Assembly: GCA_013178125.1 (NCBI GenBank)
Contig: JABLXJ010000007.1
Span: 1-64,000 of the forward strand
From: Bacillota bacterium
GTDB taxonomy: Bacteria; Bacillota; SHA-98; Ch115; JABLXJ01
Direction: 5' to 3'
Length of the DNA: 64,000 nt
A program made the translations under genes and the position numbers. The notes below the pieces were generated by a model, which saw only the letters and a program-made list of their open reading frames with translations, was not told the origin of the DNA and ran no database searches. Positions 1-64,000 of this stretch are shown here, piece by piece. Numbering within the stretch: the stretch's first letter is position 1; every line of letters starts with the position of its first letter.

Positions 1-129
1 CGTGACGAAAAGCTGGAGTATTGGGTATACGATCACCCCGAATATGAGGAGGGCGCTCGGCAGAAGCCAGATATAGGCCGTCCTGTGCTCATAGACCTCG
101 GCAAATTGCCGTCTCACGGAACCTAACAC
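1..129 (-). CDS. Sugar ABC transporter permease, MalF type (N-terminal part, cut by window edge)
   Basis: Only the first 43 codons lie in the window. The reading frame starts at a GTG at 127-129, with a GGGG ribosome site 8 nt upstream. The peptide has a charged start (RRQFAEVYEHRTAYIW) followed by a first membrane helix (LLPSALLIFGVIVYPIL), which is the usual N-terminus of MalF-type carbohydrate ABC permeases. It follows a frameshifted solute-binding protein on the same strand, so the two probably formed one import system. The family is clear from the helix pattern and context, but no EAA loop is visible because the gene is cut. Confidence 0.75.
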   Translation of the reverse strand, partial: MLGSVRRQFAEVYEHRTAYIWLLPSALLIFGVIVYPILQLFVT

Positions 130-203
130 AGATATTACCCCTTTATCGCTTAAGTCCGATTTTATCGCTTAAGTCCTACAAATTGTGACCGTTATGGCCG
201 CGT

Positions 204-328
204 TATGGCCGGCTGACTTGGTAGCACCGTCCCGCGCCGCCTGTCCCGGCAAGGTGCCTTTGCTTTGGTTTGATAAGGTGGCAAGGCGGGCCGGAAGTTA
301 AGTTAGGGACCGTCCCCTCCGGCCTGCC
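204..328. repeat. Hairpin-rich intergenic segment with GGGACCGTCCC palindrome
   Basis: The 249-nt gap between the binding-protein pseudogene and the permease holds no gene. It contains an 11-bp inverted repeat (285-295 with 318-328, one G:U pair) whose loop carries the palindrome GGGACCGTCCC at 306-316, and a weaker GCACC/GGTGC pair at 214-256. A short direct repeat TTATCGCTTAAGTCC lies nearby at about 142-177. There is no U-tract, so a simple terminator is unlikely. It may limit read-through or be a degenerate repeat related to other GGGGACGG-containing hairpins in the window. Confidence 0.5.
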
Positions 329-378
329 GTAGTTTTATATGACTATTTTATTCATGGCTATTCAATCATTTAATGCTC

Positions 379-1622
379 TTATTTAATGCTCTTGATCGCC
401 TCGTCAAGCGCAGTTTTCAGGGGCTTCTGCCCGAGGATGGCCGCCTGCGCAGCATGTATCGCCGCCATATAAGCGTTTGGCCACTGCGGGTCGATCGACG
501 GGAAGAACCTCGCCGTCGGCAGCATGTCTATGAACTGCGCGAGCGTGGGATCCGCCTTCGAAAGCCGCGCCGCGACCTCCTTGGTGCCCGGCAACATGCC
601 TTCGGCGTGGCAGAACTTGTAGTAGTTATCCGGCTCGTATATGAAGGTCAGGAATTTCGCCACTGCTTCAGGATGCTTCGTCTGCTTGAATGCCATTATG
701 TAATCCGCAACGCCCAGGTTGACAGGTGGGTTGCCGGCCTTTACGGGTATCGGCGCGATGCCGTAGTTCAGGTTCGGAGCTGGTCCTTGAGGAGCGTCGG
801 GAAGAACGAGGCCGTGATCATCATGGAAAGCCGCCCAGCTGCGAAGACCTTCTGGAGGTCATCTCTACTGGTCACCGTGGGCTCGGGGTTCGTTATCTTA
901 TACTTGCGCACGAGGTCGACCATGAACTGGAGCGCCTCGACGGCCTTGGGACTGTTGTAGGCCCAGTTGCCCTTCGCGTCCTTCCAGTCCGCGCCGCCGC
1001 CCCAGAGGAAATACGCCAGGAATGCCTGGCCCTCGAACTCCGACATATCGAGGCCAAATGGGGACACGTTGGGGAGCTTCGCAAGCTTCTGGCCCGCGGC
1101 CACGAGCTCATCCCACGTGGCGGGAGGCTTGGCGACGCCAGCCTTCTTGAAGTGATCCTTGTTGTAGAAGAGGGCGCGGATGCTTGCCACCAGGGGCAGC
1201 ACATACTGTTTACCATCCATCTTGCCCGAGTCATAGAATGATTTGATAAACCCGTCCTTCATCTTCGCAGGCAGCAGGTTATCAAGCGGCAGGAGCAAAT
1301 CGTCAGCGGCGTAATGCGACCAGAAATCGATATTCAGGAGATCCGGCGCCTGGCGGGTCGCCACCAGCGTGTTCACCTTCTGGTAGATGCTATCCCAGTT
1401 GACGACCTCGAGCTCAACCTTGATATCCGGGTTCTGCTTTTCGAATTCCTTTATCACGCCCTGCCAGTAGGGCTCCGTAGCCTCGCTGTAAAGGGCAGCT
1501 ACAAACTTGATGGTTGCCTTGGGCGCGGCAAAGCCAACACCCTGGAAAACCACCAGGCCGAAGAACATTGTCAGGGCAAGCGCCATGCCAATCAGCTGGT
1601 AGATTCGTAGCGTTGTTTTCAT
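379..1622 (-). pseudogene. Sugar ABC extracellular solute-binding protein, frameshifted
   Basis: A family-1 solute-binding protein (lipid- or periplasm-side receptor of a sugar ABC importer) is split into two frames. The upstream part (1622-768) has a signal peptide (residues about 1-32, hydrophobic LIGMALALTMFFGLVVF) and the usual start (ATIKFVAALYSEATEPYWQ). It runs into a stop after LLKDQLRT. The downstream frame continues the protein (APNLNYGIAPIPV ... ALDEAIKSIK) to 379. One missing C on the plus strand near 780 explains the break; restoring it gives about 414 residues, normal for the family. The ATG at 1622 has a GGGAGGGAG site. Either a true pseudogene or a one-base assembly error; the rest of the protein shows no decay, which favours error or a very recent mutation. 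Confidence 0.85.
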
Positions 1623-1865
1623 CTCTGGTCTCCCTCCCGGATAATTTTAGGACTCGAAATCAATTCTCCGAGCTGACCCTAAGTCAACTCTAGACTCAAG
1701 GCAACAACTCCAGACTCTGGGATCCACGATTGTGCTATTCAACGCCCGTCTCTCTCTACGCATCTCCTTATTCCTCTGGATTTCCTCATGCCACCTCCCC
1801 TCATGCGCATACGGCTTCTACGGTTCTACGGGTTCCAGGGGCATCGAATCGACCATATATGCCGG

Positions 1866-1894
1866 ATTATATACCTGCCAATCCAGGCAAGTAA
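1866..1894 (-). promoter_or_regulatory. Predicted sigma-A promoter with palindromic operator in spacer
   Basis: On the minus strand TTACTT (1894-1889), a 17-nt spacer and TATAAT (1871-1866) form a good sigma-A promoter about 245 nt upstream of the frameshifted binding-protein gene. The spacer and -35 edge hold the palindrome TGCC-N6-GGCA (1876-1889), placed where a repressor would block polymerase. The surrounding 1623-1991 gap is AT-rich and has no gene. The assignment rests on consensus match only. Confidence 0.5.
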
Positions 1895-1991
1895 AGGAAT
1901 ATGTCATCAAATCTTACATTTATTACATTTACATATAATCATAAATATGGCTGTTTTATAGCTATTACGTATATGCCTGTTTATACCTACC

Positions 1992-2852
1992 CTATCTACG
2001 GTTATCACGCCTATTTACGCCATCGCGCCTGTGGTCGCATGCCTGGCACGTCCCGACGGGGCAAAGCAGGTAGAACGGGTCTCTCCCTAGAATTTCCACC
2101 CCAATCCTTATAACTTCTCTCGCCTTTAACAGGTAGGCCCTGGCCTCGCCGATACGGCCCTCAATCATGACTCCCGCCCTTACAAGGTGAGGCGTCAACC
2201 TGTCGAAGCTCTCGCTGCAGCCCGGCACCTCAAACAGTGGCACCTCATGCTCCCGGCCGTCCGCTCCGATGACGCGGGCGGCTTCCCTCCATCCCAGGTG
2301 TTGCCAGCAGAAAATATCTATATAAGGGACGCGCGCGATCGACTCAATGACGTGAATCAAGGAGTTCCTCGTGTTGCCGCAGCCGATGAGGGCCACATAG
2401 CCCCCGGCCTCCGCGAGCCTGTGAAAGGGAGAGCCGGCACCTAGGGCGGCAACGGTCTCATGACCCCTCACCAGCTCCTCCGCATCGCGCCCGATGGCCG
2501 CCACCGAGTGCGTCGGGTGGAGGCTCCTGACCGCCCCGCGCTTCTTTCTGAATACTTCGGTAATCAAGCCTGTAAAAGAGGGGGCGGTAACCGGGTCGAA
2601 CGCCACAGCCCGGGCATTGCCTACAAATGAATAGCTGAAGGTCGGCACCATCACCGTGCCCGACGGCCGGGCAGGGCCTTCGCTCCCTCCAGCCGCGCCG
2701 ACTACGTTCAGGAAGGCGTCTATGACAGCATCAGGGCCACCTTCTACGTGACCTATGCTTCTCAGGGAACTATGGAATACGACTTTATCCCCTATCCCAA
2801 GCCCCATGGCGCGCAGAGATTCCTGAATCTGGTCCCTATCGATTCCGCCCAT
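1992..2852 (-). CDS. AAC(3)-family N-acetyltransferase
   Basis: A 286-residue protein of the aminoglycoside 3-N-acetyltransferase family (YokD/BA2930 fold), which transfers acetyl from acetyl-CoA to an amine. Family marks are visible: KVVFHSSLRSIG near the start, GTVMVPTFSYS at about 66-76, the conserved histidine motif RSLHPTHSVAA at about 108-118, and a cysteine-containing C-terminus. The ATG directly follows the nagA stop (TAA then ATG) and the ribosome site GAGGGGG lies inside the nagA end, so the two are translationally coupled. Known members modify aminoglycosides, but many chromosomal ones have unknown substrates. The coupling to NagA suggests the amine here is an amino sugar rather than an antibiotic; that is inference. 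Confidence 0.85.
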   Translation of the reverse strand: MGGIDRDQIQESLRAMGLGIGDKVVFHSSLRSIGHVEGGPDAVIDAFLNVVGAAGGSEGPARPSGTVMVPTFSYSFVGNARAVAFDPVTAPSFTGLITEVFRKKRGAVRSLHPTHSVAAIGRDAEELVRGHETVAALGAGSPFHRLAEAGGYVALIGCGNTRNSLIHVIESIARVPYIDIFCWQHLGWREAARVIGADGREHEVPLFEVPGCSESFDRLTPHLVRAGVMIEGRIGEARAYLLKAREVIRIGVEILGRDPFYLLCPVGTCQACDHRRDGVNRRDNRR

Positions 2853-4151
2853 TTACCCCCTCATCCTATCATCATAAACAATCTCCCCGCCCACGATCGT
2901 CATCACGCAGTTGAAATCCTTGTCCAGAATGGCAAAATCCGCTCGCTTGCCAGGCTCGATGAAGCCGCTATCCGCTTCCCCTAGCACCCGGGCCGGATTC
3001 CCGCTCACGAGCTGCGCTGCCTCCCAGTCCCGGAGCCCCATCCACTGCATAAAATTCTTCATGGCGAGGGGCAGGGTAAGCCCGCTCCCGACCAGCGCCC
3101 CCGTATCCTTGAGCCTGATCCCGTCACCCTTCCTGGTTTTGATCACCCTGCCGTCGGGCATCTCATAGATGCCGTCATCGAGGCCCGCGCCAGGGAGGGC
3201 ATCGGTGATGAGCACCATGCCCGAAAGGCCCTTTGATCTCAGGGCCAGCTCAAGCATGAGCGGGTCCACATGAATGCCGTCGGCTATGGCCTCAACCGTC
3301 ACGCCCGGGTTGACCAGCGCCGCCTCATCGATACCGGGGCGCCTCACCCCGGGCTCCTTACGCAGGTTATCGTAGGGACAATTATTAAAAATGTGACAGC
3401 AATGGCTAGCGCCAGCCCCCACCGCGGCCGCAACGACCTCCGGCCCCGCCAGGGAGTGACCCATCGAAACTACGATGCCCCGGGACCGCAAATAGCGGAT
3501 CAGGTCTATAGCGCCCGGGAGTTCCGGGGACAAGGTCATCAGGCGGATGGCCCCGCCTGCCGCGTCCACATATTCCTCGCACTCCTCCAGGTCGGGCTCC
3601 CTCACCCGCTCCTCCATCATCCCGCCCCTGGAGAGCTTGTTGATGAACGGCCCCTCCATATGTGCTCCGAGGACCCGGGCCCCTCGGGCCCCTTTCGTTG
3701 TTTCCCTTATCGCCCCTGCCTCTCTTGCCGCTCCTACCTCTTCCAGCTCTCTTTGCTCTTCTAGCTCTCTCAAATCTTTTACCTCGCCAAGCCACTCGAG
3801 GTATTCCTCTTTGGTCGCCGAGGCCAGCGTCGGTAGAAAACCCGTCACCCCAAACCTGGCGAGAAACCGGGCGAGCTCTGCAATCTGCCCGTGCGCAGCC
3901 TGCCAGTAACCCGCGCCGTGGATATGAATGTCGATGAAACCAGGGAAGATGGTATAACCCGATCGCGAAAGGTCGATGCATTCATCGACAGGGCTTACCG
4001 CCGGGGCCGGACACCCCGACTCGGGCGGCCAGTGATCGAACTCATTGGACTGGCCGACCCTCTGGATAAAGCCCCCCTTAAATATTATGTAGCCATCTTC
4101 CAGCACCCGATCGGGACAAATGATACGGCCCCTCAGGAGGTATTCCTTCAC
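2853..4151 (-). CDS. nagA: N-acetylglucosamine-6-phosphate deacetylase
   Basis: NagA removes acetate from GlcNAc-6-phosphate in amino-sugar catabolism. The 432-residue protein shows the amidohydrolase layout: IDIHIHGAG metal motif near residue 75, HMEGPFI (metal-binding Glu), MGHS, HIFNN and the catalytic Asp in LITDALPGAG. An Arg/Glu/Ala-rich insert of about 40 residues (around 115-155) lies just before the HMEGP motif and is longer than usual; a long antisense reading frame crosses it by chance. The family motif HLFNAM is replaced by HIFNNCPY, so substrate details may differ. Start is GTG with a GGGGGG site 7 nt upstream. Downstream it is coupled to the AAC(3) gene, upstream it follows the permease genes by 83 nt, so all are likely one operon. 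Confidence 0.93.
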   Translation of the reverse strand: MKEYLLRGRIICPDRVLEDGYIIFKGGFIQRVGQSNEFDHWPPESGCPAPAVSPVDECIDLSRSGYTIFPGFIDIHIHGAGYWQAAHGQIAELARFLARFGVTGFLPTLASATKEEYLEWLGEVKDLRELEEQRELEEVGAAREAGAIRETTKGARGARVLGAHMEGPFINKLSRGGMMEERVREPDLEECEEYVDAAGGAIRLMTLSPELPGAIDLIRYLRSRGIVVSMGHSLAGPEVVAAAVGAGASHCCHIFNNCPYDNLRKEPGVRRPGIDEAALVNPGVTVEAIADGIHVDPLMLELALRSKGLSGMVLITDALPGAGLDDGIYEMPDGRVIKTRKGDGIRLKDTGALVGSGLTLPLAMKNFMQWMGLRDWEAAQLVSGNPARVLGEADSGFIEPGKRADFAILDKDFNCVMTIVGGEIVYDDRMRG

Positions 4152-4234
4152 GCCGATACCCCCCTCCCCCTGATGCCTCGCCTTATACCATGCCTACTAC
4201 ATGCTATGCCATACCTCTACACCATGCCTTAGCC

Positions 4235-5101
4235 TCATCCCTTGACCGCGCCAGCCGTCAGGCCCTTTATGAACTGCTTCGACATAAAGAGATACATAAT
4301 CAGGGTCGGCAGGGTTGCAAGCGTCAACCCGGCGAAGAGATAATTCCAGTCGGTCTGGTACTGGCCAAAGAAATTCGTCATGCCGAGCGGGACGGTCTTC
4401 AGGTGATCAGAGCTTATAAATACCAGCGGTATGAAGAAATCGTTCCAGGTCTGAACGAAATTGAAGATCGCCACCGTGGCGAGGGCGGGCCTCACCAGGG
4501 GCAACATGATCTGGTAGTAGATGCGATATTCGTTACACCCATCGATTCGCGCCGCGAACTCCAATTCCTTCGGCAGAGCCTTGAAAAATCCCGTGAGAAT
4601 GAAGACGGCGAACGGAATAGCGCTGGCCGTATACGTGAGAATCAAGGACGCATATGTATCGAGCAGGTTGAGGTTTTTCATCAGGATAAACAGGGGAATT
4701 ATGCCGAGCCTTATGGGCAGCATAAGTCCGCTCAGGAAGAAGAGGTAGAGAAAGGTATTACCCGTGAACCTGTAACGCGCCAGAGCAAAGGCCGCGGCGG
4801 AAGAAACGGCGAGGACGAGGAACACCGAGACCGCTGTAACCAGCACGCTGTTTTTGAGGTAGGCATTGAAGCTTGCGATGCTCCACACATAGCCATAATT
4901 GTCCCATACAAATGAGGATGGCAGGCTAAATGGGTTGGCGAATATCTCCTGCCCCGTTTTGACAGAATTGGAAACCATAATGAAGAGCGGGTAGACTATG
5001 GTCAACCCGTATGCGATCAATAAAGCATATAGCGCTATCCTTCCCACTGATCCAACTCTAGACCGATCTACCACTGTGTGCTTCAACTCCCGAAGATTCA
5101 A
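4235..5101 (-). CDS. Sugar ABC transporter permease, MalG type
   Basis: A 288-residue inner-membrane permease with six predicted helices and the cytoplasmic EAA loop (ELEFAARIDGCNEYRIYYQI), the contact site for the ATPase. The C-terminus GLTAGAVKG is typical of MalG-type proteins. It is the second permease of an importer whose first permease (5117-6043) and binding protein (6415-7689) lie upstream, separated by 15 nt and 371 nt. The TTG start at 5101 has no strong ribosome site; a GTG at 5074 is an alternative. No ATPase gene is near. Confidence 0.9.
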   Translation of the reverse strand: MNLRELKHTVVDRSRVGSVGRIALYALLIAYGLTIVYPLFIMVSNSVKTGQEIFANPFSLPSSFVWDNYGYVWSIASFNAYLKNSVLVTAVSVFLVLAVSSAAAFALARYRFTGNTFLYLFFLSGLMLPIRLGIIPLFILMKNLNLLDTYASLILTYTASAIPFAVFILTGFFKALPKELEFAARIDGCNEYRIYYQIMLPLVRPALATVAIFNFVQTWNDFFIPLVFISSDHLKTVPLGMTNFFGQYQTDWNYLFAGLTLATLPTLIMYLFMSKQFIKGLTAGAVKG

Positions 5102-5116
5102 CTCAAGGATTCATCA

Positions 5117-6043
5117 CTAATATTGGACCTCATGTTTCTTGGTAATCTGCAGCCATGCATAAGAAACTATGAGGACCATGAGGAACATCACAACAGCCAC
5201 GGCCGAGCCGAAGCCCAGGTTGCCTGGCGTCCCCCACACTGTGCCGAAAGCGGTCCGATAGAAAAACGTCCCCAGGACGTCCGTGGAGAAGAATGGGCTG
5301 CCCAGTATCCCCTCCATGGTGTAGACGATATCAAAGGCATTCATGGTGCCGATGAAGGTCATGATCGTCACCATGGTTATCGAGGGCAGTATCAGCGGCA
5401 CTGTAATGTGGCGGGCAATGTGCCACTCCGAAGCGCCGTCGATCCTGGCAGCCTCATAGAATTCATCAGGGATGCCCTGAATCGAGGCGAGGAATACAAG
5501 CAGCGGGAAGCCGAGCCACTGCCAGGCATTTACGAGTATGATGGTCAACAGGGCCGTGTGAGGGTCGCCGAGCCAGGGCCGTGTAAGGCTGCCCAGGCCA
5601 ACCACCCTCAATATCTGATTGACCGTCCCCCACATTGGATTTAACATGAGCGTCCAGAGGTAACCGACCACGACAAGAGATAGGGTCACAGGCAGGAAGT
5701 AAACGGCCTGAAAGATTGCTGACCCCCTGATGCGCCGGCTCAAGATTATAGCAAGCACCAAACCCACCAGGTTCTGGACGATCATGGTAACTACAAAGAA
5801 TATGAGGTTATGCTTGAGAGCATTAAAAAACTGCTGGTTGAAAGGCTCTTTCGTAAATAGCTTGACAAAGTTGCCGAGGCCAACATATACCATGGGCCCG
5901 AGCCCTTTCCAGTCATAAAGGCTCAACCTGAATGATACCAGAAAAGGATAAACCACAAAGACGGTATAGATTATGAGAGCGGGAATTATGAAAACCGCTA
6001 TATGCGTCTGAATAGGCCTCTGTCGTTTTGCTTTAGAGTTCAT
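5117..6043 (-). CDS. Sugar ABC transporter permease, MalF type
   Basis: A 308-residue permease with a first helix at about 12-34 (HIAVFIIPALIIYTVFVVYPFL), five more helices and the EAA loop EFYEAARIDGASEWHIARHI. The open frame extends 93 codons further upstream, but that part is Gly/Ala/Arg-rich translation of a simple repeat and resembles no permease, so the ATG at 6043 (MNSKAKRQ) was chosen. It pairs with the MalG-type permease next to it. Substrate is unknown; context with nagA suggests an amino-sugar-containing compound. Confidence 0.9.
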   Translation of the reverse strand: MNSKAKRQRPIQTHIAVFIIPALIIYTVFVVYPFLVSFRLSLYDWKGLGPMVYVGLGNFVKLFTKEPFNQQFFNALKHNLIFFVVTMIVQNLVGLVLAIILSRRIRGSAIFQAVYFLPVTLSLVVVGYLWTLMLNPMWGTVNQILRVVGLGSLTRPWLGDPHTALLTIILVNAWQWLGFPLLVFLASIQGIPDEFYEAARIDGASEWHIARHITVPLILPSITMVTIMTFIGTMNAFDIVYTMEGILGSPFFSTDVLGTFFYRTAFGTVWGTPGNLGFGSAVAVVMFLMVLIVSYAWLQITKKHEVQY

Positions 6044-6149
6044 GACCTTGAATCCATCCCCGGTAAGGTATAGTAACGGCATAATTCTATGCCTTATATA
6101 TCCCTTATAAATCCTTGGTATTTTCCTTATGCCCTCTGCTCTGTTGCCG

Positions 6150-6250
6150 CCCCACTGCCCGTACCTGGCCCCAGCTCCGACTCCAGCTGCATCTCCGGCT
6201 CCATATCCGGCTCCATCTCTATCTCCAGCTCCAGCTGCAATTCCAGATAG
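6150..6250. repeat. Degenerate CTCCAG/CTCCGG hexanucleotide microsatellite
   Basis: Within the 371-nt gap between the binding protein and the MalF permease lies about 90 nt built of CTCCAG, CTCCGG and CTCCAT hexamers. On the minus strand it would read Gly-Ala-rich (GAG units), but no start or family match supports translation. It separates the binding-protein gene from its permeases and may reduce downstream expression. Similar GCNGGN-type runs occur inside genes near 42.2, 48.1 and 63.9 kb. Confidence 0.7.
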
Positions 6251-6414
6251 CAGGGGATAGCAGGAGCGAGGTTGGATAGACCGTGCGCCGGGGCGCGGCC
6301 GCCCCGCGCCCGGCCTACCCATGAGAGAGGGACAAGAAGGTTATGGGATATTCCCGGTTCTTGCCTATTTACCTATTTGCCTGCTCGCCTCGAAGGATTA
6401 CCTTAGTAGCCTTC

Positions 6415-7689
6415 TTAATGCTTGAAGGGCTTATACCACTTGGCGATGCCATTCTGTATATCCTCGGCAACCTGCTTCGGCATCCTCTTGCCGGCGAACA
6501 TCGCCTGGAGCCCGTTCGCGAACAGGACATCACCTGCAGGCTCCTCCCGGTTGAATACAGGGTAGGAGTAAAGGAATGGGACGACACCCTTTGCATCATC
6601 GAGGCGCTTGCTGGCCTTGGCGAATATCGGGTGAGTGTACTTCACGCCAAGGATCGGGGTCATGGTCTTGAGCTCGTTCGAGTACATCTGCCCAAACTCC
6701 TTGGATGCGAGGAAGTCCATGAATTTAATGACCTCCGCCGGGTGTTTGGTCTTCGCGTTCACGACCGTGCAGTTCGCAGGGGTAGCAAGCCAGTAGGGCC
6801 CGTCCTTTGTCTCAGGGAAGCCTATGGCCATGTCAAAATCTAGCCTGGGGTTCATCCTCTCAAAGAACCCGATCTCCCATGAGCCCCCGATGAACATCGC
6901 TGCGCGCTCCTGGGTGAACAGCATCTGCATATCCGTATAGCTTATCCCTTCATACCCTGCGGGGAAGAACTGCTTCAGGTCGAGCAGATTCTCGAGAGCC
7001 TTGACAAACCTCGGATCGAGGAAGTTTGTCTTCCCCTTGACCGCTGCATCATACCACTCGCGCCCGTGCAGGAACGTCGGGCCGAAGGCCCCCTCAAACA
7101 TGCACTCCTGGAGCGTCCAGGAATCCTTCGTGCCCTGCGCAAACGGGACCGCGCCTGCGCCCTTGATGGCCTGGGCCGCTTTTATAAGCTCCGGCCAGCT
7201 CTGGGGCTCTGCGAGGCCGAACTTCTTGAACGCATTCTTGTTATAGTAGACGCCATACACGTAGGACCCATGGGGGATGCCGTAGACCTTGTCATCGCTC
7301 CCCCTGACGCCCTCCAGGTCGCCGGGTCTGAAGTTGGTCTTGATGTCGGGGACCTTTCCATCCAGCGGCATCAGGTAGCCGTTATCCGCATACTCCTGGA
7401 GCATGGTGAACTCGCTGGACCAGAAGAGATCCGGGCCCGACCCTCCAAGGATCGCCGTCTTCAGGATATTCCGGTATTCCGTGTTCTTGTAAGCCGTAAA
7501 CTTCACCGTGATCCCCGGGTTCTCCGCCTCAAAGGCCTTGATGAACTTCTGATAGGCTGGGACATCCTCCGTCCTCAAGCTCCAGAAGTTGAGCTGGACC
7601 TTGCCTGCGCCGTAAGCTACCGCCGTTTGCAGCACAAGGAGAAGGCCAAGCAGCAAGACACCTACATAGAGGCTCCTCTTTCCTAGCAT
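6415..7689 (-). CDS. Sugar ABC extracellular solute-binding protein
   Basis: A 424-residue family-1 binding protein that would capture a sugar outside the membrane and deliver it to the permeases downstream. Signal peptide at 1-28 (KRSLYVGVLLLGLLLVLQTAVAYGA), then VQLNFWSLRTEDVPAYQKF, the usual first strand and helix, and the FEAENPGITV motif. Aromatic residues in the second half (YWLATPANC, FLYSYPVF) fit carbohydrate binding. No lipobox Cys is visible, so it may be anchored by an uncleaved signal or released. It is the first gene after an operator-like region (7763-7868) and so heads the nagA operon. Confidence 0.92.
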   Translation of the reverse strand: MLGKRSLYVGVLLLGLLLVLQTAVAYGAGKVQLNFWSLRTEDVPAYQKFIKAFEAENPGITVKFTAYKNTEYRNILKTAILGGSGPDLFWSSEFTMLQEYADNGYLMPLDGKVPDIKTNFRPGDLEGVRGSDDKVYGIPHGSYVYGVYYNKNAFKKFGLAEPQSWPELIKAAQAIKGAGAVPFAQGTKDSWTLQECMFEGAFGPTFLHGREWYDAAVKGKTNFLDPRFVKALENLLDLKQFFPAGYEGISYTDMQMLFTQERAAMFIGGSWEIGFFERMNPRLDFDMAIGFPETKDGPYWLATPANCTVVNAKTKHPAEVIKFMDFLASKEFGQMYSNELKTMTPILGVKYTHPIFAKASKRLDDAKGVVPFLYSYPVFNREEPAGDVLFANGLQAMFAGKRMPKQVAEDIQNGIAKWYKPFKH

Positions 7690-7762
7690 GAAATCCTTCC
7701 TCCCTTTCCTGATGTGATCTATCAGGTTATACCCCTGATGCCCATCACGGCATGCCTATTTC

Positions 7763-7814
7763 GTAACACGACCTCATGCCACCCGCGGCGCGCGAGGGAA
7801 CGGGATCGTGTTAC
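7763..7814. promoter_or_regulatory. 9-bp inverted repeat in leader of sugar importer
   Basis: GTAACACGA (7763-7771) and TCGTGTTAC (7806-7814) form a perfect 9-bp inverted repeat enclosing a GC-rich 34-nt segment. It lies about 75-125 nt upstream of the binding-protein start, so in the transcript it would fold into a leader stem-loop, or as DNA it could bind a regulator. No U-tract follows. Confidence 0.5.
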
Positions 7815-7832
7815 CTGCTTGTAATGTTTGTT

Positions 7833-7868
7833 TATTAGGATAACTTTCTTAGTTTACATATCCTAATA
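7833..7868. promoter_or_regulatory. Operator-like 10-bp inverted repeat upstream of sugar importer operon
   Basis: TATTAGGATA (7833-7842) and TATCCTAATA (7859-7868) are perfect inverted repeats separated by 16 nt, in an AT-rich stretch about 145 nt upstream of the solute-binding protein. The arm spacing puts the centres 26 bp apart, as for a dimeric or tetrameric repressor. The only DNA-binding regulator seen in the region is the ROK protein at 15432-16622, making it the first candidate; no matching site was seen upstream of the ROK gene itself. Confidence 0.55.
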
Positions 7869-8022
7869 TTCGCCGTTACCGCTGGAAGTCCTCCTTCTTC
7901 GCTAAAATTAAGAGTCATATGTCCACTCTTCCTCAAACTGCAAATTACTTCATACCAGTCTTATGTTTGGAAGGCACCCGTTTGGAATACACCCGGACCT
8001 CACCCCCGCCGGACCAGATTCT

Positions 8023-9435
8023 CTAACGCCCAGCCAGGTCCCCCAGGAGCTCGACAGCCGCTTCCGTGATCAGCCTCCCCGCCTCCTCTGCGAGCTGGCT
8101 CGTCCGCGCGGTCCTGGGCTCATACCCGCCCTCGCTGAACGCCTTCTCGGTCGGGATATAGCCCTCATACCCGTTAGCGTAGCCAACGACGAAGGTGGGC
8201 TTTAACGGGCTTCTCGCCTTGATCTCCAGGCCAAACTCGACGAAAAGCTCGCCCGGCACTGCGACAAACGCCGCATCGCCCACCCTGAATGCCTGGAGCT
8301 CGAGGTGGGCGCAGGGATCCTTCTCCCTCAGGGCCGCGAGCTCGAGGATCTCGAGGGCGTATATCTCATCCGGCACGCCGTCCACGAGGGCGAGGAGCTT
8401 CGATAGCTCCTGGAACGTCTTACCCCCGGCGACCTTCCTCGCGGCCTCAACCTCCGCGCTGGACAACCTACGCCGTGGGACATCTATAACCTTCGAGGTG
8501 CAGGCTAGAGGGGTATGCATGGCCGGCCCGGCCGCCCCGGCCGCAGGTGCTATACTTCCGGTTTGGCCCGATGGAACAGGCCGGGAGGCCTTCCGCGTCC
8601 TGGCCAGGGCCTTTATAACCTCCGCCCCGACGATCGTCCCTACCCTTTCAGCCTCCCCAAATCCGCGCCCCTGCTCGGGGTCGTTCACATTGATATGATT
8701 AACGTTGCCATCTGCGCCGTTGGTGTACATGGCGACGGCCCCGGTCACCGCCTCAATCAACCTCATGGAGTATCCCGGGTAATCGGCGGATATATCAAAG
8801 TTGTCTCCCGCAAGGATGGCCGGGTGAAGGGCATAGTTGAAGAACACGCACAGGGGCTCCCCGCCCGCCCCCCGGACCTCCATTATCGCTATCTCGGGGT
8901 CCACCGGGCCTGCAGGCCCCGCGATCCCACGCCGCAGGGATTCATCGCAATCGATGAACTCCCAGTTCATCCTGAGGGTGCCATCCTTCATGCGTATCCT
9001 GCGGTTGAATGCCACGCTGGCCTCCTCGCCCACCGCGAACCGGACCTGCGCCTCCCTGAGGCGATTCCGTGCCATCTTCGCGGCGCCCGCGAATTTCCTC
9101 TTCAGGACCTCGGTATAGCCCTGATCGACCTCGATCCCGAACAACCCGAGCATGGCGGGCCCCGAGTGGGTGTGAGACGCCGTCACCATGACATTCCCTC
9201 TCGGGATCCCCGTCTCTGCCTCGACCATGGCCCTGACCCCATCACAGAAATCCTGCGGGACCCCTACGAGATCCGAGGCGATGATGCCGAGCTCAGTGCC
9301 ATCGTCAGCCTGAAGCACAAGCGCCCGAACGTAAAGGTCATCGTGGATCCCCTGTGAACCCTTATCCCTTACATTGCCCTCGAGGGCGATGCCGACATAT
9401 GGTGTTATGACAGCCTTTGCTACCCCGGCTTTCAC
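8023..9435 (-). CDS. Neutral/alkaline ceramidase-like hydrolase
   Basis: A protein of 470 residues matching the N-terminal domain of neutral/alkaline non-lysosomal ceramidases. Seen: the AKAVITPYVG start, the HGIHDDLYVRALVL region, the metal-binding SHTHSGP motif, and a later NGADGNVNH segment at the place where true ceramidases carry GDxSPN with the nucleophilic Ser. That Ser is not present here. There is no signal peptide, so the protein is likely cytoplasmic. Start chosen at GTG 9435 because AGGAGGT lies 9 nt upstream; an earlier TTG at 9474 is possible. Located after the NagB-like gene. Family members in bacterial sugar clusters are of unknown activity; amide-bond hydrolysis of an N-acyl amino compound is a reasonable guess. 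Confidence 0.8.
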   Translation of the reverse strand: MKAGVAKAVITPYVGIALEGNVRDKGSQGIHDDLYVRALVLQADDGTELGIIASDLVGVPQDFCDGVRAMVEAETGIPRGNVMVTASHTHSGPAMLGLFGIEVDQGYTEVLKRKFAGAAKMARNRLREAQVRFAVGEEASVAFNRRIRMKDGTLRMNWEFIDCDESLRRGIAGPAGPVDPEIAIMEVRGAGGEPLCVFFNYALHPAILAGDNFDISADYPGYSMRLIEAVTGAVAMYTNGADGNVNHINVNDPEQGRGFGEAERVGTIVGAEVIKALARTRKASRPVPSGQTGSIAPAAGAAGPAMHTPLACTSKVIDVPRRRLSSAEVEAARKVAGGKTFQELSKLLALVDGVPDEIYALEILELAALREKDPCAHLELQAFRVGDAAFVAVPGELFVEFGLEIKARSPLKPTFVVGYANGYEGYIPTEKAFSEGGYEPRTARTSQLAEEAGRLITEAAVELLGDLAGR

Positions 9436-9545
9436 TTCAATTCCACCTCCTGATCCTGGCATGCTGCCAGGCAACCCGGCAAAACCGCGTCAGTATAGAC
9501 CGGCCACGACTAAATGTGAGACCGAAGACTGCCGCCACTTTCCCG

Positions 9546-9710
9546 GGGGGTTGCCGGCGCTTGCGCGACGGGGCCTTTGAAATTTGGCAGGGCCCTCGCG
9601 GCAAATTTCAACGGAGACACGCCGCAAGCGCGCCGTCCCCGGAGCGCAGCACCGGCAACCCCCTAGAACATGCTGGCAACCTGGCACAAATTAAGGAACC
9701 TGCGCTTAGG
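9546..9710 (-). repeat. Dispersed repeat, copy A (with nested hairpins)
   Basis: First of three related copies (others at 12707-12808 and 22314-22378). Read on the minus strand it starts at the stop codon of the NagB-like gene (CCTAAG), continues through GTTCCTTAATTTGTGCC and ends in a hairpin with GGGGGTTGCCGG (9652-9663) and its complement (9546-9557). Between the arms is the conserved loop sequence TCCGGGGACGGC and an extra nested insert of about 65 nt with its own stem TTGAAATTTG/CAAATTTCAA. It fills most of the 270-nt gap upstream of the ceramidase-like gene. Confidence 0.75.
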
Positions 9711-10623
9711 ACATATGAATCTCAACGTTATCCGCAACACCGCCCAGTATGGTGTAAGTCCCTGGAGCCGTCTGGAGGAGCGACCCGGGGACAAGTGTAT
9801 TCACAGGACCATGGGCGGCAAGCCTCGCGATGAACCTCTGCCAGCTTACCCCCCCACCTATATAACCGTCAAGCCAGAAGCTCCTGTACTTCGCTCCCAT
9901 GATCTGGGCCGGCCCGATAGTGTTGGCCTTGGGTGGCACCCACGACCAGTCTCCGCTGAATGAGTGAAGCGCATTCTGCATGATCGTCATAGGATGCAGC
10001 TCGACGCAGCGCGGGCCCGCCTTCTTGTAAGACTCGAGATCATCTCCAAACTCAAACCCAAGGTGGGCCTCCCAGAATGCTATATGGCCGCACCAGCCGA
10101 TCCCGCCATAACATACGTCAGCCCCGCCCATGTCCTCGATCATCTTCCCGTAGGAATTGATCACATCCCTCGTCGGGAAGTGAATCTGCGACATCGGAGG
10201 CCTCAGGTCCTCGTCGATCTGCAGGAAGAATTGCTCCATCATTGCCTTCTGGAATGAACCGGGCCAGTCGGCAGGCGCTGTATTCCCATCCTGGTCCGCA
10301 TATTCGTCCATGTTGAATGTATGGACGTGCTTGCATGATATCCTGAATTTATTTATGAGCTTCGCAGCGATCGCATACTGGGGCATCGGCCCGACAGGGA
10401 AGATACCAACAAAACGCCTCCCCGCGTCGGCCGCCTCCTTTATCCGGCCGACTATATCCAGGGCAAATTCCGTGTAGAATTCATTGGGATCCTCAATCAC
10501 CCTGATCTTGAACTCAGGGTTCGGGTGCTTCGTTATATCCTCCTTCTTTATCGCCCTTGCCCTCTCACAAGCCTCCCTGTCCTGAAATGGAAGAAACTTC
10601 GCAAGCTCATACGTGAAACCCAT
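9706..10623 (-). CDS. Glucosamine-6-phosphate deaminase-like protein (NagB family, altered active site)
   Basis: A 305-residue NagB/RpiA-fold protein. NagB opens the sugar ring and converts GlcN-6-phosphate to fructose-6-phosphate plus ammonia. Seen: the MDEY motif (Asp106) that holds the proton-shuttle Asp, and GGIGWCGHIAFWEAH at 173-187. In NagB this last motif is GxGxDGHIAFNEP; here the Asp is Cys178 while His180 and Glu185 are kept. The protein is longer than NagB (about 240-270) with an extra N-terminus of about 35 residues. ATG start with GGAGA 7 nt upstream. It follows a MalFG pair by 132 nt and is probably co-transcribed. It may act on a different amino- or ketose-phosphate, or be an isomerase only. 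Confidence 0.8.
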   Translation of the reverse strand: MGFTYELAKFLPFQDREACERARAIKKEDITKHPNPEFKIRVIEDPNEFYTEFALDIVGRIKEAADAGRRFVGIFPVGPMPQYAIAAKLINKFRISCKHVHTFNMDEYADQDGNTAPADWPGSFQKAMMEQFFLQIDEDLRPPMSQIHFPTRDVINSYGKMIEDMGGADVCYGGIGWCGHIAFWEAHLGFEFGDDLESYKKAGPRCVELHPMTIMQNALHSFSGDWSWVPPKANTIGPAQIMGAKYRSFWLDGYIGGGVSWQRFIARLAAHGPVNTLVPGSLLQTAPGTYTILGGVADNVEIHMS

Positions 10624-10755
10624 GTCGATTCTCCTTCCTTTCCCTTAATTAGGTTTATTTATAAACCGGCGGCCTCAAACCCCATCCCAGGCCCGCAGCC
10701 GCCGTTACAACCCTCGATTGTTAACCCCTTAGCCCCTTAGCCGCATTCTCAGTTG

Positions 10756-11631
10756 CTAGCCTTTGACCGCGCCCGATGTAAGCCCGCTCACGATATACTT
10801 CTGGAATAAAAGGGCAATCAGGACGGGAGGTATAGCGGCCAGGACCCCGCCCGTTGCCATCATCCCGTAATCGATCGAGTGCCTCCCGCTGAACTCGGCG
10901 ATCGCGACAGGTATCGTCTTCGCCGCTGGGGATGATGTGAAAATCAAGGCCATGAAAAACTCCTCCCAGGACATGAGGAAGCAGAATAGGCTGGTCGCCA
11001 CAAGGCCCGGCACCGAGAGCGGCAGCACGACCCTGAAAAGAGCCGATACCCGCGTACACCCGTCGATCATGGCCGCCTCCTCCAGGTCCTTTGGGATCGT
11101 GAGGAAATAGCCCCTCATGATCCAGATTACAAACGGTGTAAGGAATGCCGAATAGAGCAGCACAAGCACTATATGGGTATCCAGCAGGCCGAGCCTGCCC
11201 ATAATCTCATAGAGTGGGATAACTACGGCGATCGGGGGAAGCATGTATATAAACAGGATCATGAAGAGAAGCTGGGTCTTCCCCCTGATCGGCAGTCGCG
11301 CAAAGGCATAAGACGACAGGGTGCCAATTGAGATACACAGCGCTGTGACGAAAAGCGCCACGATGATGCTGTTGACCATGGATCGTTTGAATGTGACCTC
11401 GGCCTCCCCGCCCTCGGAGGCAGCCCTAATTATCCGGGCATACCGTTCGAAGGTCGGGTGGTGAGGGATCCAGTGCACAGGAACGGATAGGAGCTCGCTC
11501 TGGGTCGATATACTCGATATGAAAAGCCAGACCGGCGGCGCGAGGATACCGGCAGCCACCACGATAGCGGCAACATATATAAAGACTCTCGACAGCGCCT
11601 TCCGCCTGGCGCGCGATACGGCCATCGGCAT
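10756..11631 (-). CDS. Sugar ABC transporter permease, MalG type
   Basis: A 291-residue permease with six predicted helices, EAA loop DLEEAAMIDGCTRVSALFRV and C-terminal SGLTSGAVKG. It carries a longer extracytoplasmic loop after helix 1 (VPVHWIPHHPTFERYARII). The ATG has AAGGAG upstream. It pairs with the MalF-type permease at 11757-12650 and the binding protein at 12836-14119, forming a complete permease set without ATPase. Confidence 0.92.
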   Translation of the reverse strand: MPMAVSRARRKALSRVFIYVAAIVVAAGILAPPVWLFISSISTQSELLSVPVHWIPHHPTFERYARIIRAASEGGEAEVTFKRSMVNSIIVALFVTALCISIGTLSSYAFARLPIRGKTQLLFMILFIYMLPPIAVVIPLYEIMGRLGLLDTHIVLVLLYSAFLTPFVIWIMRGYFLTIPKDLEEAAMIDGCTRVSALFRVVLPLSVPGLVATSLFCFLMSWEEFFMALIFTSSPAAKTIPVAIAEFSGRHSIDYGMMATGGVLAAIPPVLIALLFQKYIVSGLTSGAVKG

Positions 11632-11705
11632 GATCGAGGTTCTCCTTTCAGGGCTAAGGCCAATCCAACATCAATGTTCGATGCCCTTAGACCAGTACTC
11701 CATAC

Positions 11706-11769
11706 CAGTATTCAATGCCCGGTCGTCGCCAGCATCCGGGCCGTCAGTATTCAATGTCAGTATTCAATA
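11706..11769. repeat. Three copies of CAGTATTCAAT around the end of a permease gene
   Basis: CAGTATTCAATG occurs at 11706-11717 and 11745-11756, and CAGTATTCAATA at 11758-11769. The last copy contains the final codons and stop of the MalF-type permease (IEY-stop), and the middle copy duplicates that stop region in tandem. This looks like a small slippage duplication and has no clear function. Confidence 0.7.
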
Positions 11770-12650
11770 TCCGAGCGCATAACCCTCGTATAGAGCAGGG
11801 CGATCAATCCTATGAAAAGCGTTATGACGTACGACAGGGCAGCGCCCTGGCCGAAGTTGAGGAACCTGAATGCCCGGATATATGTGAAATAGCTCAAGAC
11901 CATCGTCCCGTTCGCCGGTCCGCCCCTCGTCATGACGAAAATCAGGTCAAACACCTTGAACGCGTCGAGGGTCCTCAACACGAGTATGATCAATATGGTT
12001 GGCTGGAGGAGAGGCAACGTAATATGCCGGAATTTTCGCCAAGCGCTCGCCCCATCAACCGTTGCCGCCTCATAAAGCTGGTGCGGTATCGTCTGCAGCG
12101 CAGCAAGAAGGAGGAGGACAACCAGGGGCGTAACCTTCCAGACCTCCGCCACGATCGCCATGTTCATGGCCATGAATGGCTCGCTCAGCCATGCACGGTA
12201 GGAGCTTATCAGGCCCAGCTGATAAAGCAGGCTGTTGAGCGCCCCGTAGCTCGAGTTGAGGATCCACTTCCACATGATACCGTTGACTGTGACGGGCAGG
12301 GCCCAGGGCACGAGGATCAGGCTCCTCAGCACACCCCTGCCGGCAAACTTCTCATTGAGAAGCAAGGATACAGCCACGCCTAGCACAACCTCCAGCGAGA
12401 TGGAAACCACGGTGAAATAGACCGTCTTCCAAAAAGACGACCAGAAGGCAGCATCGCGAAGTATATCAATATAATTGCGGAGGCCAACGAAGGGCGTGCC
12501 TATAAATGGGTTCGTCAGCTCTTTCGTGAAAAAACTCAAATGTAATGAGCTGAATATCGGGTAAATGATTAATGGAAAAATCACAAGTATGCTCGGCAGG
12601 ATCAGCCAGAAAGCCAGCTTCGATACTGATAGAAAAGATCTGGATCGCAT
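11757..12650 (-). CDS. Sugar ABC transporter permease, MalF type
   Basis: A 297-residue permease starting MRSRSFLSVSKLAFWLILPSIL, with six helices and the EAA loop QLYEAATVDGASAWRKFRHI. The open frame allows a GTG six codons earlier, but ATG 12650 has GAGGGGGG 6 nt upstream and was chosen. It is followed after 125 nt by the MalG-type partner and preceded by the binding protein with repeat copy B between them. Confidence 0.92.
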   Translation of the reverse strand: MRSRSFLSVSKLAFWLILPSILVIFPLIIYPIFSSLHLSFFTKELTNPFIGTPFVGLRNYIDILRDAAFWSSFWKTVYFTVVSISLEVVLGVAVSLLLNEKFAGRGVLRSLILVPWALPVTVNGIMWKWILNSSYGALNSLLYQLGLISSYRAWLSEPFMAMNMAIVAEVWKVTPLVVLLLLAALQTIPHQLYEAATVDGASAWRKFRHITLPLLQPTILIILVLRTLDAFKVFDLIFVMTRGGPANGTMVLSYFTYIRAFRFLNFGQGAALSYVITLFIGLIALLYTRVMRSDIEY

Positions 12651-12706
12651 CTTCTCCCCCCCTCTCACAGCTATGGGGCCAAGGCTATAGCGCTCCCACT
12701 ACACTT

Positions 12707-12764
12707 TTCCAGGACTTACGGTGTTGCGCGCCGTCCCCGGAGCGCAACACCGTAAGTCCTGGAA
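12707..12764 (-). terminator. 23-bp perfect hairpin downstream of solute-binding protein gene
   Basis: Arms 12707-12729 and 12742-12764 are perfectly complementary over 23 bp with a 12-nt loop (TCCGGGGACGGC on the minus strand). It is the hairpin part of repeat copy B and lies between the binding-protein gene and its permeases. Only a short A-rich tract follows and no U-run, so it more likely stabilises or attenuates the upstream transcript than ends it fully. This would give more binding protein than permease, as is usual. Confidence 0.6.
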
Positions 12765-12808
12765 CGTGCTGGTAAACTAGCACAAATCAAGGAAACTTCA
12801 CTTAGTAG
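12707..12808 (-). repeat. Dispersed repeat, copy B
   Basis: Second copy of the three-member repeat. On the minus strand it begins with CTAAGTGAAGTTTCC, continues with TTTGTGCTAGTTTACCAG and ends in the 23-bp hairpin. Compared with copy A the hairpin arms have different sequence (GGACTTACGG in place of GGGGGTTGCCGG) yet still pair, while GTGTTGCGC and the loop are shared. It starts about 27 nt after the binding-protein stop codon. Confidence 0.8.
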
Positions 12809-12835
12809 GTAACAACATTAGCATCCGTAACAGCC

Positions 12836-14119
12836 CTATTTCTTGGGCTTATACTTAGCCTTGACTTCCTTCACCCTGGCTACCGCGTCGTCAAGGGCCT
12901 TCTGCGGGGTCTTAGCCCCGGTCAGGGCGTACTGGACTTCCTCCTGGACGATCTGCGACAGCTGCGGATACCATGCTACCTGCGGTCTGTTTACAATATA
13001 CCTTATCTGCTGCCTCGCTGCCCGCACGAGCTCCGGCTGGGGCTTTACAACCTCCGGGTCATCATAGAGCGACTTCCAGATGGGGAGCGCCAGCGCAGAG
13101 TACTTCTTCTGAACAGGCTTGGATGCCAGGTAAGTTACGTATTTCCACGCCTCATCAGGGTGCTTGCAGGTCTTCATGATCGAAAGCCCCATGCCACCGT
13201 TGATCGACGCGCTCTTGCGACCATCCGGCATCCCGGGCAGGACCGTGATCCTGGCGTGCCCGGCCACCTTGGACTCCTTAGGGTCATTCGCAAGGTTATA
13301 CATGTATGCCCAGTTGGTTCCAAAAGCGGCCTCACCCTGGGAGAAGGTGTTTCGCACCTCATCATATGCCGACTCGAGCGTGGCCGGGTGGAAGATCCCA
13401 GCCTTCAGGTTGCTGACCATAAACTCCAGCGCCTTCAGGCCAACCCCTTTATTGAAAATCGGGTTATCATCCTTATCCAGCATGTCGCCGCCAAAGGCCG
13501 ACACGAACTTGAGGTATTCGATCGGGGTCGATTCGTTCTGGCTCCACGCCTCAATATATGGATACTTGACAATGCCATTGGACTTGAGCTTCTTACCGAC
13601 TTCCACGACATCTGCCCAGGTGGCCGGGGCATCCTTGTAGCCTGCGCGCTTCAGCATGTCATCATTGTAATACATGTAAAGCCAGTCGTTGAGCCAGGGC
13701 ATGCCGTAAAGGCGCCCCTTGTACTCCACCGCGCTCAACACCTCGGGAAAGATGTCGGCGCGCTCCTGAGGCGTGAGCCTATCGGTCACATCCAGGAGCC
13801 AGCCGGCGGAGACGAAAGCTGCCGGCCATATGCAGTCGACCAGGATTACATCGTAGGAGCCCCTGCCGCTTGCCGCGGATACCACGATCTTATCATAGAG
13901 CTCCTCATACGCGACGAAGGTCAGCCCGACCTCTATGTCTGGGTTCTTCTTTTCGAATTCAGCCGTCATGCTCCTGATATCATCTTCGCTGTACCCGGCC
14001 TGCTTCATGAAAAGGGCATTGATCCTGACCTTGGCCGCAGCGGCGCCGGCCAGGAGGCCGATACACAGGGATAATGCAAGCATGACCACCAGGACCTTGC
14101 TAAACCTCTTCACCTTCAT
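12836..14119 (-). CDS. Sugar ABC extracellular solute-binding protein
   Basis: A 427-residue family-1 binding protein. Signal peptide at about 1-30 (VLVVMLALSLCIGLLAGAAAA), then VRINALFMKQAGYSEDDIRSM and FEKKNPDIEVGL. DVILVDCIWPAAFVSAGWLLDVT matches the family core (target compartment, then hydrophobic pocket). ATG 14119 has GAGGTG 8 nt upstream; a GTG one codon earlier is in frame. It starts the set SBP-MalF-MalG-NagB-like-ceramidase-like. The preceding gap (14120-14272) carries short AATATC repeats but no clear operator. Confidence 0.92.
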   Translation of the reverse strand: MKVKRFSKVLVVMLALSLCIGLLAGAAAAKVRINALFMKQAGYSEDDIRSMTAEFEKKNPDIEVGLTFVAYEELYDKIVVSAASGRGSYDVILVDCIWPAAFVSAGWLLDVTDRLTPQERADIFPEVLSAVEYKGRLYGMPWLNDWLYMYYNDDMLKRAGYKDAPATWADVVEVGKKLKSNGIVKYPYIEAWSQNESTPIEYLKFVSAFGGDMLDKDDNPIFNKGVGLKALEFMVSNLKAGIFHPATLESAYDEVRNTFSQGEAAFGTNWAYMYNLANDPKESKVAGHARITVLPGMPDGRKSASINGGMGLSIMKTCKHPDEAWKYVTYLASKPVQKKYSALALPIWKSLYDDPEVVKPQPELVRAARQQIRYIVNRPQVAWYPQLSQIVQEEVQYALTGAKTPQKALDDAVARVKEVKAKYKPKK

Positions 14120-14272
14120 CACCCTTACACCTCGCCATCATAATATTTCATCATAATATCTTGATGTCTCGATAATATCTCGCCACATGGCTACTTTGCG
14201 CTCCACCCAACTTACCACCCAACTACTCGACTTACCCATATTACTAGCACTCGCCCCCCTGCAGCACCCCCC

Positions 14273-15283
14273 TTATGCCAGCCTCCGCCCCGTGGCCGCC
14301 ACCATTGCCCGCACGTTCTGAACAGGCGTATCCCTCGGCACCTCACACCCCGGGCTAAAAATATAACCCCTGGCATCTCCCACGGCGCTGATGCACTTCC
14401 TCACCGCACCAGCCACCTCTTCCTCTGTCCCGTTGAGCAGGAGAACCGGCGCCAGGTTGCCCTTTATGCAGACCCTGTCGCCTATCGCGGCCTTCGCCAC
14501 GGCCAGGTCCACGTGGGAATCGAGATTTACTATATCAGCCCCCGTTCGGGGCAGGAGGTCGAGTAGACGATTGCTATCGCCGCAGATATGATATTTCACC
14601 CGCACGCCGCGTTCTTTCAATTTCTTGATGACGGCCGCGGCATAGGGAAGCGAGAATTCCAGGTAGTGGTCGCGGGAGATGAGGCTCGCCACGGCGTCCC
14701 CGACCCCGATGACATCGGCGCCTGCTTCCACCTGGGCGAGACCAAATTGCGTGGAAAGCTCAGCACAAAATTCGATCACCTTCCGGGCATGGTCGGGCTC
14801 CATCACGATCTTCATCATGAAGTCATTGACCCCGCTTAAAATGGCAGCCAGCTGGAATGGTGCCTCAACCCACCCAAAAACCGCAAGCTCTCCACCGGCG
14901 CGTTCCTTCAAGAGCCTGATCGTGTCTATCTGGTCTCTCATCCGGTTTTGGCCCCGAAGATCAGGCATGCTCAGGCGCGCAAGGTCGGCATCACATGTGA
15001 TGAGAGGCGCCACAGGGGACGGCACATCATCCTCGGGGTAGAGGACCTCCGCACCCAGGGTTTCTGCCTCCCGGGCCGCGTCGCACGTGGGGTGGACGGC
15101 ATCGAAACCCAAATCCCGGGCCATGGCGATCTGAGCGTCGACCATGACCTTGGGGCTACGGCAATAATCCTTGTAGGACACATGAGCATACCTGGCGGCA
15201 AAGGTCATGGCCAGGGGAAAAACAGGAATGTGGTCCACAGGTTTTCGATCGATCGCCGACATAATCCGTTCATAGCCCGTCAT
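14273..15283 (-). CDS. Uroporphyrinogen decarboxylase (UroD/MtaA) family protein
   Basis: A 336-residue TIM-barrel protein of the UroD/MtaA/MtbA group. It begins MTGYERIMSAIDRKPVDHIPVFP, as do methyltransferase-type members, and has YHICGDS (HxC zinc ligands) near residue 235 and the C-terminal SPGCEVPRDTP cysteine, together the Cys/His zinc site of corrinoid-dependent methyltransferases. It lacks the heme-type UroD N-terminus, and no haem genes are near. Located between the ROK regulator and a sugar importer. Such proteins are common in Firmicutes sugar clusters, with no established activity; no corrinoid protein gene is next to it. GGAGGT lies about 11 nt before the ATG. Confidence 0.85.
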   Translation of the reverse strand: MTGYERIMSAIDRKPVDHIPVFPLAMTFAARYAHVSYKDYCRSPKVMVDAQIAMARDLGFDAVHPTCDAAREAETLGAEVLYPEDDVPSPVAPLITCDADLARLSMPDLRGQNRMRDQIDTIRLLKERAGGELAVFGWVEAPFQLAAILSGVNDFMMKIVMEPDHARKVIEFCAELSTQFGLAQVEAGADVIGVGDAVASLISRDHYLEFSLPYAAAVIKKLKERGVRVKYHICGDSNRLLDLLPRTGADIVNLDSHVDLAVAKAAIGDRVCIKGNLAPVLLLNGTEEEVAGAVRKCISAVGDARGYIFSPGCEVPRDTPVQNVRAMVAATGRRLA

Positions 15284-15339
15284 AGTAGTCCCTTACCTCC
15301 GTCATTCCTCTCTCCACAGCCCAATTAACAACCTAATTA

Positions 15340-15441
15340 CTAGATAGACGTCCATGCCGCCTTCAGCGGCACCAGCAGGGAATGAAAATGGCCTTAGCTG
15401 GGGTAATGTCTATTTTCTAGGTAGATAGTTGCTAGATAGAC
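15340..15441. repeat. 10-bp direct repeat flanking an 82-bp segment after the ROK gene
   Basis: CTAGATAGAC occurs at 15340-15349 and again at 15432-15441, where it includes the ROK stop codon. A diverged inverted version (GTCTATTTTCTAG) lies at about 15408-15420. The 82 bp between the direct copies contain a short hairpin GCCGCcttcaGCGGC and no gene. This could be the footprint of a small insertion or a simple duplication. Confidence 0.5.
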
Positions 15442-16622
15442 AGCAAACCCTGCTTCGCCGTCCTGCACGCAATCGATGCCGCGCCTATGAGGCCGGTATC
15501 CGCACCCATCTTCGAGAGCAGGATCTGTGGCCGGATCGGGGATATACGCTGCAACCTCTCTTTGACGGGTTGAAGCAGCACATCACCGGCATTTGCTATG
15601 CCGCCCCCGATCACCACCGCCTGTGGGCTCAACACGACAGAAATATTGATAATTCCGGCCGCAAGGTGATCCGCAACCTCCTCGACCAACCCTCGAGCTA
15701 TCTCATCCCCGGCTCGGGCAAGTTCAAATACCTCCTCAACCGTTGCGGGCGCAGTCTCTCCTCCACCGGCCCGCGTCCCCCAGAGCTCAGCCGCCCTCTT
15801 CAAGATACCATGAGCGGCCGTGAAGGTCTCGAGACACCCAAACCCCTCCGAGCTTTCACGCTTCATCCAGCTCAGATTGGTGATAGTATAACCAACCTCG
15901 CCAGCGGCGTAGGAATAACCCCTGTAGAGTTCACCGTTTATTATCACCCCACCGCCGACGCCTGTGCCAATAGCGATAAAGACGAAGTCGCTCATATCCT
16001 GGCCGGCGCCCCAATGCTTCTCGGCGAGCGCCGCCGCGTTAACATCATTTTCGACCACGACGGGTATCGCAAGCTCTTCGTAAAGCAGCCTCCTGAATGG
16101 TATGCTTACCCAGCCCATCTGGGGTGAGAGGGATACCTCACCCGTCTCAGGATGAACGACGCCAGGCACCGCGACGCCAACTGCCAGCACCTTCTCCTGT
16201 GGAATACCTGACTCGGCCATAAGGCCACGTACGGCCCTCGCGATGCCGGGCACGACCTCTGCACCGAAACCCAGTTCCTTTGTGGGGATCTTGCGTGTGT
16301 GCTGGAACCTGCCGCCAAGATCCGATATACCCATCTTGATATTCGTCCCGCCAGCATCGACCCCAACCACAAGCCCGGCCTCGGGGTTGAATTCGATCAT
16401 GATGGGCTTCCTCCCGCCTGTGGATTGCCCCATGCCAACCTCTCTGACGAGCCCTTTGGAGATAAGATGGTCGATTATCGAATATATAGTCGGTTCGCTT
16501 ATCTGCGTTATCCTGGATAGCTCAGCGCGCGATACCGGCCCCTGCCTCTCGATTACCTGGAGGACCAGATATCTATTGTTATCCCTTATGGTCGCGGGAG
16601 TCCCCGGCTCTAACTTGACCAT
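15432..16622 (-). CDS. ROK-family transcriptional regulator
   Basis: A 396-residue protein with an N-terminal winged helix-turn-helix (about 12-62: QGPVSRAELSRITQISEPTIYSIIDHL) and a ROK sugar-kinase-like domain (82-390) with the phosphate loop VGVDAGGTNIKMG, END motif (191-193) and GTGVGGG. ROK repressors of the NagC/XylR type bind a sugar or sugar phosphate and release DNA. The family zinc site, normally GExGH...CxCGxxGC, is degraded: GEVGY (Tyr245 for His) and SSEGFGCLE with only one Cys. It starts the gene array and is the likely regulator of the region. The 302-nt upstream gap holds CTTAG-N8-CTAAG (16768-16785) and a 14-bp tandem repeat (16715-16742). Confidence 0.9.
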   Translation of the reverse strand: MVKLEPGTPATIRDNNRYLVLQVIERQGPVSRAELSRITQISEPTIYSIIDHLISKGLVREVGMGQSTGGRKPIMIEFNPEAGLVVGVDAGGTNIKMGISDLGGRFQHTRKIPTKELGFGAEVVPGIARAVRGLMAESGIPQEKVLAVGVAVPGVVHPETGEVSLSPQMGWVSIPFRRLLYEELAIPVVVENDVNAAALAEKHWGAGQDMSDFVFIAIGTGVGGGVIINGELYRGYSYAAGEVGYTITNLSWMKRESSEGFGCLETFTAAHGILKRAAELWGTRAGGGETAPATVEEVFELARAGDEIARGLVEEVADHLAAGIINISVVLSPQAVVIGGGIANAGDVLLQPVKERLQRISPIRPQILLSKMGADTGLIGAASIACRTAKQGLLSI

Positions 16623-16714
16623 GATCCATCAGCACCCAACCTTCATTACAGAACCTAAGCCTAGCACGCATAGATTTCCGCCCTTTTATTTCCACCCCTT
16701 TTAGGACCCACCAC

Positions 16715-16785
16715 ATCAGGAGGTCTTGATCAGGAGGTCTTGCGCACCAGCTCAGTTACTTACCTAACTTAGTTAAGTTTCTAAG
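16715..16785. promoter_or_regulatory. Upstream region of ROK gene: tandem 14-mer and small palindrome
   Basis: ATCAGGAGGTCTTG is repeated in tandem at 16715-16728 and 16729-16742, followed by CTTAG (16768-16772) and CTAAG (16781-16785) as an inverted repeat with 8-nt spacing in an AT-rich stretch. These lie 95-165 nt upstream of the ROK start and could serve autoregulation. No strong promoter was recognised; the rest of 16623-16924 shows nothing else. Confidence 0.35.
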
Positions 16786-16924
16786 AATCATAATTCGCTT
16801 TCGCGTTGTTTTCTCCTCCTGCAACGGTCAGGAAGTTGTCAATATTTTTGCTAGCATTTTAAGGAAATCTGGGCTGGATAACCAAGAAATGGGCGACCAA
16901 GATCAAGACCGGGGGCAGTATCCA

Positions 16925-18028
16925 CTACCGTGTCCCCCAGCTATCCCAGTCACGCCAGGATGAGACATCGGCCATCAGGCGCTCGTAGCTATCCTTCATC
17001 TGCTTGTGCATATGTGCATTCTCAATGGCCAGGGCCCCGAGGTTTGCGAGGGCAGCGAGAAACTCGATTTCATCCTGGGAGAATTCATAAGGGACTCCCG
17101 TGTATACCCTGAGGACGCCCAGGACCTTCTCGCGGGCCATCAGAGGGACGCACAGCACCGAGCGAATCCCCTCGCGCTCGGCCTCCTGCCGGTACTGGAA
17201 TTTCGGATCCAGCGTGGCATCGTGTATCGTAACCGGCTTTTTTTCGAGCACTACCTCGTAATCTAGAACGCTCTTGTGGACCTCAACGGGGCCCTTGGCG
17301 ATATACTCATCTGTCAGGCCGTACGCCGCGCTTATAGTGAGCCTCTCACCGAACCGGTCGAGGAGCCTCAATGATGCCGCCTTCACTCCCATCGCCCTCG
17401 CCGCGCCCTCTACGAGTAGATTCAAAACCTCGGATAGCTCGGAGGTCAATCCAATCTGCCTCGCTATCTCCGAGAGGACCTGCATGCGGCGATAGAGCCG
17501 GGCGTTGCGGACGGCAACAGCGGCCTGGCTCGCAAAAATACCCAGGGTCTCGACCTCGCTGTCCGTGAACTGCCTTACTTCCCCAGTATAGGCACGCAAA
17601 ACCCCAATAGGCCTATTCTCGAGCATGATGGGCACGCACAGTATAGAGCGTATGCCTTCCTTCTTCACATCTCCAGGATACTGGATCCTCGGGTCCTGTG
17701 TGGCATCTTCTACATATACGAGCCTGCCGGAGAGGGCCTCCCGATCGAGAATGCTCTTCTCCGGCTTGACGGGGCCCTTGGAGATATAGACCTCACTGAG
17801 GCCATAGGCTGCCGATATATGGAGCGTTTCGTGCCGCGGGTCGAGGAGCCTTATGGAGCTCGCCTTGAGCCTGAGCCTCTCCACGGCGCTTCGCACGATA
17901 ATATCGAGGGCATCCTCCAGCCTCAAAGCCGAATTTATACACTGACATACCTCGCACAGAGATTCCTCCCCCAATATAATCCAATCCCCCTTCCCCGAAC
18001 TAGCAGAATAGAACCTCGCGTGTTGCAC
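16925..18028 (-). CDS. Protein with two GAF domains
   Basis: A 367-residue cytoplasmic protein with two tandem GAF domains (about 35-180 and 200-345). The two halves are alike: LKASSIRLLDPRHETLHISAAYGLS and VKAASLRLLDRFGERLTISAAYGLT, then YVEDATQDPRIQYPG and TIHDATLDPKFQYRQ, and GIRSILCVPIM and GIRSVLCVPLM. GAF domains bind small ligands such as nucleotides or haem. No kinase, cyclase or DNA-binding domain follows, so the output must come from partners. GTG 18028 was taken; the first 20 residues look non-conserved and a TTG at codon 19 is possible. The gene stands alone between the ROK gene and a divergent toxin-antitoxin pair. Confidence 0.85.
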   Translation of the reverse strand: MQHARFYSASSGKGDWIILGEESLCEVCQCINSALRLEDALDIIVRSAVERLRLKASSIRLLDPRHETLHISAAYGLSEVYISKGPVKPEKSILDREALSGRLVYVEDATQDPRIQYPGDVKKEGIRSILCVPIMLENRPIGVLRAYTGEVRQFTDSEVETLGIFASQAAVAVRNARLYRRMQVLSEIARQIGLTSELSEVLNLLVEGAARAMGVKAASLRLLDRFGERLTISAAYGLTDEYIAKGPVEVHKSVLDYEVVLEKKPVTIHDATLDPKFQYRQEAEREGIRSVLCVPLMAREKVLGVLRVYTGVPYEFSQDEIEFLAALANLGALAIENAHMHKQMKDSYERLMADVSSWRDWDSWGTR

Positions 18029-18301
18029 CGTTTAATATGGGCATACCCCTTGACTTGAAGTTATTCGCCGTAGACCGCAAGTTTCCTCTAAGTAAGTATT
18101 CAAGAGACTGTTGATATTCCCCAGCAGTTGCCAATCTGACCATGCACGGTGGCCACTTTCCGGGATTTCACCGCACCATATTGGCATAGAATGGGAGAAA
18201 TCAACGATCTCATTCAAAGCTTACCGCCACTTTTCTAGCCATCCATTGATAATCGCAATGCGTGAAAGGCCATTTTCAGTCCTAACCCTGATTTTCAGTT
18301 G

Positions 18302-18330
18302 TTGACTTAGCTAATAACTTAGTTTATATT
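18302..18330 (+). promoter_or_regulatory. Sigma-A promoter of the toxin-antitoxin operon
   Basis: TTGACT (18302-18307), 17 nt, TATATT (18325-18330) is close to consensus and ends 23 nt before the antitoxin ATG, which has GGAGGTG upstream. The spacer carries ACTTAG twice (18305-18310 and 18317-18322), the expected place for autorepression by the Phd-type antitoxin. The remaining 18029-18301 shows no gene. Confidence 0.7.
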
Positions 18331-18353
18331 GATCATGTCGGAGGTGAATCTAG

Positions 18354-18590
18354 ATGCCTATCCGCGTGAATGTTCATGAAGCGAAGACTCAGCTTTCAAT
18401 GCTTCTAGCTCGCGTGAAAAACGGTGAAGAGATCATCATTGCCAAAGCTGGCAAGCCTATTGCCCGACTGACCCCAGTGATGGAGCCACCGGCCCGGCGC
18501 GTCCCGGGGAAAGCTAAGGGGATGGTCACTCTCTCCCCCGATTTCGATGAACCGCTCCCTGAATCCATCCTAGAGGCATTTGAAAAGTGA
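18354..18590 (+). CDS. Phd/YefM-family antitoxin
   Basis: A 78-residue protein with the Phd/YefM DNA-binding fold at 1-50: VNVHEAKTQLSMLLARVKNGEEIIIAKAGKPIARLTP. The C-terminal tail (SPDFDEPLPESILEAFEK) is the part that neutralises the toxin in this family. It overlaps the downstream PIN toxin gene by 4 nt (GTGA), giving coupled translation with antitoxin first. Such antitoxins also repress their own promoter. Confidence is high for the pair. Confidence 0.93.
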   Translation: MPIRVNVHEAKTQLSMLLARVKNGEEIIIAKAGKPIARLTPVMEPPARRVPGKAKGMVTLSPDFDEPLPESILEAFEK

Positions 18591-18973
18591 AAGCGTTATT
18601 GGATACACATACCTTCTTGTGGTGGATCACAGATGATCCCCGCCTGTCGCTCCACGCCCGTAAAGTAATCTCAGACGGGGAGAATGAGCTATTCTTCAGC
18701 GCCGCCAGCGGTTGGGAGATAGCAATCAAAGCTCGGCTCGGTAAATTGCATCTAACAGACGAGCTAGAGTCTTTTATCCCTGCCCAGCTGTCCGCCAATG
18801 CCATTAGCATCTTACCTGTTTACCTGAGTCATACCCTGCATGTCTACAGTCTTCCATATCACCACAGGGATCCTTTTGATCGGCTTCTCGTCGCCCAGGC
18901 CCAGGTAGAAAACCTGCCCATCCTGACCGCTGACCCGCAAATCAGCCTGTATACGGTGGAAGTCATCTGGTGA
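18587..18973 (+). CDS. VapC-type PIN-domain ribonuclease toxin
   Basis: A 128-residue PIN-domain protein. The four acidic sites are visible: Asp in LLDTHTFLWW (residue 6), Glu in SAASGWEIAIKA, Asp in HHRDPFDRLLVAQA and Asp in LTADPQI. These bind the metal ions for RNA cleavage; PIN toxins usually cut tRNA or rRNA and stop growth. It belongs to the PIN group that pairs with Phd antitoxins. GTG start within the antitoxin end. A strong terminator follows at 19052. Confidence 0.93.
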   Translation: MKALLDTHTFLWWITDDPRLSLHARKVISDGENELFFSAASGWEIAIKARLGKLHLTDELESFIPAQLSANAISILPVYLSHTLHVYSLPYHHRDPFDRLLVAQAQVENLPILTADPQISLYTVEVIW

Positions 18974-19051
18974 TACCCCATCTTTCCGGCGAATCTTCAA
19001 GTTTGCGCCCGATATTCGACCATAAGTTTAAGTCTAAAGACGATGAAGAGA

Positions 19052-19079
19052 GCCCCGGGGAACCGGGGCCTTTTCTTTT
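19052..19079 (+). terminator. Intrinsic terminator after toxin-antitoxin operon
   Basis: GCCCCGG-GGAA-CCGGGGC (19052-19069) followed by CTTTTCTTTT is a 7-bp GC stem with a tetraloop and U-rich tail, about 80 nt after the VapC stop. It separates the toxin-antitoxin pair from the ABC operon. Confidence 0.85.
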
Positions 19080-19251
19080 GTCATTTTCTATTATACGGCC
19101 ATATAGCATGGGATGAGAAAACCCAAGTCAAAAAGCCTTCATGATTCATATAATAGTGTGTCGTATGAATGGCGGAAGCCTGTGCATGCCGCCCTGGACA
19201 AATGAGGAAAATTCAAACGAGGAGAATTAAAGAAAGGAGAGTGTCAGTCAA

Positions 19252-20334
19252 TTGAATAGGTTGTCGGCAAAAACCCTGAGGCGATTCATCGCGATGAGCT
19301 TGACGGTGAGCTTGATCTTAACGCTATCGCTCGCGTTTCTTGGCGCTGGGTCCACTTTGGGGGCAGACCGGACGAGCAAGAAGCTTGCCCCACTCTCGCC
19401 GCCGGTAACGGTTAAGGTGGGAATGAAACGGGCTCCATCCGATGCCGGCCTCCTCATCGGCATCTATAAGGGGTACTATGAGGAGCTTGGGATCAAGATC
19501 GAAGAAATCCAGTTCAATTCGGGACAGGAGATGATCAACCTCCTCGCGTCAGGCCAGCTCGATGTCGGCTGCACAGTCACAGCGGCCGGCCTCTTCAACG
19601 CAATGCTCCGCGATATCCCCATCAAGATCGTCGCCGACAAGGGCACGAATATCCCGGGCATGGGATATTACCGGCTCGTCATCCGCAAAGACCTGGTCGG
19701 GGTGATAAAAGACTTCAAGGACCTCAAGGGGCGAAAGGCTGCTATAGTCGGCACGGCGTCTCTCGACGAAATCGCCCTCGACCGGTGCCTGGCCGCAGGC
19801 GGCATGTCCACGAAGGACGTAGACCTCCAGGTTATAAGGGCCTTCCCTGATATGCTGGTTGCGCTCGGCAATGGGAGCATCGATGCCGCCATGCTCATCG
19901 AGCCTTTTGTGGCCCAGGGGGTTCAAAAGGGGATCATCGACCGGTGGAAAGACCCATCGGAATATGATCCCCACGCCCAGACCGCGCTCCTGGTATATGG
20001 TCTTAGCATGATAAAGCGGCCTGAGGTAGCAAACCGCTTCATGGTAGCCTATATCAAGGCTCTGCGCGACTACAATGATGCCTTTATCAAGAATAAGGGA
20101 AGGGATGAGATAATCCAGATCCTGGCCAAAACCTCCACTGTAAGGGATCCCGAAGTATATGAGAGGATGTACCCGGCTGGCCTGAACCCTAATGGCTATG
20201 TGAGGATGAAAGGGGTAGAAATGGACATCGACTGGTATATCGCAAGGGGGCTCCTCAAGGGGAAACTCAAGGTGGAAGATGTTGTGGACAATCAGTATGT
20301 GGACTTCGCCTTGAGGGTACTGGGCAAATACTAA
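19252..20334 (+). CDS. ABC transporter substrate-binding protein, SsuA/THI5 (NMT1) type
   Basis: A 360-residue secreted binding protein. Signal peptide at about 1-38 (MSLTVSLILTLSLAFLGAGSTLGA). Then VTVKVGMKRAPSDAGLLIGIYKGYYEELGIKIEEIQF and GQEMINLLASGQLDVGCT, the SsuA/TauA/THI5 signature. These receptors bind small compounds such as sulfonates, taurine, pyrimidine precursors or nucleobases. TTG start with AAGGAGAG 12 nt upstream; a possible -10 box TATAAT lies at 19149-19154. It heads an operon with permease, ATPase and adenine deaminase, hinting at a purine-related substrate. Confidence 0.9.
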   Translation: MNRLSAKTLRRFIAMSLTVSLILTLSLAFLGAGSTLGADRTSKKLAPLSPPVTVKVGMKRAPSDAGLLIGIYKGYYEELGIKIEEIQFNSGQEMINLLASGQLDVGCTVTAAGLFNAMLRDIPIKIVADKGTNIPGMGYYRLVIRKDLVGVIKDFKDLKGRKAAIVGTASLDEIALDRCLAAGGMSTKDVDLQVIRAFPDMLVALGNGSIDAAMLIEPFVAQGVQKGIIDRWKDPSEYDPHAQTALLVYGLSMIKRPEVANRFMVAYIKALRDYNDAFIKNKGRDEIIQILAKTSTVRDPEVYERMYPAGLNPNGYVRMKGVEMDIDWYIARGLLKGKLKVEDVVDNQYVDFALRVLGKY

Positions 20335-20447
20335 ACGGCATAAACGGCAAGGACTAGACGGCAAAGAGGTCACCACCCTTCCGGCGTGGTGTGGAGGCGC
20401 ACCTACCCGCTGGACATATATGCCGGGTGACGAGGGGGCGATAGCAC

Positions 20448-21281
20448 ATGAGCATCAATACTGAAACAGCCAAGGTCGCAAGGACCGCCAAAACCTCCGA
20501 AACGGACACAAGGCATGGGAGCTTGAGGAGCGCCGGCCTTTCACTACTCTCCTTCCTTTCGCCGCTCCTGCTTCTCGCGTTATGGGAGGCGCTCTCCAGG
20601 GCGGGGATCATCGACATACGGCTCTTCTCCGCCCCCTCCCTCATATTCAAATCACTCGTCCCGCTGCTTACATCGGGGGAGCTCCTCCTTCACACCCTCG
20701 TAAGCGTCCAGCGCATCATCATAGGCTTCCTCATCGGCGGGGGGGCCGGGGTGATCCTCGGCCTTTCAATGGGGCTCTTCCCGCCTGTGCGGGCGGCGCT
20801 TGAGCCGATGGTCGCGGCGACATTCCCCATACCGAAACTCGCCATAATGCCCCTCATACTCCTCGTCTTTGGCCTCGGCGAGACATCAAAGGTGGTCACT
20901 ATAGCAGTCGGCGTCTTCTATCTCGTCCTCATCAACACCATGGCCGGCGTCCTGAATATCGAGCCGATCTATCTCGATGTCGCAAAGAGCTTCGGCGCCT
21001 CGCGTAGGGATTTTTATCTTACAGTAGCGCTCCCCGGGGCATTGCCCATGATCTTTGCCGGATTTAAGCTGGGTATGGGGACGGCCCTCCTGCTCATAGT
21101 GGCGGCAGAGCTATCTGCGGCGCGCGCCGGGGTCGGCTACATGATATGGCGGGCATACGACATGTTTGATATAGAGCGGATGTTCGTGGGGCTGCTCGAT
21201 ATGTCGGCGCTTGGATATATATTCTCCAACGCCCTGGATTGGCTTGAAAGGTTTGCCATCCCCTGGAAGGATTATAAATAG
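20448..21281 (+). CDS. ABC transporter permease, SsuC/TauC type
   Basis: A 277-residue membrane protein with six predicted helices (first at about 27-48, SLLSFLSPLLLLALWEAL) and the coupling loop DVAKSFGASRRDFYLTVALPGALP, the EAA motif of the SsuC/TauC group. ATG with GAGGGGG 9 nt upstream. It lies 113 nt after the binding protein and 24 nt before the ATPase gene, making one importer. Confidence 0.92.
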   Translation: MSINTETAKVARTAKTSETDTRHGSLRSAGLSLLSFLSPLLLLALWEALSRAGIIDIRLFSAPSLIFKSLVPLLTSGELLLHTLVSVQRIIIGFLIGGGAGVILGLSMGLFPPVRAALEPMVAATFPIPKLAIMPLILLVFGLGETSKVVTIAVGVFYLVLINTMAGVLNIEPIYLDVAKSFGASRRDFYLTVALPGALPMIFAGFKLGMGTALLLIVAAELSAARAGVGYMIWRAYDMFDIERMFVGLLDMSALGYIFSNALDWLERFAIPWKDYK

Positions 21282-21305
21282 GGGCCGAGGAGGGTTTCAT
21301 AAGCC

Positions 21306-22241
21306 ATGGCGATTCAAAATCCGACAATCTGGAACCCACCAGAGACAACCCAAAACACGGCGGATCCAAGCCAGGACCCAACACATGAAAGCCGGTATCC
21401 GTTTGATCGGGGCGGAGGTCCTGGTATGCGACCTGTCAAGATATTCATGGAGGATGTTGGCAAGGTATTCCACTTGAAAACGGGGCTGGTAACCGCAATA
21501 CAACACCTCACACTTGCCGTCTATGAAGGCGAATTCCTGTGTATCGTGGGGCCGAGCGGCTGCGGCAAGACAACATTGCTAAGGATCCTCGCAGGCCTCG
21601 AAACACAAACATCTGGCTCCGTGACTGTGAACTTTGGGGATGACACACGGCCCCTCTCGTCCGTCGTCTTCCAGGAACAGTCGATCTTCCCGTGGCTCAC
21701 GGTGCGGGAAAACGTCGCATATGGCTTGAGGATGCGGCGTGTCAACAAGAAGCTGAGGAATTCAATTGCTGACTACTATATCAGGAAGATCGGCCTGGCG
21801 GCCTTTGCCGACTCCTACCCGCACCAACTCTCGGGCGGGATGAAGCAGCGGGTGAGCGTGGCGCGTGCTTTTGCCAACGACCCCCAGATTCTGTTGATGG
21901 ATGAGCCATTTGGTGCGCTCGATGAGCAGAACAGGGTCCTCTTGCAGCAGGAGCTCCTCAAGATATGGGAGGGGAGCCAGAAGACCGCCATATTCATCAC
22001 GCACAGTATAGACGAGGCCCTGACCCTCGGCGACAGGGTGCTCGTAATGACCGCCCATCCCGGGACGATCAAGGCTATAGTGGACATCGACCTCCCGCGG
22101 CCGCGGCGGGTTACGGAGATAAGGCGGAACCCTCTCTTCCTTGAATTGTTTACGAAGATATGGGAGTATCTAGAGGAGGAGGTGCTGAAGGCCCGCGAGG
22201 CGAACGGCTTCAGAGTGGACTCAACTGACGGATCCAACTAA
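21306..22241 (+). CDS. ABC transporter ATP-binding protein, SsuB/TauB type
   Basis: The ATPase of the importer. Walker A GPSGCGKTT, Q-loop (VVFQEQSIFPWLTV), signature LSGGMKQR, Walker B ILLMDEPFGALD and the switch His (FITHSIDEAL) are all present. From ATG 21306 it has 311 residues, but the first 40 are Pro/Thr/Gln-rich and unlike the family; an internal ATG at 21426 (MRPVKIFMEDVG) has GGAGGT 6 nt upstream and would give 271 residues, a normal size. Both starts have ribosome sites. Downstream lies repeat copy C and then adenine deaminase. Confidence 0.93.
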   Translation: MAIQNPTIWNPPETTQNTADPSQDPTHESRYPFDRGGGPGMRPVKIFMEDVGKVFHLKTGLVTAIQHLTLAVYEGEFLCIVGPSGCGKTTLLRILAGLETQTSGSVTVNFGDDTRPLSSVVFQEQSIFPWLTVRENVAYGLRMRRVNKKLRNSIADYYIRKIGLAAFADSYPHQLSGGMKQRVSVARAFANDPQILLMDEPFGALDEQNRVLLQQELLKIWEGSQKTAIFITHSIDEALTLGDRVLVMTAHPGTIKAIVDIDLPRPRRVTEIRRNPLFLELFTKIWEYLEEEVLKAREANGFRVDSTDGSN

Positions 22242-22313
22242 TAGATTCATTAGAGATGGATTTGGCTGAGTGGAGGTAGGAAAATAGAAAATAATAGAGA
22301 ATAATAAGGAGAT

Positions 22314-22378
22314 CCTAAGTGTAGGTTCCTAAATTTATGCCAGTTTACCAGAATGTCCTAGGGGTTGCCGGTGTTGCG
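22314..22378 (+). repeat. Dispersed repeat, copy C
   Basis: Third copy of the repeat, here on the plus strand, 73 nt after the ABC ATPase stop and 60 nt before adenine deaminase. It has CCTAAGTGTAGGTTCCT, TGCCAGTTTACCAG and GGGGTTGCCGGTGTTGCG in the same order as copies A and B. The distal hairpin arm and the TCCGGGGACGGC loop are absent, so this copy is truncated. Confidence 0.75.
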
Positions 22379-22437
22379 TTTGACCTGCCACAGGAGGATA
22401 TCAAGAGCGCGGACGCGGAGCATGGGGTGGGAGTATC

Positions 22438-24321
22438 ATGGAACGTCAAAGATTATCGGAGATAACTCGAGATCTTGTCGCGGCGGCGACGGGCCGAGTG
22501 AAGGCGGATCTCGTAATCAGGGGTGGGAATCTTGTAAACGTCAATACCGCCGAGATCATGAACGGCGTCGACGTCGCTATCAAGCATGGACGAGTGGTCC
22601 TGGTCGGCGATGCGACCCACGCCATCGGGGAGGGGACCAGGGTCCTCGATGCCACGGGCTATTACCTGGTGCCCGGCCTGCTCGACGGCCATGTCCATGT
22701 GGAGAGCAGCATGGTCACGGTCACAGAATTTGCGCGCGCCGTCCTGCCGCATGGCACCACGGGAATCTTTATGGACCCGCACGAGATTGCAAATGTGCTC
22801 GGCGTCGAGGGAGTAAAACTGATGGTGGATGAGGGAAGGGGCCTTCCCCTCAAGGTCTACGCCACAATGCCATCGTGCGTGCCGGCGGCGCCGGGTTTCG
22901 AGGACGCAGGCGCCACCATCGGCCCGGGAGATATCCGCGAAGCCATGCGCTGGGAGGGCATCATCGGTCTCGGGGAGATGATGAATTTCCCGGGAGTCCT
23001 GGCGGGAGACAAAGGCGTTCACGCCGAGATAGCGGAGGCCCTCAGGGCAGGCAAGGTTGTCACCGGGCACTATTCTATCCCTGAAACGGGGACAGGCCTG
23101 CAGGCATATATAGCGGCGGGGATCGCTTCGTGTCACGAGTCCACGCGAAAGGAGGATGCCCTCGTCAGGCTCAGGCTTGGCATGTACGCCAAGATGCGCG
23201 AGGGTTCAGCGTGGCACGACGTCAAGGCGACCATCAAGAGCGTGACGGAGACGAGGGTCGATACGAGGCACGCGGTCCTCGTGACTGACGACATGCACCC
23301 TGACACGCTGGTCAACCTCGGCCACCTGAACCACGTGGTCCGGCGCGCGATCGAGGAAGGCGTTGATCCCGTAAGAGCCATTCAAATGGCCACGATAAAT
23401 GTTGCCGACTGTTTCGGCCTCAGCAGGGACCTTGGCAGTATATCGCCGGGCAGGTGCGCGGACATCCTGCTCGTCAGGGACCTGGCAAGCATGCGAGTGG
23501 ACAAGGTCATCGCCGACGGCGAGCTTGTCGCCGAGAACGGGGAATTGCTCGTGCCGCTGCCGGACGTCACTTATCCCGAGCTGGCGACCCATTCAGTTCA
23601 CCTTGCGCGACCACTGAGGGTGGAGGATTTTATCATACGGCCTATCATGCGGACCCCCGCAAACGAGGCAAACCTCGCCCGCAGAACGAACGGTAACCAT
23701 TTCACCACCGTCAGGGCAATAGAGGTAATCGAGGCAAGGGTGGGAACCAGGCATGTCCTGGTCGAGCTCTCCGTGCGTAACAACCCCGGCACCGGTGAGG
23801 AGGAAGTCAGCGCCTCGGCAGAGCATGGTGTTGCAAAGGTCGCCGTCATCGAGCGGCACCGTGGGGACAGGGGTATAGGGCTCGGGTTCGTCAGGGGCTT
23901 TGGATTCAAGGAAGGGGCTGTTGCATCCACGGTCGCGCACGATAGCCACAACCTTCTCGTGGTCGGGATGACGGATGAAGACATGGCCTTCGCAGCCAAC
24001 ACCCTGGCGGAATGTGGCGGAGGCATGGTCGCCGTAAACCGCGGGGAGGTTCTCGCCCTGGTGCCGCTACCGATCGCGGGCCTCATGTCCGACCAGCCCG
24101 TGCGGGAAGTAGCGCGCCAGGTCGAGGAGCTCGAGGGAGCCTGGCGCCGGCTAGGCTGTCGCCTTGTTTCCCCCTTCATGACAATGGCCCTGCTCTCGCT
24201 CCCTGTTTTACCGGAGCTTCGTATCACCAATCGTGGGCTCGTGGACACCATGAAATTTAAGTTTGTGGATGTTTTCGGGGATGCTTTCGGGAACGGCCGG
24301 GATCAGGCGAGTCAGGTCTAA
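22438..24321 (+). CDS. ade: Adenine deaminase
   Basis: Converts adenine to hypoxanthine and ammonia in purine salvage. The 627-residue amidohydrolase has GHVHVESSMVTVTEFA (metal site), HGTTGIFMDPHEIANVLG, VTGHYS, CHESTRKEDALVRLRLGMYAKMREGS (two parts of the family core) and VTDDMHPDTL. The C-terminal half (about 400-600) carries the extra domain typical of adenine deaminases of the Ade type. Length is a little above the usual 570-600. It follows the NMT1-type ABC importer on the same strand, which suggests that importer feeds purine salvage. Confidence 0.95.
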   Translation: MERQRLSEITRDLVAAATGRVKADLVIRGGNLVNVNTAEIMNGVDVAIKHGRVVLVGDATHAIGEGTRVLDATGYYLVPGLLDGHVHVESSMVTVTEFARAVLPHGTTGIFMDPHEIANVLGVEGVKLMVDEGRGLPLKVYATMPSCVPAAPGFEDAGATIGPGDIREAMRWEGIIGLGEMMNFPGVLAGDKGVHAEIAEALRAGKVVTGHYSIPETGTGLQAYIAAGIASCHESTRKEDALVRLRLGMYAKMREGSAWHDVKATIKSVTETRVDTRHAVLVTDDMHPDTLVNLGHLNHVVRRAIEEGVDPVRAIQMATINVADCFGLSRDLGSISPGRCADILLVRDLASMRVDKVIADGELVAENGELLVPLPDVTYPELATHSVHLARPLRVEDFIIRPIMRTPANEANLARRTNGNHFTTVRAIEVIEARVGTRHVLVELSVRNNPGTGEEEVSASAEHGVAKVAVIERHRGDRGIGLGFVRGFGFKEGAVASTVAHDSHNLLVVGMTDEDMAFAANTLAECGGGMVAVNRGEVLALVPLPIAGLMSDQPVREVARQVEELEGAWRRLGCRLVSPFMTMALLSLPVLPELRITNRGLVDTMKFKFVDVFGDAFGNGRDQASQV

Positions 24322-24367
24322 ATGCCAGCCTGAGTGCCGGGTAATATCGAGGTGGAGCTGGTTGAAG

Positions 24368-25003
24368 ATGAAAATCTTGGCCTTAGCCGACCGCGAGGAG
24401 GCTTTGCTTTATGACCACTACTCCGAGAAGCGGTTCAGCGGGGTGGATCTTATTCTATCCTGCGGCGACCTGGCGCCTGAATACCTCTCGTTTTTGACGA
24501 CCATGATAAACGTGCCCCTCTTCTACGTGAGGGGCAATCATGACCTGATCTACGATGTCAGAAAGCCTGAAGGCTGCATAAACATCGATGGCAGGATCGT
24601 GACCTACAAGGGACTCCGGATCATGGGATTTGAGGGATCAAAACCATATACGAACGAGGCGGTCCAGTACACCGAGTGGGATATGCGCTTGAAGGTCATT
24701 AAGGTTCTCCCGCGGTTGCTGCTGAACCGCAGGGTCGATATAATCTTAACGCACGCTCCCCCACTGGAGATCCACGACATGTCCGATGTATGCCACCGGG
24801 GCTTTCAAGTGTTCAGGTGGCTCATCAAGTCATATAAGCCCAGGTATTTCCTCCACGGGCACGTACATCTGAATTACACAAGCGACAGGTCGCGGGTGAC
24901 CACCATTGACGGGACACATGTGATAAACTGCGATGGATTCTATCTCTTCGACTACGAAAAGGGCCCGGGCAACGGGAGGACTCTAGAAGGGGGACCCCGC
25001 TGA
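24368..25003 (+). CDS. Metallophosphoesterase (calcineurin-like)
   Basis: A 211-residue phosphoesterase with CGDLAPEYL, VRGNHD, THAPPLEIHD and HGHVH, the metal-binding motifs II-V of the calcineurin-like fold. The usual first motif DxH is LADREEAL here, with Glu in the His position; this variant occurs in a clostridial subfamily of unknown substrate. ATG 24368 has GAGGTGGAG 10 nt upstream; the open frame extends 35 codons further but overlaps the end of the ade gene. Likely co-transcribed with ade. It may hydrolyse a nucleotide or phosphoprotein. Confidence 0.88.
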   Translation: MKILALADREEALLYDHYSEKRFSGVDLILSCGDLAPEYLSFLTTMINVPLFYVRGNHDLIYDVRKPEGCINIDGRIVTYKGLRIMGFEGSKPYTNEAVQYTEWDMRLKVIKVLPRLLLNRRVDIILTHAPPLEIHDMSDVCHRGFQVFRWLIKSYKPRYFLHGHVHLNYTSDRSRVTTIDGTHVINCDGFYLFDYEKGPGNGRTLEGGPR

Positions 25004-25085
25004 GCCGGCATGCGACCGCACAGGCAGTAAAGGCAGCGCAGACGGCACAGGCGACACAGGCATGCGACTCTATAGCTCAGGTTTT

Positions 25086-25355
25086 CTACTTGCTAACCGT
25101 CTGGGCTCCGGCCTTCGGAGCAACAAGGGTCCAAAGCCACGAGATAATCAGCGCGCCGATGATACCGGCGATGACGTTGTAGCCCTTTAGCATCCATCCC
25201 CAGTTACCCAGGATGACATCTCCGAGCCAGCTTCCAATCAGGCTGGCTATCAGGAGGGTAACCCAACCCCCACTTATTGCCTTGCCTTTAGCATACCATA
25301 CCGTCGCAATCCAGCTAATTACAAGTCCGACGATAACCAGGGCAAGCCAGTACAT
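25086..25355 (-). CDS. Small membrane protein, GlsB/YeaQ/YmgE-like
   Basis: An 89-residue protein with three hydrophobic helices (about 3-20, 31-50, 60-82) and Gly-rich turns: LVISWIATVWYAKGKAISGGWVTLLIASLIGSWLGD and VIAGIIGALIISWLW. This pattern resembles the transglycosylase-associated GlsB/YeaQ family of stress-related membrane proteins. It is convergent with the metallophosphoesterase gene. Function is not known; assignment is by hydropathy and Gly spacing only. Confidence 0.65.
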   Translation of the reverse strand: MYWLALVIVGLVISWIATVWYAKGKAISGGWVTLLIASLIGSWLGDVILGNWGWMLKGYNVIAGIIGALIISWLWTLVAPKAGAQTVSK

Positions 25356-26422
25356 TCAACTTACACCCCCTTTGCTTTCCGGCTTTCCGGTTCATCTGCT
25401 TCAATCTCATTCATCTGCTTCCATCTCGTTCCTCCAGGTCCCCCGGTACCCCGGTTCAACCACAAGCTTACGCCACAAGTTCATGCCACTTTATTTTCCT
25501 GTCCCCTGTGCCGTGTCTGCATCGTCTCAGGCCAGCCGGCTTGCGGGTCCCCAAACTCTTCTCACTGGTCGCAGTATTATAAATATTCGACGAGGTCTCG
25601 AGACTTTCCTGCTATTTTTCGCAAAACGCACGAATCGAGACCACGCCGATAGTCTTCCTGTAGCGAGAAGGTGGGACAGGCTGGCCGGAACCGGGCATTC
25701 TCTAACTGCAGCCCGCATAAGAATATAGAGTAAGACAGGAATAAGCATAAGGACTAAGCATAAAAGCAGGGACAAAAAAGTGACTTGCCTTAATGACCAT
25801 ATCCTGCCGATCTCGAGACGGGGGACCCAAGATAACGGGGGAACCGGAGGCGGGGGAGCTTGACTATGGTATATAGAGCCATTATAATTAAATTGGTCGA
25901 TACTTCTCCCAGGATTGCCATGTTTAGTTATCACTGACTTTGATCGCTCCGAGAGAAGTCTAAAAAAACTATAGTAGCTAATTATTAACTAACTACAAAA
26001 GCCAGCTTTTCGCCGTTCAGCGGGCAAAAGGGATCGAGTGCTTTCAGGTCCCTAAACTGATTACAAAATTTTATAGTATTCTCGCGCCCGTAGCTTTTGG
26101 CAGCCTTCTCGAACTCGACATAAACATGTAAGTGTAGATTCACATCCACGTGGAGAGCGCTAACGAAGAGGAAACGGGGATGAAGAGGCACCTGGGAGTA
26201 GGTTTCAAACCTTGCTCAAAGGTGCCCTTTTTGTTCTTAATTTGTTCTCAGAACTTTGTCCTTGAAACCCGTTTGTTCCTAATCGGGGCTCTAATATCGG
26301 GGCTATAACCCTTTAGCATGAATATTTCTACCTGGATTTGGATATCATTCGATTGCCGGGCAAATAGGATTTCACTCCATATTCCAATATAATGCAATTA
26401 AGGAAGATTGGGGGAATGCCGT
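25356..26422. other. 1.07-kb stretch without convincing genes
   Basis: Between the small membrane protein and the glycan operon no supported coding region was found. Two minus-strand frames (25527-25934 and 25985-26191) lack ribosome sites and family marks. A plus-strand hairpin with U-tail ends at 26232. AATTTGTTCTC/GTTCTTAATTT and CGGGGCT repeats occur at 26235-26310. A TATAAT box lies at 26388-26393, 30 nt before the first gene of the glycan operon, but no matching -35 was seen. Confidence 0.5.
26187..26232 (+). terminator. Two-stage hairpin with U-tract, plus strand
   Basis: GGCACCT (26187-26193) pairs with AGGTGCC (26220-26226); inside it GGTTTcAAACC (26201-26211) forms a second stem, and CTTTTT follows. 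This is a plausible rho-independent terminator, yet no plus-strand gene lies within 1.1 kb upstream. It may end an unrecognised small RNA or act as an attenuator ahead of the glycan operon. Confidence 0.6.
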
Positions 26423-27523
26423 GTGAAAGCCCTACTGCTTGCTGGAGGGCTCGGGACGAGGTTGCACCCGCTAACCTACAACCTGCCGAAGCCAATGGTT
26501 CCCGTAGCAAACCGTCCCTGGCTGGAGCATCTCCTCGGCCTCCTCAAGAGGCATAATATCTCGGAGGTTATCTGCAGTCTATGTTACCGTCCCGAGATCA
26601 TAATGAATTACTTCGGCGACGGCAGCGCCTTCGGGATACGAATGCAATACGTCGTCGAGAAAACTCCACTTGGGACGGGTGGGGCTATCCGGTTTGCGGA
26701 GCACCTTCTAGATGATACCTTTCTGGTTTTCAATGCTGATATAGTCACTGACCTGGACCTTACGTCCGTCGTGAATTTCCATAAACAGAACAAGGCAAGG
26801 GTGACGATCGCACTTACATGGGTTGACGATCCGACGGCCTACGGCGCCGTGGAGATGGACAGGAATGGCCGCATCCTGAAATTTATCGAAAAGCCGTCAA
26901 AAGACCAGATCACCACCAACTTCGTAAATGCCGGGGTTTATGTATTCGAACCCGATATCCTAGAGCGGATACCGAGAGGCCGGCCCGTATCCCTCGAGAG
27001 AGAAGTATATCCTTCCCTCCTCGATGAGGGCGTCCCGGTTTATGGTTACGGTTCCAGGTTCTACTGGATGGATCTAGGAACCCACAAACGATACCTGGCC
27101 CTCCACGCGGATATTTTCCAGGGCAAGCTCAACCTCGAGATCCAGGGCAAGAGGAACAACGCTGGCACCGCAACTGGCATCGCTACTGCAAATGATAACC
27201 CAGGCGGTGGTGCCATATCCCTGGGCGACCAGCGAGATCAGGTGATAATCGGGCGCGAGGCTCATGTGCATCCGACATCGAGGATCCATGGACCTGTGAT
27301 AATCGGGGACAGGTGCGTAGTGAACGCTGGCGCCGTAGTGGGGCCGATGACGGTGCTGGGTCCGGGCGTGGTGGTCGGGGAAGGAACCCACGTGAGGAAC
27401 AGCGTCATCTGGGCCGGGACGCGGATCGGCTCGCGGGCCCACCTAGACAGGGTGATCGTTGGCGAGAATTACACCGTGGAAGATGGGAGAGAGCTTCGAT
27501 CCATGGCTATCGCTGAGAGCTAA
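26423..27523 (+). CDS. NDP-sugar pyrophosphorylase (mannose-1-phosphate guanylyltransferase-like)
   Basis: Makes an NDP-sugar from a sugar-1-phosphate and NTP. The 366-residue protein has the signature ALLLAGGLGTRLHPLTYNLPKPMVPV at the start, then NADIVTD, the metal-binding Asp region, EKPS (sugar-binding) and FVNAGVYVFEPDIL. After a Gly/Asn-rich linker (about 240-275) comes a left-handed beta-helix domain (280-350, VIIGREAHVHPTSRIHGPVIIG). GTG 26423 has GGGGGA 7 nt upstream. First gene of an operon with GT4, glycosidase, BON, GH94 and phosphohexomutase genes. GDP-mannose is the most likely product by family, but other bases cannot be excluded. Confidence 0.9.
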   Translation: MKALLLAGGLGTRLHPLTYNLPKPMVPVANRPWLEHLLGLLKRHNISEVICSLCYRPEIIMNYFGDGSAFGIRMQYVVEKTPLGTGGAIRFAEHLLDDTFLVFNADIVTDLDLTSVVNFHKQNKARVTIALTWVDDPTAYGAVEMDRNGRILKFIEKPSKDQITTNFVNAGVYVFEPDILERIPRGRPVSLEREVYPSLLDEGVPVYGYGSRFYWMDLGTHKRYLALHADIFQGKLNLEIQGKRNNAGTATGIATANDNPGGGAISLGDQRDQVIIGREAHVHPTSRIHGPVIIGDRCVVNAGAVVGPMTVLGPGVVVGEGTHVRNSVIWAGTRIGSRAHLDRVIVGENYTVEDGRELRSMAIAES

Positions 27524-27537
27524 TTGGAGGTGATAGT

Positions 27538-28710
27538 GTGAACATTATCTACCTGACGACATATCCCCCGCGAAAATGCGGAATAGCGATATTTGCCGCT
27601 GATCTCATTGAAGCGATGATCGCTCGAAACGGGCCTGAGTCATCAAAGGTCATAGCTATAAGCGATGTGCAAGAATACCTCTACGGCCCCGAGGTTGTCG
27701 CGGAGATATCCCAGATGAGGAGGCAGGATTATGTAAAGGCGGCCCTGCTGGTCAACGAATCAGATGCCGACCTTGTTCACGTTCAACACGAATACGGCAT
27801 TTTCGGCGGGAAGTTCGGGGCCTACCTTTTAGACTTCCTTGCGAACGTGAAAAAGCCAGTCGTCGTGACCCTTCACACGGTTCAAATAAATCCTGAACGC
27901 GAAATCGTAAACGTCTTGCGGGAAATAGCGAGGTTTAGCAGGGTCCTTATTGTCATGGCAGAAAAGGCCCGCGATTCCTTGGCAAAGGTGTATGGCATCG
28001 ACCCCAAAAAGATCACGGTTATCCCGCATGGCGTCCCAAACATGCGGCCCATGCGTAGAGAGGCTTTGAAGTCAAAATACGACCTCAACGGGCGCAAAGT
28101 CATCTCAACCCTGGGATTGATAAACCCGGGGAAGGGCATAGAATATGCTATCCAGTCCCTCCCGGCCGTCGTAAAGAAACACCCCGATGTCGTTTACCTG
28201 GTCATCGGGCAGACGCACCCCGTGGTTCAACGCCAGATGGGCGAGGCGTATCGCATGTCGCTATATAAGATGATAACCAGGCTGGACCTGCAGCATCACG
28301 TGAGATTCATTGATGAGTTCCTGACAAAGGACAAACTCCTTGAATATCTCGCGCTTACGGACATCTACCTTACACCATACATAAACAAGGAGCAGATCAC
28401 CAGCGGGACGCTTGCCTACGCGGTAGCGCTCGGCAAGGCGATCGTCTCGACGCCGTACTTCTATGCCGAGGAAATGCTCGCGGGCAACCGGGGTCTCCTT
28501 GCCGATTTCAAGGATCCAGAGTCTATAGCCGGATGTATACTGGATATCCTGAATACGCCCGGCAAACAGCGGGAGCTCGAACGCAAAACCCGCGCTTTTG
28601 GGCGCAACATGAGCTGGCCCTCTGTCGCGGGGCTCCACGAGATTCTATTCCAGAACATAATGGCCAAGAAAGTGCACCTGGGGACAGCTGCTGCAACTAT
28701 ATCAGAATAA
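27538..28710 (+). CDS. Glycosyltransferase, GT4 type
   Basis: A 390-residue GT-B fold enzyme. N-terminal half starts MNIIYLTTYPPRKCGIAIFAADL, with DLVHVQHEYGIFGG and VVVTLHT; C-terminal half carries VISTLGLINPGKGIEYAIQSL and the sugar-nucleotide site (YLTPYINKEQITSGTLAYAVALGKAIVSTPY) where GT4 retaining enzymes hold an ExFGxxxxE-like motif. The motif here is atypical, ending in KEQITSG. GTG start with TTGGAGGTGA. Starts 15 nt after the pyrophosphorylase, its likely donor supplier. Confidence 0.9.
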   Translation: MNIIYLTTYPPRKCGIAIFAADLIEAMIARNGPESSKVIAISDVQEYLYGPEVVAEISQMRRQDYVKAALLVNESDADLVHVQHEYGIFGGKFGAYLLDFLANVKKPVVVTLHTVQINPEREIVNVLREIARFSRVLIVMAEKARDSLAKVYGIDPKKITVIPHGVPNMRPMRREALKSKYDLNGRKVISTLGLINPGKGIEYAIQSLPAVVKKHPDVVYLVIGQTHPVVQRQMGEAYRMSLYKMITRLDLQHHVRFIDEFLTKDKLLEYLALTDIYLTPYINKEQITSGTLAYAVALGKAIVSTPYFYAEEMLAGNRGLLADFKDPESIAGCILDILNTPGKQRELERKTRAFGRNMSWPSVAGLHEILFQNIMAKKVHLGTAAATISE

Positions 28711-28788
28711 TATCAGGATAACCCTTGCTGCCCGCCGTGAGCAGCACCAGCAGAAGAGAGTCTCTCTGGGAAGGTTGGTGACCTTTAA

Positions 28789-29874
28789 ATGAGAAGACAG
28801 GCGGCAGAATACGCCAGCCTGCCGATGCCGAAACTCAACCTTGACCATCTCTTCAGATTGACCGATTGTACGGGGATGATACAACACTCTGTATTTTCAA
28901 TACCCGATTACGAAAGCGGTTATACTACCGATGATAACGCCCGAGCTTTGAGGGCGGCATTACAATTGTATGATCTGACAGGCGATACCAGGCTGCTCGA
29001 GCTGGCTGTGAGGTACATCGGTTTCCTGGCTTACACGCAACGCGAAACAGGGAAGTGGCGCAACTTTGTGGGGTATACGCGCGAATTTCTCGAGGAAGAG
29101 GGATCGGAGGATTCCTTCGGTCGCGCCGTTCATGCCTGTAGCTTCGCAGCGCGCACACGAGCGCACGGCGGCATCGCGCGGCTGGCGAACCAGCTCTTGG
29201 AGCGAGCTCTCCCGTGGGTGTCGAGCCTGAGGGCCCCGAGGGCTATGGCCTTTTGCATCGCGGGGCTGGCCGAGCTGCACTATGAGCATCCAGACCCGAA
29301 GATATATAGTTTAATGTGCACGCTGGCGGATTCCCTGGTTGAACTTTACCGCAGTGCCTCTGACGCAAAGAAGAAGTGGCATTGGTTCGAAGACAGGTTG
29401 ACCTATTGTAACGCCGCATTTTCAAAGGCCTTCTTTCTTGCATATATGGCGAGCGAGAAACATATATACCTCAAGATCGCCAGGGAGAGCCTCGACTTCC
29501 TCTCAAGTGCAATGTTCAAGGGTGGCAAGCTCAAGGTGATAGGGAACCACGGGTGGTGGCTCAAAGGGGCGAGGCCGGCGGAATTTGACGAGCAGCCAGT
29601 CGACGCAGGGCTTATGGTGGAGGCCTTCCTGGCAGGTTATTCAGCCACAGAGGATTCTTCTTACTATTCTCAAGCGATAGACGCCTTCGCCTGGTTTCTG
29701 GGCAGGAATTCCATAGGGGTGCACCTTTATGACCCAGGCACGGGGGGATGCTTCGATGGCATAACTCCAGACGGGGCGAATCTCAACCAGGGAGCTGAAT
29801 CCCTACTGGCCTACATGCTTGCCTACCTGAAACTACGTGAAATGGAGGTGAAGCGAAATGAAGCTGCAGGATGA
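28789..29874 (+). CDS. Putative six-hairpin glycosidase / glycosyltransferase-associated protein
   Basis: A 361-residue cytoplasmic protein with the repeated helix pattern of an (alpha/alpha)6 barrel. SGYTTDDNARALRAALQLYDLTGD near residue 44 is a motif seen in proteins fused or linked to GT4 enzymes in glycan clusters. Other conserved-looking parts: KWRNFVGYTREFLEEEGSEDSFGRAVHA, KKKWHWFEDRLTYCNA and GWWLKGARPAEFDEQPVDAGLMVEAF, rich in acidic and aromatic residues suited to sugar binding. No signal peptide. No catalytic pair can be assigned. Overlaps the BON gene by 17 nt. Confidence 0.75.
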   Translation: MRRQAAEYASLPMPKLNLDHLFRLTDCTGMIQHSVFSIPDYESGYTTDDNARALRAALQLYDLTGDTRLLELAVRYIGFLAYTQRETGKWRNFVGYTREFLEEEGSEDSFGRAVHACSFAARTRAHGGIARLANQLLERALPWVSSLRAPRAMAFCIAGLAELHYEHPDPKIYSLMCTLADSLVELYRSASDAKKKWHWFEDRLTYCNAAFSKAFFLAYMASEKHIYLKIARESLDFLSSAMFKGGKLKVIGNHGWWLKGARPAEFDEQPVDAGLMVEAFLAGYSATEDSSYYSQAIDAFAWFLGRNSIGVHLYDPGTGGCFDGITPDGANLNQGAESLLAYMLAYLKLREMEVKRNEAAG

Positions 29875-30091
29875 TTTGCTCTGCAAGCGAATCGGCTCTG
29901 CCATCAAGGAGGATGGTTTCCTGAGCCACTGTCCGATTACAGTCAACTGCCTCGACGGAACCGCCTTCCTTCGTGGCAAGGTCGAGACCCCTGAACAGAG
30001 GATAGAGGCTGAGCGCATCGCGCGTCACACCTATGGTGTTAGAAGCGTTGTAAACGAGCTCGGTTTCTATAGACACAGCCTGCGTGGTTAG
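29858..30091 (+). CDS. BON-domain protein
   Basis: A 77-residue protein made of a single BON domain: helix (LLCKRIGSAIKEDGF), strand (PITVNCLDGTAFLRGKVETPEQRIEAERIARHTYGVRSVVNEL). BON domains usually bind membranes or sugars in exported proteins, but this one has no signal peptide. It overlaps the gene before it by 17 nt and the GTG-initiated frame after it by 8 nt, with GGAGGTG upstream of the ATG, so it is fully inside the glycan operon. It may be an adaptor for one of the enzymes; this is inference. Confidence 0.85.
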   Translation: MKLQDDLLCKRIGSAIKEDGFLSHCPITVNCLDGTAFLRGKVETPEQRIEAERIARHTYGVRSVVNELGFYRHSLRG

Positions 30092-30104
30092 GAGGGATCT
30101 TTCC

Positions 30105-32483
30105 TTGAATTACGGCAATTTCTCCAGCGACGGACGGGAATTTATTATCACCACCCCGGCCACACCGCGCCCCTGGGCAAACTACCTGACGAATGGCAGG
30201 TACTGTGCCCTGATCTCACATACAGGCGGAGGCTACTCCTTCGTTGGAAGCTCGGGTTATAACCGCATAACCCGGGCTTACCCCGGAGAAATGACCATGA
30301 CCGACCGGCCGGGGCGATATGTTTACGTGCGCGACGAGGCTACCGGCGAATTCTTTAGCATCAACTGGCAGCCGGTGCAGCATCCCTATGAAACCTGGGA
30401 GTGCCGGCACGGGATGGGCTACACGCAAATTAGCTCAAAAAACGCCGGCATCGAGGGGCAAATCATCTTTTTCGTGCCCCTGGATGATGACGTCGAAATC
30501 TGGCTAGTTTCCCTCAAAAACACAACGAGCCAGCCGCGGCGTTTGAGCGTCTTCACCTACGTGGAATGGTGCCTCGGGAGCTATGGCTTTGACCTCATTG
30601 AGACGAGCTTCGCCAGCCTTTTCAAGTCCGTTGGGTTCGATGAGGGCGTCGGCGCCATCATAGCCAAGATGGGGCTATGGGACGTGGGACACCGTGCCGC
30701 AAAACCCCACATGCCCTGGAACCGCCATGCCTTTATTGCGACAAGCCTTCCCGTGGTCGGATTCGACGGGCTGCGGGAGGAGTTTGTCGGCCGCTACCGT
30801 TCCCTGGCGAACCCAGTTGTGGTTGAGCGGGGGCAATGCGCAAACTCCGATGGCTTCGGCCGGGACGCCGTCGGCGTTCTGCAGGGCAGGGTCGAGCTAT
30901 CGCCGGGCCAGGAACAGGCCTTCACCATCATAATGGGGGCGCCTGATGACGAAAAGGCCATCGGGTCGCTCGCCGGGAAATTCCAGGATACCTCGAACGC
31001 CACTGAGGAGCTTGACCGCCTGAAATCTTTCTGGGATAATTACCTTAACCGTGTGGTGGTCTCAACCCTTGATCCTGATTTCGACCTTTCGGTAAATATA
31101 TGGAATAAATACCAATCATGGGTGACGTTTAACTGGTCCCGCATGAGCTCCTACTATATAGGAGGGGGCTCCATGTTCGGGCTGCGCGATACCTCCCAGG
31201 ACTTGCTGGGCGTCCTTCCCAACGATCCCCCGCTTGCCAGGGCCAAGCTCAGGGAGGTCCTAAGGCATCAGTTCCGCGACGGGGGTACGCTCCACAACTG
31301 GGACCCCATAACGGATACCGGGCCCCGTACCGGCCACTCCGACGATGCGCTGTGGCTCGTCCTTGCAACCGCCGAATACCTGAAGGAAACGGGGGATTTC
31401 AATTTCCTCGAGGAGCTCGTGCCCTACTACGACGGGACAGAGGGCACGGTGTTCGATCATCTCAGGAAATCTATAGAGTTTACCATCTTCCATACGAGCC
31501 CCCGGGGCATCCCCTTGATGGTTGCCGGCGATTGGAATGACGGCCTCGACCAGGTTGGCGAGGAAGGCAAGGGCGAAAGCGTGATGACCGCCGAGTTCCT
31601 GTGCTGGATGCTCAAGGAAATGATCGACATCTGCGAGTTAAGGAATGACCAGGCCCTGGTGAAGGATTACAGGGCCCAGAGGGACAAGCTGATCGCCAAG
31701 ATCAATGAGTTCTATTGGGATGGCGCCTGGTACGCCCGGGGGACCACGGATGAGGGTGAGCTCTTCGGGAGCTCGAGGAATAAATATGGTCGCATCTACT
31801 TAAATGCCCAGAGCTGGGCAGTCCTCTCGGGCGCAGCGCCGCCCGAACGGGCGCTCGCATGCATGGAGGCGGCCCGGAAACACCTAGACACCAGGTACGG
31901 GCCGGCGATCTTCCTGCCGGCATACGCCGAGCCGGACCCGCACATAGGTATCATAACCATGTTCAGCCCCGGGGTCAAGGAGAACGGCACGATATTCAAC
32001 CACCCCGTCTGCTGGGCCGTTATAGCCGAGGCTATGCTGGGCAGGGGTGAACGCGCTTACGACCTTTTCAAGCGGTCCTCCTTCATCACCCGGGGGAAGG
32101 ACCCTGATACATATAAAGTCGAGCCCTACATTTACTGCGAATACGTCTACGGGCCGGACTCTAAATTCTTCGGCCAGGGCGAGTTCAGCTGGACCACGGG
32201 GACTGCCGCGTGGATGTTAAAGGCGTGTCTCGACTGGATTCTGGGGGTCAGGCCGGAATACGGGGGCTTGAGGGTTGACCCCGTTATCCCCCCTGACTGG
32301 GAGGGATTCACGATCCGGCGCCCATTTCGAAAAGCTACATATGATATAGAGGTAGCAAATCCCGAGCGCGTGTCGCGGGGCGTAAAACAGGTGGTAATGG
32401 ATGGCAAACCCTTCGAGGGCAACCTGCTCCCGCCCGTTTCCGACCGGAAAACCCACAAGGTCCAGGTCACCATGGGAAGGTAG
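30105..32483 (+). CDS. GH94-type glycoside phosphorylase
   Basis: A 792-residue protein of the GH94 (formerly GT36) group, which splits beta-linked glucosides or N-acetylglucosaminides with phosphate. It begins NYGNFSSDGREFIITTPATPRPWANYL, the typical start, with an N-terminal beta-sandwich (to about 300) and (alpha/alpha)6 barrel. GGSMFGLRDTSQDLLGV, QFRDGGTLHNWDP and AGDWNDGLDQVG (catalytic Asp at about 476) match cellobiose/chitobiose phosphorylases. TTG 30105 has AGGAGG 9 nt upstream and fits the family start; a GTG 7 codons earlier is less likely. Acceptor and linkage are unknown. With the phosphohexomutase downstream, the phosphorolysed sugar-1-phosphate could be fed into metabolism. Confidence 0.92.
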   Translation: MNYGNFSSDGREFIITTPATPRPWANYLTNGRYCALISHTGGGYSFVGSSGYNRITRAYPGEMTMTDRPGRYVYVRDEATGEFFSINWQPVQHPYETWECRHGMGYTQISSKNAGIEGQIIFFVPLDDDVEIWLVSLKNTTSQPRRLSVFTYVEWCLGSYGFDLIETSFASLFKSVGFDEGVGAIIAKMGLWDVGHRAAKPHMPWNRHAFIATSLPVVGFDGLREEFVGRYRSLANPVVVERGQCANSDGFGRDAVGVLQGRVELSPGQEQAFTIIMGAPDDEKAIGSLAGKFQDTSNATEELDRLKSFWDNYLNRVVVSTLDPDFDLSVNIWNKYQSWVTFNWSRMSSYYIGGGSMFGLRDTSQDLLGVLPNDPPLARAKLREVLRHQFRDGGTLHNWDPITDTGPRTGHSDDALWLVLATAEYLKETGDFNFLEELVPYYDGTEGTVFDHLRKSIEFTIFHTSPRGIPLMVAGDWNDGLDQVGEEGKGESVMTAEFLCWMLKEMIDICELRNDQALVKDYRAQRDKLIAKINEFYWDGAWYARGTTDEGELFGSSRNKYGRIYLNAQSWAVLSGAAPPERALACMEAARKHLDTRYGPAIFLPAYAEPDPHIGIITMFSPGVKENGTIFNHPVCWAVIAEAMLGRGERAYDLFKRSSFITRGKDPDTYKVEPYIYCEYVYGPDSKFFGQGEFSWTTGTAAWMLKACLDWILGVRPEYGGLRVDPVIPPDWEGFTIRRPFRKATYDIEVANPERVSRGVKQVVMDGKPFEGNLLPPVSDRKTHKVQVTMGR

Positions 32484-32534
32484 CCTTATAAGCGTGTGGC
32501 TATGGGAAAGAAGTCTTGCAAGGGGGTAGAAGCA

Positions 32535-33926
32535 TTGGCAGCGGTAGAAGTAAGGATAAACCCCGAGATATTCAGGGAATACGACATCCGTGGTGTAGCC
32601 GAGAGAGACCTGACATCCGATGTAGTATATACCCTGGGGCAGGCGATCGGGACCTTCCTTCAGAATGCAGGAGAGAAGGAGGCCATAGTCGGGAGGGACA
32701 ACAGGATATCGTCACCGAGGCTCCGCGATGCCCTGGTGGACGGGATCACATCGACGGGTTGCAACGTGCTTGACATAGGGGTCGTCATAACCCCCGCATT
32801 TTATTACGCCCGGATTCTCTACGGCATAAACGGCGGGGCTATGATAACGGCGAGCCATAACCCACCTGAATTCAATGGATTCAAGGTGGCTTTCGGCCCG
32901 GGGACGCTCTATGGCGAGCAGATCCAGGACCTGCGTAAGCTGGCTGAGAGCGGGGATTTCGCAAGAGATGGGCGCGGGCGCGTGTCAACCGCCGGCCCAA
33001 GGGACGCGTACATATCAATGCTTGCCGGGAAGATCCAGCTCGGGCCGCGCCGCCTCAAAGTCGCCGTGGACTGCGGCAACGGGACGGCATCGTTTTTCGC
33101 CGGCGACCTCATGCACAAGCTCGGCTGCGATGTGATCCCACTCTACTGCGAATCCGACCCCGGGTTCCCAAACCACTTCCCCGACCCGGTCAGGCCCCAA
33201 AACCTGGGCGCCCTCATCGACGCTGTGCGATCGCAAGGCGCGGACCTGGGCGTGGCCTATGACGGGGACGGAGACCGGATCGGCGTGGTGGATGAAAAGG
33301 GCGACATCATCTGGGGGGATCGCCTCATGGTGCTCTTCTGGCGGGAGATCCTGCCCAAGCACCCCGGGGCGACGGCCATCATCGAGGTCAAGTGCTCCCA
33401 GGCCCTCGTTGAGGAGGTTGAGCGCCTCGGGGGAAAGCCGATGTTTTACAGGACCGGCCACTCCCTGATAAAAGCCAAGATGCGCGAGATCGGAGCCGTG
33501 TTTACCGGCGAGATGTCCGGGCACATGTTCTTCGCCGATGAGTATTATGGGTTTGACGACGCCCTCTACGCGTCAGCAAGGCTCCTAAGGATCCTGTCCA
33601 ACACTGATGCGACACTCTCGGAACTGCTGGGCGACGTCCCGAAGTACCCTGCGACGCCCGAGACCAGGGTGCCCTGCCCCGACCGCGAGAAGTTCAACGT
33701 CGTGCGCTCCATCCAGGAGCACTTTAAGGCCCTTTACCCCGTCATAGACATCGATGGCGCCCGCATCATCTTCCCCAGCGGGTGGGGCCTGGTCAGGGCA
33801 TCCAATACCGGCCCCGAGCTGGTTGTCCGCGCCGAGGCTAAAACCGGGGATGCCCTGGACAAGATCAAAAAGGAGATCGAGGATGCCCTGCGGAGCTTCC
33901 CGGCAGTGGGTGCAGTGCGCTGGTGA
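32535..33926 (+). CDS. Phosphomannomutase/phosphoglucomutase
   Basis: Interconverts hexose 1- and 6-phosphates. A 463-residue alpha-D-phosphohexomutase with all four loops: FREYDIRG start, active Ser in TASHNPPEFNGFK (about residue 107), metal loop YDGDGDRIGVVD, sugar-specificity loop GEMSGHMFF and phosphate loop RASNTGPELVVR. The GEMSGH motif matches enzymes that use mannose and glucose. TTG 32535 with AGGGGG 8 nt upstream was chosen; GTG 32496 is an in-frame alternative. Last gene of the operon; it ends 12 nt from the convergent pstB stop with no terminator visible. Confidence 0.92.
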   Translation: MAAVEVRINPEIFREYDIRGVAERDLTSDVVYTLGQAIGTFLQNAGEKEAIVGRDNRISSPRLRDALVDGITSTGCNVLDIGVVITPAFYYARILYGINGGAMITASHNPPEFNGFKVAFGPGTLYGEQIQDLRKLAESGDFARDGRGRVSTAGPRDAYISMLAGKIQLGPRRLKVAVDCGNGTASFFAGDLMHKLGCDVIPLYCESDPGFPNHFPDPVRPQNLGALIDAVRSQGADLGVAYDGDGDRIGVVDEKGDIIWGDRLMVLFWREILPKHPGATAIIEVKCSQALVEEVERLGGKPMFYRTGHSLIKAKMREIGAVFTGEMSGHMFFADEYYGFDDALYASARLLRILSNTDATLSELLGDVPKYPATPETRVPCPDREKFNVVRSIQEHFKALYPVIDIDGARIIFPSGWGLVRASNTGPELVVRAEAKTGDALDKIKKEIEDALRSFPAVGAVRW

Positions 33927-33937
33927 TGATGCCGGCC

Positions 33938-34696
33938 TTATCCGAAGCGCCCGCTGATATAATCCTCGGTCCTCTTATCTTTGGGGTTGGTGAATATCTC
34001 CGTGGTGAGGCCGTACTCAATCATCTGTCCATTCAAGAAGAATGCGGTATACTCCGCGACCCGGGCCGCCTGCTGCATGTTATGCGTAACCATCAGGATG
34101 GTGTACCTGGACTTCAGGTCGGCGATGAGCTCCTCGACCTTCAGGGTGGAGGCCGGATCCAGGGCAGAACACGGTTCGTCCATCAGCAGCACCTCCGGCT
34201 CCACTGCCAGGGCACGGGCAATGCATAGCCGCTGCTGCTGGCCTCCGGATAGATTGTAGGGACTTTCGTGAAGCCGGTCCTTAACCTCGTCCCATAACGC
34301 CGCCATTCGCAGGCTTTTCTCCACTATATCCTCCATCCTTGGACCCGGCCTCAGCCCGTTTACCCGCACCCCTGCGGCTACATTGTTGAAGATGGACATC
34401 GTCGAAAAGGGGTTGGGCTTCTGAAACACCATCCCTATCCTGTGGCGGAGTTCGGCCAGGTCCATATTATCACTGTAAATATCCTGGCCATCCAGCATTA
34501 CCTTGCCCTTTGTGCGGGTTCCCGGAAGCAGTTCGTGGAGGCGATTGAGGCAGCGGATCAGGGTGGACTTGCCGCACCCTGACGGGCCGATGATCGCGGT
34601 AACCTGGTGAAGGGGCACCGGCAACGTCACGTCTTTCACTGCTTGATTCTTACCATACCAGGCGCTAAATTCCTCTACAAGCAACTTTACGTTCAT
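33938..34696 (-). CDS. pstB: Phosphate ABC transporter ATP-binding protein
   Basis: The ATPase of the high-affinity phosphate importer, 252 residues. Walker [31 protein letters not shown] (Q-loop), [19 protein letters not shown] (signature) and [13 protein letters not shown] (Walker B) are typical of PstB, as is FNGxxxE-like [10 protein letters not shown] near the end. ATG overlaps the pstA stop by 4 nt. No phoU gene follows; instead the operon is convergent with the phosphohexomutase gene. Confidence 0.96.
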
Positions 34697-35547
34697 CCCC
34701 TATTCCCCCCGCTGGCTCGCCTACCCGCCACCCGGGCAGCCATGCTTGTAACCAGAACCAAGGCCAGCAGCACCAGAGCTGCACCCCAGGCCAACCGGTG
34801 CAGGTCCTCATAAGGCGTGGTGGCATAGGTGTAAATGTATACCGGAAGGGAGGCTATACGCTGGTCAAGCCCGGTGTGCCAGTAGCGGCTGCTGAGGGCG
34901 GTAAAGAGTAACGGCGCGGTTTCCCCGGCGATCCTGGCCACCGCCAGCATAACACCTGTAATGATCCCGCCGGCCGCGCTGCGCAGCACCACGCTAACGA
35001 CGGTTCGCCACTGGGGCGCGCCCAGCGCCAGCGAGGCCTCCCGGAGGCTATTAGGTACCAGCTTCAACATTTCCTCGGTGGTCCTGGTCACCAGGGGAAG
35101 CATGATAATCGCCAGGGCCACCCCTCCGGCGATGGCGGAATAACGCTTCATGGCCACGACAATGGTACCGTAAACCGCTATCCCAACGATGATGGAGGGG
35201 ATCCCGGTCATCACATCGCAGATAAATCTCACGGTCCAGGCCAAACGGCCCCGACCAAACTCGGCCAGATAGATGCCTGCCAGGATCCCTATAGGGATGC
35301 CCATGGCCGATGCCAGGCCTACGAGGATCATGGTCCCAACAATTGCGTTAGCCATCCCGCCCCCGGGTTCCCCCACCGGCTTTGGGAGCTTGGTGAAAAA
35401 ATCCCAGCTAATGGCGGACAATCCCTTGGCAGAAACATAGATTAAAATGCTCGCAAGCGGGATAAGCGCCACCACTGTAGCAAGCACCGACAGGACCCCC
35501 ATGGTCCGGTCGACTATCCTTCTCCGCTGATTGCGCCCTATTCTCAC
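34693..35547 (-). CDS. pstA: Phosphate ABC transporter permease
   Basis: A 284-residue membrane protein with six helices; [30 protein letters not shown] and the coupling segment [27 protein letters not shown] are PstA marks. GTG 35547 overlaps the pstC stop by 4 nt (GTGA), so a longer frame from 35586 that would lie inside pstC was not used. Partner of pstC in the phosphate channel. Confidence 0.95.
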
Positions 35548-36488
35548 TCCCTGGTCACCCCCTGGGGCACCCTGGCCACTCGCCATACCAGCAGCCGGGC
35601 CATGATGTTCAATAGCAGCGTAATCACGAAAAGTATCAATCCTGCAGCTACCAGTGCCGATAAGTGTAAATCGTTGAAGGCCTCACTGAACTCGTTGGCG
35701 ATGATACTGGCAATGGTCTGGGCGAGTTCAAAGAGCGATGGAAAGATTTGCGGGCGGTTGCCGATAACCATTGTGACCGCCATGGTTTCGCCCAGGGCCC
35801 TCCCTAGTCCCAGGATTGCCGCTCCCAGGATACCCGACCGTCCGTAAGGCAAGACCACCATTCGTATGGTCTCCCATCTGGTAGCCCCCAGGGCCAGCAT
35901 GGCCTCCTGCTGGGAGCGGGGCACTACCAGCAGCACCTCCCTGGAAACCGCGGAAATAGTAGGCGTGATCATGATTGCAAGGATGATACCGGCAGCCAGC
36001 ATGCCGAAACCGTAGGGTGCACCCTTAAAGAGGGGCAAGAAACCAAGGGCACTCCCGAGGACCGGTTCTACAGACGACCGCACCCAGGGCACAAGGACGA
36101 ATACCCCCCACAAGCCATATACCACGCTGGGAATAGCTGCTAGAAGCTCCACAAGGAATGATACAGGGCCTCGTAACCAGTGAGGAGCCAGCTGCGTCAG
36201 GTAGATGGCGATACCCAGGCTCAGCGGGAGCGCTATCGCAAGGGCAATCAATGATGACACCACCGTGCCGTAAACCAGCGGCAAAGCGCCGAATACTCCA
36301 TGGACAGGGTCCCAGCGGGAGCCCAGGGCAAATCCCGGGCCAAACTTTGTGAAGGTGAGCTGCGCCCCCTCCACAAGCACCCAGAGGATGGCCAGGACTA
36401 CGCCCACCAGGCTCAAGGCGGCAAGGTAGGCGAAACCGCGGAAGGCGATATCCCCTTCTAACCACGCTTTATAGCTTTTCTTTTCCAT
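35544..36488 (-). CDS. pstC: Phosphate ABC transporter permease
   Basis: A 314-residue permease, six helices, with LPLSLGIAIYLTQLAPHWLRGPVSFLVELLAAIPSVVYGLWG in two pieces and the coupling loop RSQQEAMLALGATRWETIRMVVLP. ATG 36488 has GGAGG about 9 nt upstream (a TTG just before it is also in frame). Separated from pstS by a 470-nt gap that holds a MITE-like insertion and a stem-loop, unlike the tight spacing of pstC-pstA-pstB. Confidence 0.95.
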   Translation of the reverse strand: MEKKSYKAWLEGDIAFRGFAYLAALSLVGVVLAILWVLVEGAQLTFTKFGPGFALGSRWDPVHGVFGALPLVYGTVVSSLIALAIALPLSLGIAIYLTQLAPHWLRGPVSFLVELLAAIPSVVYGLWGVFVLVPWVRSSVEPVLGSALGFLPLFKGAPYGFGMLAAGIILAIMITPTISAVSREVLLVVPRSQQEAMLALGATRWETIRMVVLPYGRSGILGAAILGLGRALGETMAVTMVIGNRPQIFPSLFELAQTIASIIANEFSEAFNDLHLSALVAAGLILFVITLLLNIMARLLVWRVARVPQGVTRE

Positions 36489-36606
36489 CAAAAAGCATCC
36501 TCCCAGAAATCATCCTCCGCACTGTTTTTGAGCTTCCGAATTTCGAGCTTTCGAACGAAACGAAATCTAGCAGCGTAGCTGTGTAACTGTGTAAACAAAC
36601 GGGCAT

Positions 36607-36644
36607 AGGGGAAGCCCCGGGCGATTCCGGGATCCTCTTCCCCT
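36607..36644 (-). terminator. Stem-loop between pstS and pstC
   Basis: AGGGGAAG (36607-36614) pairs with CTTCCCCT (36637-36644), with an inner CCGG pair. There is no U-tract. Its place between pstS and pstC fits partial termination or RNA protection that keeps PstS in excess over the permeases. TATATCTGATTG-type short repeats lie next to it at 36671-36722. Confidence 0.45.
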
Positions 36645-36790
36645 TCAAGCCATACGGTTATACGGTCTATATCTTATATCTATATCTGGCTGTCTATATC
36701 TGATTGTCCATATCTGATTCCTTGATTCCATATGATCATATCAACAGCTTTAATAGCTCTAAAGTAGTAGCTCTAACGTCAACCAGTTAA

Positions 36791-36944
36791 TCATTGTTAC
36801 TGAGGTTTTAACATAAGGTGCCATAGAATGCCAGCTTCGAAATCTCGTATGGCAATATACTTGGCAGGATGGCCGCAACAAACCACCAACTATCAGGCAA
36901 CTGGCATCCTTTGGCACTTTATGTCAAAACCTTAGTCATTGTTA
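36791..36944. mobile_element. MITE-like element, 136 bp, with 9-bp target duplication
   Basis: Terminal inverted repeats of 35 nt (36800-36834 and 36901-36935) start CTGAGGTTTTAACATAA on the left and CTAAGGTTTTGACATAA on the right (read inward), matching at about 29 of 35 positions. The element is flanked on both sides by the identical 9-bp sequence TCATTGTTA (36791-36799 and 36936-36944), the mark of transposition. The 66-nt centre has no open frame. A transposase supplied from elsewhere would be needed. It sits 14 nt beyond the end of pstS, so pstS is intact but pstS-pstC linkage is stretched. Families giving 8-9 bp duplications include IS256, IS1 and IS1595; the family here cannot be named. 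Confidence 0.85.
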
Positions 36945-36958
36945 TTGGTTTGTTTATT

Positions 36959-38026
36959 TTATTTATGGAGAATCTCGCCCCTGTAATTAATCTGCTTGAT
37001 CTTCTTCTCGGCCAGTTTCACTACGTTGTCAGGCAGCGGGGCGTAAAGCAGCTCCTTGGCAAATTTTTCACCGTCGTGAATGGCCCACCACAGGAATTTG
37101 ACCAGTTCGGTACCCTTTGCTTTATCCTTTTGATCCTTGTAAACCAGCAGGTAGGTATAGCCAGCGATAGGGTAGGCGTCCTCGCCAGGGGCGTTGACGA
37201 TGGAAACCCGCATATCTTCCGGCATGTTGGAGACTGCACCTGCAGCAGCAGCGGTGGTGGTCTCGAGGGTTGGCTCTACAAATTTGCCAGCCCGGTTCTT
37301 CAGGAAGGCATATGGCAAACCATTTTGAATGACATAGGCCAGTTCGACGTAGCCGATAGCACCCGGAGTTTGCTTAACAGCGCCGGATACGCCCTCATTA
37401 CCCTTGGCCCCGATACCGGTAGGCCATTCTACAGATGTGCCTTTCCCAACTTTTGTCTTCCAGGTGCTGCTGACATTGCTCAGGTAATCCGTGAAGATGT
37501 TGGTGGTGCCGCTTCCGTCGGAGCGGTGCACGACGACAATCGGCTGAGCTGGTAGATCAACGCCGGGGTTGATGGAGGTAATCCTCTTATCGCTCCACTT
37601 CGTTATCTCGCCCATGAAGATGTCGGCCAAAATGTCGGGTGTCAGCTTGAGACCGGTCTTAACGCCCTTCAAGTTGTAAGTAATTACTACAGCGCCCATT
37701 ACAGTTGGGATGTGGAAAATCTGCCCCGGGGCCTTGGCCAGCTGTTCGTCTGTCATTGGGGCATCACTCCCAGCAAAGTCCACCGTTTGTTCAAGGATGC
37801 CCCTGATGCCGCCGCCACTGCCTATGGACTGGTAATCAATAGCCACGTTTGGATCGACCTTGCGGTACTCATCAAGCCACTTGCTGTACAAGGGGTATGG
37901 GAACGAAGCGCCAGCCCCGTTCAGGGCCACGGTTCGCGCCTCGATCTGCACAACGGGGCCGACCAGCACTCCCACCAAGAGGATCGACATAAGCAGGACC
38001 AACCATTTGTTTCTCGTGTTGAGCAC
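36959..38026 (-). CDS. pstS: Phosphate ABC transporter substrate-binding protein
   Basis: A 355-residue phosphate receptor. Signal peptide at 1-31 (WLVLLMSILLVGVLVGPVVQIEA). NGAGASFPYPLYSKWLDEY, SIGSGGGIRGILEQTVDFAGSDAPM and VVHRSDGSGTTNIFTDYLS contain the phosphate-binding loops (Ser/Thr/Arg/Asp) of PstS. No lipobox Cys. GTG start with GGAGGAGGG 8 nt upstream. Heads the pst cluster below a PHO-box-like array. Confidence 0.96.
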   Translation of the reverse strand: MLNTRNKWLVLLMSILLVGVLVGPVVQIEARTVALNGAGASFPYPLYSKWLDEYRKVDPNVAIDYQSIGSGGGIRGILEQTVDFAGSDAPMTDEQLAKAPGQIFHIPTVMGAVVITYNLKGVKTGLKLTPDILADIFMGEITKWSDKRITSINPGVDLPAQPIVVVHRSDGSGTTNIFTDYLSNVSSTWKTKVGKGTSVEWPTGIGAKGNEGVSGAVKQTPGAIGYVELAYVIQNGLPYAFLKNRAGKFVEPTLETTTAAAAGAVSNMPEDMRVSIVNAPGEDAYPIAGYTYLLVYKDQKDKAKGTELVKFLWWAIHDGEKFAKELLYAPLPDNVVKLAEKKIKQINYRGEILHK

Positions 38027-38118
38027 TTAATTTCCCTCCTCCTGAAATCTTGCAGCCTTCGTATTGCCCACTACGCTTTTTATCTTACAAGCCCCCTGTT
38101 ACGGACCAATTGCAGCGG

Positions 38119-38145
38119 TGTTAACATTATGTAAAAGTATGTAAA
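38119..38145 (-). promoter_or_regulatory. PHO-box-like array upstream of pstS
   Basis: On the minus strand TTTACA (38145-38140), TTTACA (38135-38130) and TTAACA (38124-38119) form three direct repeats 10 and 11 nt apart, about 95-120 nt before the pstS start. This is the pattern bound by PhoP in Bacillus (TTAACA-like hexamers on one face of the helix). It predicts induction under phosphate limitation. No other site is obvious in 38027-38336. Confidence 0.75.
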
Positions 38146-38336
38146 AGCTGGTAGACGGGCCACTCCATAATCTCTAAGGCATCCTGCTGACATCTTCATA
38201 TCGACGCGTGACCGACAGGATTCGACGATATCGCGGCGAATTCCTTTGTTATGCGACTTATACAATACCCTATCGCGCAGGCTAGATTTTATAGCCTCTG
38301 GAATGTAATACCTTAAAATCGCGAGGTGCAGCCGAT

Positions 38337-40250
38337 TTGCTTAAACAGCCCCAACAACTCCTTAGACAAGCACCGACTACAGGTAGAGGCATCATCATTA
38401 TCTCCATTCTCTCCATCCTCCTACTCATCCTTATGTCCACCCTGCACCTACCCCTATCACTGGGCGACCCAGCCGACGCGCAGGAATCCCAGCCTTTAAA
38501 CCCTTTACAGGCAGGGGCGGGCGCCCCCACAGCCGCGGCCGTTGCGCGCGGCATCTGGATCGACGCGAAGAGCATCCCTTCCGACCCAGATGCTATCCGG
38601 GCCATGGTCAGGCGCCTGAAGGATGCCAACTTCAATATGATCTTCCCCGAGGTCCTCTACCAGGGCTCCACTATCTTTTTCTCAGGGACCGCCGCCTCTG
38701 AGGGCATACAGCCCCAGATGCCGAGGTTCTCAGGGATGGATCCTCTCGCGATCCTGATCGATGAAGCCCACAGGTTCTCTATCGAGGTCCATGCCTGGTT
38801 CAGCATGTTCTATGTCGGGCTCAATACCCCGGGACCGATTCTGGGAAGGCACCCCGAGTGGGCTGCGATCAACAGGCAGGGTGAGATAGGTTACAGGCAA
38901 GGGGTAAACAGGTTCTACTGGGTATGCCCGATGCATCCCGGCGTCCGCGAATACTACACCAGGCTCGTTCAGGAGGTCGCCCGGAAGTATGATATAGACG
39001 GGGTCCACCTCGACTACATCAGGTACCCCGACCCCATACAGGGGGACTTCTGCTATAGCCCGGAGCATCGCGAGGACTTCAAGGCAAAATATGGTGTCGA
39101 CCCGCTCGACCTGGATCCCGAAGCCGACCCGGAGCGATATAAGCTGTGGAACAAGGTGAGGGCGGATGCTGTAACCGAGGTGGTCAGGTCCATAGCCGGG
39201 GAACTGAGACAATCAAAGCCCGGCGCGAGGCTCTCGTGCGCGATCGCGCCCCGGGGGATGCCCATCGAGCTGAACTCGGGCCTTCTCCAGGATTGGCCGG
39301 AGTGGGCGAGCAGGGGCTATGTCGATATGCTCATTCCAATGACATATAGCTCGAGGCCGAACGAGATGAAGGCGCTCTTGACCTGGTCGCAGTACTTCTC
39401 CCGGGGGGCGGTCCCGGTCTATGCAGGTATCCAGGGGTTTGGCCTCTCCGGCCCCGAGGGGTTGCTGGCCCAGGTGAATTCCGCGCTCGAACAGGGCGCA
39501 GGCGGTGTTGTCATCTTTGCCTATCCCTACCTCACCGATGAAAGCCTGGCCGCCCTGAAGGCCGGTCCATTTGCGACCGCAACCGCAGAGGTAGGCACTC
39601 CAGGTAATCTTCCCCAGAACCGTCCCTTTTCTGAAGCCTTTGAACGCCAGGGAGAGCCGCCGCGCATGATACAAGCAATTCGAGTCGCCACCCCTCCTGT
39701 CATCGACGGTATGCTCGACGATGAGGCATGGCAGCTGGCCGGGTGGCAGTCGGGCTTCAAGTTGATCACCGGTGAGGGAGACGCCCGGGAGCAAACCTCC
39801 GTCGCTGTATGTTACGACGATTCCAGGCTCTACATCGCCCTCAGAATGGCGGATGAGAGGCCGGATCTCATCAGCGCGTCGGTCACATCACGGGATGGAC
39901 CTGTATTCTACGATGACTCTGTGGAGGTCTTCCTCGACCCGGCTCATACTCACAGCTTTTATTACCACTTTGCCGTGAATCTCTTCGGGACCCAGTACGA
40001 CAGCTACTCGCGAACAGGCCCATCCTGGAACGGGACATGGCGCGCAAGGGCTTCCACAACAGGAGATGGCTGGGTCATGGAGATGGCCATACCCATCGAT
40101 GAGATTGCGAAATCTCGTCCCACCGCCGGGACCATATGGGGCGCAAATTTCAACAGGACGATGCTCCGGCTGCAGGAATTCAGCGGCTGGGCCTTTACGC
40201 CGGGCACGTTCCACGCACCGTCGTTCTTCGGCGATATAATATTTGAATAA
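38337..40250 (+). CDS. Secreted glycoside-hydrolase-like protein (DUF187/GHL10) with CBM9-like domain
   Basis: A 637-residue exported protein. An N-terminal hydrophobic segment (about 18-43) serves as signal or anchor. Residues about 68-420 form a TIM-barrel like the DUF187/GH10-like family: ARGIWIDAKSIPSDPDAIRAMV, VHAWFSMFYVGLN, HPEWAAINRQGE, DIDGVHLDYIRYP and VDMLIPMTYSS. Residues about 440-637 match a family-9-like carbohydrate-binding domain (PVIDGMLDDEAWQLAGW, FYDDSVEVFLDPAHTHSFYYHFAVNLFG). Homologues in Firmicutes act at the envelope on peptidoglycan or other glycans. TTG start with GAGGTG 9 nt upstream. Divergent from pstS. Confidence 0.85.
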   Translation: MLKQPQQLLRQAPTTGRGIIIISILSILLLILMSTLHLPLSLGDPADAQESQPLNPLQAGAGAPTAAAVARGIWIDAKSIPSDPDAIRAMVRRLKDANFNMIFPEVLYQGSTIFFSGTAASEGIQPQMPRFSGMDPLAILIDEAHRFSIEVHAWFSMFYVGLNTPGPILGRHPEWAAINRQGEIGYRQGVNRFYWVCPMHPGVREYYTRLVQEVARKYDIDGVHLDYIRYPDPIQGDFCYSPEHREDFKAKYGVDPLDLDPEADPERYKLWNKVRADAVTEVVRSIAGELRQSKPGARLSCAIAPRGMPIELNSGLLQDWPEWASRGYVDMLIPMTYSSRPNEMKALLTWSQYFSRGAVPVYAGIQGFGLSGPEGLLAQVNSALEQGAGGVVIFAYPYLTDESLAALKAGPFATATAEVGTPGNLPQNRPFSEAFERQGEPPRMIQAIRVATPPVIDGMLDDEAWQLAGWQSGFKLITGEGDAREQTSVAVCYDDSRLYIALRMADERPDLISASVTSRDGPVFYDDSVEVFLDPAHTHSFYYHFAVNLFGTQYDSYSRTGPSWNGTWRARASTTGDGWVMEMAIPIDEIAKSRPTAGTIWGANFNRTMLRLQEFSGWAFTPGTFHAPSFFGDIIFE

Positions 40251-40388
40251 ACCAAGATGAGGCGGGAGGTGATGGAGGTGATGATGGAGGAAAACGGGTC
40301 AGCCGCGTCGAATCTTTCAACACAAATCCAGGAAGATGCAGGTACAAATCCGGGAGAATGAAAGACGAATGGGGGCGGTATCAGCGTC

Positions 40389-40550
40389 ATGGACAGGTGG
40401 GAGTGTACTGTGTGCGGGTATATCTACGATCCGGAGGAAGGGGACTCCTCCAGCGACATCGACCCGGGAACGCCGTTTGAAGATCTCCCCGAGGACTGGG
40501 TCTGTCCGCAGTGCGGGGCGACAAAGGATCTCTTCGAAAAGTTGGTTTAG
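40389..40550 (+). CDS. Rubredoxin
   Basis: A 53-residue electron-transfer protein. Two CxxC knuckles, [14 protein letters not shown] and [14 protein letters not shown], bind one iron through four Cys. Between them lies the usual [18 protein letters not shown] stretch. ATG start with GGGGGCGG upstream. It follows the GH-like gene by 138 nt; a terminator-like hairpin lies at 40627-40658. Too short to appear in long-ORF lists but unmistakable. Partner oxidoreductase is not in the window; roles in oxygen defence are known for anaerobes. Confidence 0.95.
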
Positions 40551-40626
40551 GTCCGGATCGGGTCCGTGATTCGGCATCGGATTCGTGGCTCGGTCTAGAT
40601 GCGGACGCTAGGTATACAGGGTGGAT

Positions 40627-40658
40627 GGGGTTGCACGCCCGGACAGGCATGCAACCCC
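40627..40658. terminator. Stem-loop between convergent rubredoxin and DUF362 genes
   Basis: GGGGTTGCA (40627-40635) and TGCAACCCC (40650-40658) form a 9-bp stem with a 14-nt loop. It lies between the convergent stops of rubredoxin and the DUF362 gene and so may serve both. No long U-tract on either strand. Confidence 0.5.
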
Positions 40659-40672
40659 CCATGTTATCCAAG

Positions 40673-41857
40673 CTACTTGAGCATGTCCTTGACATCCCGG
40701 CCATGAGGAGGGCAACCGGGAATATAGGTTACCTCCTGGGACTGCGCGGAGCGCGCCGCGGCGGCGACATCCCTCATACAGCTGCCCACCAGGATCAGCC
40801 TGCCCTTCACCCCATCCGGCTTTGTCGCGCCAGCCATCTGGCCAAACATTATGGTGTTGCCTCTGAGGAGCTCAAGCTCCCCCTCACGCTCCAGGTTCGA
40901 TATAAAGGTCTCCATGAAATGCCGGCAGCCGCTGCATGCCCCGCTCTCATGCACATATATGCCCTTAGCAATGAGATCGCTGAAGTCCAACACATGACGC
41001 CTGACCTTGCGGGCAATCTCCGAAACCGGCACGCCGGCGACCTTGATCTTCCCCGGGTCGCCGCACCCCAGGCCCTGGGCGTCGGCGAGCCCGATATATT
41101 CAACCTCGCCCGGGTCGATCCCCATGATCAAAGATCCGATGGCATCCGCGGCAACGGTATCCGTCGACGCCACCATAACCCCGAGGTTCGCAGGCTCCCC
41201 GTGGGCTGGCCCGAGGCCCTCCATGCCGATCGTGCCATCAAGGACCGTGAGATCGGGGCAGACGATCTTGTTGAGATCCACTATGGCCTGTGAGAGGCCC
41301 CACTTGTGAAACCGCTTCTTATCCTGTTCCCGTATGATGCCCTTCATATTTTTAAGGCTCAGCGTCACGGGAAGGGCATCGTGGGTCTTCATAACGGGGA
41401 GGTTGATTACCACATCCGCCTCCAGTATAGCCCGGGGCACATGAAGCCTGTGAAAGGCCCGGCCGCATGGCACAGGCACGGCAACCATTTCGGCCGTCTT
41501 CAAGTCCAGGAGCTCGGCCCCGAGCTCCCCGGCGAGGGCGTAATACCCATTCGCCTCAAAGGCGTCTCGCGTCGATGTCCCGACGATCGCCCCCTCGCCG
41601 ATGATGATCTTCCGGGCGCCCGCCTCCTTGACCAGGATCGACAGGGCCTTGACCACACCGGGATTCGTGGTTGCACCTGTCAGGTGGTTTTTCTTGAACC
41701 CGATATTGGGCTTCAAAAGGACGATGTCGCCCGGGCTCACGATCGACCTGATGCCGCCGATGAGGTCCAGGAGGTCACCGGTTGACCTGAGCACCGCCCC
41801 GAAGTCATTGGGATCTCCGCACTTGGTTACGCCAACCAGGGCCCTGCATGAAGTCAT
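40673..41857 (-). CDS. DUF362 domain protein (putative iron-sulfur protein)
   Basis: A 394-residue protein with the DUF362 core: VSPGDIVLLKPNIGFKKNHLTGATTNPGVV, INLPVMKTHDALPVTLSLKNMKGII and DLTVLDGTIGMEGLGPAHGEP. In this family the core is often linked to ferredoxin domains; here only isolated Cys pairs are seen (SGACSGCRHF, IPGCPPHG), so a full 4Fe-4S ferredoxin is not evident. Start: ATG 41857 has GGAGG 9 nt upstream, whereas the earlier ATG at 41866 touches it. Function unknown; cytoplasmic. Confidence 0.85.
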   Translation of the reverse strand: MTSCRALVGVTKCGDPNDFGAVLRSTGDLLDLIGGIRSIVSPGDIVLLKPNIGFKKNHLTGATTNPGVVKALSILVKEAGARKIIIGEGAIVGTSTRDAFEANGYYALAGELGAELLDLKTAEMVAVPVPCGRAFHRLHVPRAILEADVVINLPVMKTHDALPVTLSLKNMKGIIREQDKKRFHKWGLSQAIVDLNKIVCPDLTVLDGTIGMEGLGPAHGEPANLGVMVASTDTVAADAIGSLIMGIDPGEVEYIGLADAQGLGCGDPGKIKVAGVPVSEIARKVRRHVLDFSDLIAKGIYVHESGACSGCRHFMETFISNLEREGELELLRGNTIMFGQMAGATKPDGVKGRLILVGSCMRDVAAAARSAQSQEVTYIPGCPPHGRDVKDMLK

Positions 41858-41912
41858 AATTACCATCCTCCAGCTCTTGGTGCTTCTATAGTCGGTCCCA
41901 CCCCAGTTGATT

Positions 41913-43583
41913 CTATCTCTGGCCCTCTGTTTCCTCTTTGAGCTCGACTATTTTCCATTTCCCCCTGACCCTCCGCAGCGTCAAGAGATCGCGATGTCTC
42001 TGGGTTACCTCTCCCTCGCCGGATGGGAGCGTAAGGGAGTAGGTGGCCCCAAACCTCACCTCTTCAGCCGTCTCGGATATCTTGGTGATCCTGAGGTCCG
42101 TGAGTTTAACAGGGTCCAGCACCTGCTGCACCGGCGGCCCCGCCGCGCCCTCGCCCCCGGCCCCAGCCCCAGCCCCGGTCCCAGCCCCGGCCTGAGTCTT
42201 AGCCCCGGCCTTCGCCCCGACGGAATCGGCAGGGCCAGCGGGCGAAGCCCCCCCTTGGCCCGGAGCGCGCCCGGCCTGGAGCATCATCCCCATATTCACC
42301 TTGTTTATGACGTAGAGATTCGTCACCCACCTGATGACATTCCTGCCCGCCTTTGAATCAATGGCCTCATCGAGGAGCTGCGGGTCGAGGTTATCTATCG
42401 CCTGGTAGTAGAGGGCCACCACCTTTTCCGGCGGCGTCTTCGCCGTTATGACGGGCGGGGTCTTGCCGCCCTGGAAGAGGTAGATTACAACGAGAACGGC
42501 CGCGATCACCCCGGCTATCAACCCGGCCCTCATCCGGAGGGAACGCATCACACGATCAACCCTCTGTGCCCTAGCAAAGGACTCCGCCTTCTTCTTAATA
42601 TCAGCCTGCTCATCCGGACCCGCGTGGAAAGCCCCGGCTTGTTCGATTTTGCGCAAGCGTTCGAGAAGGTCGCCGGGGGATTTGGGCCTCCCTTCCGGGG
42701 ACTTCTCCAGAAGAGACATAACCAGTTCCGCAATCTCCCCCGATATATCGGGATTGTGGTATCGCGGGTCAGCGGGCTTGCGCTCCAGGATGTTTTCGGT
42801 TATCATCTTGGGCTCAGGGTCATCAAAGGGGAGCTTGCCCGTGAGCATGAAGTAAAAGGTCACGCCCGCGGCAAACAGGTCCTGAGCTGGCGTCCAGGCT
42901 TTGCCCCTGATCACCTCCGGCGGGTTGAAGTTATCCTGGATATTGCGGCCCTGGATATTGCGGCCCGGGCGGTAAGGCGCAAGGATCCCGGCAGTATACG
43001 GGTCGAGGAGCGCTGCTTCCCCTGTATCCCTGATGATCACGCTTTCGAGGGTGGGCCCATGCAGGGGTTTCCCTCCTCTGGAGAATTCATCCATAACCCG
43101 GGCGATGGATATCATCCACTTTACAGACCTTTCCGGGTCAGGCGCAGCGTGCCCCAAGTAACCGTCGAGCGCTTCGCCCTCATAGGGATCGGTCTTTATA
43201 TAGTACTTGTCCCCTATATTCTCGACCCCAAGCGGCCTTATGAAGCCCTCGACCGAGATGCCCTCGATCTCGTCTCGGCGTTTCTCAAGATTGCGTACAA
43301 GCTCGATCAGCACTCGCTTCTTGGGCTCGTGCTCGAATCCGAACTCCTCGAGGCGGTAACGCGGAGTCCCGCCAGTGCCAGTCCCCTTGCTGACAGCCTT
43401 GGTGCCAGGTTCCCCGGCAACAGATCCTTCTCCGGCAGCAGGTTCCTCAACAATGAGATATTCAATCCCGCGGGGGGTCTTTCCCTTGCTCAGAACGGTC
43501 CGGTCAGGGTTGAGTCCAGTCTGCACCTTGCTCCCTCCCACCTGGAATAGATATGCTGGGATGGATATCCGCGTCGCATACAT
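41913..43583 (-). CDS. Membrane-anchored pseudokinase-like protein
   Basis: A 556-residue protein with a Ser/Thr-kinase-like fold (about 70-330), one transmembrane helix (about 357-376, LIAGVIAAVLVVIYLFQGG) and an extracellular part ending in a NTF2/lumazine-like region (LTLRRVRGKWKIVELKEE). Kinase late motifs remain (FNPPEVI, DLFAAGVTFYFMLTGKLPF, SPEGRPKSPGDLLERL), but HRDLKxxN is LHGPTLESVI and DFG is LDPY, so catalysis is unlikely. GRNIQ is duplicated by a 15-nt tandem repeat at 42935-42966. An Ala-Gly run (AGAGTGAGAGAG) lies at about 42165-42230. Next to the Amidase_6 gene on the same strand, perhaps a cell-envelope sensing pair. Confidence 0.7.
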   Translation of the reverse strand: MYATRISIPAYLFQVGGSKVQTGLNPDRTVLSKGKTPRGIEYLIVEEPAAGEGSVAGEPGTKAVSKGTGTGGTPRYRLEEFGFEHEPKKRVLIELVRNLEKRRDEIEGISVEGFIRPLGVENIGDKYYIKTDPYEGEALDGYLGHAAPDPERSVKWMISIARVMDEFSRGGKPLHGPTLESVIIRDTGEAALLDPYTAGILAPYRPGRNIQGRNIQDNFNPPEVIRGKAWTPAQDLFAAGVTFYFMLTGKLPFDDPEPKMITENILERKPADPRYHNPDISGEIAELVMSLLEKSPEGRPKSPGDLLERLRKIEQAGAFHAGPDEQADIKKKAESFARAQRVDRVMRSLRMRAGLIAGVIAAVLVVIYLFQGGKTPPVITAKTPPEKVVALYYQAIDNLDPQLLDEAIDSKAGRNVIRWVTNLYVINKVNMGMMLQAGRAPGQGGASPAGPADSVGAKAGAKTQAGAGTGAGAGAGGEGAAGPPVQQVLDPVKLTDLRITKISETAEEVRFGATYSLTLPSGEGEVTQRHRDLLTLRRVRGKWKIVELKEETEGQR

Positions 43584-43702
43584 ATACCCCCATTATTAAA
43601 CGAGATGGGAGCCCAGTTGGTTCCATCCTGGCTAGTTCCTTATTAGTCCCATATAGTATTTTAGCACTCCCGGCTTGAATCGGGTAGGGGGGCATCACTC
43701 GA

Positions 43703-44917
43703 TCACTCAGTTATATGTAAGAGCCAGAATATGGTTTGGCGATCCCATCCCAGGTCCCAGGGCACGTGATAGCGGTCGGCGGTATGCGAGTTTACAAGCA
43801 CATACCCCCGGGAATCCCTCCCGGTAACAATCGCAAAGTGCTCAATGCGCCCCTTTTCCTCATAGCCTATGAGATCGCCCTTTTGAAGTTCCTCCAGAGC
43901 CCCTTGCTGGATAACGTCATGCCAGCCCCCTCGAGCGACCCGTCTCGCGCGCCCGCTATAAAGGAGGTAGCTGGCGAAGCTTTCCGTTTGGACCCAGGCC
44001 TTGCTCCCGCCCCCGCTGAGCGGCGAGCACCTGTAGTACCAGGTCCAATCCGCGGAGAGGCCCCCGGCCTCGGGATCGCCCAGCACCTGTGATACAAAAT
44101 TGGTGCAGTCCCCGCCATTCCCCGTGCAATCCTTGTATTTCGGGTTGTATTCATGCCAGTATTTATCTGCATAGGCGACCGCAGCCTCACGATTATATTT
44201 GCCGGAGGGCAGCCCGGCGGGTGGCTGCTTCCCCCCTCCAATGAGGTTTGTGGTGGGGTTCTTTCCCTGCGAAGGAGGGTTTGATGAGAGTGGCGGAGCA
44301 AGTTTAGGGCCCGGACCTGGCGGGGAGGGGGAGTCAGGCCTGTCCGCCGGCCTAACCTCGGGCACGAGGGTATCCTCATCGAGGGGATCCGTGTACCAGT
44401 CCCGCTTGATCAGCCACGTCCCGTTTTTATTGACGAACTCCATGGTATGACGGGTCCCGATCTTGAAACCGTCAGCCACCGGCACCGGCCCATTGGGCGC
44501 CACGTTCGCCATATCATCGCAAGGGTTATCCCCATAAGAATATCTAAACGCTATATCCTGCGTGAGGTAAACCCAGATGCTATCGCCCCTCGACTCTACG
44601 CCCTGTATCCTGAAATTCGACTCAGCGCCGGTGAAGCGTATCCCCCTCCCGGCTGACCATGCCTTGACATATTTTATCCGACGGGTCTCGTGATCAAGCG
44701 CCCATCGGCCGTATCTTGTCTCAGTATCATAAAATCTGCTGATAGCCTCATCATCACCAGTAAGCAAAGCGTCCGTCCTGGCCCTCAAGACCATGGTTAT
44801 GTGACGTGTGAGAACCTCCCGGAGTTCGGAGTTGGCCCGGACCGCGAGCTGGCTATAAATGGCGTAGACCATGGAAAGCCCGAATAACACTGCCGCCCAG
44901 GCTAATCTAATCTTCAT
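43703..44917 (-). CDS. Exported Amidase_6-domain protein
   Basis: A 404-residue protein with an N-terminal anchor (about 3-25, IRLAWAAVLFGLSMVYAIYSQLAV), an NTF2-like middle part (45-190, ISRFYDTETRYGRWAL ... WLIKRDWYTDPLDE), a Pro-rich linker (195-245) and a C-terminal amidase domain: YNREAAVAYADKYWHEYNPKY, GGDCTNFVSQVL (active Cys), RIEHFAIVTGRD (His) and LVNSHTADRYHVPW. This Cys-His domain cuts peptidoglycan or related amides outside the membrane. ATG 44917 has GGGGGAG 9 nt upstream; a TTG six codons earlier is weaker. Confidence 0.88.
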   Translation of the reverse strand: MKIRLAWAAVLFGLSMVYAIYSQLAVRANSELREVLTRHITMVLRARTDALLTGDDEAISRFYDTETRYGRWALDHETRRIKYVKAWSAGRGIRFTGAESNFRIQGVESRGDSIWVYLTQDIAFRYSYGDNPCDDMANVAPNGPVPVADGFKIGTRHTMEFVNKNGTWLIKRDWYTDPLDEDTLVPEVRPADRPDSPSPPGPGPKLAPPLSSNPPSQGKNPTTNLIGGGKQPPAGLPSGKYNREAAVAYADKYWHEYNPKYKDCTGNGGDCTNFVSQVLGDPEAGGLSADWTWYYRCSPLSGGGSKAWVQTESFASYLLYSGRARRVARGGWHDVIQQGALEELQKGDLIGYEEKGRIEHFAIVTGRDSRGYVLVNSHTADRYHVPWDLGWDRQTIFWLLHITE

Positions 44918-45147
44918 CTTCCACGACTCCCCCAAGCATTTTTAAAATAAATATATGCGTGGCGTTCTTTACCTATCCTGGCCCCAACCTGATAACCGTT
45001 CTCGGCCCCATAAGCCCCATATCCATAAATCTTATAAGCCTTACATATAGAACATAATCGAACCGGCCTCAGCCTTATGAAAACAGTTCTAACATGCCCT
45101 GGCTGCCAGTATCATTCTTTTTAGAGGGGTTAGGGAGCTGGTAAAGC

Positions 45148-45573
45148 GTGTCTACAGTGCTCTTGGCCCTGATCGGGGCCTTCTGCTGGGGGGTCGCGCC
45201 GATTTTCGGCAAGCTGGGTCTTACGCGGGTCGATGCCCTGTCCGCCCTATGCGTGAGAACACTCATGGCCGGATTAATGGTCATCTTCTGGCTTCTCATA
45301 AGCGGTCACGTCGGCGTCTTCAAGTACGTCCTGCCCCGGTCCTACTTCTTTATCGCCCTCGAGGCCATCCTGGCAACGCTGGTGGGGGATCTTGCATACT
45401 ATGCAGCTCTGAAGCGGGGCAATGCGGGGCCGGTTATGCTCGTCATGTCGACGTCGCCACTTGTCACGATGGCTATGGCCATGTTTTTCCTGGGGGAGGA
45501 TCCTTCATGGAAGCAACTGATCGGCGGCATCCTGATCATATGCGGGCTCCTGTTGGTCACGGGCCCGAAATAA
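45148..45573 (+). CDS. EamA/DMT-type transporter, single-domain
   Basis: A 141-residue membrane protein with five predicted helices and one EamA repeat: LALIGAFCWGVAPIFGKLGLTRVDALSALCVRT at the start, then ALEAILATLVGDLAYYAALKRGNAGPVM and LVMSTSPLVTMAMAMFFLGEDPSWKQLIGGILIICGLLLVT. Most EamA proteins have two repeats; single-repeat ones work as dimers. GTG start with GGGAG upstream. Substrate unknown. Alone on the plus strand among minus-strand genes. Confidence 0.9.
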   Translation: MSTVLLALIGAFCWGVAPIFGKLGLTRVDALSALCVRTLMAGLMVIFWLLISGHVGVFKYVLPRSYFFIALEAILATLVGDLAYYAALKRGNAGPVMLVMSTSPLVTMAMAMFFLGEDPSWKQLIGGILIICGLLLVTGPK

Positions 45574-45763
45574 AGGAAGAGAGAGCAGGCCCGAGATAAA
45601 AGGAAGGGCGGGGTGGGCCGGGGGCAAGCTGGCCAGCGGGTCGCGCGGCCAGTCGGCCAGGTCGATTGAGACCAATCGGGATCGATCGAAAGCAACAGAT
45701 AGATTGGCCTGGATCAATGACCGGCCGGCCGCCGCGAAATAGGGTGGCTGTTACGCCCGGACC

Positions 45764-46759
45764 TTAATTAGCAGGTATGACGAGCCTCTGCCCAACCCAT
45801 AGTGCATTTGGATCGGTGATGCCGTTCCAGTTCATAATCCTCTGGATTGAGGCCTTATACCTGACCGCTATCTGCCAGAGCGTGTCTCCAGGCTCCACAA
45901 CGTAGATGATGCTGGACTCGCTACCCGACCACCAGGATGGCGACCCGGTATCTCTCCAACCTGACGCGCTCGACGTGTCGATGATTATAACCTGCCCGAC
46001 CTTGAGGATATCGCTCCACAGGCCGGGATTGAGCTGTTTCAACCTGTATATTGTGGTTCCACTCTTACGAGCTATAATCCACAGGGTGTCACCCTGGCGT
46101 ACGCGATAGTATTTCGTTCCCTGCCAGGAATCGCCCCTCCCGGGAGTGGGGTTTCCAGGCGCGCCCGGCATGCCCGGGTTGAAGGATTCCGCCAGGATCT
46201 TGCCTATGATGGCCAGCTCCTCGGAATCAGACGCCCAGGTTAGCTCGCGAATGGAATTTATGGTCCAGATCGCGTAGGCATCAGGCCCGAACGGCTGGAT
46301 GAGGCCGATCTCAAAAAATCGGCCGCCATGGAGCACCGCGACTTTGGCCTCGCCCGTCCCAGACCACTGGCCCTTATCTATCTTATCCACGAGCACGAAC
46401 TTGTCGTTTTCAGGGTCGAAGCCGTAAGCCTTGCCTTCCTCCCTGGCGACCTCGAGCGAGTCCAGGCGCCACGAATCAAGACCCCTGTAAGCCCGCATCT
46501 GGGCCTTGCCCAGGGCCTGCCAGTCGAGGGCCACCTGCCCGGTGAACACATTGTTGCTGGTGGGCTCCCCTACATTTACATTCCCAGTATCGGGACGGGG
46601 CGCCCTGTATGATGGGTGAAATATCGATGAAAACGAAGAACTCGAAGAATAACGCTCCTCGCCGGATGCCAGGCCTGAAAGGGCCATCATTCCCCCGATG
46701 AGCAGGCTCATCGCGAGGACTGTTAGAAACCTGAATCGCCTTCGCAGCTGTCTCTGCAT
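45764..46759 (-). CDS. Exported protein with two LysM domains
   Basis: A 331-residue envelope protein. Signal/anchor at about 10-33 (FLTVLAMSLLIGGMMALSGLASG), a Ser-rich stretch, a middle domain of unknown family (75-200, AVLHGGRFFEIGLIQPFGPDAYAIWTI) and two C-terminal LysM repeats (YRVRQGDTLWIIARKSGTTIYRLKQLNPGL and YVVEPGDTLWQIAVRYKASIQRIMNWNGI), which bind peptidoglycan or chitin. ATG 46759 follows AAGGAGGAG; a longer frame of 26 residues has no ribosome site. The 332-nt region upstream has ATAT-rich and TAGACTCA-like short repeats and no gene. Confidence 0.88.
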   Translation of the reverse strand: MQRQLRRRFRFLTVLAMSLLIGGMMALSGLASGEERYSSSSSFSSIFHPSYRAPRPDTGNVNVGEPTSNNVFTGQVALDWQALGKAQMRAYRGLDSWRLDSLEVAREEGKAYGFDPENDKFVLVDKIDKGQWSGTGEAKVAVLHGGRFFEIGLIQPFGPDAYAIWTINSIRELTWASDSEELAIIGKILAESFNPGMPGAPGNPTPGRGDSWQGTKYYRVRQGDTLWIIARKSGTTIYRLKQLNPGLWSDILKVGQVIIIDTSSASGWRDTGSPSWWSGSESSIIYVVEPGDTLWQIAVRYKASIQRIMNWNGITDPNALWVGQRLVIPAN

Positions 46760-47091
46760 CAGAAGCTTCTCCTCCTTCTCAAACTCAGACTCAACCTCAA
46801 AGCATGAATATGCGACTCTGCACCTGCGAATCCACACCTGGATGGTGCCATCGCTCGAGAGCTATAACCAAGCCCACCCCAGGCCTATGATAAACGTTTA
46901 CCCGGGACGTGTCACCCCACAAATTGTGTCATACCATGCATGCTTAACCTAAATAGAGATGGTATATCTACGATTCCATATACATGCAAGATATATGCAA
47001 GAGGCTCATGTTCAACCCTATGTAACCTTAAATAAACATGTAGACTCAAATCTACAGACTCACGTAAGGTAGAATCACCCGTAAGATAGAA

Positions 47092-47910
47092 TCAAATGAA
47101 AAAGAAGGAAGAGGGAAGCGCCGCCATGAAATTAACTTCGAGGGGCAACGGGTCGAGGATGAGGTTTCCTCTAAAAAAGGCCTGCCTTGCCGCGGCCGCC
47201 TGGTCTTTCGCCCACCAGATTCGCTCGAATTCCTCCCTGGTCGTGAATATCCCGAGGTAGGGCCAGCCGAATTTCGCCCGGACGAGCCGCAGGATATCCT
47301 TATAGCTCTTCTTCCACTCGGTTATCACAAGACCGTCGGCGACCAGGGAATCAGTGGTAGTGACCAGGCTGACCCGGCCGCCGGCTTTGCCGACGATCAG
47401 GCTCGCCCAGATCTCCCTGCCCGAAAAGATCGCGAGCACCGCCGTCCTGCCGTCAGGCACGCGCACGAGGACGTTCTTCAACCCATTATACGTTATCCCG
47501 CGGGGCTTTGCTTCCTTTGATTCCCTCGTGTATATATAAACCGCCCCATCGTCCTGCGCCTGCCCGATCATGTTGAAGAACCAGACCAGATAGTCATCAA
47601 AATCCTCGTCCACCTTGAATGATTTCTCCCATGAGGCATAGAGCTGCTGCAGCTTGCTGCGCTCGATGATCACCGTCTCGTCCGCGTTATACTCCTCCGC
47701 CAGCTCCCTCCCGCACGACTCGGGGTCGCTGACGCTGACCCCTGATGTGGGGAGGATTCCCAACACGGAATGGTAGACCTTTCTCACCCTGCCGCCATCA
47801 TGGAGCACATAAACGCGCGGCCTCCCCCTGTATGGTCCCCAGATCAGGTCGTAGAGGCGCCTCCACTGTTTATAGTCAATGTCGAACATTGTCACATTCC
47901 GGTCCAGCAC
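47092..47910 (-). CDS. Hypothetical protein, partner of GH35-like gene
   Basis: A 272-residue protein that I do not recognise. It has no signal peptide or membrane helix and looks globular, mixed alpha/beta, with notable segments WGPYRGRPRVYVLHDGGRV, TVIIERSKLQQLYASWEKSF and FGWPYLGIFTTREEFERIWW. The GTG at 47910 shares one base with the stop of the GH35-like gene (TAGTG), so the two are coupled; an internal ATG at 47889 is a possible start. The coupling suggests a role in the same pathway. Confidence 0.75.
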   Translation of the reverse strand: MLDRNVTMFDIDYKQWRRLYDLIWGPYRGRPRVYVLHDGGRVRKVYHSVLGILPTSGVSVSDPESCGRELAEEYNADETVIIERSKLQQLYASWEKSFKVDEDFDDYLVWFFNMIGQAQDDGAVYIYTRESKEAKPRGITYNGLKNVLVRVPDGRTAVLAIFSGREIWASLIVGKAGGRVSLVTTTDSLVADGLVITEWKKSYKDILRLVRAKFGWPYLGIFTTREEFERIWWAKDQAAAARQAFFRGNLILDPLPLEVNFMAALPSSFFFI

Positions 47911-50189
47911 TACTTAACGCACCCCCAGATCTTCACCGTATATGGGCTGAGCTTCACCCTGAAACCGCCATCGCGGTCGCACCTTAGCGCGCCCCCGGCC
48001 CAGATATCCGAGATCTCCCGCGCCCCCTGAATAGTAATATATCCCTCCTTCTCCTCCGGGGTCGGATTCGCGGCAAATGCTATAGCCCTATATTTAGCTG
48101 CCTTGACGGCATCAGAGCCGGCACCAGCGCCAGTGCCCGCACTAGCATCAGCATCAGCACCGACAGCCAGAGGTTCCTGAACTGAATCATGAATCGCCAC
48201 ATCGATCTCCGGGGCGTCGCACCTGATGGGCCTGGGACCCCCCAGGGCGCCAAGCACGCGATCCAGAAGCCTGCCGAAACAGGCGGCATCATTAACATCC
48301 TTGATAAGGGGCGGCAAGAAACCCAGGACGCAGATCACACCCTTTCCATGCGGCTTCTGATATGCTATAGTCTCCCCTCCGGCCTTGAGCAGGGGTGTCA
48401 CCCCGTCGCTATCGCCGAAAATATCGACCTGCCTGAGGTTACAGCCGTCAACCTCCACATCGCCTGCAAACCTGACCGGTCCGGGGAGGATATCTGCGTA
48501 GCCGCGGTATTCCTCCATCCGCTCGTTTAGCCATGGTATGCGCGGCCCGATGACGAGCGCCCCTCCATGCTGGACGTAATCAAGTAACCCCGCCTGGACG
48601 GTCCCGCCCAGGAAGTCAAAGGTTGGTGTGATTATGGCTCTATAGCCTCGCAGCCTTTCCCCCGGGGCGCCCTCCAGGAGCATCGCCGTGTCTCCTAGGC
48701 CAAAGGCGTGCTTAAATAACACCATAGCTTCATAATATGCCTTCCACCAATTTTTGTTCTCGACTTGAATAACATCCCTGAAATCCATTGATTCCCCGGC
48801 GACCAGCTCCTCAACAGGAAGCTCATCCCATGCGCCCATGTACCCCCGTGGGAGGCACAAGAGCTGCGCACTCGCCTCGAGGCGATCATATTCCCTGGCT
48901 CCAAGCAAAAGGATATCGCATCGCCTGCGAAGACCTGCGAGAGCGAGGTCGGGGTCCTGCAGGATACCGTTGAACTTGGTGTAAAAGTCAAAGAGTTCGC
49001 GCCGGATGCGGTTATCCCTTGCGATGGGAGAGCCGGTCCAGCGCTCCCTCTCCACGATCATGTGGAAGTCGAACGCCTTCAGGCCGTGCATGAGGCAGGC
49101 TTGCGCGATGAAACGCACATCCTCGACCAGGGGCGGCCGGTCGGCCCACGCCCGAATCCCAGAACTGAATTGAGCTGCGAAGGGAAGGCGGCTCGTCTCA
49201 GCGGCAAAGATCGCTTGTTCGCGGATCGCCCAATAGTTTTCCCTAAGGGGATAAACACCTGCGCCCTGGATATCTAAAACCCCCTCGGCTGCAGGGATGT
49301 TAAACGGGGTCCTGGCCAAGGCAACAGGATAGTTATGCATCAAGGCCACCCGGCCGTCGCCGCCAATGCCCCTATCCCTCCAGAGCTGGGCTATTCGTTT
49401 CAGCCCGTATAGGAGGTAATATTCCTTATACTCCGCCCAATCCAAGTAGTATGGGATATCTTTTTTAGATCCCGGCGCGAAATCGACTGGCGGGCGGATC
49501 TTCTCAAATGAAGAATAGGGGCCGCCGTGGCTCTCCAGATTCCCTCTGCCACCATATTTCTCAAGCAGGAACTGGCGATAAAGATTGATAGAAGCAGGGC
49601 AGTAATCAAGATCGTAAGTAGAATACCTCGACAGGTAACTCATCTCGTTGTCAATCCAGATGCCGATAACGCCCCCGTCAGGGTGGATGTGCCTCCTGAT
49701 GATGGGTGCCAGGACATCGAACCAGACGCCAACCTCCATGTAGAATTTATCGCTCGCATAGCTCGGCACCGGGAACTGTTTCGGTGGATCGTTGAGAATC
49801 GCTACAACACCGCTGGCCGCCTGAGCCTGGCACTCCGGGTCGAGGATAACCCTTTCGGGGTACCCCCTGAACGTCAACTCGCCGCGCACGTGTGGCCCGG
49901 GCTTGATTAGAATCTTAAAGCCTTTCCCCTCCGCGAGAGAAAGAAATGCGTCAATATCCTTTCGCGAGTCGTTCCCGCCGAAATCAAATTCCCCGCGTTT
50001 GACCTCATGTACGCTCCAGGGTATGGAGGTCGAGATCATCCTAAAGCCCATCGCCGCGATGCTATCCAGGATATCGCCCCATAGCCCCCTTTCGATGCGC
50101 CAGTAGTCCATCGCGCCGCTGCAGAGGCACATATACTCATCATCAATCTGTAGGCCGCCTGGACCCACCTTTATACCCTTTACACCCAT
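47910..50189 (-). CDS. GH35/GH42-like beta-galactosidase family protein
   Basis: A 759-residue protein with an N-terminal TIM barrel (20-400): CLCSGAMDYWRIERGLWGDI, IKPGPHVRGELTFRG and GIWIDNEMSYLSRYS, where the Asn-Glu is the likely acid/base. A beta-galactosidase trimerisation-like domain (about 425-620, Rossmann-type ITPTFDFLGG, GALVIGPRIPWL) and a C-terminal beta domain follow. The nucleophile strand reads RLPFAAQFSSG with Gln where GH35 usually has Glu. A Gly/Ala/Asp low-complexity run (ADADASAGTGAGAGSD) lies near 685-705. No signal peptide. ATG with GAGGAGGTGG upstream. Cytoplasmic beta-galactosidase-like hydrolysis is likely but unproven. Confidence 0.8.
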   Translation of the reverse strand: MGVKGIKVGPGGLQIDDEYMCLCSGAMDYWRIERGLWGDILDSIAAMGFRMISTSIPWSVHEVKRGEFDFGGNDSRKDIDAFLSLAEGKGFKILIKPGPHVRGELTFRGYPERVILDPECQAQAASGVVAILNDPPKQFPVPSYASDKFYMEVGVWFDVLAPIIRRHIHPDGGVIGIWIDNEMSYLSRYSTYDLDYCPASINLYRQFLLEKYGGRGNLESHGGPYSSFEKIRPPVDFAPGSKKDIPYYLDWAEYKEYYLLYGLKRIAQLWRDRGIGGDGRVALMHNYPVALARTPFNIPAAEGVLDIQGAGVYPLRENYWAIREQAIFAAETSRLPFAAQFSSGIRAWADRPPLVEDVRFIAQACLMHGLKAFDFHMIVERERWTGSPIARDNRIRRELFDFYTKFNGILQDPDLALAGLRRRCDILLLGAREYDRLEASAQLLCLPRGYMGAWDELPVEELVAGESMDFRDVIQVENKNWWKAYYEAMVLFKHAFGLGDTAMLLEGAPGERLRGYRAIITPTFDFLGGTVQAGLLDYVQHGGALVIGPRIPWLNERMEEYRGYADILPGPVRFAGDVEVDGCNLRQVDIFGDSDGVTPLLKAGGETIAYQKPHGKGVICVLGFLPPLIKDVNDAACFGRLLDRVLGALGGPRPIRCDAPEIDVAIHDSVQEPLAVGADADASAGTGAGAGSDAVKAAKYRAIAFAANPTPEEKEGYITIQGAREISDIWAGGALRCDRDGGFRVKLSPYTVKIWGCVK

Positions 50190-50307
50190 TCAAACACCAC
50201 CTCCTCGCCCTTCCCCTGGCCTCATATCTCTTCTCCTCATATCATATTTATATTTATTTGCTTTGAGACTGCACCTATGATTGCACCTATGACGAGGAAG
50301 CAAAAGA

Positions 50308-50337
50308 GAGCCCCGGCGCTCTTCAGCGCCGGGGCTC
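50308..50337 (-). terminator. Strong intrinsic terminator after ECF S-component gene
   Basis: GAGCCCCGGCGCT (50308-50320) and AGCGCCGGGGCTC (50325-50337) form a perfect 13-bp stem with a 4-nt loop. On the minus strand it is followed by TCTTTTG. It ends transcription from the ECF S-component gene before the GH35-like gene. Confidence 0.9.
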
Positions 50338-50394
50338 CTCCATCCCTTACGGCTATGGCCCTTAAGGTCGCGCCCACCAGGCGGAATATAGGGT

Positions 50395-50997
50395 TCATTC
50401 GCCCGCTTTGCCGCCATCCCCGGGATAGTCCCGGGAAAGGAGGGTGCTGGCTCTCGCGTTTCCCTCTACAAGGTAGATAACCGTCGGTATGAGGACCAGC
50501 TGAATCAGTATCCCCGGCAAGCTCTTGACCACCCCGAGCGTGATGGGGTAGAAAACAGGGATCGCCTTGAGGCCAAACAGTGGGAGGATAAACGCCCCGA
50601 GCGCCCCGTAGACGATGCGGCCGGCAAACATGGCACATACGAGGGAGATAATGGCATTTTGCCTGAGCCGGCCATACAGGAATCCCGTCAGGAACCCATA
50701 AACCGCCAGCTCAACCATCATCATCTGGGCAACGGGCGGCATGAGTGGGGGCATCCCTGTGAAAACCGCGCTCAAGATGGGCGTCAGGAATCCCACCGCC
50801 GCCCCGGTGGCCGGGCCAGCAAAGAAGCCTGCGAGGAGAACCGGTATGTGCATGGGCAGGAACACAGGCCCCGCCCCAATGGCGTGAAATGCTATAGGCA
50901 GCACGATGCCAAGGGCAATGAACAACGCCCCCCAGACGAGATTACGGGTCTTTGAACGAATTGAGCGAGCCCCAGGATTGACCTTTACCTCTACCAT
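50395..50997 (-). CDS. ECF transporter S component
   Basis: A 200-residue integral membrane protein with six predicted helices: LVWGALFIALGIVLPIAFHAIG, LPMHIPVLLAGFFAGPATGAAVGFLTPI, MMMVELAVYGFLTGFLYGRL. S components bind a vitamin or metal and use a shared energising module (EcfA/A'/T), not encoded here. The long frame starts at 51126, but ATG 50997 has GGAGG 8 nt upstream and fits the family. A hairpin with U-tract lies just upstream (51044-51105) and may also work as an attenuator. Substrate unknown. Confidence 0.88.
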   Translation of the reverse strand: MVEVKVNPGARSIRSKTRNLVWGALFIALGIVLPIAFHAIGAGPVFLPMHIPVLLAGFFAGPATGAAVGFLTPILSAVFTGMPPLMPPVAQMMMVELAVYGFLTGFLYGRLRQNAIISLVCAMFAGRIVYGALGAFILPLFGLKAIPVFYPITLGVVKSLPGILIQLVLIPTVIYLVEGNARASTLLSRDYPGDGGKAGE

Positions 50998-51043
50998 GTC
51001 ACCGGCCTCCACTCTTCTAAATTTGATTCTTAATACAGAAAGG

Positions 51044-51105
51044 CATACAAAAAGGCCATGAAGCCTCGCCCGCCATCCTGTGGCGGGATGAAGGCCTTCA
51101 TGGCC
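51044..51105 (-). terminator. Terminator or attenuator upstream of ECF S-component gene
   Basis: On the minus strand GGCCTTCATGGCC-type arms (51054-51066 with 51091-51105, GGCCATGAAG core) enclose a second CCCGCC/GGCGGG stem, and TTTTTG follows at about 51053-51049. It lies between the DUF3842 gene and the ECF start. It either ends the DUF3842 transcript or is the terminator part of a leader that controls the transporter; no known riboswitch was recognised. Confidence 0.7.
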
Positions 51106-51169
51106 CTTATCATTCCCGGTATTCATCTTTTTCGCGTCCTCACTTTACCTTACTTTGCCTTCCGCGCCC

Positions 51170-51625
51170 TTAACCCTCCCTCGCTCCCGTCTCCGCCTGC
51201 TCCGCCTGCAGGAATTCCCTTACCCGCTGCGCCAGCGCATCAAGCAGCCGTGGGAGAGTCTCGGACTGCACCCCGACAACATCAACCCTGCAACGGTTGA
51301 TGGGGATCAAGAATTTCCTCGCCTTGCTCCTGGCAACAGCCTCCGCCATCCTGGGGGTCAATTCCCCGAGCATGGAGTGCGCCAACACGATCCCGATGGG
51401 CCCGAGGATCAGGTCGACGGCTTCGGCCGTCTGAACCACGGCGTTCTCGCCGGTAGCTCCTTCATCGGCCCCGGCCCTCAGCATCGCCCCGGTGGCGAGG
51501 GCGTTGGTGCCGAGCGCAACGAGTTCCACCCGCCCTGCCAGCTCCGGGGGAAGCTCCTTTCTAAGCTTTTCGATTATGCCCCTGCCTATCCCGCCACCCT
51601 GGCCGTCTATGACCGCGATGCGCAT
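51170..51625 (-). CDS. DUF3842 family protein
   Basis: A 151-residue cytoplasmic protein starting MRIAVIDGQGGGIGRGIIEKLRKEL, a glycine-rich Rossmann-like start, then VELVALGTNALATGAMLRAGADEGATGENAVV and ILGPIGIVLAHSMLGELTPRMAEAVARSKARK. This is the DUF3842 pattern found in clostridial genomes, often near ECF S components as here. A nucleotide-binding role is possible. ATG 51625 has GGAG upstream; the earlier start at 51658 lacks one. Confidence 0.85.
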   Translation of the reverse strand: MRIAVIDGQGGGIGRGIIEKLRKELPPELAGRVELVALGTNALATGAMLRAGADEGATGENAVVQTAEAVDLILGPIGIVLAHSMLGELTPRMAEAVARSKARKFLIPINRCRVDVVGVQSETLPRLLDALAQRVREFLQAEQAETGAREG

Positions 51626-51823
51626 GATCTCCAATCTCTTGCCGCTGCCTTTATTCATTACTTACTCAACTTATGATTTCGTCATGACCATAATCCATAC
51701 CTTCGCCTCACTCGGCGCAAATGTACTTTCGACATAAATGCCCGGACTCCTGCCGCAAGCCGGGGAAATCTAAGCCAGCAACGCCGCGGAGGCGGCTACA
51801 AGTGGAGGATAACTCGGGAACGC

Positions 51824-54524
<2,701 letters not shown>

Positions 54525-54614
54525 ATATTCACCCCCTGCCTCCGTAGTTCGTTATATATCATAATTATGGTAATTGATAACGGCATTTCCAGGTCGGTAT
54601 GGATAGTATGGGCC

Positions 54615-56624
54615 TCACCCTGCCGTATTATTCGATGCCCACCGCCTGATAAAGGGCCGTGCCTCATACATGGCCGGGCTCGAAATCCTGTCGGCCTCAG
54701 CTTCAGCTGCAAAAACATGAGGCAAGGCATCCTCGACGGAGCCCACCAGCACAACCTCGACGCCCTTGAGAAAACCGGGCACATTCTTTGCATTCTCCCG
54801 GGGCACGATAATCTTTTTCATACCGGCCTGTTTCGCCCCGTATATCTTCTCAAAAACCCCGCCGACCGGCTTCACACGGCCCTGTATTGATATCTCACCG
54901 GTTACTGCGACATCCTGCCTAACGGGTTTCGACTGGAGGGCGCTGAGGATGCAAATTAAAACTGCAAGCCCTGCCGAAGGGCCGTCGATCTGCCCCCCTC
55001 CAATCACATTCACATGTATATCATAATCGCCGATATCCTCTCCAGTCAATTTCCGTATGACCGAGGCAGCATTGAATACCGAATCCCTCGCCATGCTCCC
55101 GGCCGTTTCATTGAATCTGATCTGCCCCTTCCCCTTCTCGCGGGCGGGGAAGGCAACCGCCTCTATCTCCACAACAGAACCTACAAATCCGCTCACCCCG
55201 AGCCCGAACACGCGTCCTATTTCAAAGGCATCCCCGGCCTTCACGGTCACATATGGTGCGAGCCTTCCCATCTGGATGACCTCCCACACATCCTGTTCCG
55301 TGACCCTGACCCTCTTGTCGTCAGACCTGCCGCCCCCCCGGTAGACGGCGAGCCCATACGCGTCGGCCAGGATGCTGGTGGCCTTCCTGCCCTCAATTGT
55401 ATAGTCGCTGATTATATCTGCAACCCTGTCCCCCAACACGACCCCGAGCTTGCTTGCGGCCTTCTCCACAATCTCGCGGATATGGGCCGCGGTCAGGGGC
55501 TCAAAGAATATCTCGGCGCAGCGCGAACGGATCGCCGGGTTGACCTCCATGGGGTCGCGCGTGGTCGCCCCTATCAGGATGAAATCCGCCGGAGCGCCCT
55601 CATCAAAGAGCTTCTTGATGTACTTCGGCACGTGCGGGTCATTTGGATCATAATAGGCCGAGTCGAACATCACCCGCTTGTCCTCCAGCACCTTGAGAAG
55701 CTTATTGAGAAGCAGGGGCTCAAGCTCCCCTATCTCATCTATAAACAGCACCCCTCCGTGGGCTTCCGTAACGAGCCCGAGCTTGGGCTCAGGCACCCCT
55801 GTTTCCGCGAAATCCCGGCGGGCACCCTGGTAGATCGGGTCATGAACCGAACCGAGCAGGGGGTTTGTAACCTCGCGCGGGTCCCATCTCAGGGTTGTCC
55901 CATCCACCTCAACAAACTTTGCATTCCTATCGAACGGGGTATGCTTGCGCTTCTTCGCCTCCTCCAGCGCGAGCCGGGCAACGGTGGTCTTCCCGACCCC
56001 CGGAGGGCCGTAAACGATCACATGCTGGGGAAAAGGCGATGCGATCTTGGATAGCAGGGCCTTTATCGCCCTCTCCTGGCCCACCACCTCATCAAAGCTG
56101 CTCGGCCTGAGGACCTCCAGAACCGACCTGGAGAGCTTCACCTGCTCAAGCTTTTCAAGCTCAGCGTATTTCTTCAGGGTCTGAGCATTGTCCGGACCTG
56201 TATCCTCCTTGAGAATCTGCATCTTGATCTCGCGAACATATTCCTCGTGGCGCTGCTGCATCTTCTCGGCGATCTTCTTCTCAAGCCTATCCTCCAACGT
56301 TCGCCGGGCAACGATGTCAGCGATCTCCTCTTCAATCTCGTCGATGATCCCGGGAATGGCCTCCATCCCGGGCACCTCATCTATAGTTGGATCCTCATAA
56401 ACTAGCCTCTGAAGGGCCAGGACCTTCTCCCCCAGGGCTCCTGACCTCATCAGGTTTAAAGCCTCCAGCTTTCCCGCCTTCAGCACGAGCTTATCCGAGC
56501 CGTAAATGTTGGATAGGAGGCCAAAAAGCGCTGTAACCCGCCTCCTGGTCTGCTCATCCTCGGTTAATTTCTCGCTTATATCCCGGTTTACAAACTTGAA
56601 GACCTTTTTCATGAAACCCCTCAT
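54615..56624 (-). CDS. Lon-family ATP-dependent protease, spore-former type (LonB/LonC-like)
   Basis: A 669-residue protease. An N-terminal helical part (LFGLLSNIYGSDKLVLKAGKLEALNLM), a coiled region, then an AAA+ domain with VYGPPGVGKTTVA (Walker A), GGVLFIDEIGEL (Walker B) and IGATTRDPMEVNPAIRSRC. The C-terminal protease domain has the Ser-Lys dyad: GQIDGPSAGLAVL (Ser) and GGVFEKIYGAKQAG (Lys). It lacks the large Lon N-domain, so it is not LonA; the N-terminal wording matches the LonC type restricted to endospore formers. ATG 56624 was taken, with 56612 also possible; the longer frame lies inside rplI. It follows rplI by 7 nt. Confidence 0.9.
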   Translation of the reverse strand: MRGFMKKVFKFVNRDISEKLTEDEQTRRRVTALFGLLSNIYGSDKLVLKAGKLEALNLMRSGALGEKVLALQRLVYEDPTIDEVPGMEAIPGIIDEIEEEIADIVARRTLEDRLEKKIAEKMQQRHEEYVREIKMQILKEDTGPDNAQTLKKYAELEKLEQVKLSRSVLEVLRPSSFDEVVGQERAIKALLSKIASPFPQHVIVYGPPGVGKTTVARLALEEAKKRKHTPFDRNAKFVEVDGTTLRWDPREVTNPLLGSVHDPIYQGARRDFAETGVPEPKLGLVTEAHGGVLFIDEIGELEPLLLNKLLKVLEDKRVMFDSAYYDPNDPHVPKYIKKLFDEGAPADFILIGATTRDPMEVNPAIRSRCAEIFFEPLTAAHIREIVEKAASKLGVVLGDRVADIISDYTIEGRKATSILADAYGLAVYRGGGRSDDKRVRVTEQDVWEVIQMGRLAPYVTVKAGDAFEIGRVFGLGVSGFVGSVVEIEAVAFPAREKGKGQIRFNETAGSMARDSVFNAASVIRKLTGEDIGDYDIHVNVIGGGQIDGPSAGLAVLICILSALQSKPVRQDVAVTGEISIQGRVKPVGGVFEKIYGAKQAGMKKIIVPRENAKNVPGFLKGVEVVLVGSVEDALPHVFAAEAEADRISSPAMYEARPFIRRWASNNTAG

Positions 56625-56631
56625 AGAAACC

Positions 56632-57090
56632 CTAATCCCCCCTGGGCTCGGCCACGACATCCACCTTGATGCTGGAGGCAATGTCCTGATGAAGCCTGAC
56701 CGGCACCCTGTACGCCCCTGTAACCTTGATCGGTTCGGGCAATTCGATCTTTCGCTTGTCAATCTCCACACCAAGAACCCTCTTTATGCCATCGGCTATA
56801 TCCTTGGCCGTGATAGAGCCGAACAGCCTTCCTCCCTCGCCGCTTTTGGCCTGTATAGTGATAGTAGCTGTCTCGAGCTTCTCTGCTGCCCTGCGCGCCT
56901 CCTCCGCCAGCCTCGCCTCTTTGCGACGCAACATCTCATTGCGTTCCTCCAGGCTTCTCAGGTTGGACTTTGAGGCTTCTTTTGCAAATCCCCGGGGCAA
57001 GAGGTAGTTACGAGCGTACCCCTCGGCAACCTCAACCATCTGCCCCTCCTTCCCAAGGGACTTGATATCCTGCGTCAGGATCACCTTCAC
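56632..57090 (-). CDS. rplI: 50S ribosomal protein L9
   Basis: A 152-residue ribosomal protein. MKVILTQDIKSLGKEGQMVEVAEGYARNYLLPRGFA is the rRNA-binding N-domain with the L9 signature; a long middle helix (45-80) and C-domain follow (IQAKSGEGGRLFGSITAKDIADGI). GTG start. Upstream is the YybS-like gene, downstream the Lon gene, as in many Firmicutes. Confidence 0.97.
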   Translation of the reverse strand: MKVILTQDIKSLGKEGQMVEVAEGYARNYLLPRGFAKEASKSNLRSLEERNEMLRRKEARLAEEARRAAEKLETATITIQAKSGEGGRLFGSITAKDIADGIKRVLGVEIDKRKIELPEPIKVTGAYRVPVRLHQDIASSIKVDVVAEPRGD

Positions 57091-57155
57091 CGGTCATCAC
57101 CATCCTCATATCCCTTCATCTATTTATCTATTACCATGTATATTATTACTTGTTA

Positions 57156-58121
57156 TTACTTGCGCGCCAGCTTCCGGAGGTCGAGCCATGCATCAAATAG
57201 CCCCACCCACACCAGCAGCTGCGACAAAAACCTGGTTATGATTATGAAGAAGACCAGGAGCACCCTCATGGCCGTGGAAACACGGTATTTATCCATAAAA
57301 AACCAGACGAGGGCCAATCCCTGAATAAGAAAAACATAAGAGAAAACGGTCATTATGTTAAGACCGGCCTTGAACGCGAGATCCATCTTGTGCCCCTGTC
57401 CAAGGAGCATTATAGCGCCGCCGGCGATATAGCCCCAGCCCCAGTACCAGGGTATTCGCCATTGTGAAAACTGGGGCAGGGACGCTACCTCGTGCCCGAG
57501 CCTCTTCAACACAAGCCGGGCTATGGTAAAGTCGATAAAGGATATCATCGCGACCGCAAGAAACATCGCAGCCGGGAGCGTCATCTTCATTATATCGACG
57601 AGCTGCCGGAGGTTCTGCTCGAGCATGGCGAGGTCCTTCTGCGAAAGACCTATCGACCTGTAAATATCAATGGAGCGCCTGAGCCCCTCCTCGACAGCCT
57701 GGGTCAGTTGCCCGAGGTTAAAGTCGAACACCAGGATGGAGACTGCGAGGGTCAGGCCGACCGAAACCACGACAGCCACGCCGGTGAGAATTATGGTCCG
57801 CGCCGCAGATAGCCTCCGGTTGAGGCAGGCACCAAGGGTTATCCCCACTATACCGACCTTGGCCAGCACCGTCAGACCCTGGAGCGGACCCGTAAGAGCG
57901 CTCGTCCCCAATACGGCGATGAACGTCGCGAGGGCCCCCGCCCTCACCCCTCGCCTGACGACGAGGACCACTATGGGGACCGGGTATACAAGCGCAAATA
58001 TGGGAATGTAGGCGTCCAGGACGCAAAATAGTATAGTTATTGCGGTGAGGAGGGCGCCCTCGACCAACGCCCGCGTGGACATGCGCCCGCCTGCTGGTCC
58101 ATGCCCGTCTATACCTGCCAC
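57156..58121 (-). CDS. YybS-like membrane protein (DUF2232)
   Basis: A 321-residue protein with eight or so membrane helices. The start TRALVEGALLTAITILFCVLDAYIPIFALVYPVPIVVLVVRRG is the DUF2232/YybS mark, and IPWYWGWGYIAGGAIML lies in the second half. Position just upstream of rplI matches the Bacillus yybS-yybT-rplI order, although a yybT (GdpP) gene is missing here. GTG start with AGGGGAT 5 nt upstream. Function unknown, perhaps S-component-like transport. Confidence 0.85.
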   Translation of the reverse strand: MAGIDGHGPAGGRMSTRALVEGALLTAITILFCVLDAYIPIFALVYPVPIVVLVVRRGVRAGALATFIAVLGTSALTGPLQGLTVLAKVGIVGITLGACLNRRLSAARTIILTGVAVVVSVGLTLAVSILVFDFNLGQLTQAVEEGLRRSIDIYRSIGLSQKDLAMLEQNLRQLVDIMKMTLPAAMFLAVAMISFIDFTIARLVLKRLGHEVASLPQFSQWRIPWYWGWGYIAGGAIMLLGQGHKMDLAFKAGLNIMTVFSYVFLIQGLALVWFFMDKYRVSTAMRVLLVFFIIITRFLSQLLVWVGLFDAWLDLRKLARK

Positions 58122-58130
58122 TTGGATCCC

Positions 58131-58469
58131 CTACTTCTTTCTTCCCTTGATGTGGTCCAGAAAGGCGGAGAAATCCCCGTACCACCTCTCGACCTCGTGG
58201 TCATTATCCACGTTGAGCCTCGCCATGTGTTCGATCTTAGCATCAAGAGACGCAAAACTCACCCCGAGGCGCCTTCCTAAAAGATAACACCCGATGACCA
58301 GATTTGCAAGGGATTCAGCTATAATATCCTCATTATTTTTCAACATCCCTCTAAAAAGCGAAGAAACATTGCTGACCAGTTCGGTTCTGAGCCACTCTAT
58401 GGTCTTGACGCCTCGAGCTATATCCACTTCGTAACCGGGCCGCTCACCGGGCTGGCCTGAAAAACTCAC
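58131..58469 (-). CDS. MazG-like family protein
   Basis: A 112-residue all-alpha protein: VDIARGVKTIEWLRTELVSNVSSLFRGMLKNNEDIIAESLANLVIGCYLLGRRLGVSF. This matches the MazG-like group found in Firmicutes between rpsR and yybS. MazG enzymes hydrolyse NTPs, but the acidic EExxE/ExxD set is only partly visible, so activity is uncertain. GTG 58469 has GGGAGGG 7 nt upstream and is preferred over a GTG at 58487. Confidence 0.8.
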   Translation of the reverse strand: MSFSGQPGERPGYEVDIARGVKTIEWLRTELVSNVSSLFRGMLKNNEDIIAESLANLVIGCYLLGRRLGVSFASLDAKIEHMARLNVDNDHEVERWYGDFSAFLDHIKGRKK

Positions 58470-58623
58470 AGGGAATCCCTCCCTCACTCAGAAGTCAACG
58501 TTGCAGGAGGTAGATCGGGTACACCGCCTTCAAGTCCTTCAATATGTTCGTCAACGCCGGCTCTTTCTCCTTCACGATCGAACCCGATCGGTTAAAACAA
58601 TTGCTGGAATTTCGGCAAACACC

Positions 58624-58658
58624 AAAAGGGAAGCAAGCGAATAATACCCTTGCTTCCC
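58624..58658 (-). terminator. Terminator of the rpsF-ssb-rpsR operon
   Basis: GGGAAGCAAG (58628-58637) and CTTGCTTCCC (58649-58658) make a 10-bp stem, followed on the minus strand by TTTTGG. It lies about 170 nt after rpsR. The rest of 58470-58825 contains TGCATG-type short repeats (58662-58745) and no gene. Confidence 0.8.
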
Positions 58659-58825
58659 TCTATGCATACCGCACATTCTATATGTGCATGATGTGCATGC
58701 CGTACATCTGCATGCCAGACATCCTACAATCGTAGAAACGTGCATGCCTTAAATATAATACGTAACACCGCATCACACTCTACCGTATCACGCTGCCAAT
58801 TATATACAACGCCACGTTATTCCTG

Positions 58826-59056
58826 CTATTCAGCGGTGAAAGGAAGGAGCGCTACATGACGCGCCCGCTTGATTGCGATGGTCAGCTGTCGCTGGTGTTT
58901 CGCGCAGTTTCCAGATATACGCCTTGGCAGGATCTTCCCTCTCTCGGTAACATACTTGCGCAGCCTTCCCGTATCCTTGTAATCTATGCTTTCTATCTTA
59001 TCGACGCAAAAACTGCAGACTCGCCTTTTTGCCCTTCGGCCCCTCTCTCGTCTCAT
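58826..59056 (-). CDS. rpsR: 30S ribosomal protein S18
   Basis: A 76-residue ribosomal protein: basic start, [45 protein letters not shown], which is the S18 signature. Cys14, Cys17 and a later Cys suggest the zinc-binding form (C+). GGAGGTAG precedes the ATG. Third gene of rpsF-ssb-rpsR. Confidence 0.97.
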
Positions 59057-59089
59057 TCAACTACCTCCAATTTTACCTCCGACTCGGTC

Positions 59090-59512
59090 TCAGAATGGGA
59101 CTTCATTATCCTCGGGCGGCATCGCGGCTTCATTCTCGTCGGGTGATTCAGCAGGCGTAAAGCCTGGACCCGGACTCGGGCCCGCGGCGCCCTCCCGTGG
59201 CCTGCCCAGGAATTCCACCCTGTCGGCAATAACCTCGGTGACTCTGCGCTTCTGGCCCTCAGGGGTTTCGTAGGATCGCACCTGCAGCCTGCCATCGACT
59301 CCGGCAAGGCTCCCCTTTGTGAGGTAGTTCGCGCAGTTCTCGGCCTGTGCCCGCCACACTACCACATCGATAAAGTCCGCTTCGCGTTCACCCTGCTGAT
59401 TGGTGAAAGGCCTGTTCACGGCGATGGTGAAATTCGCAACTGGTATCCCGCTCTGCGTGTACCTCAACTCGGGGTCTCTTGCGAGCCTCCCAACGAGCAC
59501 CACCCTATTCAC
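59090..59512 (-). CDS. ssb: Single-stranded DNA-binding protein
   Basis: A 140-residue SSB: OB fold 1-105 with [66 protein letters not shown]; a Pro/Gly-rich linker and the acidic C-terminal tip PPEDNEVPF that recruits repair and replication proteins. GTG start. Lies between rpsF and rpsR. Confidence 0.97.
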
Positions 59513-59582
59513 GAGCTAGCACCACCCTTAAGAGATATTCAGCCGCGACGGATGATTGATACCCGGCTCTATCGCCTACCAA

Positions 59583-59870
59583 TCACTCGCCTCTTCGCGT
59601 TATGAGGAAACGGACCACTCCATCCGTGATCTTCAGCACCCGCTCGAGCTCGCCGGCAACGCCGGCCTCCGCCTTGAAATCGATAAGCACGTAGTAGCCT
59701 TCGTTGGAGCCATCGATCTCGTATGCCAGGCGCCTCTTGCCCCACCTGTCGGTTTTCTCGATCTCGCCGCCACCATTCTTGATGAGGTCCTCGAACTTTG
59801 TTATGATGGCGTTCATTGCATCTTCCTCGAGGTCGGGCTTGATGATGAACATCACCTCGTAATCCCGCAT
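59583..59870 (-). CDS. rpsF: 30S ribosomal protein S6
   Basis: A 95-residue ribosomal protein: MRDYEVMFIIKPDLEEDAMNAIITKFEDLI and WGKRRLAYEIDGSNEGYYVLIDFKA, the S6 signature (partner of S18). ATG 59870 has AGGAGGTG 7 nt upstream; a GTG three codons earlier overlaps that site. First gene of its operon; the 243-nt gap upstream shows only repeated AAACCCGG motifs. Confidence 0.97.
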   Translation of the reverse strand: MRDYEVMFIIKPDLEEDAMNAIITKFEDLIKNGGGEIEKTDRWGKRRLAYEIDGSNEGYYVLIDFKAEAGVAGELERVLKITDGVVRFLITRRGE

Positions 59871-60113
59871 GGGATTCACCTCCTCCCCATGGACTGCGGC
59901 CCCACGCCTTGCGTGGAGCAGGGATGTTTGCTGGTAGTATTATAACATTCGGACAAGGTCATTTCAATCATAAAAATGGATGAAATCGGCAGCAAAATGG
60001 GTGAAACCAGCAGCGGCCGCCTCGACCCAGGCCGACCAAACCCGGACCAATCAAACCCGGGATCGCCTCAATTAAACCAAAACCCGGGGCCGGTTCGATT
60101 ATTCAATTATCGG

Positions 60114-61211
60114 CTAGACATTGAAGCGAAATAACATAACGTCCCCGTCCTGCACGATATACTCCTTGCCCTCGGTCCTTACAAGCCCCTCTTCGCGCGC
60201 CGCGGCCATGGACCCCGCCCTGACCAGGTCATCATAGCTCACAACCTCGGCCTTTATGAATCCGCGCTCCATGTCGCTGTGCACCTTGCCCGCGGCCCGC
60301 GGGGCCGTCGCACCGCGGTGGACCGTCCAGGCCCGGACCTCGATTCCCCTGGTTGTAAAGAACGTTATCAGGTCCAAACTCTCATATGCCGCCCTCACAA
60401 GGCGGTTTAAGCCTGATTCTGTAAGGCCCAGCATATTAAGATACTCCCTGGCACCATCCGGGTCTGCCTCCGCGAGCTCGGCAACCTCGGCCTCTACCTT
60501 GGCGCTCACCGGAATGACGGGGGCAGCCCCGCCGAGGTCCCAGGCAAGGCCAGGGCCCCGGACATAAGCATTACCAACTTCGCCCTCATCTATGTTGGCC
60601 ACATAGATAACAGGCTTCATCGTCAACAAAAAAAGGCTCTCGAGCCGGCTGCGTTCCTCCTCTGTCATGTTCACGAGCCGGGCAGGCCGCCCGGCGTTCA
60701 GGGCGTCCCTCACCCGCATGAGGAGCTCCATCTCCTCCTTGTATTCCTTCTCGCCGCTCTTGAGCATTCGCGATGTGCGTTCGATGCGTTTCTCGAGGGT
60801 CTCGAGGTCTGCGAGGATGAGCTCGAGGTTTATGGTTTCGATATCCCTCACGGGGTCAGGCTCGCCTGCAACATGGGGAACGTCTCGGTCACAGAAGCAA
60901 CGCACAACATGGGCTATGGCGTCGACCTCCCGGATATGCGCGAGAAACCTGTTCCCCAGGCCCTCGCCCCGGCTCGCACCTTTCACCAGGCCGGCGATAT
61001 CTACAAACTCAATCGTCGCCGGCGTGACCTTCTCGGGTTTGACAATTCCGGCGATGACCGCGAGCCGTTCATCCGGCACCTCCACTACCCCAACATTGGG
61101 ATCGATAGTGGTGAATGGGTAGCTCGCCACCTGGGCGCCCGCCCTCGTAAGCGCGTTGAAAAGGGTGGACTTGCCGGCATTTGGCAGGCCAACTATTCCT
61201 ATCCTGAGCAT
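60114..61211 (-). CDS. ychF: Redox-regulated ATPase / GTP-binding protein YchF
   Basis: A 365-residue Obg-like P-loop ATPase that binds ribosomes. G1 motif GIVGLPNAGKSTLFNALT, G3 VDIAGLVKGASRGEGLGNRFLAHIRE, a coiled-coil insert (115-190) and a C-terminal TGS domain (LITFFTTRGIEVRAWTVHRG, DGDVMLFRFNV). The NxxE motif for ATP preference is in VYVANIDE. Its ATG shares one base with the stop of the DUF951 gene (TAATG). Confidence 0.97.
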   Translation of the reverse strand: MLRIGIVGLPNAGKSTLFNALTRAGAQVASYPFTTIDPNVGVVEVPDERLAVIAGIVKPEKVTPATIEFVDIAGLVKGASRGEGLGNRFLAHIREVDAIAHVVRCFCDRDVPHVAGEPDPVRDIETINLELILADLETLEKRIERTSRMLKSGEKEYKEEMELLMRVRDALNAGRPARLVNMTEEERSRLESLFLLTMKPVIYVANIDEGEVGNAYVRGPGLAWDLGGAAPVIPVSAKVEAEVAELAEADPDGAREYLNMLGLTESGLNRLVRAAYESLDLITFFTTRGIEVRAWTVHRGATAPRAAGKVHSDMERGFIKAEVVSYDDLVRAGSMAAAREEGLVRTEGKEYIVQDGDVMLFRFNV

Positions 61212-61456
61212 TACCCTTCCTCACCCCCCTCCCCATCTCCATTCCCCTCGATCCCGTGGTCGTGAGCAACAGGCGCATCAGGGGTCTTCACCGCCTTGAC
61301 GCTCCTCTCGAATTTCGCCCGGGGCAGCATCACGACGCGGCCGCAGCCGAGGCACTTTATCCGGAAATCCGCGCCGACCCGCATGACCTCCCATTCAAAA
61401 CTCCCGCATGGGTGCTGTTTTCGCATCTGGACGATGTCACCTATCCTGAATTTCAT
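61211..61456 (-). CDS. DUF951 family protein
   Basis: A short protein of 81 residues. [50 protein letters not shown] is the DUF951 core with a CxxC pair for possible metal binding; the tail is Gly/Glu-rich. It sits between MscS and YchF, as in many Firmicutes. ATG 61456 overlaps the MscS stop by 4 nt and has AGGGGGA upstream. Confidence 0.93.
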
Positions 61457-62406
61457 GCATTCCCCCTGCCCTCGCTCTGCCCCTCCCACGGCTCACGCTG
61501 TCCAGGTCCCTCGCCTTTCTCCCTCTCCCAGCGGGCCTCGCGCTCGAAGATCACATAGTGGTGCGGATACGGGATCACTATTCCCTCCCTGTCAAACAGG
61601 TGCTTGATGCGGAGCTTCAGCTCCCTCTCGACACGCCACTGCTCCATGGGCTTTGTCTTCGCGATGACCATGAGCTTGACCGCCGAGTCCGCAAAATCAC
61701 TGAGGCCAAGCACGGTCGGGCCCTCAACTATCCCGTCGATCTCGACCTTCGCCTTTTCAAAGTCCTCGCTCAGGAGCTTGATCGCTCGCTCGACATCCGT
61801 CTCATATGCGATGCCGATCTCAAACAGGACCCTCATCGCGGCCCCCATATAGTTCGTCACCTTGTTGATCTGGCTGTTGGGGACGATATGTAGCTGCCCC
61901 CCGAAATCCCTCACTCGCGTAACCCTCAACCCTATATCCTCGACGATCCCTGAAACATCATTGATGGCAACATAGTCGCCCACGCCGAACTGGTCCTCGA
62001 ACAAGATGAAGAAGCCGTTGATTACGTCGCGAACCAGGTTCTGCGCTCCAAACCCGACCGCCAGGCCGGCCAGGCCCGCCCCGGCGAGAAGACTCGTCGT
62101 GTCGATCCCGAATTCTCCTATAATGGCCATGCCCGCAAAGAAGTATATGACATAACGCACTATGCTCTTCAAAAGGGGCCCGAGGGTTTTCAGCTTCCTC
62201 TCATCGAAATAGGGTTTTTTGCCGTTCTGGCCGCCCTGAGCCCTGGATAGAACCGTTTCAATCATTGTGCCACTCAGCCTCACAAGGATAACTGCCAGCA
62301 CGATGATGACGACTATCCTGAGCGCGCCCTTACTGGCGTTAAAGGCCATTTCCTGAAGCTTCGATACCGGGATCCATTTCGGGATCGCGTCCGTCCATTT
62401 AAACAT
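61453..62406 (-). CDS. Small-conductance mechanosensitive channel, MscS family
   Basis: A 317-residue channel that opens on membrane stretch to release solutes. Three helices at about 27-48, 80-100 and 105-130; the third is the pore helix [35 protein letters not shown]. The cytoplasmic beta domain ([36 protein letters not shown]) and vestibule follow. GGAGGG before the ATG. Co-transcribed with DUF951 and ychF. Confidence 0.95.
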
Positions 62407-62627
62407 CGAAAGCCCTCCAGCCTCGCCTTCTCATATACCCCACCCTCATACCCCACCCTGACAATTTATGCCTGAACTTATCTTACCATTCCTGGCCAGT
62501 AAGCGCAAGACACCAGATGCTACTCAGATACTAACCGGATGCTACCTGAATGCCACCCGAATGCTAGCTGTCGGAGGTCGACTATCAAGTTATGATGTGC
62601 TATTTATATTTATAAGCTGCTACAGAT

Positions 62628-63095
62628 TCACAGGATGGATGGTTGGCTCCTACCAGTAGTAACAAGGACGGGGCACATGGCGTGCTCTATCACCCGCTCG
62701 GTGACGCTTCCGATCAAGATCCTCCTCGGGCCGCGCATGCCCACCTTCCCCATGACAATCAGGGTTGCATCGCGCGACCTGGCCTCCTCCACGATTTCGA
62801 GGTAGGGCACGCCCTTGCGGATAACCTTCTCCATTTTCACGCCAGCGGCGTTGCACATCTTTTCAGCCATATTTAGATTTCTCATGCTATTGGCTTCGAG
62901 CTTCCTCTCGGAGTATGCCCTGCCTCGCGTCTCAAACCGTGAAAGCTGCAGCACGACATCCTCGTCCACGACGCTCACCGCTACTATCAGGCCTCCGTCA
63001 AACGCCCCGACCGCCCTTATGGCCTCCTCGAGAGCCGCACGCGAAGAGTCCGACCCATCCACAGGAACAATTACGAGGTCAAATAGCGACCGCAC
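62628..63095 (-). CDS. Universal stress protein, UspA family
   Basis: A 155-residue protein with the Usp fold: FDLVIVPVDGSDSSRAALEEAI at the start and VMGKVGMRGPRRILIGSVTERVIEHAMCPVLVT, containing the ATP-binding GxxGxxxxxxGSVxxxV motif. ATP-binding Usp proteins act in stress survival. GTG start. It lies alone between MscS and the V-type ATPase genes; the 221-nt gap downstream has nothing recognisable. Confidence 0.93.
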   Translation of the reverse strand: MRSLFDLVIVPVDGSDSSRAALEEAIRAVGAFDGGLIVAVSVVDEDVVLQLSRFETRGRAYSERKLEANSMRNLNMAEKMCNAAGVKMEKVIRKGVPYLEIVEEARSRDATLIVMGKVGMRGPRRILIGSVTERVIEHAMCPVLVTTGRSQPSIL

Positions 63096-63143
63096 TGCCT
63101 AACCGCCGCCTTCCTTTCTCCTTTTCCTTTCAGCTCCTTCCGG

Positions 63144-63830
63144 TCACAGCTTCACTCCCTCAGCTGGTCGCCCTCTGGCCGGTTCCTCCCGGCTCCCCCC
63201 GGCTCCAGCCTGGCGCTCGCCCCTGGCCTTCCCGAGCTTCATCACGTAGAGATCCTCCCTCTCCCGCTCCTCGAGCGTTTCCAGGATGAATGCTATGGTC
63301 TCTTTATATTGGGGAATAAAAACGTTCTCGAGGGCGTTTATCCTGCGCTGGGCGCGCGCCGCCTCCTCAGCCAGTCGCATGACCGATACTACGGTCTCCG
63401 CCATCTCCGCGATAACCTCTAGGGCCTCCTTGAATGCAAGCCTGCTTTCATCAAGTCCGGCCGAGGTTCCAAAGAAGCTATAGTCGAGGAGCTTCTCCTC
63501 ATCACTGTAATCTATAGTCGGCACAACCACGCCCATGATGCTCCGCTGCCTGATCGCCACGGTTCCCGTCTTTTTCACGGTGAGGGAGGTGCGCCTCACG
63601 GCCTCGGTCCCCATGGTGAGATTGGCCCGCCTGAGCGCTGCGAAGGCCTTCTCGAGCCTCTGCTGCACCTCCCGCTGGAGGGCCTCGGCATCCCCGAGAA
63701 GCCGGGTGACCTCCATGAGGAGCACATCCCTCTTCTGTTTGAGCAAGTCATGCCCCTGGGACACGAGATCCAGGTCCCTCTGAATTCTCAGGAGACTGCT
63801 CCTCGTCGGTGGCACCCGCAGCCTGGCCAT
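63144..63830 (-). CDS. ntpD: V/A-type ATP synthase subunit D
   Basis: The central-stalk subunit that turns inside the catalytic head, 228 residues. MARLRVPPTRSSLLRIQRDLDLVSQGHDLLKQKRDVLLMEV is the subunit D start, then two long helices of an antiparallel coiled coil with RRINALENVFIPQYKETIAFILETLEEREREDLYVMKLGK near the end. A Gly/Arg/Glu tail of 25 residues is extra. It follows the subunit B end, as in the usual A-B-D order. Confidence 0.95.
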   Translation of the reverse strand: MARLRVPPTRSSLLRIQRDLDLVSQGHDLLKQKRDVLLMEVTRLLGDAEALQREVQQRLEKAFAALRRANLTMGTEAVRRTSLTVKKTGTVAIRQRSIMGVVVPTIDYSDEEKLLDYSFFGTSAGLDESRLAFKEALEVIAEMAETVVSVMRLAEEAARAQRRINALENVFIPQYKETIAFILETLEEREREDLYVMKLGKARGERQAGAGGSREEPARGRPAEGVKL

Positions 63831-64000
63831 ACCGGTCCATCACCCCCCCCCCGGCCATCACCATCACCATCGCCGTCACCATCGCCATCACTCTCATCGT
63901 CATCACTCTCATCGCCATCACCTTCATCACCATCGCCCTCCGCGCCCCGATGGCCATCGCCTGGAGGGCCATCCCTGCCCGGCATGTAGTTCTCTATCTG
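63788..64000 (-). CDS. ntpB: V/A-type ATP synthase subunit B, C-terminal end (partial) with acidic repeat tail
   Basis: The frame entering the window reads QIENYMPG, a plausible subunit B end, and then an Asp-Gly repeat tail of about 40 residues coded by a GATGGC-type microsatellite (63855-63945). It runs through a 10-G tract (63843-63852) and 43 nt into ntpD before a stop. A one-base change in the G tract would instead give a TGA right before ntpD, as expected for a normal B-D junction. So either the tail is variable or the tract is misread. The B assignment rests on the D gene next to it. Confidence 0.5.
   Translation of the reverse strand, partial: QIENYMPGRDGPPGDGHRGAEGDGDEGDGDESDDDESDGDGDGDGDGDGRGGGDGPVWPGCGCHRRGAVS
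63843..63945. repeat. G10 homopolymer and GATGGC-type microsatellite
   Basis: Ten C on the plus strand (63843-63852) are followed by about 90 nt of CATCAC/CATCGC hexamers. Both are prone to replication slippage. They lie across the end of ntpB just before the ntpD start. Confidence 0.85.

Follow-up and report, generated by a model that had tools for sequence, protein, structure and literature searches.

In the Thermoanaerobacter GDP-mannose/β-1,2-mannoside cluster Teth514_1785-1796, the genes of two GH130 phosphorylases accompany those of a mannose-1-phosphate guanylyltransferase and a GT4 glycosyltransferase; the cluster further comprises a GH5 and genes of ABC transporters (Chiku et al. 2014, PMC4264767). 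An intracellular β-1,2-mannan reserve, mannogen, is described in Leishmania (PMC4264767). With mannogen the operon analysed here shares only the concept of an intracellular β-glycan reserve, since that system is eukaryotic, based on mannose and has no GH94. Cyclic β-1,2-glucan synthases are large (~2800 aa) multidomain proteins with a GH94 domain at the end. Within the window, which is the whole stretch of 64,000 nucleotides analysed, positions 26423-33926 hold an operon that resembles the Thermoanaerobacter cluster by layout, in that a phosphorylase gene adjoins genes for a sugar-1-phosphate nucleotidylyltransferase and a GT4. In contrast, the Thermoanaerobacter cluster uses GH130 enzymes on β-1,2-mannosides, carries the transporter and GH5 genes as well, and has no listed GH94 or BON gene; the operon departs from that cluster type in carrying a GH94 instead of a GH130. 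Judged by layout, the 'hypothetical' gene Teth514_1785 may correspond to the (α/α)6 gene of the operon.

In the source bacterium, which is of Bacillota type, the operon is compact, with six co-directional genes on the + strand in the order first described and families assigned by Pfam (Table 1). The intergenic gaps are 14, 78, -17, 13 and 12 nt, the negative value being the overlap of the BON gene with the upstream (α/α)6 gene. The earlier note had described six genes with overlaps or short gaps that join NDP-sugar supply, transfer and phosphorolysis, and had seen no exporter or flippase among them; all of this was borne out. By hydropathy scan, none of the six products has an apparent signal peptide or membrane-spanning segment. 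All six genes are under purifying selection, and the order of the genes, as well as the presence of BON, is found again in relatives whose identity falls to 39-61%. This recurrence, together with the strong purifying selection on the BON gene (dN/dS 0.025 for one same-genus pair), argues that the operon is not a chance arrangement. Although the longest GH94 reading frame starts at GTG 30084, we corrected the start to TTG 30105 because of a Shine-Dalgarno sequence, AGGAGGG, which overlaps the BON stop, and the alignment with the starts of three homologues. Upstream of the operon, an Rfam search found no riboswitch or other known RNA. The 116 nt around the promoter-like site are 85% conserved in a same-genus relative, but such sites occur in the region at chance level and this one is therefore a candidate only.

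Table 1 Features of the operon and its upstream region, with predicted gene products
Feature	Position	Strand	Basis
Promoter-like site TTGACT-17-TATAAT (11/12), candidate only	25860..25888	+	~535 nt upstream of first gene
Sugar-1-phosphate nucleotidylyltransferase, C-terminal hexapeptide repeats	26423..27523	+	Pfam NTP_transferase 176 bits + hexapeptide
GT4 glycosyltransferase (GT-B), cytosolic	27538..28710	+	Pfam Glycos_transf_1 + Glyco_transf_4
(α/α)6 'six-hairpin' protein, no assigned family	28789..29874	+	Weak Pfam C5-epim_C/GH76/GH88 matches, typical of (α/α)6 fold
Single-BON-domain protein, 77 aa, no signal peptide	29858..30091	+	PF04972 E=4e-13
GH94 glycoside phosphorylase, 792 aa	30105..32483	+	PF17167 416 bits, PF06165 (supersandwich) 257 bits
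Phosphoglucomutase/phosphomannomutase	32496..33926	+	Pfam PGM_PMM I-IV

The GT4 and (α/α)6 genes lie together in all 41 related loci examined, fused in seven, and form a widespread core. A GH130 mannoside phosphorylase is found near this core in 18 of the 41 loci (both strands), an NTP-transferase in 15 and a PGM in 14 (same strand), while GH94 accompanies it in four. Nucleotidylyltransferase, GT4 and (α/α)6 genes are a combination common to many GH130 loci. The earlier note had suggested that this could be a new synthesis-recycling cycle; the claim of novelty is weakened, since a layout of this kind was known before, the core often standing near a GH130 phosphorylase and the Thermoanaerobacter GDP-mannose cluster being published (PMC4264767). 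The specific feature here is the BON-GH94 cassette, which occupies the place of GH130 in the source operon; the sole GH130 above cut-off in the source genome lies on another contig. The BON-GH94 pair is conserved in the source genus and in distant relatives, namely G002, G287 and a Thermaerobacter MAG. Wider sampling of 398 genomes of the phylum added no further case; the order of G287 and the class of G034 are each represented by one genome in the collection. In the search for a conserved gene order the core proved constant and the pair recurrent; in G034 the pair occurs without the core. In G390 (42% identity) two GH94 genes stand side by side, and a BON gene is lacking. GH94 does not travel with one lineage of the core, as the GH94-bearing loci are scattered in the (α/α)6 tree, forcing at least three changes, and G003, from the same order as the source, has the core and no GH94 at E<=1e-100. 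GH94 is therefore not essential to the core.

The nucleotidylyltransferase is predicted to be mannose-1-phosphate guanylyltransferase- or glucose-1-phosphate uridylyltransferase-like. Its best NCBIfam match is the mannose-1-phosphate guanylyltransferase model NF052502 (311 bits, under its cut-off of 440), and its best PDB match is a UTP-glucose-1-phosphate uridylyltransferase (8x7s, 7e-57), with mannose-1-phosphate guanylyltransferases at 4e-52. The PGM/PMM matches NCBIfam PgmG at 483 bits, under its cut-off of 600. The best PDB matches of the GT4 are PimA mannosyltransferases (3e-07). This weak similarity, and the frequency of GT4, nucleotidylyltransferase and PGM/PMM genes in envelope and exopolysaccharide loci, would fit a piece of such a pathway, with an envelope precursor as the acceptor of the GT4 and side products trimmed by the GH94. 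We consider this very unlikely, given that neither the six genes nor their annotated neighbours encode a flippase, a polymerase, an initiating transferase or an exporter, that the products lack membrane segments and that phosphorylases recur near the core. Nor does the locus resemble a fragment of an exopolysaccharide locus, an outcome that the earlier note had set against its own reading.

The (α/α)6 protein gave a profile match to YPO2471 (7tem, 6e-23), and Foldseek with its AlphaFold model (pTM 0.76, pLDDT 67) returned 7tem best, followed by 2-epimerases and GH76. Enzymes of the AGE/cellobiose 2-epimerase family have two catalytic histidines. In a 35-member alignment D26, D48-D49, D108, D267, D323 and E337 are invariant, as is no histidine, and an epimerase role was rejected for want of a conserved His pair despite the similar fold. 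GH76 α-1,6-mannanases use an adjacent catalytic Asp-Asp pair; compared by sequence only, the protein has the invariant D48-D49, with a Pfam GH76 score under the cut-off. It would act as the constant partner of the GT4. In the literature searched, neither the GT4 nor the (α/α)6 family has a reported activity.

The GH94 is the sole match to that family in its genome, and its residues were compared with those of CtCBP and VpChBP. The catalytic, phosphate-binding and -1 residues of CgCBP are Arg351, Arg367, Asp368, Trp488, Asp490, Tyr653, Glu659, Asn660, Phe664, His666, Thr731 and Gly732 (PMC5501786). The operon enzyme matches these residues, with Tyr653 replaced by Phe; the catalytic Asp (codon 31539-31541) and the phosphate-binding Arg, His and Thr-Gly are kept; phosphorolytic activity is predicted. 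CtCBP (3qde) has the same fold, the same catalytic Asp and all listed -1 and phosphate residues save the Tyr653 exchange, but differs in the acceptor region. In cellobiose phosphorylase the loop N495-E509 blocks subsites +2/+3 (PMC7471185), and subsite +2 is filled by an arginine, Arg362 in cellobiose and Arg343 in chitobiose phosphorylase (PMC5309861). The operon GH94 lacks the loop, has Ile at the position of Glu649, and shares with the entire BON-linked clade a Gly or Ser in place of the arginine. Loss of the closing loop and the arginine points to oligosaccharide substrates. In the tree, the BON-linked GH94s fall into a single clade (100/100) that is separate from the cellobiose and chitobiose phosphorylases and sister to a clade that includes the GH94 domains of cyclic β-1,2-glucan synthases. 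An ordinary cellobiose phosphorylase was rejected on the missing loop, the Arg362 exchange and the separate clade, and a chitobiose phosphorylase on its separation from VpChBP and the absence of Arg at the Arg343 position.

The synthase GH94 domains and their standalone relatives are the nearest sampled kin, sharing a short catalytic loop and small +2 residues. The operon protein is nonetheless no cyclic β-1,2-glucan synthase, being a 792-aa single enzyme with GH94 domains only, no synthase domain or membrane part and no hydrophobic segment. GH94 reactions are reversible, and the enzyme might act mainly in synthesis, polymerising hexose-1-phosphate onto a GT4-made primer to give a storage or osmoprotective β-glucan. 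The sister clade would suit this, as would a +2 site open as in β-1,2-oligoglucan phosphorylase (PMC5309861). We still think it improbable, for the operon has no branching or export gene and a glycogen synthase-family gene lies elsewhere in the genome. Moreover, cytosolic phosphate normally favours phosphorolysis.

The standalone relatives examined, unlike the operon enzyme, adjoin importers (one, in G162, adjoins a PF10091 'glycoamylase' protein), and the GH94s sampled outside the BON-linked clade adjoin ABC sugar importers. These bear on a salvage route, in which the GH94 would phosphorolyse an imported β-oligosaccharide to hexose-1-phosphate and so supply NDP-hexose to a GT4 whose product is not its substrate. 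Such a route was proposed for the Thermoanaerobacter GH130 cluster, with its ABC transporter genes and GH5 (PMC4264767), and SBP_bac_1-type ABC importer sets with a ROK regulator lie ~10-25 kb upstream of the operon. However, those importers are distant and on the opposite strand, and no importer was recognised in any BON-GH94 cluster examined, which makes salvage unlikely in our view. The locus likewise does not look like an ordinary cellobiose-import locus, a GH94 acting on imported cellobiose only being the other outcome that the earlier note had set against itself.

The BON protein matches PF04972 at 49.8 bits against a gathering cut-off of 27, and its ribosome-binding site, GGAGGTGA, is conserved in relatives. 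Its predicted structure (pLDDT 89, H-E-E-H-E) retrieves DolP and OsmY best with Foldseek, and also Kbp. Exported BON proteins of the OsmY/DolP type have a signal peptide and two BON domains. The operon protein has their fold but not their type: it is 77 aa long with one bare BON, a hydropathy scan found no hydrophobic N-terminus and Pfam no LysM, and its gene is coupled to a phosphorylase gene. A BON domain without export signal, lying between two carbohydrate enzymes, had been called unusual; the missing export signal stood, but the protein is not unique in this, as E. coli Kbp, too, has no signal sequence and is regarded as a K+ sensor of the cytoplasm (PMC7806268 and a reference therein). 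Kbp-type proteins combine BON and LysM and bind K+ through backbone carbonyls of the BON domain, so K+ binding is not readable from sequence (PMC9481166). Judged by title, no relevant paper uniting BON, phosphorylase, glycosyltransferase and operon was found.

Taken together, these data lead us to propose, with a confidence a little short of even, that the products of the operon both synthesise and phosphorolyse, in an intracellular cycle, a short β-linked oligosaccharide or glycoside. The PGM/PMM and nucleotidylyltransferase would convert hexose phosphate to NDP-hexose, and the GT4, with its constant (α/α)6 partner, would transfer the hexose to an unspecified cytosolic acceptor. The GH94 would then remove terminal residues with phosphate, or add them under other conditions, and the resulting hexose-1-phosphate would re-enter the nucleotidylyltransferase/mutase pool without ATP. 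The small BON protein would assist GH94 in the cytoplasm, perhaps by scaffolding or sensing. The activities, sugar, linkage, direction, role of BON and its physical interaction with GH94 are all what we infer from the tight gene arrangement, purifying selection, the constant core with phosphorylases nearby and the conserved BON-GH94 pair, and from the separate GH94 clade with its catalytic residues kept, its +2/+3 blocks lost and no importer in its loci. Against the cycle stand the lack of a reported core activity in the literature searched, the dispensability of GH94 to the core and the glycogen synthase-family gene. To our knowledge, known GH94 enzymes take glucose or GlcNAc at -1; set against the mannose lean of the GH130-linked relatives and of the nucleotidylyltransferase, this may mean that the phosphorylase handles a different sugar from the donor. 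In a further, decidedly doubtful version, BON would be a dedicated regulatory subunit switching GH94 with K+ or osmotic state, the β-oligosaccharide serving as a phosphate-recycled osmolyte or reserve.

The overall logic resembles that of the described mannose-based cluster, and what seems new is a phosphorylase of another family tightly paired with a small BON protein. The comparison defines a widespread GT4-(α/α)6 core, its product uncharacterised, that is combined with a phosphorylase of either the GH130 or the BON-GH94 kind. The substrate of the BON-linked GH94 would reveal the product of this core, and would equally test for a phosphate-recycled intracellular oligosaccharide in bacteria. 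Knowing that substrate would also provide a testable partner for a BON domain in the cytoplasm; were BON to switch GH94, both the way of controlling a glycoside phosphorylase and the function of BON would be new.

All six genes that the earlier note had placed in the operon are present and co-directional, with spacings of 14, 78, -17, 13 and 12 nt from 5' to 3'. The GH94 start was moved from GTG 30084 to TTG 30105, given an AGGAGGG ribosome-binding site there, which overlaps the BON stop codon, and the homologue starts in three loci (L059, L070 and L091). A simple hydropathy scan revealed no apparent signal peptide or membrane segment in any of the six products. Compared with a same-genus MAG, every gene is under purifying selection (dN/dS 0.03-0.12); BON, a short stretch of which overlaps the upstream gene, is the most constrained (3 nonsynonymous versus 24 synonymous differences).

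Positions of BON-GH94 pairs and of other features (L, loci; G, sampled genomes, G000 being the window's own)
Feature	Location	Strand	Remarks
Operon	window 26423-33926	+	six genes
BON immediately 5' of GH94	L050/L090		window genus
BON immediately 5' of GH94	L059		G002; same order as window
BON immediately 5' of GH94	L070		G287
BON immediately 5' of GH94	L091		Thermaerobacter MAG
BON immediately 5' of GH94	L123		G034; pair without GT4 core
Tandem GH94 genes	L159 (G390) 3213-8041	-	two, one 42% identical to window GH94; without BON
874-aa open frame	G000:C2:54466-55842		at least six BON-domain matches
Upstream genes	window 771-16622	-	opposite strand; three genes for SBP_bac_1 solute-binding proteins, of which two are accompanied by both permeases; ROK regulator, URO-D family protein, ceramidase-like protein
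Gap of ~1.3 kb	window 25086-26400		metallophosphatase gene to operon; partly conserved (73-85%) in same-genus MAG
Small hydrophobic ORF	window 25527-25934	-	within the gap
pst-type phosphate transporter genes	window 33938-38026	-	ATPase, two permeases, PstS-like protein; run towards the operon, stop codons 11 nt apart; same-genus L050 has similar genes after its operon
GHL10 glycosyl hydrolase-like protein	window 38337-40250		CBM9 domain; downstream of pst genes

The five full-length BON-linked GH94s form one clade (support 100/100; 46-row, midpoint-rooted tree), whose sister group brings together standalone GH94s and the GH94 domains of cyclic beta-1,2-glucan synthases. The BON-linked clade stands apart from the cellobiose and chitobiose phosphorylases used as references; these sequences were taken from alignments, that of chitobiose phosphorylase with 32 residues missing. 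The likeliest reading of the operon from its sequence, held tentatively, is that it makes a cytosolic oligosaccharide and recycles it by phosphorolysis. The main rival, salvage of an imported sugar, seems less likely; in the sampled loci, ABC sugar importers do adjoin those GH94s that fall outside the BON clade, but the surroundings of the BON-linked enzymes are, in contrast, biosynthetic.

Among the residues of the cellobiose phosphorylase CgCBP compared (PMC5501786), the window GH94 keeps the catalytic Asp490 and Arg351, Arg367, Asp368, Trp488, Glu659, Asn660, Phe664, His666, Thr731 and Gly732, with Phe at the Tyr653 position. In cellobiose phosphorylase a loop blocks subsites +2/+3 (PMC7471185); by sequence comparison this loop is absent here. 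The arginine that fills +2 in cellobiose and chitobiose phosphorylases is replaced by small residues in beta-1,2-oligoglucan phosphorylase (PMC5309861), and is Gly or Ser in every BON-clade GH94 covering this region. Together with Ile at the Glu649 position, the missing loop and arginine argue for a substrate of chains of at least three units rather than a disaccharide. The donor sugar is probably glucose by family precedent, mannose being a possible alternative.

The BON protein was modelled confidently (pLDDT 89) and matches DolP, OsmY and, less strongly, Kbp. A cytoplasmic BON protein, highlighted earlier as an oddity, is indeed unusual but has a precedent, since E. coli Kbp, whose BON domain binds K+ (PMC9481166), likewise has no signal sequence (PMC7806268). 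The constant pairing of BON with GH94, even without the GT4 core, suggests that its function belongs to GH94.

About a quarter of the sampled genomes of the phylum (74 of 299) carry a homologue of the (alpha/alpha)6 protein. In all 41 loci examined, picked by similarity to this protein or to GH94, a GT4 homologue directly adjoins the (alpha/alpha)6 gene (fused in seven). Near this core lie a nucleotidylyltransferase homologue (15 loci), a ManC-type one (four), a same-strand PGM homologue (14) and, within about 5-6 kb, a GH130 protein (18, four on the opposite strand), which either stands alone or forms the C-terminus of a ~1200-aa protein. Seven loci (L060, L062, L063, L064, L066, L067 and L081) encode a protein of ~1000-1250 aa whose C-terminal domain is GH130; Pfam confirms this for two of them. 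Its N-terminal part has no Pfam match and carries a 'VIGIPFYNE' motif that we take to resemble GT81-type transferases; a synthase-phosphorylase fusion is possible. GH94-bearing loci are dispersed over the (alpha/alpha)6 tree (four changes, at least three forced by well-supported branches), and in G003, which keeps the core and is of the window's order, GH94 gave no match at the limit used. Both observations indicate more than one gain or loss of the BON-GH94 cassette relative to the core.

The (alpha/alpha)6 profile best matches YPO2471 (7tem, 6e-23), then, weakly, 2-epimerases and GH76; fold comparison gave the same ranking, using a model of modest confidence built on a three-sequence alignment (pTM 0.76, pLDDT 67). 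Across 35 members of the family several acidic residues, an Asp-Asp pair among them, are invariant but no His is, making an epimerase mechanism unlikely; a hydrolase-like or transferase-assisting role is possible.

The core loci share the logic of a Thermoanaerobacter cluster (Teth514), compared here through its published description, in which two GH130 beta-1,2-mannoside phosphorylases are encoded together with a GT4, a mannose-1-phosphate guanylyltransferase and an adjacent hypothetical protein; the authors suggested that the phosphorylases feed GDP-mannose synthesis (PMC4264767). The synthesis-recycling idea, put forward earlier as possibly new, is thus already known in kind, and the operon is a new version of a known layout.
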